From positions 124,001-188,000 of the forward strand of contig JAOWCC010000299.1 in NCBI GenBank assembly GCA_030867875.1: a stretch of DNA of 64,000 bases. Direction: 5' to 3'. The notes beneath the pieces were generated by a model that ran no database searches, had not been told where the DNA came from, and saw only the letters and a list, made by a program, of their open reading frames with translations. The position numbers were made by a program, and so were the translations under genes. The stretch comes from Actinernus sp. WN-2022 (taxonomy: Eukaryota; Cnidaria; Anthozoa; Actiniaria; Actinernidae). Positions 1 through 64,000 of the stretch are shown piece after piece. How positions within the stretch are numbered: position 1 is the stretch's first letter; each line of letters starts with the position of its first letter.

Positions 1-2420
1 CTTGTTCAAGTTAATGTTTAATAAAATAAAATCAGTTGTCATTGTTGTTGTTTTATAACGCGGGAAGTAATAGATGTGTTTCACCGTGGGATCCAAACAC
101 CGAGAACAGATGAAAGCACGAGGCCGCTTCGGCCTTCACCTTTCTCTTTCATTTTTCTTCTTCAAACCAGTCTGCCGTAACGTAAACGCGCTTCGTATAC
201 CTATGACAAGGAGCCATTTGGTATCTATTTTGTATTCTACGTAATCCATGCTGTTTATGCTTTCTCAAGGGGGGAGGGAGATCGTATTTTTTTGTGCTTA
301 AACTGAGGGAGGGTCATAGTATTTTATTATGAGAAAAAGGGGAGGGTCACAACATTTAGACACGGAACGATGCAAGCCTATTAGCCGTTCCCCGTTACTA
401 AATAATGACAGGTCCCCACGTTAAATTAGTCTCGACCATCTTCCCAAGATCTTTACTGTACAACTACTCTAATCAGGGCCACGTATACAACTAGAACCAA
501 TCATGCACATTGCAGAACGAAAACAAAGCATTCAAACTTACGGTTATTTCATCCAATCAGTGTTGAGTACAAGCGAAGTCCATAAGTTGTTTACAGTACT
601 GTTCAGTCCAACTCTTCATCCTCATCGCTATCTAGATCTTAATCAATAGATCTTCCAAAGTTGCGACGTGTAGTCTGCACTGGGCTTCCGTATATCATAA
701 AAAGGGGGAGGGGCTAGCCAACATGTCGAGAACGACTTCAAAAATGCGCGCAGTCAGACACATATTGGCCATCGTCTGACAGCACGTAAGAAAGTAAACG
801 GAACGGACCTGAACGGAACTCTGTACTTATCCTATTTTGTTGGAAAACTGATTAACAAAAAATACAAAAGGCGAATAATAGAATAAACAGGATTCGACGA
901 GAGAATACTTTTCACGTCCGCCGTCACAGTTACTTACCCCTCTTACTTTGTATGATTGACGGAAGTCTAATGCAAGCTATGCGTCGCGACTTTGATCTCG
1001 CACCTTCGCGTAACAATGAAGACGGTGGTAAGAGATGTTTGCGATTTCGGCGGTAGACGGCTCAACAATATAGCCCAGGGGTGTCTCTGCTGGTTCCATA
1101 ACCTGTTCTGCTATCTTCTGGTCACTAATGATGTGACTGAATGACGCATTTCACTAGCTCTTCATCCTCCGTGTCAGTTGTTGGGAGGTGTGCTCTTGAG
1201 AGCCAGTCTGCAGTGTAGAGCTACTTTCCCGGTTTGTAATTGATATCTATGTAGTACCTCTTTAGACGAGCTATTCGGCTATTTAGCTCCCATTAATCCA
1301 ACCTGCTTAAACTTAAACGAAGCAGCAATGGTTTGTGGTCCGCCTCGACCGCTACCTGCTTGACATAAACGTACTGGTAGAAACATTCAAAGCCAAACAC
1401 TAGCAGTTCCGTTTCGATATGCGCGTACCTGCAATCAGCTCCAGGGTGATCCATCCTGTCAGTTACACCGGCTGCATTCAGTAAGACCTGACTTACACGC
1501 GTTTACCTGCAACTGCACTGGTTGCGTTGGGTTGTAGTACTTCAGGATTCCTGGGCTCATTTCTGTTAAGAGCTTCTTGATATCAGGGATTGACTGTTCG
1601 TGACATTCTGCCACGCGATTTCCTTCTTGAACAGCTCGCGTAGCGATGCTCTGACACCTGAGATACTGGTTATGGTTTCCACTTTGGAAGCGTCTGGCTT
1701 GCACATTCTCTTGAGAGTACATGGCTAATGTACAAACCCTCGGGACGCCTGAGCTTCCACTTGTCAGGGTTGTCTCAGGTTGCACTGTATGGCCCTCTAT
1801 AGCGTTCTCTCAAGTCTCGTCGTGTTCCTCTGAGGTTCTACTTCAGACGAGAATGTCGTCGATATCTATCTCGATTCCTGGGAGGTTATCTAGAAGTTCA
1901 TGCAGTCTCTTATAAAAGACTAGTTTTGTGCGCTGTGAATGCCGAAGGGTATTCGAGTGAAACTATATAGGCCAAAGGGCGTTGCAAACGTGGTATCTGC
2001 CAATACCCTGATAGCGCCTCTAGGGTTGAGAAATACTTCGCTCCCTTTAGCTTGTCGTTATCTCCTCGATCGTCGATAAGTAATAGTGTTGTCTCTTGGT
2101 TGCCTTGTTCAGCGGACGTGGATCAATGCAGATCCGAAGTTTTTCCGTATTTTCTTTTCGACAGCGACCATCGAGTTGACCCAGGCCGTGGGCTCATCAA
2201 CTGGCTCAATGACGCCGGCCTTGACTGGCCGTCGAGAGCATTATGATTCTTAACTCTGTACAGTATTCAATACTGGACTCTCCTCGATCGATCAAATGAG
2301 TGCTAGAGGAATGTAGGAAAGGGTCCTGGAGATAAAATGATGAAAGTTTGGATTTTCGAAGAATTACGAGGCCTCGAAGAGTCGCCACATGGACAAATGG
2401 CGTGTCGTGTTTCATGCCTT
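1..2420 (-). mobile_element. Degraded Ty3/gypsy retrotransposon, copy A (RT and RNase H remnants, integrase missing)
   Basis: Read on the minus strand this region gives broken pieces of a gypsy pol gene. Around 2,230-2,150 is GVIEPVDEPTAWVNSM, the start of a gypsy reverse transcriptase. Around 1,870-1,850 is DIDDILV, the YIDD-type catalytic box. Around 1,430-1,330 is the RNase H motif YAHIETELLVFGFE followed by VEADHKP. Frameshifts and stops interrupt every domain, so it cannot code for an active enzyme. Positions 1-1,660 match 44,351-46,795 in direct orientation, but about 750 bp holding integrase in the second copy is missing here near 1,100. The part below about 1,000 has no ORF and may be LTR or 3' sequence. 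I did not find clear LTR ends. Confidence 0.75.
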
Positions 2421-3330
2421 CTCAATATTTATATAGGGGAGGAAAAAAACCACATAAGTGCCTCAAACAAGAAATAAACCCATCAGTGATTAAGTGGAAC
2501 AACTTCACAACACACAGGTAAGATTTCATGACTTTATTGATCATTTTAGTACAGTTTTAGATTTTGTTCTAAAAATTGCCATACATTCCTTGGGCTGCCT
2601 GTGGTTGTAGTCAAAGAAGTCGAGAGATGAACATTTTCCCAGAATCATCGGCAGCATTTAGTTGAATTGAATGTAAAAGAAGAAACGCCGACTTAACATG
2701 TGTTGCTTTTGGTTGTTTATGTTGCTTAAATTTAATTTTATCTTTGAACTAAAAAGCGCAGTCATTTTATCCGTGAAATATTTATTAACAAAAAACACTG
2801 TAGTTGTAGTGTGATTATTTCTGCCGCAGCGAGCGAGTCGTTTTTTGGCGCATTGTCAGTGCAGTGCATTGTGGACATGCGCAAGGACATTGAAATGATA
2901 TGCGCGGACAAAATTGCATTGTGGTTATGCGCAAGGACAGAAAATCAATGCGCGCGGACCATAATGCAATCTGAGCGTTTATAAGTGTAAATAAATTGTG
3001 ATCGTATTTTTACCACAATTCCTTCAGTGCTCCTTATTAGTCTCGTATTTTAATGTGAAGCTTACTAACTCACAAAATATGTTTTGTAACTTCATGATCA
3101 TTCTAAGTTGACGACCATCCACACGTCACTGGAGTCGTTTAGTCGGACTCTTTGTGAGCGTATAGTTGGGGCGGAAATAATGACTACAGGATCTCTTCTC
3201 TTATCAACATGATTAACAAAAAATAATGTTCTTCTATTACCTTCAATAAAGTCAAATCAATACAGTTACAATTACACCAATAAGCATATTTCAATTCCAG
3301 TTGATTTCCGGTGTTTGTGCTTCATCAGAC
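2421..3330. other. Intergenic stretch, no gene seen
   Basis: No convincing coding sequence. At about 2,870-2,960 there is an imperfect tandem repeat of a segment containing ATGCGCAAGGACA and GCGCGGAC. Otherwise this is unremarkable AT-rich DNA. Confidence 0.5.
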
Positions 3331-3498
3331 TCTAATATTTGCATGCCTGTTTCGGGAGAACAGCAGGTTTTTGTGCTGGAAATCTTAAGAAAATGTCGTT
3401 ATTTGGTAGACTCGGGGAATGTTCAGGGAAATGATTGATATATCGCGCGGGACAAACCGAAAATCAATCGCCACACGCCACAGCTCAAACAGGCTTAA

Positions 3499-6495
3499 GG
3501 TTACCGGATACCTTCAAAACGAAAAAGATGGAAAAAAATAATTTTCACACAGAAATGTAGTTTTAGTAGTAGTGTCTCATATACCAAAAACTCCGTTAAA
3601 AAAAAATTAATATTGACGGAGAAATACCAAAAGGAAGTTTTTAACCGGAAGTAAAAGGTTATTTTTGATTGACAGCAGATCAATAAACACATGACAAGTG
3701 CTCATAGGCAAACCACAATAATGAAGTGAAAGCTATAATAAAACGTGTTTACATATTGTTTGTGAAGTGAAAACGAGAATAAAACGTGTTTTACGTACTT
3801 TTGGGGATTTTGTCATTTTTTACCCTCCCTCCCCTCCCCCCCTACTTTTAAGACTGCTCAATTCAAATTATAACTATAACGGATAACAAGGTCGGCAACT
3901 TCAAGCCAGTCTGGTGGCAAAACCGAAAACGAAATCGTCAATATCGGAAACTAAATGAAACTCAAACACAATTTCAACACCACACAAAGATAAACCAATG
4001 ACCAAACTACCTTCGTAGCGTAAATATTGAGTCGAATATCACAAGAAGCGATTGTTTTGGACGAAGTTTTCGAGTACAGAACGGCTTCGCGGATCTGCCT
4101 TGAGTTAAGGTTCAACCAGCGCGGTTACTGCGAGTCCTGGGCACGAGACCAAACGCTCCCCCTACCCTACATGGAAGAAAAACGAGTCGACAAACAAATA
4201 AACAGACCTCAGTCCTCAAGGGATGCAGTTATGTGTTGAAATGTTTCTTACAATCGAAAAATAAAACCATAAGAGTTGGAGATTCCATGGCTTGGGAAGC
4301 GACTTACCTAAATCTAGAGCGAGAGCCGTGACTGAACTAGGACAGTGAGAAAACTTGGGAGGAGGTAAATCGCTCGTTGGAGACGAGTTGACACACCGGC
4401 GGCATCGCCGAACAAAGTAACTCTGGTAAAGCTGACGGGGCAGACTATCGTGTGCAACTGCAGATCGACTCTTTAAAGAGGTCCTTCGTGGTAAGTGGTG
4501 GAGCAAACAAGTTATCTAAATTTTACGTCGATTTGCAGTTCGATGATGAAAGTGACATAAACCGATCAACTACTTGGAACTTATAATTGTACATACGATT
4601 ATCTAAACAGTTTTGGAATTTGTAGTGTCAGGCTTTCAGTTTGATCCAGCTAATCTTCCCACTCTTATGGTTTTAGTTTTCGATTGTAAGAAACTTTTCA
4701 ACACATAACTGCATCCCTTGAGGACTGAGGTCTGTTTATTTGTTTGTCGACTCGTTTTTCTTCCATGTAGGGTAGGGAGAGCGTTTGGTCTCGTGCCCAG
4801 GACTCGCAGTAACCGCGCTGGTTGAACCTTAACTCAAGGCAGATCCGCGAAGCCGTTCTGTACTCGAAAACTTCGTCCAAAACAATCGCTTCTTGTGATA
4901 TTCGACTCAAAATTTACGCTACGAAGGTAGTTTGGTCATTGGTTTATCTTTGTGTGGTGTTGAAATTGTGTTTGAGTTTCATTTAGTTTCCGATATTGAC
5001 GATTTCGTTTTCGGTTTTGCCACCAGACTGGCTTGAAGTTGCCGACCTTGTTATCCGTTATAGTTATACCTAATTTGAATTGAGCAGTCTTAAAAGTAGG
5101 GGGGAGGGGAGGGAGGGTAAAAAATGACAAAATCCCAAAAAGTACGTAAAACACGTTTTATTATAGCTTTCACTTCATTATTGTGGTTTGCCTATGAAGT
5201 GCTCACTCGCCCGTAACGACGGTGTGGGAAAATCGGCACATATTAAATTCAGTTTACGTTTATTGAGAAACGTTTTTCCACACACGATTCCACAATTCCA
5301 TCGGATGTTGGCCTTATATCTTACAAAAAGCAAGCAGGATGCCCTAACCTAAGCTTGAAAAACAAAGAAAAAAGAAAAGCAAAACGAGGCCAAACAATAC
5401 AATTACAAAGCGAAATAGGAGTCCTCGCAAAACCCGACAAGCGTTCGTATTTTCACTTTCAGACAGAGTGCCGAGTGGTCCACATCTGAACATAAAGTAG
5501 AATTGATAAGAGCCAGCCTAGAGAATATTCGTTTCCAAGAAAGCTTAGATGGAAACGTAGTCTGGCGGTGACCCTGAATCGGTTGAACCACGATCTCGCT
5601 ATTGCCGTGCTGTTTCAGACGCCTGCAAATCGCTGTCTCCTCTACTAACTATGCTGGCATTCAAGGCGTGATCTCTATAGGTGTTCACCTTGGCTTTGCC
5701 CCTCGAGGTCTTTTTGTCTTTCCCATTTTTCTAGCCTGGGAAACCAGCCGACTCTTACCGCTACCATTTTTCAAGTCACACAAAAGAAAAAAAAAACATT
5801 TTCTCGATGCGGCCGTTGCTTTGATCGGAAATCAACATTGGCGGGAAATCTTGACAGATAGTTGAACTGTGATGAGAAATGATTGGTCAAGAGCTTGCTA
5901 ATTGTTGAAGAGGCGGGGCTTCAGATTCACGCACGACAGACGGCTAGATTTTTTGAAGTGCTATTTTCTCGCTTTCGATTTTCAATCAAAATAGAGTTTT
6001 AAAAAAGCTCCCACTCAAGAGGAATTTATTCCATTTGTGCGAAATTTTCACAAAATGTCAATTGATATCTCAGCTGCAAAACCGTGTCGGGGAATTGGGA
6101 AATTCTAAAATGAGAGCTCTTGACGACGTATCCCGCATATCTACTCGGATAATTTTTCGCCTGTTCACGGAAAGCATGATAACTTTTGAACTAAATCGAA
6201 TTTTGAAATTCCCCGACACGGTTTTGTAATACGATTCCTCTGAAATACGACAAAGCAAACAGATTTTTAAACTTTAAAATATTTTCGGAGTCGGAACTTC
6301 TGAAAGCCATCGCACTAGATCGGAGAAACGGGATGGCGGAAAATTCGAGATTTTCAAAGAACTCAAAACTTTGCATGTATTCTTGTAGCCAATTTTATAA
6401 GCTTTAAAATGATACATGAATGATTTATCTACGATGTTTTCTCGAGGCGCTACATAATTTAGACTGGAAACGCACCCTGAAGGTATCCGGTAACC
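3499..6495. mobile_element. Non-autonomous 3.0-kb DNA transposon with TTAA target duplication
   Basis: The left end GGTTACCGGATACCTTCA (3,499) is the inverse of the right end (to 6,495), giving a TIR of about 18 bp. It is flanked by TTAA on both sides (3,495-3,498 and 6,496-6,499), the target preference of the piggyBac superfamily. The related copy-B locus near 49,860 runs through this point without the insertion, which confirms the boundaries. I see no transposase gene; the short ORFs look like chance. The interior is dominated by a long inverted repeat (3,693-4,262 against 4,672-5,207), so a nested foldback element may be included. Confidence 0.75.
3693..5207. repeat. Long inverted repeat (about 0.53-kb arms around a 0.4-kb centre)
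   Basis: The left arm 3,693-4,262 is repeated as its reverse complement at 4,672-5,207. A 70-codon ORF on the left arm (4,027-4,239, plus) and its mirror (4,698-4,910, minus) encode almost the same peptide, because they are the two arms of one repeat. The arms include a run of C (3,825-3,842) mirrored by a run of G (5,098-5,118). The centre, 4,263-4,671, is unique in this window. There is no sign of a protein-coding role. Confidence 0.85.
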
Positions 6496-6570
6496 TTAAG
6501 TTGCAAGATAGACCAAAAGCCACACAATAGATTCATCTAACACACATCACCCCTTGACAGTTTTGCCTAT

Positions 6571-6866
6571 CCAGTATTAGTATAAACCAACTAGTGGACT
6601 ATTACAAATCCTGCATTCTGATTGGCTACCCTACTATAGGTCTATTTGTGATAGCCCATGGTAGAGAAAAACCGCACGCATTTTCACGAAATAATGTTTT
6701 TTCAACTTCAATTTGTTTCTTTCTATTATTTTCTACTGTCCGATTAGTTAGTTTATACTAAAACAATTAGACCTCTCGCCCTCATGGGCTACGAGTTAAA
6801 TAGCCCATTCGGCTGCGCCTCATGGGCTATTGACTCGTAGCCCATTCGGGCTGCGGGTCTAATTGT
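6571..6866. mobile_element. MITE-like insertion plus hairpin, absent from copy B
   Basis: TAGTATAAACCAACTAGT at 6,575 is inverted at about 6,746-6,765 (ATTAGTTAGTTTATACTA), forming a small TIR element. It is followed by a hairpin at about 6,768-6,865 built from the inverted segments AACAATTAGACC and GGTCTAATTGTT, with CATGGGCTA repeats inside. The copy-B locus at about 49,940 passes from TATCCAGTA straight to the right-hand flank, so the whole block is an insertion in copy A. It has no coding capacity. Confidence 0.65.
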
Positions 6867-7059
6867 TAAATATAACTAATATATTTTTCCTCAGTTCCAA
6901 AGAGCTGCTGAAGGCTTTCTTTCCTTAACTGAGCGGCAGCATTCACTAACAAGCTGGGAAGTGATTTGATAATCTCGAGGGAAAAGCGGGGTTGACGAAT
7001 TGTATTTAGCTCATTATGACCCGGTCAATAACTGTTTATTGAACCTCGAATTCATAATC

Positions 7060-7650
7060 AACAATTCAATTATATTGATCAACCCCCCACTTTCTCTGGC
7101 GAATATCAAATCCCTCCCCAAGCTTTGAGTTCCTCTATTGTACAAGCGGTCTATATATATATATGGGAGATAAAGCCCTACGAATAACAAAGAAAACCGT
7201 GTCAAATGCGAACTAATACTTACTATCTTGCTTAAATACGACTTTCGCATTACGCAAATTAGAGAAGCCATATTGGAATAGGGGCTATATCATTTGGACA
7301 GATACATCCCCCGCCCGGTAGAGGTGTGTCGCGGTGACCTCAAAACCCTAACCCTTTCCCAGACCTAAAAGGGTGATTTTCCATACCCTATCCCAAACCT
7401 AAGCTCGATAATCGATATCCCAGTATCCCAGACCTAAACTCGAAAATCAACCGTAATAGACCGAAATAGATACCTTATCCCAGACCAATACACTATCCCA
7501 GACCGCGTAGCTCGAAAACCATACCCTATAGCGCGGCACATATCCGTATACCTTATATAGGGGAGTACCTCTACCTCACCCGGGGATACAACTTTATATA
7601 TAGTTATGGTATAGTTTGTTACACGAGGTCTAAGAAACTGAAGAGGAAGT
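7060..7650. repeat. Segment that is inverted and split in copy B
   Basis: This block includes the (TA)n tract at about 7,153-7,164 and a run of CCCAGACCTAAA-type imperfect repeats (7,340-7,520). Its reverse complement is found in copy B in two parts: 50,110-50,650 and 59,225-59,330. An 8.6-kb insertion separates the two parts at the (TA)n tract. The flanks on both sides remain in direct orientation, so this is a local inversion. No gene is seen. Confidence 0.7.
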
Positions 7651-8990
7651 TTATTCTGTATTCAAATGTTCAGTGCGCGCAAGGACTAACGGGTATTAAA
7701 AGAGAGCGGAGAAATAGAACAGGGAGGAGGGAGAATTGGCAAAAAAAAATCAGGGAGGAAGGTGAAATGTCCAGAAAAACTAGGGAGGAGGAAGAATTTA
7801 GCATACAGGGAGGAGGGAGAAAATGGGATCTACGTACATGCTCTAGAGAGAAATTTTAAAACTAAAAAACTAAAAAATAGGGAGGAGTGAGATTTCACTA
7901 CCCGTTCCTCTCCACTATTAAAAGATGCTCAGGAAATACTGGGTTCCCTGTGGCAATCGACAATCACACCGCAGCAAAACGTCCCTTGCGTGCGCCGATC
8001 GCACGCTCATCTTCCCGCCGAAACCAACGCCGAAATTCAAAGAAATATTTTTTAGACCTCGGAAATTTGTATTTCAACTTCAGAGCCTTCGTTCTTTCTG
8101 GCCAGTGGAGCATAACGTTTTGCCGCGGTGCGTTTTGATGAGCCGGTCGCGCGCGTGTCCTCCAGTTTCCCAACGAAACTATAAAAAGAAAACAGGAAAT
8201 CACCCCTGTTTCTAATTTCAGTACGTACGCGTATTTACGTTAAATGTTTCGCGAAAAACAAGAAAACTATATAAAAGCTAAGCCTAAGACTTTCACAGGT
8301 TGAAGGTTTCTTATATGAGTTACAAAATTGTTTACTCGATAACTTGTATTTGAACTCCAGAGCCTTCGTTCTTTCGGCCAGCGGAGCATACCGTTTTGCC
8401 GCGGTGCAGCGACGGTATACTTTTATCAATCGCCGGGCTTCCTGTGGTACACTTCTACCACTGGGCGAGAGTACAACTATATTTGTTTGGTAAGTGCTTT
8501 TCTATCATATTTGACATGTTAGAAGATGTTACTGAGTGGAATTTAATGGCAACTCCGAAGTTGATCGGTCGTTGTAACTTATATGCCTGGCGTTGAACTG
8601 AGAACGTAATCGATCGTACTTTTTAATACTCTTTAAGACTTTAGTAATCAAACTCTGACAGTTCGTGAACGAGCGCGCGAACTCGATCCGTTCGAAAATC
8701 GAATATGATCGAACAAAAATTTGGTAATTAAACATTTACAACTCGACAAGAACGGCCTTTCGACCCTGTTAGGTCGAGCTCATCGTTTTCGAGAAAATAG
8801 CTTGATCAAAAACCCGGGTCAAAAACGAGACTCTGCGAGTGTCTCGTGGTATACCCAAACTGGCAAATACCTTGTAAAGATAATCTCCCCTGTACAGCAC
8901 TATTTGCACTCATGGTTTGTTATGGATACCTAACTATAATGCTGTGTTTGTTTCCCGTAAATTGTACCGATTTTTCTGTCCTGTGTGTCG
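7651..8990. other. Non-coding flank shared with copy B; purine-rich repeats and a duplicated 47-bp segment
   Basis: From 7,690 to 7,840 the motif AGGGAGGAGGGAGAA recurs imperfectly. A segment starting AGAGCCTTCGTTCTTTC occurs at about 8,080 and again at about 8,360, while copy B has it once (about 59,627). The sequence ends with a possible splice donor, TTTG/GTAAGTGC, near 8,490, conserved at 59,750 in copy B. A 5' untranslated exon of the WW-domain gene is possible but not shown. The small ORFs here are not conserved in frame. Confidence 0.4.
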
Positions 8991-9100
8991 CCATCTTGGA
9001 TATTATGACGTCACAGGGTTGCCACTATTGTCAGACAACAATAGCTCTTTTGTTGTGTAACAATAGGGACAACCGTGTGACGTCATAATATCCAAGATGG
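8991..9100. repeat. 110-bp palindrome with TGACGTCA-type sites (copy A)
   Basis: CCATCTTGGATATTATGACG at 8,991 is answered by its inverse ending at 9,100, with arms of about 45 bp around a centre rich in CAATAG. Both arms contain TGACGTCA-like sequence, which matches the cAMP-response element. The same palindrome is at 60,230-60,339 in copy B. It is probably a small foldback MITE rather than a regulatory element. Confidence 0.7.
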
Positions 9101-9189
9101 TAGCACCCGTGAAATTCAGAAGAATTTTACGGACAGGAATATCGGCCTTAATAACTGCAGACATCAGTTATGCCATTAACATATAGAAC

Positions 9190-9422
9190 TTTTTTTCTGA
9201 TTTGTCCTTGCAACTCGCCTTCTGTATTGTCATTTTCTAGCCTATTAATCTTTTCGTGTTGTTTCAATTTAAGTCTTGTAATGATCATGTATGTATGTAG
9301 CTTAGTTCCTCCTTTCGTTTCCAGTTATAATTTGTAAATAAATGTTGTGTAAGCTCCCTAGATGAGCTCCTGCTCCTGGAGCAAACACAAAGAATATATA
9401 TGTTTAAATAAAATAAATAAAT
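9190..9422 (+). mobile_element. 5'-truncated LINE (or LINE-tail SINE) with 9-bp target duplication
   Basis: The sequence ATATAGAAC flanks this 233-bp insert on both sides (9,181-9,189 and 9,423-9,431). Copy B has ATATAGAAC once (about 60,416) and lacks the insert. The insert ends in AAATAAAATAAATAAAT, as expected for target-primed reverse transcription. It is too short to contain coding sequence. The family is not recognised. Confidence 0.8.
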
Positions 9423-10168
9423 ATATAGAACATTGCCGAGTTGACTGATGTACAGTATTTCGTAAATCTCATACTTTATTTGGCAGTAGTATACAATTTA
9501 CATCCAGCAAACAAACACAGCATTAGATTTAATAGTCATCAATAACAAACATTGTTTTTCAGTGGAGAGTCATGACATTCAAATTATGTCAAAATCCTGC
9601 TGTATTAACTAATTACACCAGAAAATCCCAAAATTTAGTTATACCAAATATATACATATTTCTATGTACAAATACCATGTACACTGTACCTACTCAATTT
9701 AAAAACCAGTAGACAGTTATGAGCCGAGAGCTTAAGAACTGAAGTTATCACGATTATTGAACAAACTAAATAAAATTATGAACATTCCACAGAAACACAT
9801 CAACAATATAGGTGCCAAGGCAAACACACACCCTTAAAAGGGGGTGGGCTTATCTTATCTGCCTGACTGGCAGTCAAAAAGGGAGAATGTTAGTCATTAC
9901 CCTTTACAGCATGATGCATAAATTAATGTATTTGCATACTTTTGTTGCAATCATCCAATCATGTATGAACATGAGAATGGTCTGTCAAATATACAAACAA
10001 AATCACAAATGGAAGCTGTACAGTGTACATATACAGATCAGGAAACTTGGAATAAGTCTTTTTGGAAAGGCTGTTTTCATTGGATGATGTGTTCACTTCA
10101 CCACATGTCTGTTGTAATTTAAACCCTGTTTAACTACCTCATATTATCTCCTGTCCCATACATTACAG

Positions 10169-10291
10169 ATTATGGAGATGGCAACTGAGGATTGTAAGTG
10201 GTATGAATACAAGTGCAAGTTTGGTGAGACTTTGTTCTTCTACAACACTGTTACTGGAGAACACAGGTGGCCAAACTCTGTTGATGTACAT
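10169..10291 (+). CDS. Internal exon encoding a WW-like domain, copy A
   Basis: A splice acceptor (CATTACAG, ending 10,168) and a strong donor (GTAAGT from 10,292) bound a 123-bp exon of exactly 41 codons. It encodes a tryptophan in CKWYEY, the turn residues FFYNTVTGEHRW and a following proline. This matches the WW fold, which binds proline-rich peptides: first Trp, aromatic strand, N-x-x-T, second Trp, Pro. Phase is preserved, so skipping the exon would not shift the frame. No other exon of the gene was identified. A copy with the same splice sites lies at 61,205-61,327. This is the best evidence of a host gene spanning the locus. The exact gene is not recognised. Confidence 0.65.
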
Positions 10292-10570
10292 GTAAGTAGT
10301 ATTGATGATTTTCATTATAAATTATGGAGCATCCTAAGAAAGTGTATGAGTTTGATTGGCTCCTTATAACCAGGCTAACTGTTCTGTTGATGTAAGTAGT
10401 ATTTTTGTTAGAGTATTGATGATTTACATTATAAATTATTGGAGCATCGTAAGAAAGTGATTGGCTATCTGGGTTGAGTTCATGACTAGCATTTCCCTCA
10501 TCTTCAAAACTGACTGTATTTTTCATGCCTGTGTGTTTTGTGTTATAAGACAAAGAGTACATGTACATGT

Positions 10571-10868
10571 AGTAGTATACACAGTGCCGTTCCTAATTCA
10601 CATCCTTATATAAGCCCCCTTTCCCCCCCGTATTTCCCTAAGCCCACGAAAAAAAAATCGTTGAAATTTGTTCCTTATATAAGCCCCCTTACGTCCTTAT
10701 TTAAGCCCCCTTTTTCCCCACCGTATTTCCCTAAGTCCACAAAAAATCTTCGAAAATTGTTCCTTATATAAGCCCCCTTTATTCCCGCAGTAAGAACCAC
10801 CACTAACTACCTTTAATGCAACCAATAATAAATCCCAATTAGAGATATGATACCACCATATTATGACA
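10571..10868. repeat. Left terminal inverted repeat of the Polinton, with TATA-like tandem units
   Basis: This 298-bp repeat matches the inverse of 26,543-26,750. It contains tandem units built from CCTTATATAAGCCCCCTTT, a cytosine run, GTATTTCCCTAAG and a short A-rich tract. The left copy has roughly one unit (about 80-90 bp) more than the right one, which explains the length difference. TATATAAG is a good TATA-box match and recurs up to the inner end. The inner 100 bp leads directly into the first gene, as it does at the right end, so the TIR probably also serves as promoter. Confidence 0.9.
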
Positions 10869-10958
10869 CGGATTTACTTGACTACTTGTCTAGAGTTTCG
10901 AGATTATTAGTAATAAATTTTGAATTATCAAATATTCTACTTATTCGTATTATTAAGA

Positions 10959-12017
10959 ATGAATTCTGATTTCATCTTCGATGTAGGTGCGGTAATTGCC
11001 GCATTTGAGAAAGCTGAAACTAATGGCGAATCTTATGATACTGTTATGTCATTTGGTTGGGATAAACCACGAAAAGGACCAAATGGATCTAAATATGTTT
11101 CAGTTTATTTTAATATTGGAAATGGACCTTCTCATGCTATCTTTCGATTCGAAGGAGAAAAACACGTGGGTCAAATAATTCCGTTCGATGAAGAAGATGT
11201 GATTAATCTGAATTTCGGATCTAATAAGATTAAGAAACGCGATCGTCATCCTTGTTTGCAATTTCAAAAATGGAGAGAAATGGTCCCTACTGAAAAAGAT
11301 GGGTTTACGATTAAGAAACGCGACGATGGAGAAGAAGATCTTCCTTCTAATAGTAAATTGAGTCCAATTTTTAAACTAATTGATTATATGAATTATGTAT
11401 TCGAGTGTGAAGTTGGTAAGCTCATCGTAGATAAAATAATTGTCATGCATATAATCCTAATCCATGCAAACGTGAAGCACCCAAGAAAGGTTCTATTGTG
11501 ACTATTAATACTAAGATAATTCCAATGATTCAAAGACTCTATTTCTGGAAATGCCATATCTAATGCTGGGCGTCAATTACCTAATCCTATTATGAGAATA
11601 CGTATGAAATGCGATAGTAAGACAGGAATATCCAATGGTAGATTTTTTGATAAAAGTAAGAAATATCCTATAGAAGGAGATAGTTTTGCATACGAAGTTC
11701 TTGTCGATGAGGACTCCGAAATTCTTAATATTCGCAACGTACATAATCTTATATTGCCAGGATCTTACCATGATGGTATTTGCGTTGCCGATAGTATTTG
11801 TTTGAGTGGTATGGGAATTTCATATCCATTAGATCTTGATATTGATATAGTACGACAATCAAAAAAGACCTTTAAGCGTATGCAATCCGACGTTTATGCC
11901 AATACGCCTAAATCATCTAATACGACTTCAGATGCACATGAGCAGGATCTCTTAAATTTAGTAGATGCACTTGAGATCAATTGTGCCTTATATAAGCCCC
12001 CTTATTCCCCCCAGTAA
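10959..12017 (+). pseudogene. Polinton first gene, unrecognised family, broken between two ORFs
   Basis: Two plus-strand reading frames, 10,959-11,501 and 11,592-12,017, look like the N- and C-terminal parts of one soluble protein interrupted by at least one frameshift around 11,440-11,590. The ATG at 10,959 lies about 90 bp inside the TIR. Neither half matches a domain I can name. The first part is rich in charged residues with a duplicated IKKRD segment, and the second has alternating beta-like stretches. The last residues (CALYKPPYSPQ) are read from an inserted copy of TIR sequence, so the original C terminus may have been replaced. A DNA-binding role in replication is possible for a Polinton gene in this place, but that is only a guess. 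Confidence 0.5.
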
Positions 12018-12092
12018 GAACCACCGCCAATCACATTTAATGCAACCGTTAATAAATCCCAATTAGAGATACGTTATCGCTATATTATGAGG
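11985..12092 (+). promoter_or_regulatory. Internal copy of the inner TIR, likely promoter of the F-box/ankyrin gene
   Basis: CTTATATAAGCCCCCTTATT and the next 90 bp match the inner part of the left TIR (about 10,761-10,862), including AGTAAGAACCACC, TTTAATGCAACC and AATAAATCCCAATTAGAGAT. It ends about 40 bp before the start codon at 12,133. The same block therefore stands in front of three genes: the first gene, this cargo gene and the right-end Cys-rich gene. The TATATAAG sits about 145 bp before the ATG. The divergence between the copies shows that the internal one is not an assembly repeat. Confidence 0.75.
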
Positions 12093-12132
12093 TTATATCA
12101 CAGTTACTATATCAAAACATCGGAAGTATACT

Positions 12133-13005
12133 ATGGCTAATATATTATACCTTCCTATAGAAATCTTGACTAAGATCGTAGAGCATGCAGGTCCATCATC
12201 ATTTGCAAGCATCTCTTTGACTTCAAAACATCTAAACGATGCATCATCCCTAGCACGTTACAAAAACGTAGACCAAAAGTTCCGTACACGAGTAGTCCTA
12301 TTCGGGTTTATGTCTGCTCATAACGATGATGAGAGAGATAATTTGGTTAGGATCTTCAATATTTCCGAGAATAACGTACTCTACGACGAAGATGGTGTCG
12401 TATTAAGATATAGCTCGAGTAGTGGTGATTTTGAGGCATACTACTACTACGATGACGATGTCGACGACAACGAGTATAACTACGATGGGGACGTACTAAT
12501 CAATGCCTGTAGGAATGGTAATTTTGATATCGCTAAGTGGCTCATTAAGCGCTTCCAGTTCGGCATAGACCATATATACATCACATGTGCACTATGCTAC
12601 GCATGCGAAAATGGCAATCTTGATATCGTTAAGTTGTTCGTTAAGCACTCCCAGATCCCAATCCCAATAGTTTATGGAGATATGTTCTATGATGGTACGC
12701 TATCCAAGGCCAGTAGAAACGGCTTTCTTGACGTCGTTAAGTGGATCCTTAAACACTTTAATCTCGGCTCATATGATATAGACACCAGTCTCGCACTACG
12801 TTATGCCTACGATAATGATTATAGTGATATCGTTAAGTGCCTCGTTGAGCACTTTGATTTCGACACATATGATATCGACGAAAGTCTCGCACGAAGTTAT
12901 GCCTGGGATAGAGTACTTCTTCCAGTTTTCGCCGTAGAGGACGAATATTTCGATTGTTTATTATTCGATGTCTACGAAAATGAGGCATCTCACCATAGAG
13001 TGTGA
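12133..13005 (+). CDS. F-box plus ankyrin-repeat protein (cargo gene)
   Basis: 290 codons, intact. Residues 6-36 (LPIEILTKIVEHAG followed by SISLTSKHLN) read as an F-box, the Skp1-binding motif of SCF ubiquitin ligases. A very acidic, tyrosine-rich linker follows (about 98-120). Four degenerate ankyrin repeats come next (about 121-141, 152-173, 188-209 and 220-241), each with the core ACxNGNxDIVKWLxKHF. F-box/ankyrin combinations are known from poxviruses and giant viruses, where they redirect host ubiquitination, so I infer a host-interaction role. The gene is not part of the core Polinton set and sits behind its own copy of the TIR promoter, which suggests capture as cargo. Mimivirus-type FNIP/ankyrin proteins are the alternative comparison. 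Confidence 0.7.
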   Translation: MANILYLPIEILTKIVEHAGPSSFASISLTSKHLNDASSLARYKNVDQKFRTRVVLFGFMSAHNDDERDNLVRIFNISENNVLYDEDGVVLRYSSSSGDFEAYYYYDDDVDDNEYNYDGDVLINACRNGNFDIAKWLIKRFQFGIDHIYITCALCYACENGNLDIVKLFVKHSQIPIPIVYGDMFYDGTLSKASRNGFLDVVKWILKHFNLGSYDIDTSLALRYAYDNDYSDIVKCLVEHFDFDTYDIDESLARSYAWDRVLLPVFAVEDEYFDCLLFDVYENEASHHRV

Positions 13006-13797
13006 CTGTATTTATTATACATTATTCGATGCTGGTAAAATAGCCATCCTGTTCACCATATTTCCCATTTCTGGTCACCGACGATATAGATAGAAAAATT
13101 TCGAACTAGACCATATGATTTTAGTTCTAAGAAGAAAATATCAAATAAAGAAAAAAGACGAAAAAACCAAAAAGCAAAACTGGACTTTGCCAGAACCTCT
13201 CTAGGAACCTTTCACCTTTTCCTTCCTTCGCCATTTTTTCGTTCCTAGAGAGGTTTTTGCTTTATTGCCGGGCCCGGCATTTGACTGTATTCATTCTACT
13301 GTATTCGTTCTACTGTATTCGTTCTACTGGTATTTGGACCCTGTACTAACTGGTTGAGGCACAACCGGCACCCGTGGGTCCCTTTTAAGATCCCTTTTAA
13401 GATCCCTTGAGCTTCACCCAAGCACCCGACCCAGTATTGACATTATACCACATTTACTACTACTTCTGCCACATCGACAGACGCGCTACGATTTGTGAGG
13501 GGCTGGAGGCTTTTTACCCCCCACAAACCGATCTACCATATATAGTCCCCAGCCGGATTCGAACTCTGAACTGAAAGGGCCTCCATTTTCCTTCCAGCCC
13601 AGCGTTGAACCGCGAGGGCTATATATGCTAGACAGTGACGTAGGCGAAAAATATCCTATTTATGTCTTAAACACCTGCCACCACACACCGAGACGGAAAT
13701 TTGCATACGAACTCGACATACAAATTAATTTATACGAATCGCTTAGAAAAGTGTAAATATCGCCCACGCTCACTTTTCTCATATGAGATATCATTTT
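13006..13797. other. Intergenic region of the Polinton with hairpins and a tRNA-like segment
   Basis: No gene. It contains a hairpin near 13,189-13,262 (AACCTCTCTAGGAAC answered by GTTCCTAGAGAGGTT) just downstream of the ankyrin gene, and the palindrome GCCGGGCCCGGC at about 13,268. There are also triplicated TTCTACTGTATTCG (13,288-13,330), a doubled CCCTTTTAAGAT (13,380-13,404), and a tRNA-like segment at 13,548-13,622. The two genes on either side converge here, so a shared transcription-termination function for the hairpin is plausible. Confidence 0.55.
13548..13622 (-). other. tRNA-like sequence inside the Polinton (A and B box)
   Basis: On the minus strand GAGTTCGAATCC is an excellent match to the RNA polymerase III B box, and about 45 nt upstream CGCGGTTCAACGCTGGGC resembles an A box. 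The acceptor and anticodon stems do not pair well, so this is not a functional tRNA by eye. It may be the head of a SINE that jumped into the Polinton, or a tRNA-derived viral sequence. Confidence 0.4.
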
Positions 13798-14418
13798 TTA
13801 TCCCAATTTTGCTCTCATTTCTTCTAGCATTTTTTGCTTGACTTCGCCTCGAATTTGTTCCACTCTTTTTTCACTCATTCGGCTTAAATTAGCCGAAGTT
13901 TTGTGACGAATTTCGATCTTCATAGTCTCGAATTTATCTGCCTCAGCAAGGATGAGATTATATTCGACGTCAGACACATTTTCGTCGCGTAGGGCTTTTG
14001 ACACTAGATCGCGAATCGTATTAATTTTCGCTTTCGCCAACATAGCGGTCTTTTCATGTTTAAAAACTTTTTTCCCTAACGTTTTAGCCTCAATAGTCGT
14101 AGCAGCTGAAATTACTCCACAGACCCCACCAATAACACCTAATGGCAGACCGATTATTACGCCAAGACCAGTTAGAGCGAATGCTAATCCTGAACTCGAT
14201 GCATATGAAAGCACAGATAGGCCGCCTGTTACCACAGAGATGCTATGAACGATTCTTTGTATGCGAGCATATTTCTTACGAACCACTTCGTAGTGTCGTT
14301 CTTGGGCTTTGATAGACTCAAGCGTATCACGGATATCTCGCCGACGAAAATTATCTCCATCCAGCGACGGATAAATATTTGGTGCTGTTGGAAGTAGTTG
14401 AATCGAATCACTTGCCAT
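13798..14418 (-). CDS. Two-pass membrane protein with PTAP and YPSL late-domain-like motifs
   Basis: 206 residues, intact. The N terminus has PTAP at residues 10-13 and YPSL at 16-19. In retroviruses such motifs (P[T/S]AP and YPxL) recruit TSG101 and ALIX of the ESCRT machinery. Residues 30-56 are helical and basic. Two glycine-rich hydrophobic spans follow at about 57-76 and 79-107, then a long charged helix, probably coiled coil (113-205). It is followed, 22 bp away on the same strand, by the minor-capsid candidate upstream (14,441-15,106), so both are likely co-transcribed. I infer a virion membrane or egress protein. The family is not recognised, and the short motifs could be chance. Confidence 0.65.
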   Translation of the reverse strand: MASDSIQLLPTAPNIYPSLDGDNFRRRDIRDTLESIKAQERHYEVVRKKYARIQRIVHSISVVTGGLSVLSYASSSGLAFALTGLGVIIGLPLGVIGGVCGVISAATTIEAKTLGKKVFKHEKTAMLAKAKINTIRDLVSKALRDENVSDVEYNLILAEADKFETMKIEIRHKTSANLSRMSEKRVEQIRGEVKQKMLEEMRAKLG

Positions 14419-14440
14419 TGTAGCTTCGATATATCATAAC

Positions 14441-15106
14441 TTACTCAATCTTCAATACGTATCGTATAGGTCGACCACGGAAGTCTATAATATTTCCTTT
14501 TTCGTCTCTAAGCGTCAGGCGAAGGCTGTTTCGTCTTGTCCCTAGAGCTCGTATGGGCAAGGGAAGCCATTGATTGTAAGTATTTACTTTATACCTAAGG
14601 CCCTTGAGATTAAAGATAGCCAGTACGTTCGATTGCTTTCCATTACGAATTGAGAAGCTAGGATCCACCACATCACAGTAGATATATACATAGCGAAGAA
14701 GTTGTGTCACCAGTTTGTATTCTCCTACTTTGAGTGACACATTATCCCCTTCTGGAGTACCCTCGATACTCAACAAATCGCAGAGATTCTTACTGAACAG
14801 GATTGGTTTCTTAATTTTTAGACTCCAAAACTTCCTATATCCGTATTCTATGAATTCCAATAAACCAGCAGTAACCGCGGGTTCGAGGGCGGTCATCAAG
14901 ACGCTTATATTGTAATCCCCCGGCCTAAGTTCATACGGAATCCGTATCTCACCTGGGGTATTCCAAGTGAATGAAGCTTTCTCTGATAGGTTCCACCAAC
15001 TGGTATCAAAAGCGATCTCGATTAGAGAAATATTATGGATGTAAATAGGTTCTTGAAAGTAGACCGTATGATCAGTCGAGGTAGTGGTGACATTTAAGAT
15101 TACCAT
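14441..15106 (-). CDS. Putative minor capsid (penton-like) protein of the Polinton
   Basis: 221 residues, intact. The N-terminal part has the pattern of Polinton and adintovirus penton proteins: a beta strand, then IYIHNISLIEIAFDTSWWNL, then a strand leading to RIPYELRPGDYN. The general form is a lead-in, a 'xxLxEIxxxxSWxN' core and an 'I..G.Y' element. The predicted content is almost all beta strand, as expected for a single jelly roll that forms the pentameric vertices. Gene order next to a membrane protein and divergent from the 15,282 gene fits a late structural cassette. The assignment rests on pattern resemblance only. A receptor-binding or other structural protein is the alternative. 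Confidence 0.5.
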   Translation of the reverse strand: MVILNVTTTSTDHTVYFQEPIYIHNISLIEIAFDTSWWNLSEKASFTWNTPGEIRIPYELRPGDYNISVLMTALEPAVTAGLLEFIEYGYRKFWSLKIKKPILFSKNLCDLLSIEGTPEGDNVSLKVGEYKLVTQLLRYVYIYCDVVDPSFSIRNGKQSNVLAIFNLKGLRYKVNTYNQWLPLPIRALGTRRNSLRLTLRDEKGNIIDFRGRPIRYVLKIE

Positions 15107-15281
15107 ATGAAAGCCTGAAGTTTACTTCGATATCAGAAGTTCGCTTCAATGATACTAACATATATTCTTTACTTCACGATATTAACATATGTCGTAACTT
15201 TAATACGTATCAATATCAAACAGATTAGTCAAGTGGATGAATCGAACGGATTGATTGACCCGGCGCCAAGGATAAGAAACC
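15107..15281. promoter_or_regulatory. Divergent intergenic region, likely bidirectional promoter
   Basis: 175 bp separate the start codons of two outward-facing genes (15,106 minus and 15,282 plus). It contains repeated AACATAT and TTCGATATC-like words (GAAGTTTACTTCGATATC, ACTTCACGATATTAACATAT) and is AT-rich. With no other space for a promoter on either side, it probably drives both genes. Confidence 0.5.
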
Positions 15282-15743
15282 ATGCCTAATAAAGTTCATT
15301 TCGAAGGAGATTGGGGCGACTATATCGCACCTCGCAATGCAAAGGCTCTCGCGGCCTTTACGAAAAAATATCCTCACGCGGACTTCGAGAAGTTCTCAGC
15401 TAGGACAACGGCATCCGACATACATGATGAGTCAACATATGAGACTAGGATCATGTTTTATGATGATGGACAACATTGGTATATAGGCGGTCTCATACCA
15501 GCAGATATACGAAAACACGTTGACGCAGCGTTACACGTGACAACGCAAAAACATGCGGTAGTTAGGGGTTTTCCACTTTCCTTCAGAAGGACGGATTTTA
15601 AGTATCCAGTTCCAGCCGTTTCCTGGGCACACGTCGCTAGAGACATATACCCAATCATACAAACTCTAAGGATCTACGTAGCAAAAGATCGACTATTTAT
15701 GTATGAGCCGCGACATTTTTCAAGATCTGGGACTCGATCTTAG
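15282..15743 (+). CDS. Polinton hypothetical protein, 153 aa
   Basis: Intact frame starting at ATG 15,282. The protein is soluble, mildly basic and aromatic-rich, with FYDDGQHWYIGGL at about 64-76 and no membrane span. I checked it for an adenain-type protease triad because of the GQHW segment. The following Asp/Gln/Cys pattern is missing, and there is no cysteine at all. Its end overlaps the start of the next gene by 41 nt in another frame, a common arrangement in compact viral genomes. Function unknown. Its place between the penton-like and capsid genes suggests a structural or assembly role. Confidence 0.6.
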   Translation: MPNKVHFEGDWGDYIAPRNAKALAAFTKKYPHADFEKFSARTTASDIHDESTYETRIMFYDDGQHWYIGGLIPADIRKHVDAALHVTTQKHAVVRGFPLSFRRTDFKYPVPAVSWAHVARDIYPIIQTLRIYVAKDRLFMYEPRHFSRSGTRS

Positions 15744-16748
15744 TGAAAAACAATCGAAAGATCCTCTCGATATGTTGATTAAGGGTGCTAAAAGAGCGGC
15801 AAAAGATAAAAAGTGGTTTGATGTTGAACCAATGAAACTTTGGCAGCACCAATTATGTTTCGCCGTTTGGTGTGCTACGGCAGGCTGCGGTGTATCATTC
15901 GATGACCATCTTTCAGATGATGCGCCAATCATCGACAATATTCGGAGCTTTTATCGATTTCATGTATACTATACGATCAGGCGAGTACTGTTTGAATTGG
16001 GAGTCCCACTCCCCAGAGAAAACATATTCGATAAGTTCAACAACGTTCCATGGAATTACGTCGTATATGACAAGATCAGAAGAGAGTTCGGTGCTTATGG
16101 AATCAACTTTGCCACACGTCGAAATGATATGAACGAGAAGCACTACAATTGGTTCGTTCCACAGAATGGGAAAGGATTGAGAAAGGCCGGGATAGTCCGA
16201 ATTAATGCATCAATAATGGTATATTTGTTTTGTGTCCTATCATCCCAGGCTTCAACCGGCTCACCAATCGTAGGATCGAAGTCCTCAGCCGCCCAAAATA
16301 AATTCGATACGACGTTTGAAAATGCCATCATAGAATCGGCTTCAGACACTCTAGCCCAATACCAAGAATCTATTAAGGATATTAGTTCTCGTCTAGATCT
16401 AGCAGTTGCGAAGGATTGTCTGTTAATGCCCAGCTATATGATTATCTTTAAGGGCGTTACGTACGTAAACAGCCTACGAACGGCAAATAAACCTGGTATC
16501 AGTTTAGGAATAAATGATGACATCAATCTTAACGAAAAATCTCCACCACCAGCCCCTATGGAAGGCTCGAAACCAAAGACACCTAAACATACGACTGATA
16601 CGACTGATACGACTGCTACGATTGATATACGACTGATACGACTGATACCTCTAAGCCACACAAAAGTGTATCACCAACGAATCACGACACCAATTTGGCA
16701 ATCGTGGGTATTGTTGCCGGCGTAGCCTCATGGATGATATTTCGTTAG
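15703..16748 (+). pseudogene. Polinton protein of about 340 aa, C-terminal anchor out of frame
   Basis: The ORF runs from ATG 15,703 to 16,725. The body is a mixed alpha/beta protein with several cysteines and tryptophans (CFAVWCATAGCG at about 52-63), not recognised. Near 16,590-16,640 the DNA is a simple repeat of GATACGACT encoding Thr-Asp repeats. After it, this frame gives a basic tail without obvious function. The next frame over gives a clear hydrophobic segment (NLAIVGIVAGVASWMIF) ending in a stop at 16,746-16,748. A slippage-type indel in the repeat has therefore probably cut off a C-terminal membrane anchor. Programmed slippage is the alternative reading. Confidence 0.55.
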
Positions 16749-17077
16749 CGCCGACGTTTCGACGATTTATATTGCTCTACTAAGAATATGACCACTGCTA
16801 CGATAAGTAACCACGCATTCTTGGCAAGGAAGGGAATAACTTGACTTGCTATCTTGAATATGTAACTCACAATAGCACTTATCGCGGCAGGTAGCATGTT
16901 AGCTATCTTTTTTCCAAGATCCTTCAAAGCCTCACCAACTCCATTAGCAATGGCGGCTAAGCCTTTTGTCAATATACCAACGACGGTACCAATTACGACA
17001 CCTGCGACAGTTAACACTCCAATCACTGTGAATCCGTGTTTCTTGAAGATGGCTTTTATGCGGTCTCGTAGCGACAT
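16745..17077 (-). CDS. Small hydrophobic membrane protein, 110 aa
   Basis: Intact. An N-terminal basic amphipathic stretch (RDRIKAIFKKHG) is followed by a glycine- and valine-rich span (17-38), an amphipathic helix (46-60), a second hydrophobic region (62-83) and a third span (87-101). It ends in a very basic tail (KSSKRRR). This layout fits a virion membrane protein or a membrane-lytic internal capsid protein, but I cannot assign a family. Its stop codon overlaps the end of the gene on the opposite strand by 4 bp, and its start lies inside the end of the upstream gene (17,056-17,726). Confidence 0.6.
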   Translation of the reverse strand: MSLRDRIKAIFKKHGFTVIGVLTVAGVVIGTVVGILTKGLAAIANGVGEALKDLGKKIANMLPAAISAIVSYIFKIASQVIPFLAKNAWLLIVAVVIFLVEQYKSSKRRR

Positions 17078-17726
17078 ACGATCTTTGATGCCACCTCATA
17101 TTCTGGAGTTCCCTTAGTTAATGAATCCATCTTTCTTATTTCCTCGGCCTTTTGTTTATCTTTTTCAGTGGCCATATCCTCTTTCATACTAATCTCCTTT
17201 TCCGCAGTAGGTCCAAGAGCGTTTTTAAGCGTTTTCGGTAATACATTGGGAGTGTCTACGGCGTCCGACAGTAAGTATGATCCAGCATTAATACGATTGA
17301 GTTTTATCACGACCCTATCACAGTCATCCAAACTAGCGGTGAACTTCGTTAGATCTGCTTTTGGGAACTTTATAGTGATTTGGTCCTGTGCATTTTCAGT
17401 CCGTCTTTCCAGTTTTCAAATGGCGTTTCCGTAAACGACGTTTCAGCAGTACTACTGCCTGCCGTAAACGGCGTTTCCACATCATCACCTTGATTGACTA
17501 ATTCTATATACTCAGTTGAGCTGGTTCCCCAGTTACTACGATTTTTCCACAACCTATCACGTATGCTTTTCGTCGTATTTTTGAATCTATGCTTAGCTCT
17601 ATTCCACCAATCCATTTCTGCCTCACCATCATCAGGTCTAATCTCCGCCCATTCTTCGGCAGTAAGATCATTCACATCGGCTCTACCTTCTTCAGATAGA
17701 GGTTCAAAGTCTACCGTTTTTTCCAT
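17056..17726 (-). pseudogene. Polinton acidic protein, one frameshift
   Basis: Two minus-strand frames, 17,370-17,726 and 17,056-17,331, appear to be one gene of about 220 codons broken by a single frameshift near 17,395. The start is ATG at 17,726. The N-terminal half is acidic and tryptophan-rich (LTAEEWAEIRPDDGEAEMDW, then a basic helix). There is a tandem FTxTPFE-like repeat region (about 90-110). The C-terminal half is a soluble domain ending in a lysine/glutamate-rich helix. There is no recognised domain. It faces the capsid gene across a 62-bp divergent spacer, which suggests a virion or scaffold protein. Confidence 0.55.
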
Positions 17727-17788
17727 ATTGAACACTGGATATGTGATATACTATTAGTATTGACTACATATTCAATTGTGGAACAAAC

Positions 17789-19096
17789 ATGATATCAACA
17801 AAGTTCCATCCTGACTATTCTCCTATAGAATGTAGGATATCAACAAAGCTCCATCCTGACTATTCTCCTAGAGAAGGTAGGTCTCTTAAAGCCAGCCGTA
17901 CGTTCCATCGTGTAACTTTCACTCCTTCATCAGCCAATCCAGGGGAAACTTTAATTGTTAATGTTCCTACGTTAGGTGAAAATAGACTTCTAGTACCTGG
18001 TAGTCTAGCCCTTAGTGCTAATATTATTCTATCCAATGGTCATGCTGATAACTATTTGGTGGCCAATGTTGGACGTTGCCTAGTCTCAAAGCGAGTCGTA
18101 TGGATGGGAACTACTAGATTAGAAGATTTAAGTCGACCCGATCTACTGCAGGCATATAGCGATCTATACCTATCTGACGTAGAACGAGAGAATCGCATAG
18201 AGCAGGGTATTCAATCTGCTAATGTGAACAAACTTCGTTCAAAGGCTAGCAACGCAGTTAAGTCTAATGCGGCTGATAATGCGACACTAGCGGCATATGG
18301 TAGCGTGTATAAGATACCTATTGATCATGAAGTTATCACAACCCATGGCGTCTTTTACCCACATGCGATTCGAGATAAGATGTCATTTCATTTAACACTG
18401 TCACCAGCCATAGATGTCATAGTCGGATCAGACAGTACGAAAGTAGGAACATATAAACTATCAAACATTGAACTAGAATACGAAGTCATCGAAAGTCTCG
18501 ATCTTGCGTCGCAGGCCAATAGTACCTACGTCAGCGGTAAAGCCTTTCTTTATAACCATTATGAGTACTTCAAAACCGTCTCAATCAATCTAGGAACCGA
18601 TACACTCGTATCTGAAAGCATAAACGTACTCCGTCTATCTCTCAATGGCATCCTTCTTCTATTTGTGGATCCTCATGTGGGAGGTACCAGAGATAGTGAG
18701 AAGTTCGTAAATCCAGGAATCACCAAGGTCGAGGTACACGTCAATGGCATTCCCAATGCTCTATATTCTTTTGGTATGCTACCAAAGGATTTATGGAAGT
18801 CCGCAAAGAATTGGTTTGGTGAGGGCAGTACTCTGCAATTGTCGTCCCGACAAGCAGTTACATCCATGACACATAAGAAGTTCTTTGAGAACAAGTTCGC
18901 CGTATTCATCGATTGTCGCACCTCGCAAACCAGTATAGTTCATGGAGATGGTCTAGCCCAACAAGATGCTGGAGCATCCATTCGCCTTAGGATTCATCGC
19001 AGTGGAGGCTCAGGTAATGTGAACATGCACATATTTGTGCTTTCTGATGCACAAGCAACTATTGAACAGGGAATGCTACAAAATGTTTATCACTAA
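17789..19096 (+). CDS. Putative Polinton major capsid protein (double jelly-roll type)
   Basis: 435 residues, intact. After a short N-terminal extension the protein has the typical start of Polinton/adintovirus hexon-like capsids: a strand with TPSSANPGETLIVNVPTLGE, then LVPGSLALSANI. Long beta-rich regions follow. The length (about 430-450 excluding extension) and the position directly upstream of the packaging ATPase gene match the conserved capsid-ATPase pair. The first 30 residues contain a tandem duplication (two copies of ISTK[F/L]HPDYSP, DNA at 17,792-17,875) that looks recent. If correct, trimers of this protein would form the icosahedral shell. There is no direct proof from sequence motifs alone. 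Confidence 0.7.
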   Translation: MISTKFHPDYSPIECRISTKLHPDYSPREGRSLKASRTFHRVTFTPSSANPGETLIVNVPTLGENRLLVPGSLALSANIILSNGHADNYLVANVGRCLVSKRVVWMGTTRLEDLSRPDLLQAYSDLYLSDVERENRIEQGIQSANVNKLRSKASNAVKSNAADNATLAAYGSVYKIPIDHEVITTHGVFYPHAIRDKMSFHLTLSPAIDVIVGSDSTKVGTYKLSNIELEYEVIESLDLASQANSTYVSGKAFLYNHYEYFKTVSINLGTDTLVSESINVLRLSLNGILLLFVDPHVGGTRDSEKFVNPGITKVEVHVNGIPNALYSFGMLPKDLWKSAKNWFGEGSTLQLSSRQAVTSMTHKKFFENKFAVFIDCRTSQTSIVHGDGLAQQDAGASIRLRIHRSGGSGNVNMHIFVLSDAQATIEQGMLQNVYH

Positions 19097-19121
19097 CGTA
19101 TTCGTTGACGTATTCGTTACC

Positions 19122-19761
19122 ATGGATACATTAACAGAACAAATTCCCTTTAACGCACTCATAATTGGCCCCACAAACTGTGGAAAGTTCATAGTTGATC
19201 ATAGTTGATCAATTGAGAGGTCCGTTTCGTTTTAAGTTTGAATATATCGTATTGATTTGTCCCACCTATGCTAACAATAAAACCTATAAAGGCGTTGGTA
19301 AGGGAGATCCTCGTTTCATTGTCCTAGCGCCTTCTCAGAACGATATTGATGCAACCCTGGGCGACTGTGCATGTTTTTTCGAAGGAACAAATACACTTAT
19401 TATCCTTGATGATTGTGCGGCAAGCAAGGATGTTAAGGGAAGGACCAATAAGATATCCGATTTAACCTTTTCTGCACGCCACATTGGTATTTCGATTTGG
19501 GCCTCATCACAAACACAAAAAAGTATATGCAAGAACTTTCGCGAGAATTGCGCAATCATTGTGGCATTTCGCATCGCAAGCGCACCGGGATTAAAGGATC
19601 TATTCGATGACTACGGCGCTAACATATCCTTGGATGACAAAAAGCGATTCATTTCAGAACTATATATGTTTCTGTTTGCGACATCCATTTTCCACCGTAT
19701 TGGAGATACCTTCACCTATGGTATGTCACAATACGTTGAAGTAAGATGGATAAAGATTTGA
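19122..19761 (+). pseudogene. FtsK/HerA-type genome-packaging ATPase, frameshifted by a 10-bp duplication
   Basis: The reading frame starts at ATG 19,122 with LIIGPTNCGK (Walker A; the residue after Lys is Phe rather than the usual Ser/Thr). It then meets a perfect tandem duplication of ATAGTTGATC (19,191-19,200 and 19,201-19,210) that throws it out of frame. The rest of the gene continues in the frame 19,195-19,761. There the Walker B motif NTLIILDDCA (about residues 64-73 of that frame) and the following SARHIGISIWASSQ sensor-like segment are intact. This is the A32-like family that pumps DNA into capsids in Polintons, adintoviruses and virophages. The 3' end overlaps the next gene by 16 nt. 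Confidence 0.85.
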
Positions 19762-20387
19762 ATGATGAATTAATGAACATACTAACTGAACCCTGCAAAA
19801 CAGATGTGGCAGGTCCTCCACCCAGGGCCAAATGCGGCTACCGCAGTAGAGTTACCTGCAAAGATTGCCATGAAGTACACTGCGCTACCACCGATGAAGA
19901 TCGTAGCATAACAATCAGCGACCATAGGGAAGCTCTTTCTATTCTAGCCGTGACTGGTACGACAAAAGAATATCTAGGGAAGGATCTTTCTATTGGGAAC
20001 ATTTCTAAGCTACCTGATAAAGACATAGAACGCCTATATCGTAGATATCAAGCCGTCTTAGCAAAGCAAATAAATAACTGCTTAGTGGATAGAGCACTAA
20101 GTCTAGTAACTCACGTAGTCGCATGTGCGGTGCCTATAGATTCTCAACAAGCACTGTTGAAAGATCTACGAAAAGACCGCTTAGTCCGAAACGAGATATC
20201 TGCCCTGGCTGGATCATTGTCCTACACAGCAGGTCCACTCGTAGCACTAACTAGTGCCTTTTGTCACATTGTTAGCCATTATATGTCCGCGGAACAGGAC
20301 TCCGAAGTTAGCGAAAATGAAGTGGATACCCCACAAAGCAATGAAGTACTTGAGGTACATTCAAATTTAAAAGAATCTTTAGCGTAA
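19746..20387 (+). CDS. Polinton hypothetical protein with Cys-rich N terminus, 213 aa
   Basis: Intact, start codon inside the 3' end of the ATPase gene. Residues 17-46 include five ordered Cys/His positions (C, then CGYRSRVTCKDCHEVHC), possibly a zinc-binding knuckle. The middle is helical and basic. The region 110-180 has hydrophobic helices (LVTHVVACAVP and AGPLVALTSAFCHIV), and the C terminus is acidic. I do not recognise the family. The overlap with the ATPase gene implies shared expression and perhaps a role in packaging or capsid assembly. Confidence 0.6.
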   Translation: MDKDLNDELMNILTEPCKTDVAGPPPRAKCGYRSRVTCKDCHEVHCATTDEDRSITISDHREALSILAVTGTTKEYLGKDLSIGNISKLPDKDIERLYRRYQAVLAKQINNCLVDRALSLVTHVVACAVPIDSQQALLKDLRKDRLVRNEISALAGSLSYTAGPLVALTSAFCHIVSHYMSAEQDSEVSENEVDTPQSNEVLEVHSNLKESLA

Positions 20388-20425
20388 TTAACGTATTGAA
20401 GTTACCTCAACTACTTCATAACAAG

Positions 20426-20770
20426 ATGGAAGTTGATCCTCCGAATGATCTCATCACGAAAGAACCCATAAAACCCCCACCAAATCCAAAACGAGTCGCC
20501 GCCGGCAAACTCATAGCACAAAGAAGGAAAGAAAATGCGACTACTCCTGTAGCAAGGCTACCAGATAGCCATAGCGATAAACCAAGTTTGATGTCGACTA
20601 ATACCACACTTGCTGTAATTGGGGTAAGCATAGCACTTGTGGGTTTGTACTATCAGTATAAGCAATACACACAAACGCAACGAGTTAACCCTCCATCCAC
20701 TGACGCTACCAAAGAAGCCACAAAAGAAATCCCCAAAGGTCGTAACCTAAAAATTCAAGGTATGATATAA
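20426..20770 (+). CDS. Single-pass membrane protein, 114 aa
   Basis: The first ATG is at 20,426. An upstream TTG extends the frame but is not a likely eukaryotic start. The N-terminal half is proline- and lysine-rich (PIKPPPNPKRVAAGKLIAQR). There is one clear membrane span, TLAVIGVSIALVGLYYQY (about 61-78), and a polar threonine- and lysine-rich tail. Function unknown. Small single-pass proteins are frequent in Polinton and virophage genomes. Confidence 0.55.
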   Translation: MEVDPPNDLITKEPIKPPPNPKRVAAGKLIAQRRKENATTPVARLPDSHSDKPSLMSTNTTLAVIGVSIALVGLYYQYKQYTQTQRVNPPSTDATKEATKEIPKGRNLKIQGMI

Positions 20771-20828
20771 CATTTGAAGCCACGCTACAGACATATATTA
20801 TCGGCGATGTAAATGTCATTCCGACAAG

Positions 20829-21047
20829 ATGGTTAACGAACTTATGAACACAATACAGGAAGCTACTATATTGACTGGACTTGCGGCAGGTATCGGTTGG
20901 ATCGGAAAAAAAGCAATCAAAGAGCCCTTGACTAACGATCCTTCATCTAGTGTTTTGAACTTCGCGAAGTGGATAGCGGTTCTATCTGGTAGCCTTGCAG
21001 CTAAGAAATACCTAAAGGACAAAGGGTATTGGAAGCCTGTTGAGTAA
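20829..21047 (+). CDS. Small hydrophobic protein, 72 aa
   Basis: Intact frame from ATG 20,829. It has a hydrophobic, glycine-rich segment (ILTGLAAGIGWIG, 14-26) and a second, weaker one (FAKWIAVLSGSLAA, 45-58), with a lysine-rich C terminus. The spacing to its neighbours (58 bp upstream, 31 bp downstream) fits the row of small genes here. No family is recognised. At this length the call depends mainly on context. Confidence 0.45.
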   Translation: MVNELMNTIQEATILTGLAAGIGWIGKKAIKEPLTNDPSSSVLNFAKWIAVLSGSLAAKKYLKDKGYWKPVE

Positions 21048-21078
21048 CAGGTTCGTTTCGAAGCCTCGTTTCGAAGCC

Positions 21079-21501
21079 ATGGCATCAATAATATTTATGG
21101 CAATTGCCTTCGCCGTAGCGAGTGCTGCTGCTAGTATTGGCGCCCATGAAATCGAAAAAGCGACTAGCGGGCCGAATGCGGCTGCCGCAGAGATGGTAAG
21201 ACATGATAAAGCTCAGGAGAAGGCAAATGCCGCTATGGCCGCCTATGAAAAAAATCGAGAAAAACGACTAGAAGCACTAGCCACCTGGAACCACTGGAAA
21301 GAAAACAATGTACACGTTGGACTTAAGGATAGAATCGATGCAATGCGAAAACTCCATATATATCACATATTGCAAATGAAACTGGAAAAGCCTAAACTCT
21401 CGGATTATTATCGACCATCTAATTCGAGGAAAACTGCCGAATTGGTGGCCTTAGGTGGTAGCGTATTCGCGACTGGATACGTTGCCACTCGATTCTTATA
21501 A
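21079..21501 (+). CDS. Membrane-anchored helical protein, 140 aa
   Basis: The first ATG is at 21,079 and begins with a hydrophobic alanine-rich segment (MASIIFMAIAFAVASAAASI), which could be a signal anchor. A charged helix rich in alanine, lysine and glutamate follows, likely coiled coil (residues 40-80). The C terminus has another short hydrophobic stretch (VALGGSVFATGYVATRFL). The upstream in-frame TTG at 21,040 is not needed. Function unknown. I infer a virion membrane component, as for the other small proteins of this row. Confidence 0.5.
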   Translation: MASIIFMAIAFAVASAAASIGAHEIEKATSGPNAAAAEMVRHDKAQEKANAAMAAYEKNREKRLEALATWNHWKENNVHVGLKDRIDAMRKLHIYHILQMKLEKPKLSDYYRPSNSRKTAELVALGGSVFATGYVATRFL

Positions 21502-21640
21502 GAATTACTAGGTAATTACTCGCTTACTAGGTAATTACTAGGTAATTACTCCGCATAAAATGCAACTACTAAGTAATTACTACTAATAAAATGCGACTAC
21601 TAAGTAGTAACTTTTCTGCTTATTGAAGATTAGAATGCAC
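21502..21640. repeat. Tandem ACTAGGTAATTACT repeats before the integrase gene
   Basis: Between the stop at 21,501 and the integrase start at 21,651, ACTAGGTAATTACT or close variants (ACTAAGTAATTACT, ACTAAGTAGTAACT) occur about five times, with AATAAAATGCGACTACTAAG between them. The core TAGGTAATTACT is partly palindromic. Such iterons could bind a regulator, or the integrase itself, and set the expression of the integrase gene. No binding protein is known from the sequence. Confidence 0.6.
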
Positions 21641-21650
21641 ATATATATCA

Positions 21651-22679
21651 ATGGATACTAAACTAAGTTTACGATACTATAGTACGGAGGGTTATTGGAA
21701 AGGACTAGCAGCTATTAAACATCTTGCCAATTCGACAAACATATCTGAAGATGTGACTCGGATGTGGCTAGAAAAACAAGCTATATGGCAGATCTATTTA
21801 CCACCACCCAAATACGTTCCACGACCTAAATTCGACGTATCTACACCAAATGAGGTACACCAAGCTGATTTGATATTTCTACCTCACGATCGACCTGGGC
21901 GTGGAAGAAAGCTATATAAGTACGCATTGACGATTGTGGATGTAGCATCCAGATACAAAGAAGCCGAACCATTAGCCACTAAAGAACCTAAAGAAGTTGC
22001 TGCGGCATTCGAACGAATATATAAGCGAAGTCCACTAACATGGCCAAAACTTTTACAAGTCGATCCAGGGCGTGAATTTATGGGTGCAATGTCTTCGCTA
22101 CTAGATAAACATGAAGTTTCTGTACGTCGTGGGCGTGTGGATATTCACCGGGATCAAGCAATCGTTGAACGATTCAACCGAACCCTATCGGAAAGGCTAT
22201 TTGGATACCAATATGCTCAAGAAATGGTGCTTGCTTCACAGGGAAAGGATGATAGATCTGTCGAATGGGTGGATCGTCTACCTGCGGTCGTAAAAGCTTT
22301 AAACAATGAAGCTACGCGTTTGACAGGAAAACAACCATCCATAGCAATTACCAAAGATGAAATCGAATCGAACCCATCAGAGCCCGCACATAATCGACCG
22401 ATTGGTCTCAAAGAGGAAAGACTTCCATTCGATGTCAGTGTTAGATATCTATACGCTCCTGGTGAGCTAGAAGGTGGACGAAGGCGTGCTACCGATCCTA
22501 TATGGAGTTTGAAAACATATAGCATTTCGCGTAGTATGGTTTCTTCGGGTCAGCCAGTTCTATATTATTTGTACGCCCCACAAGTTTCGAAGAAAACACC
22601 AACGCGTGGATTTGTGCGTGAAGAGATACAAGTCGTACCACTCGATACCGAACTACCTCCAAATGGGATCTTAAGCTAA
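21651..22679 (+). CDS. INT: Retroviral-type (rve) integrase of the Polinton
   Basis: 342 residues, intact. This DDE enzyme cuts and joins the element's ends to host DNA, giving the 6-bp target duplication. The catalytic triad is visible: Asp73 in VHQADLIFL, Asp138 in LLQVDPGREF and Glu173 in AIVERFNRTL, with about 35 residues between the last two. An N-terminal helical region precedes the core. After residue 260 there is a beta-rich C-terminal part (YSISRSMVSSGQPVLYYLYA, 282-301), reminiscent of the chromo/SH3-like tails of Polinton integrases. The 3' end overlaps the convergent polymerase gene by 9 bp. It is one of the few enzymatic genes still open here. Confidence 0.93.
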   Translation: MDTKLSLRYYSTEGYWKGLAAIKHLANSTNISEDVTRMWLEKQAIWQIYLPPPKYVPRPKFDVSTPNEVHQADLIFLPHDRPGRGRKLYKYALTIVDVASRYKEAEPLATKEPKEVAAAFERIYKRSPLTWPKLLQVDPGREFMGAMSSLLDKHEVSVRRGRVDIHRDQAIVERFNRTLSERLFGYQYAQEMVLASQGKDDRSVEWVDRLPAVVKALNNEATRLTGKQPSIAITKDEIESNPSEPAHNRPIGLKEERLPFDVSVRYLYAPGELEGGRRRATDPIWSLKTYSISRSMVSSGQPVLYYLYAPQVSKKTPTRGFVREEIQVVPLDTELPPNGILS

Positions 22680-25600
22680 GTCGGTGGGGCGACAAAGTCG
22701 CGTCTCGGGTTGGGGCAAACGGATATCTTTATGACCATGGGCTAATGTATCGATGCCATTTCCGGAAATCCAACGTTTTGTGTCCAGTGGCGAAAGTGAG
22801 ATTTTATTAACTCGCAGACCATAGATCTTATGCCCAATGCTTCGCAGCATATTCATTCCATGTCTGAAGGTCTTCCTATCGAAAAGAGACTCCTTATACT
22901 GCTCGTGTCGCATGTGCTTATTCACAACATACTTCCGTACTCCTTTAGCCTTGCGAATCTCCTTAGTGTCTGCGCATACAATCGAATACATCTTAGGTCG
23001 AAGTCCAACGTACTCTACGATGGCAACGCCTGCGCACTCATCCTTCATCTTTCCAAGAACCTTTTTATTGGTAGTGTCGTATAGTGGATGGTCCTTTGGG
23101 TAATCGCTCGTATCGTAGAGATCTGCATTCGAGGCCATGTCGTCGTAGACGTCTTCAGTCTGGATCTCAAGCAGTAGTGAATCTGTGTCTGTGTATAGCA
23201 GTTCGCATTGATTACCATATTGGAGCTTAAGTTAGTTGTAATAGAAATCATACATCAGGTGTTTAGATAGGTCTAGGATGCTCATACCAACGTAAACGGG
23301 ACGGTTAAGCATGAGCCTGCTTTTATGCATGTGTAGTGCTACGAGGCCATCATCAAAGATATTTGATCTAGCAAATGTTGGACTTGATATCAGCCGTCGA
23401 AGCTTGTCATCCTCTATCGCACGCACCAGCTTCACATCCACGCGCTTACGCAGATTCTCCATGGTCTTACCAAATACTGAGTTGTTCATCAGTTTGTAGA
23501 GATCTTTCTCGAAATTGCTTGTAGCCAGTTTACGAAGGTCGGTATTCATACGTATATATGGCTCCATCCAAGAACTTTGGTCGAATCTGAGTGCTCGGTG
23601 CACCTTTTTAAATTTCATACCAAGAGACAGATATAGCTGTAGATTCCTATAGTGCAGGACGTAGCGTTCTTTGTCAAATAAATTGGGCACAAGCTTTTCA
23701 ACTTCGATTGGAAACGCTCTTTCACCTAGTAGTCCACATTGGTACTCTGACATCCATTTTTTCTGGACTTTCATACGCTCTGGGGCAAGTGGATATGTGT
23801 TGTGAGTATTGTGCAGTTCTGTAGGATACTCAAGGTCTACCTCAAGGATATAACCTCTTTCCGCATCTTTCGCGATATCAAGGTCGATAGTCTGTAGCTT
23901 TGCTACGTCACTCGAATCCTCCAGTTGGTAGCGCTTGGCTCATAGCCCATCCGTATAGGTTGTTCGCATCCAGATACTGTATGTACGTAGTGGGCTTGGT
24001 TTCGTCGTACTCGGCCACATACGGATTGTTGGCCTTTGCATGGCGTCGACTGACCATAGAAATACCGCCTCGCATCCCTTTCTCGATGAATAGATGCATA
24101 TCGTAGTCGGTAAGCAACTCGAGCTCTACACCAGTCTTCTTTAGAAATGCATCCCACGATAGACCAGGACTCGTATAGTAGTGAGCCGGATCTAAGCCAT
24201 AATTTTGCATACATGTTTCTCGAAAGCCTTCGAACACATCTGCCAGTAAAAGTACATCAGTTCGAAGATATAGGTCGTGGTAGTCTCCCATAGTTTGACA
24301 GCCAAATGCTTCCCAAACCTCTGTGCGTGGGTATAGTGGTGGTAGCTCATCCTGAAACCTCTCCCAACTGTCCATATATTGCGTAGAAGAAAGCCGAGCT
24401 TGTGCTTATCTTGCTCATATCTGGCTGTGATTTGAAATCCTTCGGGGTTTTTAGCTGCTACTAGTCGATCAAGAGAGGATAGCAAAAACTAAACACTGTC
24501 TATGAATCGTAGTCTCCCTAGGGAGAAGGAAATGTACTTCTCCATGTTATTGGGTATGCAATTTATCTGCCCCTCTACTTTGGAAATAGCCTGCATTAAG
24601 AGATGAGAATCGTATCCCGGCAAATTATGGAAGACTACTGGTATTATGGTCTTCTTTGGGTCTATCCGCAGGAGTAGATTACAGGCATTGTGTGCTGCTC
24701 CACGATACTTTCCAGTGATATGGCAGTGATCGCGAACTGAATCCCCATTAAGAGTTTTCTGACAAATGTGGCAAATTGTCGCACTTCGGTGGACTATGCT
24801 GTCCTCTGGAGTCATGCATAGGGCTTTACGTCTAGATAGAGCCGCCTTGACTTTTTGTTCTTCTTGTTGTATTGCCTTCAGGAACATTTCCGTAGCATTG
24901 GGCCCTCTATAGACGACTGGAGTCTCCGTATGGCCATCACATCTCACCACAATGTAGCCGAACCCACAGGCCTCATGTAGTTGAGTTTTATGTGTGTTGC
25001 TGCGCAGCTCTGCTGCCGGCTCTGCTGCCGGATGCAGCTCTGGTCCTTCGATCTTGGTTGTCAATGCCTCGAAATCGCCGTAAATGATGTAGGGAACCTT
25101 TAGCAGTTTGTGCCAGTTCTTAAAGGATAGCTTGTTCTTACCCTCTTTAGGCATCTCAACTCTAACTGCTGTTTGTCCTATACCTTTAAATTCTGGAATG
25201 TGTTCTTCAAGGAGGTCTTCTCGGCAGTATCCGTGGAGACACCTCTCGCAGAAGTGTTGGCGGTGCTCGTGCTTGCTCTGATCGTGAAGAAGCCGATTCA
25301 AATCCTTAATCCAAGTATAGTGATACTTTCCGGATTTCTCTATTAACAGCAAGTTAATGCGTTTGGTGTCCCCACATTGCTTGCTAATCCTGTAGACAAC
25401 CACACATTTCTCCCAGCCGAAGACATTGATTGCAAGGTTGTTTTGTTTCTCAACTCTGCAAATCTGTGATATGGGCGTTGGTGCATCGATTTCTGTAAAG
25501 TCTAGGCCGTCGTCTATAGGATACTTAGATGGTCTTTGGGTATTAATCTCTACGGGAAAGAGTGCTGATCGTAGTGCCCATCGTAGGCAGTTATCATCCT

Positions 25601-26215
25601 TATTTTGAACATTAATCACAGCCCTCTTGTTTTGGACTTCTTTAGGAAGTGAAATGTATGAGCCTCCTCGCAGTGGTTGATATCGTGCGATGTCAAGCCA
25701 AAGCAGAACTACTCGGTCTACCACCCATCCTGAGCCTCTATGTATCCATTTCTCTAGATTTTCTTGGATCGCAGGAAAAGACTTGTCTAGCGCGGAATTG
25801 ATTTCGTGGGACTGCAATAAAGCCTCCTGATAATGACGAAATGTTGTGTCGATGAATTCTTTGCTACCATCAAGGTTGTACTTTATTAGATCTACTCTCA
25901 GGGCGAGCTGGAACTTCACCCCTTTTAGATCTAAAATCTCTTCCTCTAGCTTTTCGTGGATTATATGGCGTCTAAGAAGGCCATTGGGTCGGCACCAAAT
26001 TCGTGGCCCTCTGGAACATCCATCTGCCAACCTCGTAAAAAATTGCCAATGACCGATTTAGTGCGTTTGAATATTAGTGGCACATATCTTGTTGGAAGTA
26101 ATGGTCGTGGTAAAAGTCTTTCTTCCATTTCAGGGATCGGTTCATCAAGTATGCTTGGATTGCGCGCCTGTTCATATATATTTAGTACGTCTCTCTGATA
26201 ATTGTTGTATGCCAT
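22671..26215 (-). pseudogene. POLB: Protein-primed family B DNA polymerase (pPolB), multiply broken
   Basis: The gene reads leftwards from ATG 26,215 and covers about 1,180 codons. Domains in order: an N-terminal region; exonuclease motif I YGDFEAL; an inserted endonuclease-VII-like zinc motif (CHICQKTL, then RDHCHITGKYRGAAHNACN); Exo II VVFHNLPGYDSHL; Exo III YLRTDVLLLADVFE; polymerase motif A YLDANNLYG; motif B LMNNSVFGKTMEN; and motif C YTDTDS. Frameshifts lie near 25,990, 24,485, 24,378 and 23,905, and an in-frame stop TAA at 23,232-23,234 lies just before motif C. The motif residues themselves are conserved, so decay is recent. Polymerases of this family start synthesis from a terminal protein. 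Confidence 0.93.
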
Positions 26216-26243
26216 ATTTACTACGGGTATAATATTAGTATAT

Positions 26244-26549
26244 CTATTCTCTAATAGGTAGATTTTTAATTACAAGTTCAGCCAATACAACGTTTAAATC
26301 CGTTCTAGCCCTCCTACCTTTACGCAATAGGTTTATCTGTGCGGTTATATTACCACACGGGCGACACAGTCGTGTCTCTGCTTGAGTCCCAACTCCACAC
26401 GTACGACAGGGGTATGGCTCAAACGATCCTTCTCTGATCTGGTGTCGATGTTGCTTACAGCACTCGAATAAACAACTCTTACCACAAATAGTTGTCCTAC
26501 CAACTGTTAACCATCGGCACTGATTGTGTCCACGCATCTTGTGTGTCAT
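26244..26549 (-). CDS. Small Cys/His-rich protein at the right end of the Polinton, 101 aa
   Basis: Intact frame starting at ATG 26,549, immediately inside the right TIR. It has many Cys and His residues: CRW, then CGKSCLFECCKQHRHQ (22-37), CRTCG (49-53) and CRPCG (62-66). The last two form a likely zinc ribbon (CxxC-x9-CxxC). A basic stretch KGRRAR follows. A zinc-binding nucleic-acid protein or transcription regulator is plausible. The peptide ETRLCRP here also occurs at the polymerase C terminus (minus strand at about 22,690), with nearly identical DNA. A family name is not recognised. Confidence 0.55.
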   Translation of the reverse strand: MTHKMRGHNQCRWLTVGRTTICGKSCLFECCKQHRHQIREGSFEPYPCRTCGVGTQAETRLCRPCGNITAQINLLRKGRRARTDLNVVLAELVIKNLPIRE

Positions 26550-26750
26550 AATATGGTGGTATCAAATCTCTAATTGGGATTTATTATTGGTTGCATTAAA
26601 GGTAGTTAGTGGTGGTTCTTACTGGGGGAATAAAGGGGGCTTATATAAGGAACAATTTTCGACGATTTTTTTGTGGACTTAGGGAAATACGGTGGGGAAA
26701 AGAGGGCTTATATAAGGATGTGAATTAGGAACGGCACTGTGTATACTACT
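26543..26750. repeat. Right terminal inverted repeat of the Polinton
   Basis: 208 bp, the inverse of 10,571-10,868 but about one tandem unit shorter. It contains TATATAAG twice on the minus strand and ends GTGTATACTACT at 26,750, followed by CATGTA, the target duplication. The inner end includes the ATG of the Cys-rich gene, so promoter and start codon of that gene belong to the TIR. Confidence 0.9.
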
Positions 26751-26762
26751 CATGTAAGTATA

Positions 26763-28229
26763 CAGGGTGTCCCAAAAGTTCGTTCCTCTACTTTACAGGC
26801 CTGTATTTTTTTATTTCTTGACTCACGGAAAAGCTTTTCCATAAAAATATTTATAAAAACCATCTAGTTTAATGTTTTTATTACTTACGGGCTTGAAAAT
26901 AACGCGAGTTTTTTGCTTTTTACATCTTCCCGCCAAAACATGTGATTTGGAATCGCGCGCGTGTACATTTCCCACTGAGTTGCTCAAACGTTTTTGTCGT
27001 TTTTAGCAGCTTCTTATTAAAGATGAATCCTCTCAAAGCAAAAAAGTTAACCTATTTACGAGCACAAGCACCTATACTTAGATCTTCTGGTCTAGCTGTT
27101 CAAGAAATCGCAAAAAATGGTAAAATGGTCGTCCAGAGGCGAAGATTTTGAAGACAAGAAACGAAGTGGAAGACCTAGGGTTTTAAACGAAGCGGCTAAG
27201 AAAGTCTTTGAGAAGGCAAAGTATATTACGTACAAACGAGGAAAATCAACAAGGCAGCTATCACATCATTTAGCAAGTAAAGGCTTCAGTGTCAGGCAAA
27301 ATAAACTCTGTCTGGAGATTCATGAAAAGCAAAAGATGGGAAACCTCTGAGACGGCAAAAGAAGCCACTGTTGACTGCAAAACAACGCGTAGCTCGGCTA
27401 AAATCCGCTAAAAATAAAGAAAACTGACTGCAGAGGAATGGGATGATTTTCTCTTTTATGACGAATGTCCGAAGTATCTGTTTTAGTTGCCTAACCCCAA
27501 ACATGACATCGTCTGGGGATCGCAAGAGAGCCAAGTACATGTACCTCCTGCCTACCAAGTCAAGCAAAGCTCGAAATGGATGATCTGGTATGATCTGGCA
27601 TGGGGCGGAATGACAGGCCGCGGTCTGACCGATCTTCACTTTATTTCACAAAGATAGACTGTAACTGCTGATTATTCAGATAAACAACAAACTAGAGAAA
27701 GAAGTTCAGCCTCTTCTTCGCCGTAAATCTAGAAATGAAACAGCAGTTAAAAGAAAACTGTTCAGCTCTAACCGTAACATGACATTCGTTCAAGACTGAG
27801 CACCACCTCACAGCTAAGGCCACGCATTGAATTGCCAAACATGGTGCGAAAAGAACTTGCCCAATTTTATTGAAAAAGCAGAATGGCCACCTAACTCACC
27901 AGACATCAATCCGATCGAGAATCTTTGGGGTACAATAGATGAATTCGCATACAAAGATCCTGTCCCGAAGACAATGAAAGAACTGAAAAGACGGCTCAAG
28001 CAAGCATGGAAAAACGTCCTGTTTTCAACGCTACGAGATTTATCTCACTCGATGCCGCGGCGGCTACGAAAAGTGATAAAAACAAAGGAGGCCATGCAGG
28101 CTACTGAAATTACGTATACAAATAGTGTACATAGCAGGAAACAACTCCTAGTACTTTAAGTTATATAGCGCTTGTCATTCAAAAGTTATTTTAGTTGAAA
28201 TCAGAGGAACGAACTTTTGGGACACCCTG
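26763..28229 (+). mobile_element. Tc1/mariner-type transposon, defective, TA target duplication
   Basis: CAGGGTGTCCCAAAAGTTC begins at 26,763 and its inverse ends at 28,229, a perfect TIR of about 27 bp, flanked by TA (26,761-26,762 and 28,230-28,231). It landed 10 bp outside the Polinton's right target duplication. Inside are pieces of one plus-strand DDE transposase: a helix-turn-helix start at about 27,022, KRSGRPRVL at about 27,152, the first Asp in FYDECPK at about 27,451, APPHS at about 27,802, and PNSPDINPIENLWG at about 27,891-27,932. The last is the Tc1-type catalytic Glu region. At least four frameshifts or stops interrupt it, so it is dead. Confidence 0.9.
27022..28159 (+). pseudogene. 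Tc1-like transposase remnant
   Basis: Open pieces at 27,022-27,151, 27,117-27,350 and 27,827-28,159 follow the order of a Tc1/mariner transposase of about 340 residues: DNA-binding N terminus, GRPR-like linker, catalytic core. The second catalytic Asp region reads QD followed by a stop, then APPHS. The last part keeps the SPDINPIENLWG signature and a C-terminal helix. Frameshifts fall near 27,130, 27,345, 27,410 and 27,820. Confidence 0.85.
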
Positions 28230-28231
28230 TA

Positions 28232-29093
28232 TGTATTGAAATAAATGAAAATGTAACTATTGCGACAGTTAATGAATTGTCTTTGCAAAAGAAATGCAAG
28301 CGCTTGATGGAAAAAAAGAACAGAAATACAAGCAAAAGCAAATACGTTTGAATGGTTTCCTGTGGAAATAATTTATTCACACAGTGTGACTTTCTAAAAA
28401 AACTCCAGGGCCAGACAAAAACTAGCAGTAAGCTGGGTTGACGAAGAAACCCTTCCTCATATAAATGACTTTTGTTGCTTTTAGAACTGGAGTTTACCTT
28501 TTTTCATTTACGTTTCCAAGTTTTAGTTACATTTTCCCACCACAATATTGTGATCATGCATCAGCTAAATTATTTTGATCGGATTTTTCACGGGCTTGGG
28601 GTTTCAATCTATGGTACATGTATTACAGTATTATCCATAACTAATACATGTATGTCTAAAATTGGAAATGGGGTGTTAAATTATATTCAGTAAACTTGGC
28701 TGGGGATTATTATTGCCTTTTGGCTTTTCTAGACCTGAAATATAAAAGTGGCCAAACCAGGCATTTTATTAAGAATGCAAAATACATGACTCATACATGA
28801 AAGTACTGAGAATGGATACAAGGGTACATAAGTTATCGAGTCAAAGGCCCAAAGGGTGCAAATACTAATGTGATCTGGGTACGTGTACATGTTCCTCGGA
28901 AACATTTAGTTCATGTTCTAAGATACAGTCAGGAGCATTTTGGGTCATCACAACTGTTAAACAGCTCTCTGGATACTAAGAAAGTGTAATACATGGCTAA
29001 AATACATGGCTCTCTGGAGGAGCATTGATTGTAAATGATGGGATACCATGTTTAAATAAAGTGGATGATGATGATGAAACACCATTGCATCAA
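28232..29093. other. Flank of the duplicated locus, no gene seen
   Basis: Matches 61,890-62,945 of copy B at high identity apart from small indels and a 230-bp MITE in copy B. The short ORFs are not conserved between the copies, so the region is probably intron or intergenic. It ends in a GATGATGATGATG microsatellite at about 29,062. Confidence 0.6.
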
Positions 29094-30010
29094 GGTCATT
29101 CCACAGTATTTTGAAACCACACAACAGTATTTTAAAAGTATTTAAATGTTCTGAAATTAGTTAAAATGTTAAAGCTAAGAGTCTAAAGTTTACTTTGTGT
29201 GAGTTATTATGAAAATGTCCTGCAGCATTTATGCATAAATTATAAATTATTCTGCAAATGTGGTAAAAAGCTGTTGCAGAGAAGACAAATGCTTTTGTAA
29301 ACCCAAAAATTCCAAAATCGTTCATTGGACTTAAAGTTCTTATGATGTTCTATAAGGTCAAAATGTCTTTTCCGCAACGTTTTGATCCCCTAAGTTTTCA
29401 TTGCAAGAAGGTAAAAAGCCCTATAATGTTCAAGCTTGTGTAATATTTCCCCACACAAAAGATATCAAGATGCCCACAGGTTTGTATGAAATTCACATTT
29501 TTGTTTTTGTTGTGGAGAAGACATTTTTATTGCAGAGAAGACATCTATAATAGTAATACTTCAAAAAGCATTCTTCTATCTATCTAGATATAGCTTTTTC
29601 TACTTGTTTTCCAAATAAGTAAAGAATAGGCTTTCTAAAATAAATTTTGAGAATTGTATGACACCTCTATAGCATCTGGAGGCCTGGAGCTAGTAGTGAG
29701 TAGACTGTTGCATTGTGGGTATTTTACCTAGTCAGCGAATTTTGATGAACTCGTCTCGTCTACTATAACGAATCATTACCGCCTTAAACAGCTGGTAAAA
29801 TTTGCGACCAGAGGAGAGCGAACTTTAGATCTTGTTTTAACAAATCTCAAGGACTACTACGGCAAGCCAACCAAGTTAGCACCTTTCTGTCTGTCTGACC
29901 ATTGGCATTGTACGGTATCTCTTTTCCCTCAGTCACGAACAAAAGGCACTACAACAAAGGAGACAGTGTTGATTAGAGATATGCGGCCAAGTTCAAAGGA
30001 TGCCCTCGGG

Positions 30011-30300
30011 AGTAGTATAGGGCGCATGGAATTAGCCGTTTTTTTGCGGTGTTATGCTAATTTTTGCGGTGTTATGCTAATGTTTGCGGTATTATGCTAA
30101 TTTTTAAGGCGCTCATGAATAAAGTGTGGTGGTTTCTCATTATCTATTGTCTTAGACTCATGAATAAAATGCGGCGCGCTCATGAATAAAGTGTGGCGCT
30201 CTCATGAATAAAATGTGGCGCTCTCATGAATAAAATGTGGCGCTCTCATGAATAAAGTGTGGCGCTCTCATGAATAAAGTGTGGCGCTCTCATCATCGCA
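30011..30300. repeat. Left TIR of the satellite element, with subterminal tandem repeats
   Basis: Outer part: three GCGGTGTTATGCTAA units (30,035-30,102). Inner part: GCGCTCATGAATAAA, a unique spacer with TTCTCATTATCTATTGTC, then CTCATGAATAAAGTGTGGCG repeated about six times (30,170-30,295). The repeats are mirrored at 32,805-33,068. Arrays of this kind are typical protein-binding or packaging signals, though nothing here proves that. Confidence 0.9.
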
Positions 30301-30970
30301 CAGAATAAATGGACATATCTGATCACCAAGGGCTAATTTGCATACGAAAGTGATCAACCAAGCGCGCGGGTAATTCAAACATTAGATCAGATTTACAGAA
30401 GAATGGACCAAATTAGAGCGATGTATCCCTCATGTGGCCACTTTTTTCGGCACTCAAATTTAAAAAGTATTAGAATTGCCATCGGCAAAAGTGAGCTATG
30501 GAATCAAAGAAGCATGTTACAATTTATTACGGCGGTTAAAGCACGCTATGTAGTATCGGTTTTACGTCAAATATTGGCTAAATTTGACTAAATTTTGACT
30601 GAAGCCAAAGTTTGGGATGTTATTTCTCAGTCTGAAATAAAAAATGTTTAGAATTGCCAGCTGCAAATAGAAGATGTTTCTCTATATTCAGTAAAAACTT
30701 GAGAATCGTCTTTAAATTTGCGTCCAAAGTTGAATCGGTTTTGACTTTTTTCCGGTAATGAAAATAGTTCCTCATTGCTATTCAACAACAATGGTGAAGT
30801 CCGTACGCGCTGAGTGCTAAGCTCCGCCTCCTGTGGCTGCAATAAGTCCCAATGGACTTCATATGTACAATTGTCAGGTCAAATCAAGCGGCAAATTCAA
30901 ATTAGATGTGTGAATTTGGATGCGTTGGTATCCCAGTGAAGTTGGATCCGTAAACTCTTGCCGAACATTA

Positions 30971-31455
30971 GCGGGACGGCTCTTAAAACATTTTTATTAA
31001 CGGCGCTTGTGGTTTTAAAGTCAGTTGTAAAGTTGTAATAAAGACTAGTGAAAAGTCGTAATAAACATGCAGACAGACGGTGTTATCACTGTGAAATATA
31101 AAAGTAAAGTTTTGCCGAGCAACTAGCAGGACGGCTCTTGAAAAGTTTCTATTATTAAACGGCGCTTTTGGTTTTAAAGTCAGTTTTAACACAGACGACA
31201 GTTCTAGTGAAAGTCGTAATAAACATGCAGACAGACGGTGTTATCACTGTGTGAAATCAAAGTAAAGTTTTGCCGAGCAACTAGCAGGACGGCTCTTGAA
31301 AAGTTTTTATTATTAAACGGCGCTTTTGGTTTTAAAGTCAATTTTAACACAGACGACATGCAGTTCTAGTGAAAGTCGTAATAAACATGCAGACAGACGG
31401 TGTTATCACTGTGTGAAATCAAAGTAAAGTTTTGCCGAGCACAAGCAGGTCAACC
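30971..31455. repeat. Three tandem units of about 157 bp inside the satellite element
   Basis: Units begin near 30,971, 31,127 and 31,286 with GGACGGCTCTT and contain CGGCGCTT, GGTTTTAAAGTCA, GTCGTAATAAACATGCAGAC and GTTTTGCCGAGCA. The second and third are nearly identical and the first is more diverged. There is no ORF. They lie just downstream of the ATPase gene end. Confidence 0.85.
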
Positions 31456-31605
31456 AAGAGTTTTGAATTGAGCGCCGATTGTTTAACTTAGCGTTCCGTT
31501 AGCGTTCTTCCCGAAACTTATTCTTTCACCAAGAGTTTTGAATTGTGAGCCGATTGTTTACCTTAGCGTTCTGTTAGCGTTCTTCCCGAAACTTATTCTT
31601 AGATA
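31456..31605. repeat. Tandem duplication (about 75 bp) overlapping the end of the ATPase gene
   Basis: ACCAAGAGTTTTGAATTG followed by GCCGATTGTTTA and GCGTTCTTCCCGAAACTTA occurs twice, at 31,455 and 31,529. The stop codon and last codons of the ATPase gene (31,574 onward) fall in the second copy. The 3' end of the gene has therefore been duplicated downstream. Confidence 0.8.
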
Positions 31606-32374
31606 TTTCTGGTGGTTGTTGCTGTTCACCGGGTAAAACATTGGTCCTTAACCTACAGCCCTCGGGTGTATTTGGTTTTAAGTCGACAAACAAATAACCA
31701 TAAGGTCTCCTGACAGCCTTTTCGTACTTGTTGAGAAAATACTCCGTCTGCCTGGGATACATTTGCTTGGCCAGTGTTAAAATTTGTAGTTTGTCACGTG
31801 GATTCTTAAACAGCACTAAGTAATGACTGTTTAAACTGATGCTGCGATTGCCTTTACCCTGATGGAATAGGTTCTGTAAAATGTAGAGGATACTCAGGTT
31901 CCGGTGATGAGATCCTTTGGTAAACAGGTTGACAATTCTATTATCATTTCCCGTTTCAGTCATCTGGTCATCAATGACAATCAGGTTTCGTACATGTACA
32001 TCAAAATAGTGATCTTGCTCGATATCAGGGGGGATTCCTTTCACAAATTCGATATCAGGTACCGTACTAAGGAGTGCTGTATACACAGACTGCCACTGTG
32101 AATAGCACCAGACAATCCTCTGGGGTGGCCGGGAAATTGTTTGATGGGCTTGTTCGAGTAACTTCTGAATCCAGACCGTTTTACCACATCCTGTCATACC
32201 AGCAACCATACATGTGAAGGGATGTTGTAGTTGAAAAGAGTCACAAGAGGTTTCAGGCTCAGTTGATTTGGACTTAGAAAATCTGAAGGAATTGTGTTTG
32301 TTATCCATGTGTCGTTTAAGATTATCACTCCTTGAGAACTTTTCTCCGCACTCTGGGCAATGTCTAAAAACCAT
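31574..32374 (-). CDS. C2H2 zinc finger fused to an A32-like packaging ATPase
   Basis: 266 residues, intact, ATG at 32,374. Residues 6-27 form one classical C2H2 finger (CPECGEKFSRSDNLKRHMDNKH). A linker leads to a P-loop ATPase: Walker A GMTGCGKT (59-66), the strand RIVWCYSQW (86-94), Walker B LIVIDDQM (131-138), then TKGSHHRNLSILYILQNLF (152-170), which fits the sensor region of FtsK/HerA-type packaging ATPases. The C terminus (220-266) is basic. Such ATPases load DNA into preformed capsids, and the finger could select the element's own DNA. It is the only gene of the satellite and shows no breaks although its LINE host is decayed. Confidence 0.85.
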   Translation of the reverse strand: MVFRHCPECGEKFSRSDNLKRHMDNKHNSFRFSKSKSTEPETSCDSFQLQHPFTCMVAGMTGCGKTVWIQKLLEQAHQTISRPPQRIVWCYSQWQSVYTALLSTVPDIEFVKGIPPDIEQDHYFDVHVRNLIVIDDQMTETGNDNRIVNLFTKGSHHRNLSILYILQNLFHQGKGNRSISLNSHYLVLFKNPRDKLQILTLAKQMYPRQTEYFLNKYEKAVRRPYGYLFVDLKPNTPEGCRLRTNVLPGEQQQPPEISKNKFREER

Positions 32375-32409
32375 GTTTACCCTATAACAGATTTTAGATG
32401 AATGAGCCG

Positions 32410-32450
32410 AAACACTATATATCCTCCTCCTCCTCCTCCTCCTCCTCTTG
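32410..32450. repeat. (CCT)n microsatellite upstream of the ATPase gene
   Basis: TCCTCCTCCTCCTCCTCCTC from 32,422 to 32,447, in the 5' leader of the minus-strand ATPase gene (GAG/AGG repeats in the transcript). Its effect is unknown. Confidence 0.9.
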
Positions 32451-35400
32451 CATCACAAGAGTTTTCCTCCAAACAATAGGCTCTTCAGTTATCGTTAATC
32501 CCTAAGAACAATAGCAAAATTTATCTTATGAGTCACAGTGGATTTTGTATACAATTATCTTATGAGTTATTAACTGTAAAGGAAAATAATAAAGACAGTT
32601 TAGAGCCTATCACGAGTAGTTTGTTCTTACTATTTACGCTACAAAGGGGTTTAGATATTGCGAGGTATGTTTTATTTATTTTTTACTCAACTTCGAATGG
32701 ATTTGGGGGCGATCGGTTCTGGTTTTATAGCTGCTCCAAACAATAGGCTTTGCCCAAACATGCCCGAATAGATCGATGACCTCATCCAAAGGAACAATAG
32801 ATATTCATGAGAGCGCCACACTTTATTCATGAGAGCGCCACAATTTATTCATGAGAGCGCCACATTTTATTCATGAGAGCGCCACACTTTATTCATGAGC
32901 GCGCCGCATTTTATTCATGAGTCTAAGACAATAGATAATGAGAAACCACCACACTTTATTCATGAGCGCCTTAATAATTAGCATAACACCGCAAACATTA
33001 GCATAACACCGCAAAAATTAGCATAACACCGCAAAAAATACGGCTAATTCCATGCGCCCTATACTACTCTCGGGAGATAATAATTATTATAGTACAATTG
33101 ACTGGTCCGCCATAGATACTTTGAATAATGTACAAGATATCCCGAACTGGATCTTAAAGGAGTATTCGTATATATTGACCGTACCGGTGACATCAATTAT
33201 GAATTCCACCCTTAGAGAGGAAAAACTGCCCCTTTTATGGAAGAGTGCGAATATCACTCCGCTCCCGAAAGTAACACATGTTAAAGATATCACAAAAGAC
33301 CAAAGGCCTATTTCGTTAACACCAACTCTATCTAAAGTGGCTGAAGATTTTGTAGTGCAGGCTCACGTAAAACCGGCGGTGCTCAAGCACATTGCCTGTC
33401 AACCAGTCACGCCTTGATAAGCATGATACACCATTGGTCCAAAGCAACCGATGGGTCAGGGAATGATGTCAGAGTTTTTGCCTTAGATTACCGGAAAGCT
33501 TTTGACCTGATCGACCACACCCTATTAATTAATAAGCTCGCCAACTACGGTATAAACCCGCATATTCTGAACTGGATTTGCGATTTTCTATCGAATAGGC
33601 GCCAACGTGTTAAGCTTGCAAGTGATTGCTTCTCATAGTGGGAGTCAGTGCCGGCAGGGGTACCTCAGGGTACCAAATTAGGCCCCTGTCTATTCATGGT
33701 TATGATCAATGAACTGAATGTCCCATCCGCAAATGGTATTTTCAAATATGTAGACGATACCACGATTCACGAAGTAATAAAAAAGAACGAATGCAGCCAC
33801 GCACAGGAGATAATTAATCGTGTAGATCAGTGGTCTAAAGAGAACAGATTTGAATTTCATCCAAAGAAATGTAAAGAACTCAAAATCTCGTTCTCTAGAA
33901 CACCGAGAATTTATGACACCGTTACGGTAGGGGAGCAACTCTTGGTGAAGTGGACGAAATTAAAATTCTAGGTGTAACATTACAGAATAATCTTAAATGG
34001 AACTCTCATATTTCGGACACCATCAAAAAAGCGTCAAAGAGACTACACTTCCTAGTTCAGCTTAAGCGCGCTAATGTTTCTGCAGACGAACTTGTCCAAT
34101 TTTATACTGCCTGTATTCAATCTGTGTTGTTATATGCCAGCCCGGTATTTCATTATAGTCTCCCAGATTATCTTAGCTGTTCACTTGAACGAATACAAAA
34201 ACGAGCCCTACGCATTATATATGGATACGATCTTTCGTACTCTGACCAGCTTAACTTTTCTGGTCTATGTAGCCTTGCGGACCGTAGGTCACAACTCTGC
34301 CATAGTTCATTTCGGAGGATACTGTCGCATCCAGAGGGAAATCTATATGGCCTCCTACCGTTTAATGCAACGCGCCCAACTGTTACCTTAAGGAGTAGAA
34401 ATCCTATGTGTATATACCATCATGTAGAACAAATAGATATAGAAACACCTTTATAATATCGGGCGCAAATGATTACAATAACAATTGTAAGTAACTACAA
34501 TCGATGTATTTAGAAATTTTTAATTGTAATATAGCATTAGTTTAATTAGAGCAGTATATAGTATATCCTTCTTAAAACTTAGTTAACTTATCTAGAACCA
34601 TATTAATGTAAATCTCCGTAATTCAGTTTTTGCTGTAAGTGAGAAATATTTGTAATAAACGATCTATCTGAATCAATCTATCTGATCAGACATAATTTAA
34701 TGAGATAGCCATGTCAAGCAGCACTGAGAGGAGTAGAAAATATATATTTTAGCCAGCTTCTGAAAGTGTCTTTTAAAACATCAAATACCTGAGTTTTATT
34801 GTTATTTCACATTAGAAACTTTTTGTCTTCTAGCAACGTCTTCTCCACAACAGGCCCAAAACAAATCATTACCAGATATCAGTTAATTCGAAGAAGGAAA
34901 TTAAAAGTTTTTTTTCACTGAATGATAGAGTATTAAATGCTCTTTCACTTGAATCAAAGAGGCATTTGAGATGCCACATAAATTCAGAGGAATTTGAACT
35001 TGATTTTCTAGGGAAAAATGCAGGTGTTTTCTTAGTCTTCTATGCAACAGCCAAATATTTGATGCATGTGTCTGTCCATAAACGGCAAGAGTGAATACTC
35101 TCAGTGTTTTATGTAAACCTATTGGGTATCTACCTAACACAAGTGGAAAGGTTGTGTTATTCCTTTTATTATTTTTTCCGCACTCGATTATATGTCTCTG
35201 ATTTGTCTTCTCCGCAACAACGGATTACTGTGGAATGACCCATCATCGAATCCTCTTCTTATTCAAAAGGTAATACATTATACATCAGCAGCATTGAAAT
35301 TTCAACTGAAATTCAGAAAGCTCAAAAAAGGTTATTGATAAGATCAGGATGCTTTTAACGTGTGGCTTTTGCGTGAAAGTGTGGAAGATGTATAACTAAA

Positions 35401-35620
35401 AGCAGCTTACCATATCAAAACTACTGATGTAATGATGCTTTTCAATTGAGGAAATCGGTTCCTATGGCAACACATCAGCCTCACAAACCACACTGTTTTT
35501 ATTTACAAAATAATTTATCAAAATCCGTTTGGTGAAATTTTATGCAATAACTTTAATTTCAAAAGAAAAAGTAAAATTTCGTAAGATGGAACTTTTTTGT
35601 AAAACATCGGTTTTGTTTGA

Positions 35621-36145
35621 AGTTATATAGTACATTATTCGTCCTGCTTACTATTAGTATTAAGGTATGGGATAGCCATGCACCCCAGATGAGCAAGTTA
35701 TATAGTACATTATTCCTCATGCTTACTATTAGTATTAAGGTATGGGATAGCCATGCACCCCAGATGAGCAAGTTATACAGTACATTATTCCTCCTGCTTA
35801 CTATTAGTATTAAGGTATGGGATAGCCATGCACCCCAGATGAGCAAGTTATATAGTACATTATTCCTCATGCTTACTATTAGTATTAAGGTATGGGATAG
35901 CCATGCACCCCAGATGAGCAAGTTATATAGTACATTATTCCTCATGCTTACTATTAGTATTAAGGTATGGGATAGCCATGCACCCCAGATGAGCAAGTTA
36001 TATAGTACATTATTCCTCATGCTTACTATTAGTATTAAGGTATGGGATAGCCATGCACCCCAGATGAGCAAGTTATATAGTACATTATTCCTCATGCTTA
36101 CTATTAGTATTAAGGTATGGGATAGCCATGCACCCCAGATGAGCA
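35621..36145. repeat. 75-bp VNTR, seven units (one unit in copy B)
   Basis: Seven almost identical 75-bp units starting AGTTATATAGTACATTATTC. 75 is a multiple of three and no unit has a stop in two frames, so long ORFs exist on both strands (35,617-36,258 plus and 35,559-36,188 minus). These are by-products. Copy B has a single diverged unit at about 63,366-63,440, which shows the expansion happened in copy A. Confidence 0.95.
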
Positions 36146-36534
36146 AGCTAAATTGTTGGAGTAGACTGAGTGCTAATATAGTAAGCAATCAAGGGTGTAG
36201 TGGGAGAGGCGACTTCCACGTTTGTGGACTTATTGAACTGACACTCATGCATAATTGATTCTGTCTTATATAAAGCTAATGACGTCGTCATGAGGCCTAA
36301 TGAATATTCAAGGTTGAATAGGTTTGTGTACTGTGACAAAAAAAAACATTTCGTGCCATAAAATATTTCGTGTTTGCAGGTTTCATTACCATTCCCGCGT
36401 GGTTAGAGAAATCTCGTTAAGTAAATTGTGACATAAGTAGTGTGTTTTTATGTCTAGTTATTAACTGGTATTTTTAAACAGGCCTCTGGCGATTAATCAT
36501 CTTACAGAGCTTTTTACCCTTTGGAAATCACGAA

Positions 36535-36557
36535 GGGGGGGGGGGGGGGGGGGGGGG
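36535..36557. repeat. Poly-G tract
   Basis: A run of about 22 G (36,535-36,556) where copy B has only AAAGGGGGG (about 63,843). Slippage-prone and a possible assembly-length error. Confidence 0.85.
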
Positions 36558-36832
36558 CGGTATATATCTACAAAGACTCGTATATAAGAATTATTAGAAA
36601 ATGTGAAAAAAAGCTCGGTTACGACCATGTCTTTTGACAGCAATCTTCACAAGCATATTTCTGTTTCGAATGGGGAGGATGGTGGTTTGTTTCTACGACA
36701 TTGCCAGTTGGTTGGAAATAATCACCGTTTATTTATCACACCATTGGATTGTCGGCATCTCGCTATTTGAGGTGGCGCGGAGTGCCATGTTCACTGTAGA
36801 ATGACGACCGTCTCAATGGCGAGGTTTTCGCT

Positions 36833-37140
36833 TTGTCCGGTCATTTGTCCACTCCTCTCTCATCTCGTTCGGACGAATTCAGGCTGGCGGTAACGAAAAT
36901 AGCCATTAACGTGGTCGCATCGTTGTTAATTCAACTAGGATACACAATTGGCATTACTAAGTCTGTTTTATATCCCGCTAAGCGTCTAGAATATTTAGGC
37001 TTTAAAGTAGACTCTGCAAATTAGACTTTCGAACTTCCTAGAGAGAAAATCACTGCATTTGCTATTTTGAGAGAGCAAATTCTGGCCTTTAAGAAAAATG
37101 TGAGAACTCTCCAAAGGTTACAAGCCGGCTGGCAATACAA
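36833..37140 (+). pseudogene. DIRS-like retrotransposon reverse transcriptase fragment
   Basis: The frame 36,833-37,021 contains LLIQLGYTIGITKSVLYPAK followed by RLEYLGFKVDS. This is the end of an RT domain of the DIRS/Ngaro or gypsy type ('LGF.I...KS.L.P...I.FLG...D'). After a stop, FELPREKITAF and the LQRLQAG segment continue it to about 37,135, which favours DIRS-like elements. Only about 100 codons remain, with no recombinase nearby. Confidence 0.6.
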
Positions 37141-37345
37141 AGTGTATTACTTGGATACCAATTAAGTTGTTGAAAAGTTCCACATGTACGTGGGGTTGTA
37201 TGTCCGACACTTTAGAAATGTATGGGCTGGTCCAAGAAATACTTCTCTGCGCAGACAGCATAAGACAGAGTGTATATAACTCTAATGCTGTATTACTGTT
37301 TTCTTGTCCCAAATATCGTCAGCATTAAAGTGTTTTTTTTTCTAG

Positions 37346-39262
37346 GACACCGAGAGTAACAGTTCCGAAACTGACGCACGTGATCCATCACTTCACCAAC
37401 ACAATGGACAAGGGATTGTACGCAGTATAGGTACGCAGACAGCAGATACAACAGCTCTTGAAGATGTCGCTGGTATGAATACCACAAGCATTGGCAGCCA
37501 AACGGATGCTACTAAGACATACAACAGCACTGGAACAGAAACTGATATCAATGGTGTATCTGGTAGTAGAAGGCTACGAGCATTGTTTAATTGTGCACAG
37601 TCTGTCTGCAGTGCAGAGAAGGTATGCCATATTGTATCAGTTAAGGTACGTTCAATGGCACAAACGAAAGGGGAATGCGGTAGCTCCTGTGAAATTTGCG
37701 AAGTTCATCAAATGGAAATGCAGACTAATCAACTGGACAAACCAAAAAATGAAGAAGTGAATACGGCATCCTTACAACAAAATGTTTACCAAAAACAACG
37801 TCCCATCTCGCACAAAGCAACTGGAAATGTGGATCAAGAAGATTCCGAAAAAATCGTGAGAAAAATGCTCATAGAGGAGCAACACATAGATCTTCAAAAA
37901 GAAATAGCAGAGAAAGTGCCTAAAATCTCTCCGTGTGATTTTAATTATGACGAACCGGAATCCAATTATGTCAATGAACCTGAGCTAAATAACGAATTAC
38001 TTGATGACCACCATGATACTGATGAGTTAGAAATCCTTCCTGCGGGAAAGAAAAAGTATGGAAAAGATCTAATTGAAACGAATCCACCGGAGGTCGTAGT
38101 TCCCCGTTGTCTTGATGATGAATTAGAAACTCATTCAAGTGAAAGATTTGATAACAGAGGTCGACAAAGTGAAAGTTCAGGTGGAACAGCGCTATGTAAT
38201 TCCATCCGGGCAGAATCATTAAACGAGATGTCGCCTGAATGGGAAGGTATTCCTGAATACCTCGACACTAATGTGCCTATCGGACAGGTACATGCTCTCC
38301 GTGATCATGAAGTAAAAGACAAAAGTGTAGATAATTTAACAGCGGAAAATCTTTTTACTCGTGAGTCGCATAACCCTGCGGAGGAGGTTAGATTAGAACG
38401 TGAAAAATGTGAGAAGCTGAACAATGATAGTAATAACAGGCAAGACATGCTCAGCTCAGTGACGTATGCTATAAATGGTGTTGGTCATGTTGAAGATGAC
38501 ATACTTAGTTCACCTCTTTCCTCTGCCACTATCCAAAACCAAGAACAACCCATGTATACAGGACAAGGGCGTTTTAGCTGTAACCAGTGTGAAAGTGCCT
38601 TCAACTGTCGCAGTGCTTTAGTTGTCCATCTTCGAGTTCACAGAAGAGAAAGGCCTTACAAGTGTACCCAGTGTGACAAGGCATTTAAAACACGAAGCAC
38701 TCTTGCTCATCATCTTCCAATTCACAGAAGAGAAAGGCCTTACAAGTGTACCCAGTGTGACAAGGCATTCAAAAGAGGAGGTCATCTTGCTAGCCATTTT
38801 CGAATTCACACAGGCGAAAGGCCATACAGGTGTATCCAGTGTAGTAAAGAATTCAAAACAGCAAGTGAACTTAAGTCACATCTTATAGTTCACACAGGGG
38901 AAAGGCGACACAAGTGTACGCAGTGTGACAAGGCATTCAAAAGATTGGGTCATCTTGCTAGCCATTTTTCGATTCACACAGGTGAAAGGCCTTACAAGTG
39001 TACCCAGTGTGACAAGGCATTTAAAACACGAAGCACTCTTGCTCAACACCTTCGAATTCACAGAAGAGAAAGGCCTTACAGCTGTACCCAGTGTGACACG
39101 GCATTTAAAACACGAAGCGCTCTTGCTGTTCATCTTCCAATTCACAGAAGAGAAAGGCCTTACAAGTGTACCCAGTGTGACAAGGCATTTAAAACACGAA
39201 GCACTCTTGCTCATCATCTTCCAATTCACAGAAGAGAAAGGCCTTACAAGTGTACCCAGTGA
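37346..39262 (+). CDS. C2H2 zinc-finger protein, last exon (eight full fingers, C terminus cut)
   Basis: A pyrimidine tract and acceptor (TGTTTTTTTTTCTAG, to 37,345) lead into an open frame that passes the first ATG at 37,475, so this is a downstream exon. The N-terminal part is long, acidic and polar, with three related short repeats (SIGTQT, SIGSQT, STGTET). From about residue 366 (counted from the ATG) there are eight complete C2H2 fingers with HTGERPYKC or HRRERPYKC linkers, then half of a ninth. Fingers 2 and 8 are identical. A one-base net deletion near 39,258 creates a TGA that ends the protein inside finger nine. A DNA-binding transcription factor or transposon-restricting factor is the usual role. 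Earlier exons are not identified. Confidence 0.85.
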   Translation, partial: DTESNSSETDARDPSLHQHNGQGIVRSIGTQTADTTALEDVAGMNTTSIGSQTDATKTYNSTGTETDINGVSGSRRLRALFNCAQSVCSAEKVCHIVSVKVRSMAQTKGECGSSCEICEVHQMEMQTNQLDKPKNEEVNTASLQQNVYQKQRPISHKATGNVDQEDSEKIVRKMLIEEQHIDLQKEIAEKVPKISPCDFNYDEPESNYVNEPELNNELLDDHHDTDELEILPAGKKKYGKDLIETNPPEVVVPRCLDDELETHSSERFDNRGRQSESSGGTALCNSIRAESLNEMSPEWEGIPEYLDTNVPIGQVHALRDHEVKDKSVDNLTAENLFTRESHNPAEEVRLEREKCEKLNNDSNNRQDMLSSVTYAINGVGHVEDDILSSPLSSATIQNQEQPMYTGQGRFSCNQCESAFNCRSALVVHLRVHRRERPYKCTQCDKAFKTRSTLAHHLPIHRRERPYKCTQCDKAFKRGGHLASHFRIHTGERPYRCIQCSKEFKTASELKSHLIVHTGERRHKCTQCDKAFKRLGHLASHFSIHTGERPYKCTQCDKAFKTRSTLAQHLRIHRRERPYSCTQCDTAFKTRSALAVHLPIHRRERPYKCTQCDKAFKTRSTLAHHLPIHRRERPYKCTQ

Positions 39263-39500
39263 ACAAGGCATTTAAACATAAATTTTATCTTTCCGTCCAT
39301 CTTCGAATTCACACTGGGGAAAGGCGGTACAAGTGTACCTAGTGTGACAAGGCATTTAAACATAGATTTCATCTTTCGTCGCATCTTCGAATTGACAAAG
39401 GGAAAAGGCCGTAAAAGTGTATGAAATATTTCAAAGCATTTAAATCAGCCGGAAGCAATCTTACTGCACATCTTCGGACTCTTACAGGGAAATAGTGTAT
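39263..39500 (+). pseudogene. Decayed extra zinc-finger repeats
   Basis: Beyond the stop, the same repeat continues for about two and a half more units (HLRIHTGERRYKCT-like, then SSHLRIDKGKRP and SAGSNLTAHLRTLTGK). They carry stops (39,340 and 39,412) and lost cysteines. The ancestral array therefore had at least eleven fingers, and the distal ones are no longer under constraint. Confidence 0.75.
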
Positions 39501-39681
39501 ACACTCAGCTAGAGTGAAAGAATATTTCATATTCGAGGTGGTCTGGGACGTTGTTACTGTCCGAATCTTCACGGCACTACGAGAAAGGCCATCAAGTGTT
39601 CACTCTATGACAAAGCCGGATTTAAATAGCGAAAGTCGTCTAAAGCGTGGTTCTAGCGACCTAAGCAGATGCAACCAAGGG

Positions 39682-40967
39682 AGCACGACAGACTTGGTTT
39701 AGCCGCCATCTTGTAATTCCTTTATTGCATTGCGACTTTCCGCTGACAATAATTAAGGTTGGCGCTCACGAGACTCGTAATGCCGAGCGAGCTCCGAAAA
39801 GGCACGTAGTGCCGAGCGAGCGCCGAAGGGGAGAGAAAAGGGGAGAGTGAAACCGTTAACAATCTGTAGCAGGAGCCAATTTCAACAAAGTACGTACTCA
39901 GTGAACACAACACAAACTAGAAGGGAGGTGAGAGTACCTATACCAAGTAAAATTACATAGATGAAGAAGCTAATTCCCTGCTAGCAGAGGTCTCGTTTAC
40001 CAAGACAGCGAGAGAGCTGCTTAATAAGGTGTGCGATTAAACAAAAGTCTGTTGTGAATTATTTCGTGTTGAAAATCGTATGTTTAAGCCAAACTTTCCC
40101 GCTGGAAATTTAGTATAGATACCTAGATGTTTCAGAGAGTTTTTATTTGGTATAAATCCATGCAGAAATCAATGTTCTCGCTTTTGTGTGCAAAGGCAGT
40201 TGCAAATGGCGGCCTTCGCCCAACCATGCAGTGCTATGATAGACTAGGCCACTTTAACAGCCTTAAGTTGTCTTAGGTTGCCTAAAAAGCAGATTATTTA
40301 CCACTAGGATGTCAAGCGATTCAGGGTATAGCTACGTTGTGGGACCAGAAACTTCGAAGTTGTATTTTATTCCGAGGCAAATTATTAAAATGTTCTTAAG
40401 GGTAACTGAAGTGTTGTGTTAATTTTTACGGCGGCTAGTGTTTTCAAAATCACAGAACGACTGCGTTAATTATTTCAAAACTTCTGAAGTATTAGAACCT
40501 ATTAAAAATATATCAGCTGAATTCAAAATATTTTCCCCGTTTTTAGGTTGTTCCTCGTTTGATTGTAACTGTTAAGCCATCAGTGTTAACAGTTCTTCAA
40601 ATACGTTTAGTAAATAAACTCCGGAACTTGAAGAGTGAGAAGAAAACTTGTCGCAGCGATTTATAGACAAGGTCTGCGGTTTTCAAATGTCCAACCTGTC
40701 AGCAATCATTCTTGCTCCCGCCGAAATCGTTTCCTAGGAAACTGCTACTAGCATCAGGAGAAGACACACCGAGTTCTTGTTTCCAATTGGTTCATAGACG
40801 TCACTTGCGCCACAGTTTCACTCCCCGCTTTTCAAGTTACACTCACCGTTTCGGGGATCGCTCGGCACTACGAGTCTCGTGTGCGCCAACATTAATGATT
40901 GTCAGCGGAAAGTCGCATTGTAACAAAGGAATTTCAAGATGGCGGCTAAATGGAAGAGATCGTGAGT
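39682..40967. mobile_element. 1.3-kb DNA element with long (about 110-bp) inverted ends
   Basis: TTTAGCCGCCATCTTG at 39,700 is inverted near 40,937-40,951, and the match continues inward through CGACTTTCCGCTGACAAT and GCGCTCACGAGACTCGTA to GCCGAGCGAGC (39,790 against 40,857). Imperfect matching goes on with GAGAGTGAAAC. The interior (39,860-40,790) has no ORF with recognisable content. It is a non-autonomous TIR element. I could not fix the target duplication. Confidence 0.75.
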
Positions 40968-42170
40968 GAAACAAAACAGGTTTAATCAGAATTATTTCAA
41001 ATCGCGAAAACGGCTAGTCTTTACCATCAAGTGAGTCAGTTGTAATTCTTACAGTGGTACAGAAAACAATATAATGAGTGCTCCACCTTTGTTATTTCCA
41101 CGTGCAGCTGTTGTATTCCGTATTAGTGCTATTGTTTAATCTTATTTTTATGTCATTGCTCTGATCCTGGCGCTTAAGTCGTGGTCTGGGTAAGAGGTCG
41201 GCATTTCTAATGCATGGAATGTAAAACGGTGCTGGTATTGTTCCAATCGTCCACCTCCATTGGGTTAAACAAACAAAAAATCAAACCTTGAAGAGGAATA
41301 TCAGCTTTCTTGGTTATAGTTTTGGACTCTTCTGATGGGACGAAATGTTTTCAAACAAAAGGAAACTAGTTTTAAAACAGTTTCAGTGGATTTGATTTCA
41401 GAGGGTTGATGGGTTGTCAGTATGAAAAACAAAATTCTAATGTGGGGAAAGCAAATTGCGTCTCAACCATAGAATTGTGCCTAGTTTTTACACGGATTGT
41501 TTCTTAAATATTCTAATAACGTGAGTACTAAGCTTACCAAAAGAGACTCAAAAACAATTCGGATTAAAACACTCACCTTGTCGTTTGATTCCCTAGATGA
41601 ATAGAACATCTCCACACATAACCAATTCCCCCCCAAAAAATTGAGGTTTTAACCAAAGCCAGTTGTAAATACCCTATATTGCAAGAATCTATATACATTG
41701 GGTTCCTGCATAGCAACACTTTTTATCGAAAATGTCGGTTATGCATCAGGTTCTCTTTGAAATTTAATTTCAGAAAGCTCCACGAGAGTTGAATCTCAGA
41801 AGCCGTAATTTTGTGATTGCCACAAAATGAATCACATCAAATATCGATTAGCTAGCTAAGAGCTCGGTGCAGTCTCGTCGTTATGGAAGCTAAATATGTG
41901 CGAATGAATTAGTTTCGCTTCAATTAACGAGTCTTGGAGAGCTAACCGCACACGCGTACTCATCTGAAACTCTGTCATTTTCAACCTTATCTGATTTTGA
42001 AGAATTCAAGTCTAGGCAAAGTGTTTCAATGCCACAGGCACATGTCTAATGTTACCTATTTAGTAAGTAGTACCTACATGTAATTACACACTCAATATGA
42101 TACGATTAACTCTGATTCGAATCTCTTAAGTTATCTCCCATTTCACCAATGTGGTAATGGTGAATTAAAT
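40968..42170. other. Intergenic stretch, no gene seen
   Basis: AT-rich, no conserved coding sequence, no strong repeat. The last 200 bp may already belong to the LINE derivative downstream. Confidence 0.4.
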
Positions 42171-42173
42171 AAT

Positions 42174-43250
42174 TTGTTTACTTATGCCTCAGATGCATTG
42201 CACCAGGATTATAAAGACCTGCCTAATATTGCCTCAAGTCCTTTTAATGATGCAGACTCAATTGATAATCAAGATCCTGACAACATAATTCCAATAATTT
42301 CTTCTAATTATTATAAATCTGATGAAATGAAAAATATATTGCAAAATAATCCAAAGGCATTTTCATTGTTTCACTGCAATACTAGAAGCTTAAATAAACA
42401 ATTTAACCAACTTCATGACTTGCTCCTAACTCTTGACAAAGAATTTAGCATAATAGGTGTAAGTGGTAACATAACTTGGGCTAATACATATAAAACTTGT
42501 TTAAACCAACTAAATGTCCTAAACAATAAAGCCATACGAATAATGACATTTTCGCATTTTCAAACCCATGCACCTCCAATATATAAAGATCTAGGTATCC
42601 TCCAATTAAAAGACATTACATTTACTCAAATTTCCCTTTTCATGTATGATTATACTAATAATAACTTACCTCCTGCCTTCTCTAAATACTTTAAACAAGC
42701 TTCTAATATTCATTCTCACTTCACACGCTATTCCACACGTAACTATCATTTACCTTCAATTTCTACTAACTATGGAAAATTTTCACTCAAATTCACTGGT
42801 ATCCAAACTTGGAACTCAATCCCAGATTCAATTAGAAATCTTTCAAGAAACCAGTTTAAAAGAGAAATCAAACAACTTTGTTTACTTAGATATAATTGAC
42901 ATTAATTATATCATAGACTTCAGTGCATAATTTAATATAATTAATAATTTTATATTATTGTATTATAGATAAATTAATTAAGATTAATTAAAATACTATA
43001 TGTTAACTTATTTTATTGTCATGTCCCCTTCACAGAAATACCGCACCTTGACCTTATTTATGTGAAATTTATTTAATGGGGAGTTGGCTTCGAAAACCTA
43101 GGTTACTCCAGCTCCCCTGCACTCTCTTTCATTGTCTCTCCTTTGTAATGTATGTATATGGTAATTTATAAGATAATTTTTCTTTTATTTTTGTAAAATT
43201 CTAAATAGTGGTGCAAATAAAGAGTATTATTGGTTATTGGTTATTGCGTG
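42174..43250 (+). mobile_element. Internally deleted CR1/L2-like LINE with a 241-codon open frame
   Basis: The ORF 42,174-42,899 begins with a polar region and then AFSLFHCNTRSLNKQFNQLH, the typical start of a LINE AP-endonuclease. After EFSIIGVS it jumps directly to the far C terminus of a reverse transcriptase ORF (LNVLNNKAIRIMTF, then ITFTQISLFMYDYTNNNLP and IPDSIRNLSRNQFKREIK). Most of the endonuclease and all of the RT core are gone, but the frame is kept. The 3' UTR contains AGTTGGCTTCGAAAACC and ends at about 43,245 in repeated TTGGTTATTGG, as LINEs of this class do. The product cannot be a polymerase. Confidence 0.8.
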
Positions 43251-44350
43251 AACGACATTTCCAGCGCAAACCAGCCGTAGTTGTCTTGTGATACCAGTGC
43301 TTATTTTTCACAATGGTGAGGTTTTCTCGTTGCACGCAAGAACAATCTCATTTCATCAATTATTAGGAAGCGTTATTTGCCTGGGTAAGTTGTTGCATTA
43401 AATTATCGTTTATAGGGCTTATCGTTGTTATTTCTCGATTCTTTCAACCAATGAAGCTTATAGTGTAGTGGATAGGACAGACGACGGGTAATCAAGATGT
43501 TCCACAGGACACATTCTGGGTTTTTTTCATATTCTCATAAAATATTTACTTCGAACGTAGTACTAGGAAAGTGTGAGGGGAATATGCTGCCTTTGTTGGA
43601 ACTGGGCAGGAGTTTCGAGATATCGTTCTCCGTAATGAAAAAAACAAAACCGAGCCATGTGAAAAACAAGGGATCAATCACGGTTTTTGGGAAACCCCCA
43701 CCCCTCCCCACACCTCACCCTAACCTTTAATGGTTAATCATTAATAGAACGATGCATTTCCAAGGGAGGGGTGGGTGGGTAGTTCCCAGAACCCGGGATT
43801 GAGCCAAAACAAGTAAAGGTTATCAGCCTTCCGCTCGGGGATATGAGAGTTATTCACCTTGGGCGAGACCCTCGGTGAATGAATCCCATACCCCCTCGCT
43901 TCAGGCCAATAACCTTACATATTTCCATATATGGTCAGGTCACGTTATGCCATTCCACCAATCACGCAGAGGAGAATATATTTGTTGGTTTATACAAAAT
44001 TGTGACCATGATCCATTGAATGGCAATTCATTATTAGAGGCGATATATGGCACCTGCAAAAGGGAAATGTACCTACCGTAAAACAAAAAAACCAAACAGG
44101 AGAACCATTTTACTATTTTACTGCGAATTATAAGAACATGAAAGATATAATTGTCTACCAAACTCATTTGTTGCCTGTGGTTATGACATCTCTAAAGGAA
44201 ACTGATTAATCTATACAAAAGGTTTGCTACTCAAATAAGCAATTACATAAGTGTGTTCCTCAAAAAAGCGACACTGCGATAAGAGCTTAGATTTGGCACG
44301 AAGGATGACTAGTTTGGTAAAATCATGTTGGGTCTATAATACTGACATGC
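43251..44350. other. Intergenic stretch, no gene seen
   Basis: Contains an imperfect inverted repeat of C- and G-rich tracts (GGGAAACCCCCACCCCTCCC at 43,691 against GGGAGGGGTGGGTGGGTAG at 43,763). No reliable coding sequence. Copy B of the duplicated locus begins at its right end. Confidence 0.4.
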
Positions 44351-46797
44351 TTGTTCAAGTTAATGTTTAATAAAAAAAACTCAGTTGTCATTGTTCAGTG
44401 TTGTTTTATAACGCGGGAAGTAATATATGTGTTTCACCGGGGGATCCAAACACCGAGAACAGATGAAAGCACGAGGCCGCTTCTGCCTTCACCTTTTCTT
44501 TCATTTTTCTTCTTCAAACTCTGCCGTAACGTAGACTCGCTTCGTATACCTCTATGACAAGGAGCCTTTCGGTATCTATTTTGTATTTTACGTAATCCAT
44601 GCTGTTTATGCTTACTCAAGAGGGGGAGGGAGATCGTATTTTTTTGTGCTTAAACTGAGGGTGGGTCATGGTATTTTATTATGAGAAAAAGGGGAGGGTC
44701 ACAACATTTAGACACGGAACGATGCAAGCCTAATAGCCGTTCCCCGTTACTAAATAATGACAGGTCCCTACGTTAAATTAGTCTCAACGATCTTCCCTAG
44801 ATCTTTACTGTACAACTACTGTAATCAGGGCCACGTATACAACTAGAACCAATCATGCACATTGCAGAACGAAAACAAAGCATTCAAACTTACGGTTATT
44901 TCATCCAATCAGTATTGAGTACAAGCGAAGTCCATAAGTGGTTTACAGTACTCTTCAGTCGAGCCCTTCATCCTCATCGTTATCTAGATCTTTATCAATA
45001 CTAGATCTTCCAAAGTTGCGACGTGTAGTCTGCACTGGGCTTCCGTATGTCATACAAAGGGGAAGGGACTAGCCAACACGTCGGGGACGACTTCAAAAAG
45101 ACAATAGAGTTAATGCGCACAGTCAGACACATATTGCCCATTGCCTGACAGCACGTAAGAAAGTAAATCACTGTTTGTCGTTCGACCTGAACGAAACTCT
45201 GTACTTATCCTATTTTGTTAGAAAACTTGAGTAAGAAAAAAAAAAGGCGAATAATAAAATAAACAGGATTTGACGAGAGAATACTTTTCACGTCACGCCG
45301 TCACAGTTAATTACCCCTCCTACTTTGTATGGTTGACGGAAGTCTAATGCAAACTATGCGTCGCGACTTTGATCTCGCGCCATCGCGTAACAATGAAGAC
45401 GGTGGTTAGAGATGTTTGCGATTTCGGCGGTAGACGGCTCAACAATATAGTTCAGGGGTGTATGTGCTAGTTCGATAACATTTGCAGGTTTCCAATCCCC
45501 TTCCTGCTTCATTTGGCCCATCTCATCCGTCTTCAGGGGAAACGACGTGACAGCTGATTTGTCGTAGGACGCCTTTTGGTTACTCTGCTTTTGCCTGGGC
45601 CGTCGCGTTTGCGTCTCCTGGTGGCTAGGACTCTCCGGAAGCAGGTAGTTCGTAGTGCAGGGAAGAAGTGCGCGCAGACGTCTCGTGTGTTGCGCTACTC
45701 AAGAATGGCAAGATTGGGATCGTTGCTATCACGCTTGGCTGTTTCGAGCGTTCTTCTGGGTGTCTACGTTTTTTTGACGAGGCCGTTGGACTGCGAGTAC
45801 TGAGTGGGACTCGCTGTTACGAACTTGAAATTCCAATCCGCAGCAAATCTTGCAAATTCACCGGAACTGTATTATGGTCCATTGTCCGACTTGACTATTT
45901 CCGGTATCCCGTGTCTCGAGAAGATCGGTTTAATTTTCTTGACTACGCTTTGTGTAGTTGTACAGCGTAGAGATGCGATCTCCCAATAGGGGGCTCGAAG
46001 TTTGCTTCTTTCGATGAGTAGGTGTCCTTCGTGTATCTTCTTCAGGACCTCTTCTCAATGCTTGAGGCACGACGATTGTCTCGCCTTTGAAGATAAAGCC
46101 GTCGTTAACAGAGAGTTCGTCTTTGCTGGACCAGTATTCACGAATCTAAACTGGGACACTTTCTTTATGGTTCGGTCAGCCTGTGTAGCCTTTTATCATC
46201 GTTGTGTCATTTGATATCTCTCCTTGAAGTTCTGCTATCTTCTGGTCACTAATGCTGTGAATGAACGACGCGTTTCACTAGCTTTTCATCCTCCGTGTCA
46301 GTTGTTGGGAGGTGTGCTCTTGAGAGTGAGTCTGCAGTGTAGAGCTACATTGATGTCTGTCGTACCTCTAGACGAGCTTTTCAGCCATTTAGCTGCCATT
46401 AATCCAACCTGCTAAACCTAAACGAAGCAACATTCGTCGTAGTGTAGCGGGCGCCCTGTCTAGTGGTTTCCGTGTTATGGTTTGTGATCCGCCTCGACCG
46501 CTACCTGCTTGACATAAACGTACTGGTAGAAACATTCAAAGCCAAACACTACAGCTAGCAGTTCCGTTTCGATATGCGCGTACCTGCAATGAGCTTCAGG
46601 GTGATCCATCCTGTCAGTTACGCTGCACTCGGTAAGACCTGACTTACACGCGTTTACCTACAACTGCGTTCGGTTGTAGTACTTCAGGATTCCTGGGCTC
46701 GTTTCTAAGAGCTTCTTGATATCAGGGAGTAACTGTTCGTGACATTCTGCCACGCGATTTCCTTCTTGAACAGCTCTCGTAGCGATGCTCTGACACC
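44351..46797 (-). mobile_element. Degraded Ty3/gypsy retrotransposon, copy B (integrase and RNase H remnants)
   Basis: Matches 1-1,660 but keeps about 750 bp that copy A lost. On the minus strand, at about 45,990-45,780, that extra part encodes IPEIVKSDNGP followed by FTASPTQYSQSNGLVK-like residues, the DDE core of a gypsy integrase. RNase H remains are near 46,490-46,590. It ends at about 46,797 where a CTGTAGT repeat begins, so the RT part present in copy A is missing. Many stops; not functional. Confidence 0.75.
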
Positions 46798-47335
46798 TGT
46801 AATTGCTGTAGTACTGTAGTTACTGTAGTCGCTGTAGTTGCTGTGGTACTGTAGTTGCTGTAGTCGCTGTAGTACTGTAGTCGCTGTAGTTGCTGTAGCA
46901 CTGTAGTTGATGTAGTACTGTAGTCGCTGCAGTTGCTGTAGTACTGTAGTTGCTGTAGTACTGTAGTACTGTAGTTGCTGTATATAGTACTGTAGTTGCT
47001 GTAGTACTGTAGTTGCTGTAGTACTGTAGTGGCTGTAGTACTGTAGTTGATGTAGTACTGTAGTTGCTGTAGTACTGTAGTCGCTGTAGTCGCTGTAGTA
47101 CTGTAGTTGATGTAGTACTGTAGTTACTGTAGTCGTAGTCGCTGCAGTCGCTGTAGTGCTGTAGTCGCTGTAATTGCTGTAGTACTTTAGTCGCGGTATA
47201 GTACTGCAGTTGCTGTAGTACTGTAGTTGCTGTAGTACTGTAGTTGATGTAGTACTGTAGTGCTGTAGTCACTGTAGTACTTACTGTATACGTAGTATTG
47301 CTGTAGTACTATAGTTGCTGTAGTTGCATGCTGAC
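46798..47335. repeat. CTGTAGT(TG/A) minisatellite
   Basis: About 540 bp of irregular GTAGTTGCTGTAGTACT repeats mixing 6-, 9- and 11-base spacings. The 150-codon minus-strand ORF across it encodes only Thr/Tyr/Leu/Gln repeats and is not a gene. Confidence 0.95.
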
Positions 47336-47636
47336 CATCTTATCTCTGGTGAGCCAGACTAGATAACCTAGGCCTCACGTTTTCTTCTGGTGTAACCAAC
47401 TCTGTTACACATTTCATTGTTTCTATATAATATACACATTTTTCAATATTGAGTTAAATATTTGTTATTTGATCGTCGTGACCTCAGATTGGATTTTAGT
47501 TATTTCTCATCGTCATCAATCAATCAATCTTTTTTATTTATCCACGGAATCTTAACAGTAACATTAATAAAACTGATTTCAATAAGAGCCGTTCCTAATT
47601 AAAATATGCTAATCTAATCTAATGCTGTAGCACTAG

Positions 47637-47995
47637 CACACTTAGCACTACAGCTTACCACTTTATATCTTTACACTTTACACTTATTAGTGCATGCTAC
47701 GCGGCAAACATGATTCAATATCATAACTACATATACATATATAATCGCCGTGACCCCATATAACGCACCAATACCCACGATTGCTCTCATCTGATTTGAT
47801 AGCTCAGTTGGTAGAGCGCCAGACATGTAACCTGGAGGTCGTTGGGTTCGAGTCCCACTTGGGTCAGATATTTTTTCTCTTTCCCTCGTAGGGCGTGCAC
47901 ACTTAGCACTACAGCTTACCACTTTGTATTACATTCTTTACACTTATTAGTGCTTCGCGGCAAATATGATTCAATATCATAACTACATATAACCT
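47637..47995. repeat. 95-bp direct repeat flanking a SINE
   Basis: CACTTAGCACTACAGCTTAC to CATAACTACATAT occurs at 47,638-47,733 and again at 47,898-47,992 with few changes. The piece between them holds the tRNA-derived segment. Either the SINE sits between the halves of a tandem duplication, or the duplication came with the insertion. Confidence 0.8.
47790..47868 (+). other. tRNA-derived SINE head
   Basis: AGCTCAGTTGGTAGAGC forms a perfect D arm and A box, GGGTTCGAGTCCC a perfect T arm and B box, and TCTGATT pairs with GGTCAGA as acceptor stem. The anticodon stem has one mismatch and the loop CATGTAA lacks the universal U33, so it is not a working tRNA. It is followed by T-runs. It fits a polymerase-III SINE of tRNA origin, the kind often mistranslated as short proteins in invertebrate genomes. 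Confidence 0.75.
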
Positions 47996-48179
47996 AATGC
48001 TAATCTAATCTAATGCTAATTTAAATATAAATACAATTGTGTGATACTAAATGCTAAAATTTATAATAAAATCCAATTAAAATATTTTGATTATCATTAA
48101 TTCAGAGGTCACCAAGCATGGTGGTTTGTGCAATTTGTTTCTTAAATGAAACAAGAGACTTCATTCCGCTTCTGGCTGC

Positions 48180-48556
48180 CAGATATATACATGTAAGCCA
48201 CAGTGTAAGAAAATTACGCTTATTCAAACCCACAACCCTCAACAGAATCGCTACACTATTCTAAACGAAAGTAGCGTAATTTGGACGTAGTATGCAGTGC
48301 TGGTATAATTATCTTCTTCGAAAGTCTGGAGAAAATTGAGACCGTTTCAGGCTGACAGTATTATTGTAGCTACAGCGTCCGTTCTTATCAAATGTCAAAC
48401 AAGAAACTACAAAAAGAAACACATGCAAGCAGAACAAAAATAAAACAAGGAAAAAAACAAGAACAAAGGAAAAACAAATCAAGAAAAAATAGATACGATG
48501 CCGATACTGAAACATGAACTCTGAGCTTCGAACTGGAAAGCACGAGCCGTTAACGT
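48180..48556 (-). mobile_element. tRNA-derived SINE, minus-strand copy
   Basis: The inverse of this block matches 58,071-58,440 along its whole length: tRNA-like head (GTTCGAAGC, then GAGTTCATGTTTCAGTATCG), T-rich region, and the body with AAGAACGGACGCTGTAGCTA, CCTGAAACGGTCTCAA and GATAATTATACCAGCACTG. Two full copies in opposite orientation define a SINE family of about 370 bp. Confidence 0.8.
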
Positions 48557-48669
48557 GGTCCTAGACATACGCACATATAGATTTATAATAAACAAAAAAA
48601 ATAACAATTTATTCTTGCCAACCCGCAAATTAGCAAAAAAAATACTATTCGAGGCGGGGCAGGGGAAAG

Positions 48670-49715
48670 CTAATTAAATAATACGTTGTAAAACTAACTA
48701 GCAGAAGATTATCTGCATAGTATAAATTGGAGTGGTAACTGCTAATAATATTTGTTTTGTGTACAGGATGAGTGACTGTTTATCTTTATGAATCTATGGA
48801 GCGTTTAAAAAAATAATTAATCAATAAAGGACGGTATAAATAAAGTATAATGAGCTATATCTAGTTTTTACGGATATTGGACAATATTTGAGAGACTTCA
48901 ATATAATCGTGTTCATGTGCAAGTATATCAAAAAGTATGGTCTTTATTTTTCGCTTAAATGTTTTTTTTAGCAATTTTACAGAAGAAGGGAGTCCATTCC
49001 AGATTTTAGGTCCTATTCGTGAAAATGAGGATTTCTGTTTTTCAGTTCTAGAATACTTAATGTAATAGCATTCATTTGTTGAAGATCTGGTTCGATACCG
49101 ATGTATTTCTTTAGTTTGTTGAAAGATGTTAAGTATGTTTACCGGAGCTACTTTATTTTGGATATCATGCATTAAATTACTAAGGTGCTCAAAATATAAA
49201 AATGACAGAGGTAGTGTATTTGATTGGATAAACAGGGGAATTGCGTGCTCTCTTGTTTTTGCAAAATATATCAAACGGAGTGCTCTTGTTTGGAGGATTA
49301 ATAGTAGTTTATTTAGATGAGATTGTGCACATTGACCCCATGCACAAATACCATAGTTCACGGGTAAGGTATGATCAGTGTACGAAAAATACTTAAAAGG
49401 GTATACCTGGGAATGAAATGTCTTAATTTGGCAATGATTCCTATGGATTTGCTGACTTTTTGGCAAATATGTTCTATATGATTTTTCCACGAGTCCTGAA
49501 TCTATAAATACCCCTAAATACTTAACGAAATCTTTCATATCTAGAAATTGTTCAGCATTATTTGAGTTATTAAAGATTTTAATTTTAGGATTAAATAGTA
49601 AAGATTTTTGACGTGGTCGAAATATTATATAATTGGATTTCTTTACATTCAGAGTAAATTTATTGGCATGAAGCCAATTATAAAAGTTCGTTGTAAACTT
49701 TAGTTCTAACTGTAT
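48670..49715 (-). mobile_element. LINE fragment (C-terminal reverse transcriptase), 5'-truncated
   Basis: The minus-strand ORF 48,861-49,538 plus an upstream portion to 49,710 (NWLHANKFTLNVKKSNYIIF) encodes the thumb and C-terminal region of a CR1/L2-like RT (KYLGVFIDSGL, ALRLIYFAKTREHAIPLF, IWNGLPSSVK). The open frame shows little decay. It interrupts the duplicated locus at about 49,713, where homology to 3,340 of copy A resumes. Confidence 0.75.
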
Positions 49716-50110
49716 GTTTCGGGAGAACAGCAGGTTTTTGTGCTGGAAATCTTGAGAAAATGTCGTTAATTGGTAGACTCAGGGAATGTTCAGGGAAATG
49801 ATTGATATATCGCGCGGGACAAACCGAAAATCAATCGTCACATGCCACATCTCAAACAGGCTTGAGTCGCAAAATAGGCCAAAAGCTACACAATAGATTC
49901 ATCTAACACATCACACCTTGACATTTTTGCCTATCCAGTAATATAACTAATATATTTTTCCTTCCAAAGAGCTGCTGAAGGCTTTCTTTTCTTAACTGAG
50001 CGGCAGCATTCACTAACAAGCTGGGAAGTGATTTGATAATCTCGAGGAAAAGCGGAGTTGACGAATTGTGTTTATGAAAATTAGCTCATTATGACCCGGT
50101 CAATAACTGT
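49713..50110. repeat. Duplicated locus, copy B, segment matching 3,340-3,490 and 6,500-7,060
   Basis: GTTTCGGGAGAACAGCAGG (49,720) equals 3,351 of copy A, and the match continues past the TTAA-element insertion point (about 49,860) into sequence matching 6,500-6,570 and 6,870-7,050. It serves as the empty-site reference for two copy-A insertions. Non-coding. Confidence 0.85.
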
Positions 50111-50663
50111 TTATTGAGCCTTGAATTCATAATAAACTTTCTCCTCAGTTTCTTAGACCTCATGTAGCAAACTATACCATAACTATATATAAAGCTGTAT
50201 CCCCGGGGAGGGAGGGGTACTCCCCTATATAAGGTATACGGGTATGTGCCGCGCTATAGGGTATGGTTTTCGAGCTCCGCGCTCTAGGATAGGGTATCTA
50301 ATTTGTCCTATTGGTCTGGGATAGTGTATCTAATTTGTCCTATTGGTCTGGGAAAGTGTATCTAATTTGTCCTATTGGTCTGGGATAGGGTATCTATTTC
50401 GGCCTATTTCGGTTTATTTTCGAGTTTAGGTCTGAGATATCGATTAGGTCTGGGATAGGGTAGTTAGGGTTTTGAGGTCACCGCGGGAGGGGGGGGGCTG
50501 TATCTGTCCAAATGATATAGCCCCTATTCCAATATGGCTGCTCTAATTTGCATAATGCCAAAAGTCGTATTAAAGCAAGATAGTAAGTATTAGTTCACAT
50601 TTGACACGGTTTTCTTTGTTATTCATAGGGCTTTATCTCCCATATATATATATATATATATAT

Positions 50664-50725
50664 CTAGCATGTTTTCACAAAAGGAGCCCTAGAGCCTAAA
50701 ACCCCCTTTTGTGAAAACATGCTAG
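50664..50725. repeat. 62-bp hairpin at the left end of the tandem array
   Basis: CTAGCATGTTTTCACAAAA and its inverse enclose a 22-base loop (GGAGCCCTAGAGCC and neighbours). An identical copy in the same orientation closes the array at 57,855-57,916. Both are flanked outside by (TA)n. The loop sequence has the same direction in both, so they are direct repeats of a hairpin and not a simple TIR. Confidence 0.95.
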
Positions 50726-50727
50726 AT

Positions 50728-53700
50728 CTTGTGTGCCTTTAAGCTTTAAAAGCCAGTAACTCGTGTTTTTGCCGTTTTCTGAAAAGGCAAATGACAGTTG
50801 AAGACTTTTCAGGCCTTTCTATCCCATAATTTACTTGACTTAGCTCCATCCCATAATTTCTTTATTTGAGACCTAGAGGTTATGCTTAGGTTAGAAAAAG
50901 GCCATTTTCTGGTATTGTTACTCAAAATACAGGAAACTTCCATCCATTAAACGCAATCTACATGAAGAGAACGTTGTATTGCCGTATAGTGCATCGAAAT
51001 CCATTGAAAGCTCGAGAAATGGCGCCACTTTGAAGATATTAGGGTACACAAGTAAATTAATGCGTACTTGTTGTCTTTAAAAGCCAGTAACTCACTTTTC
51101 AACGTTTTCATCCCAAAAATGCACCTTTGTTCTCAGACCTAGTGGAAAATGTACATCTTTCACTAAGCAAATCGATGCGCCATACGTCAGGCAAAGTTGG
51201 TTTTTCGCGAAAATTTTTGAACTACTCCTCCCCACCCCACACCACCCTCATAAAATACCTACAGATCAATTATTGGAAAGAAAGGCCAGAAAAGTCGTAA
51301 ACTGTCATTTGTCCTTTCAAGAAAGCGGCAAAAACACGAGTAACTGGCTTTTAAAGCTTAAAGGCACACAAGAATCTTGTGTGCCTTTAAGCTTTAAAAG
51401 CCAGTAACTCGTGTTTTTGCCGTTTTCTGAAAAGGCAAATGACAGTTGAAGACTTTTCAGGCCTTTCTATCCCATAATTTACTTGACTTAGCTCCATCCC
51501 ATAATTTCTTTATTTGAGACCTAGAGGTTATGCTTAGGTTAGAAAAAGGCCATTTTCTGGTATTGTTACTCAAAATACAGGAAACTTCCATCCATTAAAC
51601 GCAATCTACATGAAGAGAACGTTGTATTGCCGTATAGTGCATCGAAATCCATTGAAAGCTCGAGAAATGGCGCCACTTTGAAGATATTAGGGTACACAAG
51701 TAAATTAATGCGTACTTGTTGTCTTTAAAAGCCAGTAACTCACTTTTCAACGTTTTCATCCCAAAAATGCACCTTTGTTCTCAGACCTAGTGGAAAATGT
51801 ACATCTTTCACTAAGCAAATCGATGCGCCATACGTCAGGCAAAGTTGGTTTTTCGCGAAAATTTTTGAACTACTCCTCCCCACCCCACACCACCCTCATA
51901 AAATACCTACAGATCAATTATTGGAAAGAAAGGCCAGAAAAGTCGTAAACTGTCATTTGTCCTTTCAAGAAAGCGGCAAAAACACGAGTAACTGGCTTTT
52001 AAAGCTTAAAGGCACACAAGAATCTTGTGTGCCTTTAAGCTTTAAAAGCCAGTAACTCGTGTTTTTGCCGTTTTCTGAAAAGGCAAATGACAGTTGAAGA
52101 CTTTTCAGGCCTTTCTATCCCATAATTTACTTGACTTAGCTCCATCCCATAATTTCTTTATTTGAGACCTAGAGGTTATGCTTAGGTTAGAAAAAGGCCA
52201 TTTTCTGGTATTGTTACTCAAAATACAGGAAACTTCCATCCATTAAACGCAATCTACATGAAGAGAACGTTGTATTGCCGTATAGTGCATCGAAATCCAT
52301 TGAAAGCTCGAGAAATGGCGCCACTTTGAAGATATTAGGGTACACAAGTAAATTAATGCGTACTTGTTGTCTTTAAAAGCCAGTAACTCACTTTTCAACG
52401 TTTTCATCCCAAAAATGCACCTTTGTTCTCAGACCTAGTGGAAAATGTACATCTTTCACTAAGCAAATCGATGCGCCATACGTCAGGCAAAGTTGGTTTT
52501 TCGCGAAAATTTTTGAACTACTCCTCCCCACCCCACACCACCCTCATAAAATACCTACAGATCAATTATTGGAAAGAAAGGCCAGAAAAGTCGTAAACTG
52601 TCATTTGTCCTTTCAAGAAAGCGGCAAAAACACGAGTAACTGGCTTTTAAAGCTTAAAGGCACACAAGAATCTTGTGTGCCTTTAAGCTTTAAAAGCCAG
52701 TAACTCGTGTTTTTGCCGTTTTCTGAAAAGGCAAATGACAGTTGAAGACTTTTCAGGCCTTTCTATCCCATAATTTACTTGACTTAGCTCCATCCCATAA
52801 TTTCTTTATTTGAGACCTAGAGGTTATGCTTAGGTTAGAAAAAGGCCATTTTCTGGTATTGTTACTCAAAATACAGGAAACTTCCATCCATTAAACGCAA
52901 TCTACATGAAGAGAACGTTGTATTGCCGTATAGTGCATCGAAATCCATTGAAAGCTCGAGAAATGGCGCCACTTTGAAGATATTAGGGTACACAAGTAAA
53001 TTAATGCGTACTTGTTGTCTTTAAAAGCCAGTAACTCACTTTTCAACGTTTTCATCCCAAAAATGCACCTTTGTTCTCAGACCTAGTGGAAAATGTACAT
53101 CTTTCACTAAGCAAATCGATGCGCCATACGTCAGGCAAAGTTGGTTTTTCGCGAAAATTTTTGAACTACTCCTCCCCACCCCACACCACCCTCATAAAAT
53201 ACCTACAGATCAATTATTGGAAAGAAAGGCCAGAAAAGTCGTAAACTGTCATTTGTCCTTTCAAGAAAGCGGCAAAAACACGAGTAACTGGCTTTTAAAG
53301 CTTAAAGGCACACAAGAATCTTGTGTGCCTTTAAGCTTTAAAAGCCAGTAACTCGTGTTTTTGCCGTTTTCTGAAAAGGCAAATGACAGTTGAAGACTTT
53401 TCAGGCCTTTCTATCCCATAATTTACTTGACTTAGCTCCATCCCATAATTTCTTTATTTGAGACCTAGAGGTTATGCTTAGGTTAGAAAAAGGCCATTTT
53501 CTGGTATTGTTACTCAAAATACAGGAAACTTCCATCCATTAAACGCAATCTACATGAAGAGAACGTTGTATTGCCGTATAGTGCATCGAAATCCATTGAA
53601 AGCTCGAGAAATGGCGCCACTTTGAAGATATTAGGGTACACAAGTAAATTAATGCGTACTTGTTGTCTTTAAAAGCCAGTAACTCACTTTTCAACGTTTT

Positions 53701-56700
53701 CATCCCAAAAATGCACCTTTGTTCTCAGACCTAGTGGAAAATGTACATCTTTCACTAAGCAAATCGATGCGCCATACGTCAGGCAAAGTTGGTTTTTCGC
53801 GAAAATTTTTGAACTACTCCTCCCCACCCCACACCACCCTCATAAAATACCTACAGATCAATTATTGGAAAGAAAGGCCAGAAAAGTCGTAAACTGTCAT
53901 TTGTCCTTTCAAGAAAGCGGCAAAAACACGAGTAACTGGCTTTTAAAGCTTAAAGGCACACAAGAATCTTGTGTGCCTTTAAGCTTTAAAAGCCAGTAAC
54001 TCGTGTTTTTGCCGTTTTCTGAAAAGGCAAATGACAGTTGAAGACTTTTCAGGCCTTTCTATCCCATAATTTACTTGACTTAGCTCCATCCCATAATTTC
54101 TTTATTTGAGACCTAGAGGTTATGCTTAGGTTAGAAAAAGGCCATTTTCTGGTATTGTTACTCAAAATACAGGAAACTTCCATCCATTAAACGCAATCTA
54201 CATGAAGAGAACGTTGTATTGCCGTATAGTGCATCGAAATCCATTGAAAGCTCGAGAAATGGCGCCACTTTGAAGATATTAGGGTACACAAGTAAATTAA
54301 TGCGTACTTGTTGTCTTTAAAAGCCAGTAACTCACTTTTCAACGTTTTCATCCCAAAAATGCACCTTTGTTCTCAGACCTAGTGGAAAATGTACATCTTT
54401 CACTAAGCAAATCGATGCGCCATACGTCAGGCAAAGTTGGTTTTTCGCGAAAATTTTTGAACTACTCCTCCCCACCCCACACCACCCTCATAAAATACCT
54501 ACAGATCAATTATTGGAAAGAAAGGCCAGAAAAGTCGTAAACTGTCATTTGTCCTTTCAAGAAAGCGGCAAAAACACGAGTAACTGGCTTTTAAAGCTTA
54601 AAGGCACACAAGAATCTTGTGTGCCTTTAAGCTTTAAAAGCCAGTAACTCGTGTTTTTGCCGTTTTCTGAAAAGGCAAATGACAGTTGAAGACTTTTCAG
54701 GCCTTTCTATCCCATAATTTACTTGACTTAGCTCCATCCCATAATTTCTTTATTTGAGACCTAGAGGTTATGCTTAGGTTAGAAAAAGGCCATTTTCTGG
54801 TATTGTTACTCAAAATACAGGAAACTTCCATCCATTAAACGCAATCTACATGAAGAGAACGTTGTATTGCCGTATAGTGCATCGAAATCCATTGAAAGCT
54901 CGAGAAATGGCGCCACTTTGAAGATATTAGGGTACACAAGTAAATTAATGCGTACTTGTTGTCTTTAAAAGCCAGTAACTCACTTTTCAACGTTTTCATC
55001 CCAAAAATGCACCTTTGTTCTCAGACCTAGTGGAAAATGTACATCTTTCACTAAGCAAATCGATGCGCCATACGTCAGGCAAAGTTGGTTTTTCGCGAAA
55101 ATTTTTGAACTACTCCTCCCCACCCCACACCACCCTCATAAAATACCTACAGATCAATTATTGGAAAGAAAGGCCAGAAAAGTCGTAAACTGTCATTTGT
55201 CCTTTCAAGAAAGCGGCAAAAACACGAGTAACTGGCTTTTAAAGCTTAAAGGCACACAAGAATCTTGTGTGCCTTTAAGCTTTAAAAGCCAGTAACTCGT
55301 GTTTTTGCCGTTTTCTGAAAAGGCAAATGACAGTTGAAGACTTTTCAGGCCTTTCTATCCCATAATTTACTTGACTTAGCTCCATCCCATAATTTCTTTA
55401 TTTGAGACCTAGAGGTTATGCTTAGGTTAGAAAAAGGCCATTTTCTGGTATTGTTACTCAAAATACAGGAAACTTCCATCCATTAAACGCAATCTACATG
55501 AAGAGAACGTTGTATTGCCGTATAGTGCATCGAAATCCATTGAAAGCTCGAGAAATGGCGCCACTTTGAAGATATTAGGGTACACAAGTAAATTAATGCG
55601 TACTTGTTGTCTTTAAAAGCCAGTAACTCACTTTTCAACGTTTTCATCCCAAAAATGCACCTTTGTTCTCAGACCTAGTGGAAAATGTACATCTTTCACT
55701 AAGCAAATCGATGCGCCATACGTCAGGCAAAGTTGGTTTTTCGCGAAAATTTTTGAACTACTCCTCCCCACCCCACACCACCCTCATAAAATACCTACAG
55801 ATCAATTATTGGAAAGAAAGGCCAGAAAAGTCGTAAACTGTCATTTGTCCTTTCAAGAAAGCGGCAAAAACACGAGTAACTGGCTTTTAAAGCTTAAAGG
55901 CACACAAGAATCTTGTGTGCCTTTAAGCTTTAAAAGCCAGTAACTCGTGTTTTTGCCGTTTTCTGAAAAGGCAAATGACAGTTGAAGACTTTTCAGGCCT
56001 TTCTATCCCATAATTTACTTGACTTAGCTCCATCCCATAATTTCTTTATTTGAGACCTAGAGGTTATGCTTAGGTTAGAAAAAGGCCATTTTCTGGTATT
56101 GTTACTCAAAATACAGGAAACTTCCATCCATTAAACGCAATCTACATGAAGAGAACGTTGTATTGCCGTATAGTGCATCGAAATCCATTGAAAGCTCGAG
56201 AAATGGCGCCACTTTGAAGATATTAGGGTACACAAGTAAATTAATGCGTACTTGTTGTCTTTAAAAGCCAGTAACTCACTTTTCAACGTTTTCATCCCAA
56301 AAATGCACCTTTGTTCTCAGACCTAGTGGAAAATGTACATCTTTCACTAAGCAAATCGATGCGCCATACGTCAGGCAAAGTTGGTTTTTCGCGAAAATTT
56401 TTGAACTACTCCTCCCCACCCCACACCACCCTCATAAAATACCTACAGATCAATTATTGGAAAGAAAGGCCAGAAAAGTCGTAAACTGTCATTTGTCCTT
56501 TCAAGAAAGCGGCAAAAACACGAGTAACTGGCTTTTAAAGCTTAAAGGCACACAAGAATCTTGTGTGCCTTTAAGCTTTAAAAGCCAGTAACTCGTGTTT
56601 TTGCCGTTTTCTGAAAAGGCAAATGACAGTTGAAGACTTTTCAGGCCTTTCTATCCCATAATTTACTTGACTTAGCTCCATCCCATAATTTCTTTATTTG

Positions 56701-57852
56701 AGACCTAGAGGTTATGCTTAGGTTAGAAAAAGGCCATTTTCTGGTATTGTTACTCAAAATACAGGAAACTTCCATCCATTAAACGCAATCTACATGAAGA
56801 GAACGTTGTATTGCCGTATAGTGCATCGAAATCCATTGAAAGCTCGAGAAATGGCGCCACTTTGAAGATATTAGGGTACACAAGTAAATTAATGCGTACT
56901 TGTTGTCTTTAAAAGCCAGTAACTCACTTTTCAACGTTTTCATCCCAAAAATGCACCTTTGTTCTCAGACCTAGTGGAAAATGTACATCTTTCACTAAGC
57001 AAATCGATGCGCCATACGTCAGGCAAAGTTGGTTTTTCGCGAAAAATTTTGAACTACTCCTCCCCACCCCACACCACCCTCATAAAATACCTACAGATCA
57101 ATTATTGGAAAGAAAGGCCAGAAAAGTCGTAAACTGTCATTTGTCCTTTCAAGAAAGCGGCAAAAACACGAGTAACTGGCTTTTAAAGCTTAAAGGCACA
57201 CAAGAATCTTGTGTGCCTTTAAGCTTTAAAAGCCAGTAACTCGTGTTTTTGCCGTTTTCTGAAAAGGCAAATGACAGTTGAAGACTTTTCAGGCCTTTCT
57301 ATCCCATAATTTACTTGACTTAGCTCCATCCCATAATTTCTTTATTTGAGACCTAGAGGTTATGCTTAGGTTAGAAAAAGGCCATTTTCTGGTATTGTTA
57401 CTCAAAATACAGGAAACTTCCATCCATTAAACGCAATCTACATGAAGAGAACGTTGTATTGCCGTATAGTGCATCGAAATCCATTGAAAGCTCGAGAAAT
57501 GGCGCCACTTTGAAGATATTAGGGTACACAAGTAAATTAATGCGTACTTGTTGTCTTTAAAAGCCAGTAACTCACTTTTCAACGTTTTCATCCCAAAAAT
57601 GCACCTTTGTTCTCAGACCTAGTGGAAAATGTACATCTTTCACTAAGCAAATCGATGCGCCATACGTCAGGCAAAGTTGGTTTTTCGCGAAAATTTTTGA
57701 ACTACTCCTCCCCACCCCACACCACCCTCATAAAATACCTACAGATCAATTATTGGAAAGAAAGGCCAGAAAAATCGTAAACTGTCATTTGCCCTTTCAA
57801 GAAAGCGGCAAAAACACGAGTAACTGGCTTTTAAAGCTTAAAGGCACACAAG
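50728..57852. repeat. Tandem array of eleven 648-bp units with inverted ends
   Basis: Units begin CTTGTGTGCCTTTAAGC at 50,728, 51,376, 52,024, 52,672, 53,320, 53,968, 54,616, 55,264, 55,912, 56,560 and 57,208, each exactly 648 bp. They look identical to the base except for a few changes in the last two units (for example near 57,044, 57,773 and 57,792). Each unit ends with the inverse of its start, with recognisable matching for about 100 bp, and AAT joins successive units. There is no ORF. The array is thus a chain of TIR-bounded modules, homogenised or amplified very recently. Confidence 0.97.
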
Positions 57853-57854
57853 AT

Positions 57855-57916
57855 CTAGCATGTTTTCACAAAAGGAGCCCTAGAGCCTAAAACCCCCTTT
57901 TGTGAAAACATGCTAG
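57855..57916. repeat. 62-bp hairpin at the right end of the tandem array
   Basis: Same sequence and orientation as 50,664-50,725. The junction to the array is AGATCT on both sides, while internal junctions are AAGAATCTT. It is followed by (AT)n to 57,941. Confidence 0.95.
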
Positions 57917-57941
57917 ATATATATATATATATATATATATA

Positions 57942-58644
57942 TACAGTCGTTGCCGTTAATGTTGTCCTAGACATATGCACATATTGATTTATAGCCTTTG
58001 TTCAGTTCGCACCTTTTACACAAAGAACGGTAATCAGCAGTGAACGCGCCCTTTGTATTTGGTAACAAAGAGCCACGGTGGTCTAATGGTTAACGCTCCT
58101 GCTTACCAGTTCGAAGCCCCGAGTTCAAGTCTCAGTATCGGCATCGTATTTTTTTCCCTTGTCTTTTTGTTTTGTTTACATATGTTTCTTTTTGCAGTTT
58201 CTTTTTTTATATTGGATAAGAACGGACGATGTAGCTAAAATAGTACTTTCAACCTGAAACGGTCTCAACTTTTCCCAGACTTTCAAAGTAGATAATTATA
58301 CCAGCACTGACTGAGTACGCCCAAATTACGCTATTTTCGTTTAGAACGGTGTAGCGATTCTGTTGATGGTTGTGGGTTTGAAAAAGCGTAATTTGTTTTT
58401 CTTACACTGTGCCGGGCTTACATGTATATACCAGAAACAGTTTTGAAAATGCTAGATACCCACTGATTCAAAGTATTATATCTTTGTTTAGAAGTATAGG
58501 AAGCGATTTTAGCAAGTGTTATTAATTTCATTCGTACTGATTTTCTGAACTTAGGCAGACTGAGCGAGCGACCTCATTTTTTCCTCATTTTTGTCCTGGA
58601 CATATGTGCATATGTCCAGGACAACATTAACGGCAACGACTGTA
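57942..58644. mobile_element. TA-flanked MITE with TACAGTCGTTGCC ends, containing a SINE
   Basis: TACAGTCGTTGCCGTTAATG at 57,942 is inverted to 58,644, with about 41 bp of matching ends extending through CATATGCACAT. It lies in (TA)n, as for Tc1/mariner-type elements. The SINE at 58,071-58,440 fills the middle. No transposase. Confidence 0.8.
58071..58440 (+). mobile_element. tRNA-derived SINE, plus-strand copy
   Basis: A box GGTGGTCTAATGGTTAACG (58,077-58,095) and B box-like GAGTTCAAGTCTC (58,121-58,133), then T-rich DNA and the family body shared with 48,180-48,556. The head resembles Glu/Asp/Gly-type tRNAs (TGGTCTAATGGTTA) but does not fold into a full cloverleaf. Confidence 0.8.
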
Positions 58645-58660
58645 TATATATATATATATA

Positions 58661-58818
58661 TACAGTCAATGCCAAAAAGGTTGTCCAGCAGAACATAATA
58701 TAATACTACAATATCCATTGTTTTGGCCTATTGTCTTGGTCTAGACAATAGCCCAAAACAATGGATATTATAGTATTATATTATGTTCTGCTGGACAACC
58801 TTTTTGGCATTGACTGTA
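58661..58818. mobile_element. 158-bp near-perfect palindromic MITE
   Basis: TACAGTCAATGCCAAAAAGG at 58,661 is the inverse of the end at 58,818, and nearly every base between pairs with its partner, with the centre at about 58,739-58,744. It starts TACAGTC like the neighbouring MITE (57,942-58,644), shares GTTGTCC, and also lies in (TA)n, so both probably use the same Tc1/mariner-type transposase. Confidence 0.9.
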
Positions 58819-58828
58819 TATATATAAA

Positions 58829-58859
<31 letters not shown>

Positions 58860-58861
<2 letters not shown>

Positions 58862-58943
58862 TAAAATGAAGTGACTCGACGAACTCCTCACTGGTCCATA
58901 AATTTAATCAGACGTTTCGGCCTTCGGCCTTTTTCAATGCTAA

Positions 58944-58981
<38 letters not shown>

Positions 58982-59220
58982 CCAGAGGTTGCTTTTGTAC
59001 TCGTATATCTAGAGTGCTCAATACCGTTAAGTAGAGCGAATGTAGAAACAGTTAACTGGTCACGGTTGTACGTTTGCTTCTGTTTAATGCATACAGAGCT
59101 GTTTCGTAAAGGGTCGAAGGCCCTTCACTCATCAGTGCATGGTCAGAATGATTTACAAAGGACATTCTATTAAAACATCATTACGTGTCACTTAGTTTCC
59201 ATGGATACTTAATATATGTA
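58860..59220 (-). mobile_element. Penelope-like/retrozyme-type fragment with hammerhead ribozyme
   Basis: This stretch holds a complete hammerhead motif on the minus strand (59,087-59,140) and a second, incomplete hammerhead-like piece at about 58,905-58,945 (AAGGCCGAAGGCCGAAACG on the minus strand). Hammerheads of this small type I form are known in the terminal repeats of Penelope-like elements and in retrozymes. No RT or GIY-YIG gene is present, so only a terminal-repeat fragment or a non-coding relative remains. Confidence 0.6.
59087..59140 (-). ncRNA. Hammerhead ribozyme, type I, short stem III
   Basis: On the minus strand all conserved parts are present in order. Stem I strand ATGCA is followed by core CTGATGA. 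Stem II GTGAAGGG/CCCTTTAC (8 bp, one G-U) closes loop CCTTCGA. Core GAAA follows, then stem III CAG/CTG with a two-base loop CT. The cleavage triplet GTA comes next, and then TGCAT, which pairs with the first strand. Self-cleavage is predicted after the A of GTA, between plus-strand positions 59,092 and 59,091. The very short stem III is typical of retroelement hammerheads, which often act as dimers. No core base is mutated. Confidence 0.9.
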
Positions 59221-59224
59221 AAAT

Positions 59225-61200
59225 TCCGGGCGCTTGTACAATAGAGGAACCCAAAGCCTAGGGAGGGATTTGATATTCAGCAGGGAAGTGGGGTTGATCA
59301 ATAGAATTGAATTGTTCATTCTGTATGCAAATGTTCAGTGTGCGCAAGGACTAACGGCTATTAAAAGATGCTCAGGAAATACCGGGTTTCCTGTGGCAAT
59401 CGACTATCACACCGCACAACGTCGCGCGCATGCGCCGGTCGCACGCGGGTCTTTTCGCCGATATTTAAAATAAATTAGATTTATTTTAGTACGTACGCGT
59501 ATTTACGTTAAATGTTTCGCGAAAAACAAGAAAACTATATAAAAGCTAAGCCTAAGACTTTCACAGGTTGAAGGTTTCTTAATTTCTAATTCGCTGTGAG
59601 TTTACAAAATTATTTATTTGAACTCCAGAGCCTTCGTTCTTTCGGCCAGCGGAGCATACCGTTTTGCCGCGGTGCAGGTACACTTTTATAAATCGCCGGG
59701 CTTCCTGTGGTACACGAGAGTCGCACAAGTACAACTATAGGATTTGTTTGGTAAGTGCTTTTCTATCATATTTGACATGTTAGTAGATGTTACTGAGTGG
59801 AATTTAATGGCAACTCCGAAGTTGATCGGTCGTTGTAACTTATATGCCTGGCGTTGGACTGAGAAACGTCATCGATCGTACTTTATAATCAAATTCAGTC
59901 TCAGTTCGTGGATAAAATTTAGCGCGCGAGCTCGATCCGTTCGAAAATCGAATAATGATCGAACAAAAACATTTACAACTCGACAAGAACGGCCTTTCGA
60001 CCCTGTTAGGTCGAGCTGATCGTTTTGGAGAAAATAGCTTGATCAAAAACCCGGATCAAAAACGTCAGACTCTGCGAGTGTCTCGTGGTATACCCAAACT
60101 GGCAAATACCTTTTAAAGATAATATCCCCTGTACATCACTATTTGCACTGATGGTTTATTATGGATACCTAACTATAATGCTGTGTTTGTTTCCTGTAAA
60201 TTGTACCGATTTTTCTGTCCTGTGTGTCGCCATCTTGGATATTATGACGTCACAGTGTTGCCACTATTGTCAGACAACAATAGCTCTTTTGTTGTGTAAC
60301 AATAGGGACAACCGTGTGACGTCATAATATCCGAGATGGTAGCAGCCATGAAATTCAGCAGAATTTTACGGACAGGAATATCGGCCTTAATAACTGACAT
60401 CAGTTATGCCATTAACATATAGAACATTGCCAAGTTGATTGATGTACAGTATTTCGTAAATCTCGTACTTTATTTGGTAATAGTATACAATTTACATACA
60501 ACAAACAAACACAGCATTATATTTAATACTCATCAATAACAAACATTGTTTTTCAGTGGAGAGTCGTGAGTGAGCTCCAGAAGACGACATTCAAATTATG
60601 TCAAATTTTTGCTATATTAACTAATTACCCCAGAAAATCCCCAAATTTCGATATACCAAATATACATATTTCTATGTAAAAATACCATGTACATGTACAC
60701 TATACCTATTCAATTTAAAAACCAGTAGACAGTTAATTGCACTGAGAGCCTAAGAACTGATGTTATCACCGTGACGACTATTGAACAAACTACATGTAAG
60801 TAAAACTATGAACATTCCACAGAAACATATCAACTATATAGGTGCCAAGGCAAACACACACCCTTAAAAGGGGGTGGGCTTATCTTATCTGCCTGACTGG
60901 CAGTCAAAAAGGGAGAATGTTAGTCATTACGCTTTACAGCACGATGCATAAATTAATGTATTTGCATACTTTTGTCACAATCATCCAATCATGTATGAGC
61001 ATCAGAATGGTCTGACAATTATACAAACAAAATCACAAATGGAAGCTGTACAGTGTACATATACAGATCAGGGAACTTGGAAGAAAAATAAGTCTTTTCA
61101 GAAAGGCTGTTCTCATTGGATGATCTGTTCACTTCACCACATGTCTGTTGTAATTTAAACCCTGTTTCACTACCTCATATGATCTCCTGTCCCGTACATT
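59225..61200. repeat. Duplicated locus, copy B, segment matching 7,060-10,165
   Basis: 59,225-59,330 is inverted relative to copy A. From about 59,320 onward the order is direct, with matches to 7,650-10,165, minus the LINE tail of copy A (9,190-9,422) and about 190 bp near 8,020-8,215. The 110-bp palindrome recurs at 60,230-60,339. Non-coding apart from the possible splice donor at 59,750. Confidence 0.85.
60230..60339. repeat. 110-bp palindrome with TGACGTCA-type sites (copy B)
   Basis: Counterpart of 8,991-9,100, with a mismatch in the right arm (CCGAGATGG instead of CCAAGATGG) and another in the centre. Confidence 0.75.
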
Positions 61201-61204
61201 ACAG

Positions 61205-61327
61205 ATTATGGAGATGGCAACTGAGGATTGTAAGTGGTTTGAATACAAGTGCAAGTTTGGTGAGACTTTGTTCTTCTACAACACTGTTACTGGAGAACAC
61301 AGGTGGCCAAACTCTGTTGATGGACAT
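61205..61327 (+). CDS. Internal exon encoding a WW-like domain, copy B
   Basis: 123 bp between acceptor ACATTACAG (to 61,204) and donor GTAAGT (from 61,328). It matches 10,169-10,291 with two or three base changes, which alter two residues (CKWFEY and VDGH instead of CKWYEY and VDVH). Conservation of frame and splice sites in both copies supports a real exon. If both are in one gene they would be tandem WW exons. If they are haplotypes they are alleles. Confidence 0.65.
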
Positions 61328-61520
61328 GTAAGTAGTATTGATGATTTACATTATAAATTATGGAGCATCCTAAGAAAGTGTATGAGTTTGATTGGCTCCT
61401 TATAACCAGGCTAACTGTTCTGTTGATGTAAGTGGTATTTTTGTTAGAGTATTGATGATTTACATTATAATTTTTTGGAGCATCGTAAGAAAGTGATTGG
61501 CTATCTGGGTTGAGTTCATC

Positions 61521-61830
61521 ATGCATAATTTAATCATTTTATAGATCTGCATGCTTGAGGATAAAATATACAGCTGCTAAACCCAGCTAGTCAGTAATAA
61601 TAATAATAATATGTTTAGGAGCACTTAACGCAAGTCTCAGTGCTCTTACAATATGTATAAAATTGAAATAAAATAGATATAAAATAAATAAATTGTATAG
61701 TAGTGAAACTTGCTTTAAAGTGGCATTTTAATCCTTATCCAAACTACAACAAGGTTTTTTGTAAACAAGTTCAGCACATGGCATTTTATTTGCTTGTGTC
61801 ACTGCTTGCATTAAATGTTATTTCACACTA
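61521..61830. other. 310-bp insertion specific to copy B
   Basis: Copy A passes directly from GGGTTGAGTTCATGA to CTAGCATTTCCC, while copy B has 310 bp between. It includes (AAT)n at about 61,597 and an A-rich AAATAAAATAGATATAAAAT tract at about 61,665-61,690, which suggests a retroposed sequence. No ORF and no clear target duplication. Confidence 0.55.
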
Positions 61831-62584
61831 GCATTTCCCTCATCTTCAAAACTGACTGTATTTTTCATGCCTGTAAGTACATGTAACTATCATAAGAGTT
61901 AATGAATTGTCTTTGCAAAAGAAATGCAAGAGCTCGGTGGAAAAAAAGAACAGAAATACAAGGAAAAGCAAATACGTTTGAATGGTTTTCTGTGGAAATA
62001 ATTTATTCACACTGGGTGAATTTTAAATAAAACTCCAGGGCCAGACAAAAACTGGCAGTAAGCTGGGTTGACGAAGAAACCCTTCCTTATATAAATGACT
62101 TTTATTACTTTTAGAACTGGAGTTTCCCTTTTTTCATTTACGTTTCCAAGTTTTAGTTACATTTTCCCACAACAATATTGTGATCATGCATCAGCTAAAT
62201 TATTTCTATTAGATTTTTCACTGGCTTGCGGTTTCAATCTATGGTACATGTATTATAGTATTATCCATAACTAATATGTCTAAAATTGGAAATGGGGTGT
62301 TAAATTAATTTCAGTAAACTTGGCTGCAGATTATTATTGCCTTTCGGCTTTTCTAGACCTGAAATATATAAGTGGCCAAACCAGGCATTTTATTAAGAAT
62401 GCAAAATACAGGACTTAGACATGAAAGCACTGGGAATGGATACAAGGGTACATAAGTTATCGAGTCAAAGGCCCAAAGGGTGCAAATACTCTGGGGTCTG
62501 GGTACGGTCTGGATACATGTTCCTTGGAAATGTTTATTAGATATTCTAGGATGCAGTCAGGAGCATTTTGGGCCATCACAACTG

Positions 62585-62814
62585 AGGCCCTGGTTAGGGT
62601 TTTAGGATTATGGATTATTATGGTTTTCAGAGAAGTGATACAGAATAGTGGCAACTAAATAAAAGGATTACAGATTATTTGGGTTGGATTTTAGGATTAA
62701 GGATTATTATCACATCAATGACATAAAGATATTTGTGTTTACAAAATAAGGATACCGATTATTTCCAAAATTTATCCAGGATTACGGATTATTCATACCC
62801 CCCTAACAGGGCCT
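62585..62814. mobile_element. 230-bp MITE with 8-bp target duplication (hAT-like)
   Basis: AGGCCCTG(G)TTAGGG at 62,585 is inverted at the end (CCCTAACAGGGCCT, to 62,814). CACAACTG occurs on both sides (62,577-62,584 and 62,815-62,822), and copy A (about 28,950) has it once without the insert. An 8-bp duplication is typical of hAT elements. The inside is made of GGATTA/GGATTATTATGG repeats. Confidence 0.9.
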
Positions 62815-62822
62815 CACAACTG

Positions 62823-64000
62823 TTAAATGGCTCTCTGGATACTAAGAAAGTGTAATACACGGCTAAAATACATGGCTCTCTGGAGGAGCATTGATTGTAA
62901 ATGATGGGATACCATGTTTAGATGATGATGATGAAACACCATTGTATCATCGAATCCTCTTCTTATTCAAAAGGTAATACATTATACATCAGCAGCATTG
63001 AAATTTCAACTGAAATTCAGAAAGCTCAAAAAAGGTTATTGATAAGATCAGGATGCTTTTAACTTGTGGCTTTTGCATGCAAGTGTGGAAGATGTGTAAC
63101 TAAAGCAGCTTGCCATATCAAAACTACTAAAGTAATGATGTCTTTCAAATGAGGAAATCGGTTCCTATGGCAACACATCAGCCTCACAAATTTTATTTAC
63201 AAAATAATTTATCAAAATCCGTTTGGAGAAATTTTATGCAATAACTTTAATTTGAAAAGAAAAGTAACATTTCGTAAAGACAACTTTTTTGAAAAACATC
63301 GGTTTTGGCCTTGGAGATGGATTTATCTTACACAGTTTTTAAGAATCCACCTAGACACTGTTTGGAGTTATATAGTACATTATTCCTCCTGCTTCCTGTT
63401 AGTATTAAGGTATGGATAACCATGCAGTACCCAGATGAGCAAGCTTGTTGGAGTAGACTGAGTGCTAATAGAGTAAGCAATCAAGGGTGTGGTGGGAGAG
63501 GTGACTTCCACGTTTGTGGACTTAGTGAACTGACACTCATACATAGTTGATTCTGTCTTATATAATGCTAATGACGTCATCATGAAGGCTAATGAATATT
63601 CAAGGTTGAATAGGTTTGTGTACTGATACCCCCCAAAAAAAACATTTCGTGCCATAAAATATTTCGTGTTTGCAGGTTTCATTAGCATTTCCGCATGGTT
63701 AGAGAAACCCTTTTCAACCTCGTTAAGATAATTGTGACAACAAAAAGTAGTGTGTTTTTAGGTCTAATTATTAGCTGGAATTTTTAAACAGGCCTCTGGC
63801 GATTCATCATCTTACAGAGCTTTTTACCCTTTGGAAATCACGAAAGGGGGGTATATATCTACAAAGACTAAAAATTATTACAAAATGTGACGAAATGTTC
63901 GGTTACGACCATGTCTTTTTACAGCAATCTTCACAAGAATATTTCTGTTTCGAATGGGGAGGATGGTGGTTTGTTTCTACGACATTGCCATTTGTTTGGA
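62823..64000. repeat. Duplicated locus, copy B, segment matching 28,960-29,090 and 35,241-36,710
   Basis: High identity to copy A with the 6.1-kb nest (29,094-35,240) missing at about 62,945. The VNTR is single here (63,366-63,440), and the poly-G tract is short. The duplication runs off the window end. Non-coding. Confidence 0.85.

What the first reader, a model, noticed from the sequence alone, without database searches (positions are those of the whole stretch)
30011..33068. A 3-kb satellite of a Polinton that carries its own packaging ATPase
Seen directly: long TIRs with subterminal repeats, a perfect 6-bp target duplication (CTCGGG), terminal AGTAGTATA identical to the first nine bases of the 16-kb Polinton in the same window, and a single intact gene for a C2H2-finger/packaging-ATPase fusion. 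Established: Polintons make 6-bp duplications through an rve integrase that acts on the element ends. Inference: this element is moved by such an integrase and may be packaged in the helper's capsids. A parasite that keeps the motor but not the shell would be unusual, since ordinary MITEs keep no gene.
Basis: partly seen in the sequence, partly recalled or inferred. Interest (0 to 1): 0.92.

Follow-up and report, generated by a model that had tools for sequence, protein, structure and literature searches.

The report
Mosaic relic of Polinton satellite family
This 3-kb piece of mobile DNA in an animal genome (probably a coral's) is a broken mosaic, but its one gene comes from a small multi-copy family that has the ends of virus-like Polintons and keeps a DNA-packaging motor gene, with no shell gene seen.

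Summary
The element at 30011-33068 is real: 98.5%-identical terminal repeats and a perfect CTCGGG duplication. Ten of 12 pairs of its TIR family read in this 1.39-Gb genome have exact 6-bp duplications. As a satellite with its own motor, this copy fails. It is the only such A+B locus found, a mosaic of Polinton-type ends, an unrelated repeat and the first 258 of 476-479 codons of a C2H2/packaging-ATPase gene. Only nine terminal bases match the window's 16-kb Polinton.

The ATPase source is the real find: 4.2-4.4-kb three-gene elements with Polinton-type TIRs and 6-bp duplications, carrying an acidic zinc-ribbon gene (ORF1), a 106-aa gene X, and ATPase with a C-terminal tail. ATPase and X clearly, tail and ORF1 only weakly, match one block (ATPase, X, p277) of adintovirus-like Polintons here. 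Seven of 11 ATPase copies read are intact; pN/pS is 0.35. Homologues occur in corals.

Best reading: a lineage inserted by helper integrase that keeps a packaging cassette to favour its own DNA in helper capsids. The packaging step is inferred, and a full-length carrier of these genes is not excluded.

The parts
30005..30010 (.). left copy of 6-bp target duplication CTCGGG
30011..30293 (+). left terminal repeat: AGTAGTATA terminus, three 20-bp repeats and 22-bp repeats; Polinton/fold-back type (97% to the C888 element)
30294..31458 (+). module A: unrelated interspersed repeat starting CATCGCACAG, with 158-bp tandem units; sharp left edge next to different flanks in 4 of 4 other copies read
31453..31600 (+). 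two copies of a 75-bp minisatellite that is longer at several module-A loci
31574..32374 (-). ORF P0001, 266 aa: C2H2 finger (aa 6-27), Walker A GMTGCGKT and Walker-B-like LIVIDD of an A32-type ATPase; about 258 codons homologous to the family, last ~8 residues run into the minisatellite; C-terminal ~220 residues missing
32422..32447 (+). TCC microsatellite at the junction between the ATPase 5' region and the right subterminal region; genes X and ORF1 of the parent family are absent here
32448..33068 (-). right subterminal region and terminal repeat; 90-95% over the (near-)whole length to C813 Polinton and elements L040, L042; pieces 74-92% to the 4.2-4.4-kb family ends
33069..33074 (.). right copy of target duplication CTCGGG
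10571..26750 (.). 16-kb Polinton of another lineage (context): rve integrase ORF 21651-22679, polymerase region split over several ORFs, A32-type ATPase piece 19195-19761; shares nine terminal bases with the 3-kb element; 5-bp CATGT duplication

Best explanation
The 3-kb element is a defective mosaic, the only one of its kind found: Polinton-type ends, a fragment of an unrelated repeat, and the N-terminal half of an ATPase gene taken from a 4.2-4.4-kb three-gene element family. That family is a non-autonomous lineage. Each of three complete members read has Polinton-type TIRs, a 6-bp target duplication, an outward-reading acidic zinc-ribbon gene (ORF1), a 106-aa gene X, and a C2H2-ATPase with a C-terminal tail. 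ATPase and X clearly, tail and ORF1 weakly, match one block (ATPase, X, p277) of adintovirus-like Polintons that are present in many similar copies. Shown: anatomy, ATPase and X homology, target duplications, mostly open ATPase ORFs with pN/pS below 1, and protein homologues in corals. Inferred: a helper integrase inserts the element, helper polymerase copies it, and the satellite's own ATPase (perhaps with the C2H2 finger reading the TIR repeats) favours packaging of satellite DNA into helper capsids.
For: Mosaic: a DNA search of the middle gives 13 module-A and 27 module-B matches besides the window; 0 of 13 A matches have a listed B within 20 kb. The window's left TIR matches the C888 element at 97% and the 4-kb family at 82-86% in its longest pieces (shorter repeat pieces reach 94-97%), while module B matches the family at 97.8-98.8%. 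Family: C235:24233564-24237975 (4412 bp, TSD CGCTAA), C1312 (L068, 4.4 kb, CACGAA) and C1380:39440455-39444658 (ACCGTG plus one extra base) share one gene order. 11 of 27 B matches have ORF1 within 2 kb although both lists stop at 40 scored. 8 inverted terminal pairs: six of 3.5-4.5 kb, two of 18.4 kb. Origin: ATPase 51% (190 aa) and X 37-43% identity to the Polinton block. Selection: pN/pS 0.35, 7 of 11 ORFs intact. Corals: 96 of the 120 best ATPase homologues have the tail; 459 ORF1 homologues. Helpers: 40 scored ATPase-X-p277 matches at 93-100%, 23 of 40 with a listed chromo-integrase within 8 kb.
Against: No packaging, expression or excision was observed. A32 matches of this genome's own copies are weak. 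The tail link to p277 is weak (E 0.004, 0.02). The ORF1 link is marginal: the profile hits the C540 p277 (E 2e-5) but not the near-identical C942 p277 in the same ORF set at E<=10; ORF1's zinc-ribbon end also matches pieces in fold-back elements (L047 1.6e-4, L052 0.001). Helper copies read are partly broken (C942 ATPase frameshift and X stop; C540 X in two frames). Two 18.4-kb elements carry satellite-type ends and were not read, so a full-length parent is not excluded. The protein search of the genome did not complete. Of three complete copies, C1380 has a stop in X and C1312 a frameshifted ORF1. In the listed rows no named species has both ATPase and ORF1. Singletons alone suggest weaker constraint (about 0.5).
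Confidence: 0.62

Rival explanations
1. Ordinary non-autonomous debris: both the 3-kb element and the 4.2-4.4-kb family are internal-deletion or recombination derivatives of a full-length Polinton that itself carries the rearranged genes; the ORFs are open only because the parent was under selection.
For: Plain derivatives are common here: at least L039 and L042-L045 of the 14 short elements fetched match the C813 Polinton's end region in inverted (fold-back) layout, in the part that was shown. Two 18.4-kb elements have satellite-type ends.
Against: The three complete gene-bearing copies read share one layout and similar size; the tailed ATPase and ORF1 have many homologues elsewhere, corals where named; none of the 27 listed B or 41 listed ORF1 matches lies inside the two 18.4-kb pairs (lists truncated at 40 scored).
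Confidence: 0.3
2. One reading: this 3-kb copy is itself a mobile satellite that keeps a working motor and is moved by the window's Polinton.
For: Perfect TSD and near-identical TIRs show that the unit, or the element it derives from, integrated.
Against: It is the only listed locus with both A and B; the ATPase lacks its C-terminal ~220 residues; its private changes are 1 synonymous and 3 non-synonymous (few); the window Polinton's TIR differs after nine bases.
Confidence: 0.05
3. The retained ATPase/X/ORF1 act not in packaging but as a regulator or interference factor: the finger protein binds shared TIRs and suppresses the helper or competes for its replication.
For: C2H2 finger plus basic C-terminal tail; ORF1 acidic with zinc-ribbon-like cysteines.
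Against: Walker A and a Walker-B-like motif are present in 116 and 113 of 120 homologues, so ATP use is probably needed; ATPase and X come from one Polinton block.
Confidence: 0.2

Closest known systems
Polinton/Maverick elements (autonomous)
   Same: TIRs ending AGTAGTAT and 6-bp target duplications in the relatives read here (the 6-bp rule for Polintons is recalled); a packaging ATPase of the A32 group is described for Polintons in PMC4028283 (passages)
   Different: 3-4.4 kb instead of 15-20 kb; no polymerase, integrase or capsid ORF seen; ATPase has a tail that weakly matches a neighbour gene of the Polintons
Adintoviruses (chromodomain-integrase Polintons; a Stylophora coral example is mentioned in PMC11071308, passages; definition in PMC11071296, passages)
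   Same: The block ATPase-X-p277 of the C540/C942 elements is the apparent source of at least the ATPase and X; C540 has an rve integrase with chromodomain
   Different: The satellite has only that block, reorganised, under Polinton ends
Non-autonomous Polinton derivatives and MITEs (Repbase entries recalled; not read here)
   Same: Share ends with a longer element and lack the integrase
   Different: MITEs keep no gene (PMC3517528, abstract start seen in a listing); here genes are kept, with pN/pS below 1 and relatives in other genomes
Phage satellites such as PICIs that redirect helper packaging (PMC6739421, passages)
   Same: Proposed logic: small element with its own packaging-specificity factor plus helper capsids
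   Different: The PICIs in that paper use an adaptor on the helper's small terminase; here the element carries a relative of the motor itself; no hijack shown

Membership tests
Autonomous Polinton/Maverick | pPolB, rve integrase, capsid genes in a 15-20-kb element | tested here: not met
   one ORF of 120 aa or more wholly inside the 3-kb element; three genes in the complete 4.2-4.4-kb copies read
Polinton-type mobile element (any autonomy) | inverted ends AGTAGTAT... with 6-bp target duplication | tested here: met
   12 of 12 left and 11 of 12 right ends; 9 of 12 exact 6-bp TSDs as cut, 1 after edge adjustment, 2 with one mismatch; TSDs of three 4-kb copies, one with an extra base; two of the three (C235, C1312) end AGTAGTGG rather than AGTAGTAT
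MITE | no coding capacity | tested here: not met
   ATPase ORF here; ORF1, X and ATPase in the parent family
Virus/transposon satellite | depends on a helper for integrase, polymerase and capsid | tested here: inconclusive
   such ORFs not seen in the copies read; longer elements with related ends and integrase are present; dependence itself not testable
Virus/transposon satellite | is packaged in helper particles | not testable with these tools
   needs particle DNA
A32/FtsK-type packaging ATPase | Walker A and B with A32-family profile match | tested here: met
   Pox_A32 in 22 of 24 members at E<=0.01, best 6.8e-7, FtsK in 6; window copy alone 8e-4 and the C235 copy 0.097, both below cut-off
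Adintovirus (helper C540) | rve integrase with C-terminal chromodomain | tested here: met
   rve 3.9e-12, Chromo 4.5e-12; C942's integrase showed rve only
Adintovirus (helper C540) | PolB with OTU domain and recognisable hexon | tested here: inconclusive
   DNA_pol_B_2 1.4e-6; DJR-like only 0.02; OTU not tested

The most novel reading that the evidence does not exclude
Corals host an old lineage of 4-kb satellites of adintovirus-like Polintons that carry no shell, polymerase or integrase but keep and evolve their own packaging motor cassette (C2H2-ATPase with tail, X, ORF1), taking helper capsids by swapping in a motor that recognises satellite ends: an animal counterpart of packaging-hijacking phage islands.
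Probability: 0.4. Interest if true: 0.88.

Novelty: new variant of a known kind. Interest (0 to 1): 0.7.

Why it matters
Viral particles of Mavericks have not been observed (abstract start of PMC8097293, seen in the listing). A satellite lineage that keeps a packaging cassette under selection would be independent genetic evidence that these elements package DNA in capsids in animals, and would give a testable system for packaging specificity and satellite-helper conflict inside animal genomes.

Tried and rejected
Rejected: helper status of the window's 16-kb Polinton (nine shared bases; its ATPase is another lineage, 65% to C813's, and the family ATPase finds nothing there at E<=0.05). Rejected: simple insertion of module A into a 4-kb element (the flanks of A do not join in any relative read). 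Rejected: simple internal deletion of C813, C942 or C540, because the middle of the window element has no DNA match in them beyond the subterminal region. Led nowhere: viral contig scan with the ATPase alignment, no confirmed relative; PHROGs, nothing useful; ORF1 fold, mean pLDDT 52, not used; homologue search with half of ORF1, none; the ATPase fold had not finished at its last poll. PDB searches gave zinc-finger or chance matches. Literature: searches (open-licence PMC only) listed no paper on such a coral satellite; this rests on listings (titles, starts of abstracts) and passages of four papers. One search was for phage islands only. Kapitonov and Jurka 2006 is not held.

Limits: DNA searches of the genome score only 40 candidates (of 2101, 662, 268, 109, 473, 3350), so co-occurrence counts are lower bounds and absences are weak. 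The 11 ATPase copies come from the top of one such list, not at random. pN/pS is an average over 55 non-independent pairs; singletons give 12 synonymous and 24 non-synonymous over 11 copies against a site ratio of 3.9; pairs with the window copy range from 0.23 to 1.45.
Full report
What was claimed.

The observation. The ends are inverted repeats of 268 bp at 98.5% identity, built of 20-bp and 22-bp tandem repeats. CTCGGG flanks both sides. The ORF at 31574-32374 (-) encodes 266 residues with a C2H2 finger (1.2e-5) and a P-loop; A32 and IVa2 matches of this single copy are below Pfam's cut-offs, but 22 of 24 aligned family members match Pox_A32 (best 6.8e-7) and 6 match FtsK. The 16-kb Polinton (10571-26750) has the same first nine bases and then a different TIR. 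The nonamer occurs 25,434 times in the genome on both strands, so alone it links nothing.

The TIR family. The window lies in a 1.39-Gb genome. A search with the left 300 bases scored 40 of 2101 candidates and gave 44 matches. Twelve inverted pairs, the window's included, were read at both ends: all left ends begin AGTAGTAT and 11 of 12 right ends match it; 9 have identical 6-bp flanks as cut, C635 also does once its shifted match edge is allowed for, and C942 and C812a have one mismatch. C942, C812a and C812b share flanks and are probably one insertion. C540, checked later, has ATTACG on both sides. Sizes run from 1.2 to 19.9 kb. Longer relatives with these ends include C813 (19.9 kb; rve integrase 6.3e-10 and a 1225-aa PolB-type ORF, 3.3e-11; its capsid genes were not recognised by Pfam), C942 (19.2 kb; rve 5.1e-12, and what looks like a LINE insertion) and C540 (14.7 kb; rve 3.9e-12 with chromodomain 4.5e-12, PolB 1.4e-6, weak adenoviral-protease, DJR-like and minor-capsid matches). 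At least five short elements (L039, L042-L045) are fold-back derivatives of the C813 end, in the part of the output that was shown.

The window element is a mosaic. Its middle (30294-32447) was searched in the genome: 40 of 662 candidates were scored and the window was the only locus matched end to end. Thirteen other matches are to module A (30294-31458, several with a 75-bp minisatellite array) and 27 to module B (31599-32447, the ATPase); 0 of the 13 A matches lie within 20 kb of a listed B, ORF1 or window-type TIR match. Module A starts sharply at CATCGCACAG next to four different flanks in four copies, so it is an independent repeat that I did not classify further. The left TIR of the window element matches the C888 element at 97% and C635 at 94-96%; against the 4-kb family its longest pieces are 82-86%, with short pieces inside the 22-bp repeats at 93-97%. 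The right 621 bases match C635 at 95%, C235 (L042) at 92% and C813 at 90% over the (near-)whole length, and the 4-kb family in pieces at 74-92%. Module B matches the 4-kb family at 97.8-98.8%. Three sources are therefore joined: Polinton-type ends, repeat A and the front half of a family ATPase. One junction lies at a TCC microsatellite (32422-32447); the truncated copy L069 has a similar junction. The ORF follows the family for 258 codons and then reads the minisatellite; intact family ORFs have 476-479 codons. Its private changes are 1 synonymous and 3 non-synonymous, too few to conclude from.

The parent family. Module B belongs to a small element read complete at three loci: C235:24233564-24237975 (4412 bp, duplication CGCTAA), C1312 (L068, 4.4 kb, CACGAA) and C1380:39440455-39444658 (4.2 kb, ACCGTG with one extra A on the left). 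C1380 ends AGTAGTAT; the other two end AGTAGTGG. Layout: TIR with subterminal region, ORF1 reading outward, gene X, ATPase reading towards the other TIR, subterminal region, TIR. ORF1 is 286 aa in C235, acidic, with C-terminal zinc-ribbon-like cysteines; X is 106 aa. The C235 copy has all three ORFs open and TIRs that round to 100% identity; the C1380 copy has a stop in X and the C1312 copy a frameshift in ORF1. A fourth B locus read, C540 (L069), is truncated. Copy counts are lower bounds: 42 ORF1 matches (41 used) from 40 scored of 268 candidates; 11 of 27 B matches have ORF1 within 2 kb. A search with the C235 end gave, among 40 scored of 3350 candidates, eight inverted pairs: six of 3.5-4.5 kb, three of which contain a listed ORF1 match, and two of 18.4 kb with none.

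Where its genes come from. In C540 and C942 the order is ATPase, X, p277. The family ATPase is 51% identical to the C540 ATPase over 190 aa and 44-49% to C942's in two pieces; X is 37% (C942) and 39-43% in two pieces (C540). These two links are firm. The ATPase tail matches p277 residues 68-112 weakly (E 0.004 and 0.02). A profile of ORF1 and ten homologues has the C540 p277 (residues 120-236, E 2e-5) as its only hit at E<=10 among 617 ORFs, but does not report the near-identical C942 p277 in the same set, and ORF1's zinc-ribbon end also weakly matches pieces in fold-back elements; so the ORF1 link is marginal. If it holds, all three family genes derive from one contiguous Polinton block. The copies of the block that I read are partly broken (frameshift in C942's ATPase, stop in its X, C540's X in two frames). 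The block is nevertheless abundant: 40 scored matches (109 candidates) are 93-100% identical, 23 of 40 have a listed chromodomain integrase within 8 kb, and the 40 scored integrases (473 candidates) are 97-100% identical.

Selection and distribution. Of 11 family copies taken from the top of the match list, 7 have full-length ORFs; pN/pS is 0.35 for the part shared with the window copy and 0.61 for the tail (55 non-independent pairs); singletons alone give about 0.5. P0001 has 3478 homologues and ORF1 459 in a large protein collection; among the 120 rows listed for each, every row that names an organism names a coral (Oculina patagonica for the ATPase; Porites lobata and P. evermanni for ORF1), but no named species has both. 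Of the 120 best ATPase homologues 96 carry the tail, 67 of 67 among those of 400 aa or more; 116 keep Walker A, 113 a Walker-B-like motif and 59 the C2H2 pattern (some entries lack the N terminus). At least four pairs of listed ATPase and ORF1 entries report the same longest-contig length (compared by eye), which suggests shared contigs. The host is thus probably a coral or near relative (inference); whether the coral genes sit in 4-kb elements was not testable.

Mechanism. Shown: Polinton-type ends and target duplications, no integrase, polymerase or capsid ORF seen in the copies read, a retained motor gene under constraint, and longer elements with related ends and integrases. Inferred: an integrase of the helpers inserts the element; the family ATPase acts at the capsid in place of the helper's, and its C2H2 finger or tail gives preference to satellite DNA. 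Packaging ATPases and capsid proteins of Polintons are argued from sequence in PMC4028283 (passages). Phage islands that re-aim helper packaging by an adaptor are described in PMC6739421 (passages); I use this only as an analogy. About 0.9 for the mosaic reading, 0.75 for a distinct non-autonomous family, 0.4 for packaging hijack.

Verdict. The listed element is a one-off relic as far as the search reached, and by itself of modest interest. The lead it gave is better than the claim: a multi-copy family of Polinton-ended elements, with relatives of its genes in corals, that keep a motor cassette and show no shell gene. No such family appeared in the searches, which cover open-licence papers only and were read as listings and passages.

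Noticed in passing
short elements L039, L042-L045 (also L046, L052 from the rows shown): Fold-back (snap-back) elements: two inverted copies of one Polinton end, with 6-bp duplications for the five checked (L039, L042-L045); they resemble defective genomes made during end-primed replication.
   Followed up: partly
window 12133-13005; L061 5541-6254: F-box-like/ankyrin-type ORF in the window's Polinton and a related ORF beside the C1380 satellite (resemblance by eye only).
   Followed up: no
window 22671-26030: Polymerase region of the 16-kb Polinton is split over several ORFs in different frames, so that copy looks decayed, although its integrase ORF (342 aa) is open.
   Followed up: no
window 3763-5177: Large inverted repeat, arms about 527 bp at 97% identity, another candidate recent hairpin-like insertion.
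   Followed up: no
window 51268-57311: Tandem array with a ~648-bp period, each unit holding a 213-bp inverted segment.
   Followed up: no
G000:C1380:51854244-51872609 and G000:C903:158801-177198: 18.4-kb elements with the satellite-type terminal repeats (93% to the C235 ends): candidates for helper or full-length parent; not read.
   Followed up: partly
L054 1861-5397 (C942): LINE-like endonuclease and reverse transcriptase ORFs inside the 19.2-kb Polinton, probably a nested retrotransposon.
   Followed up: no
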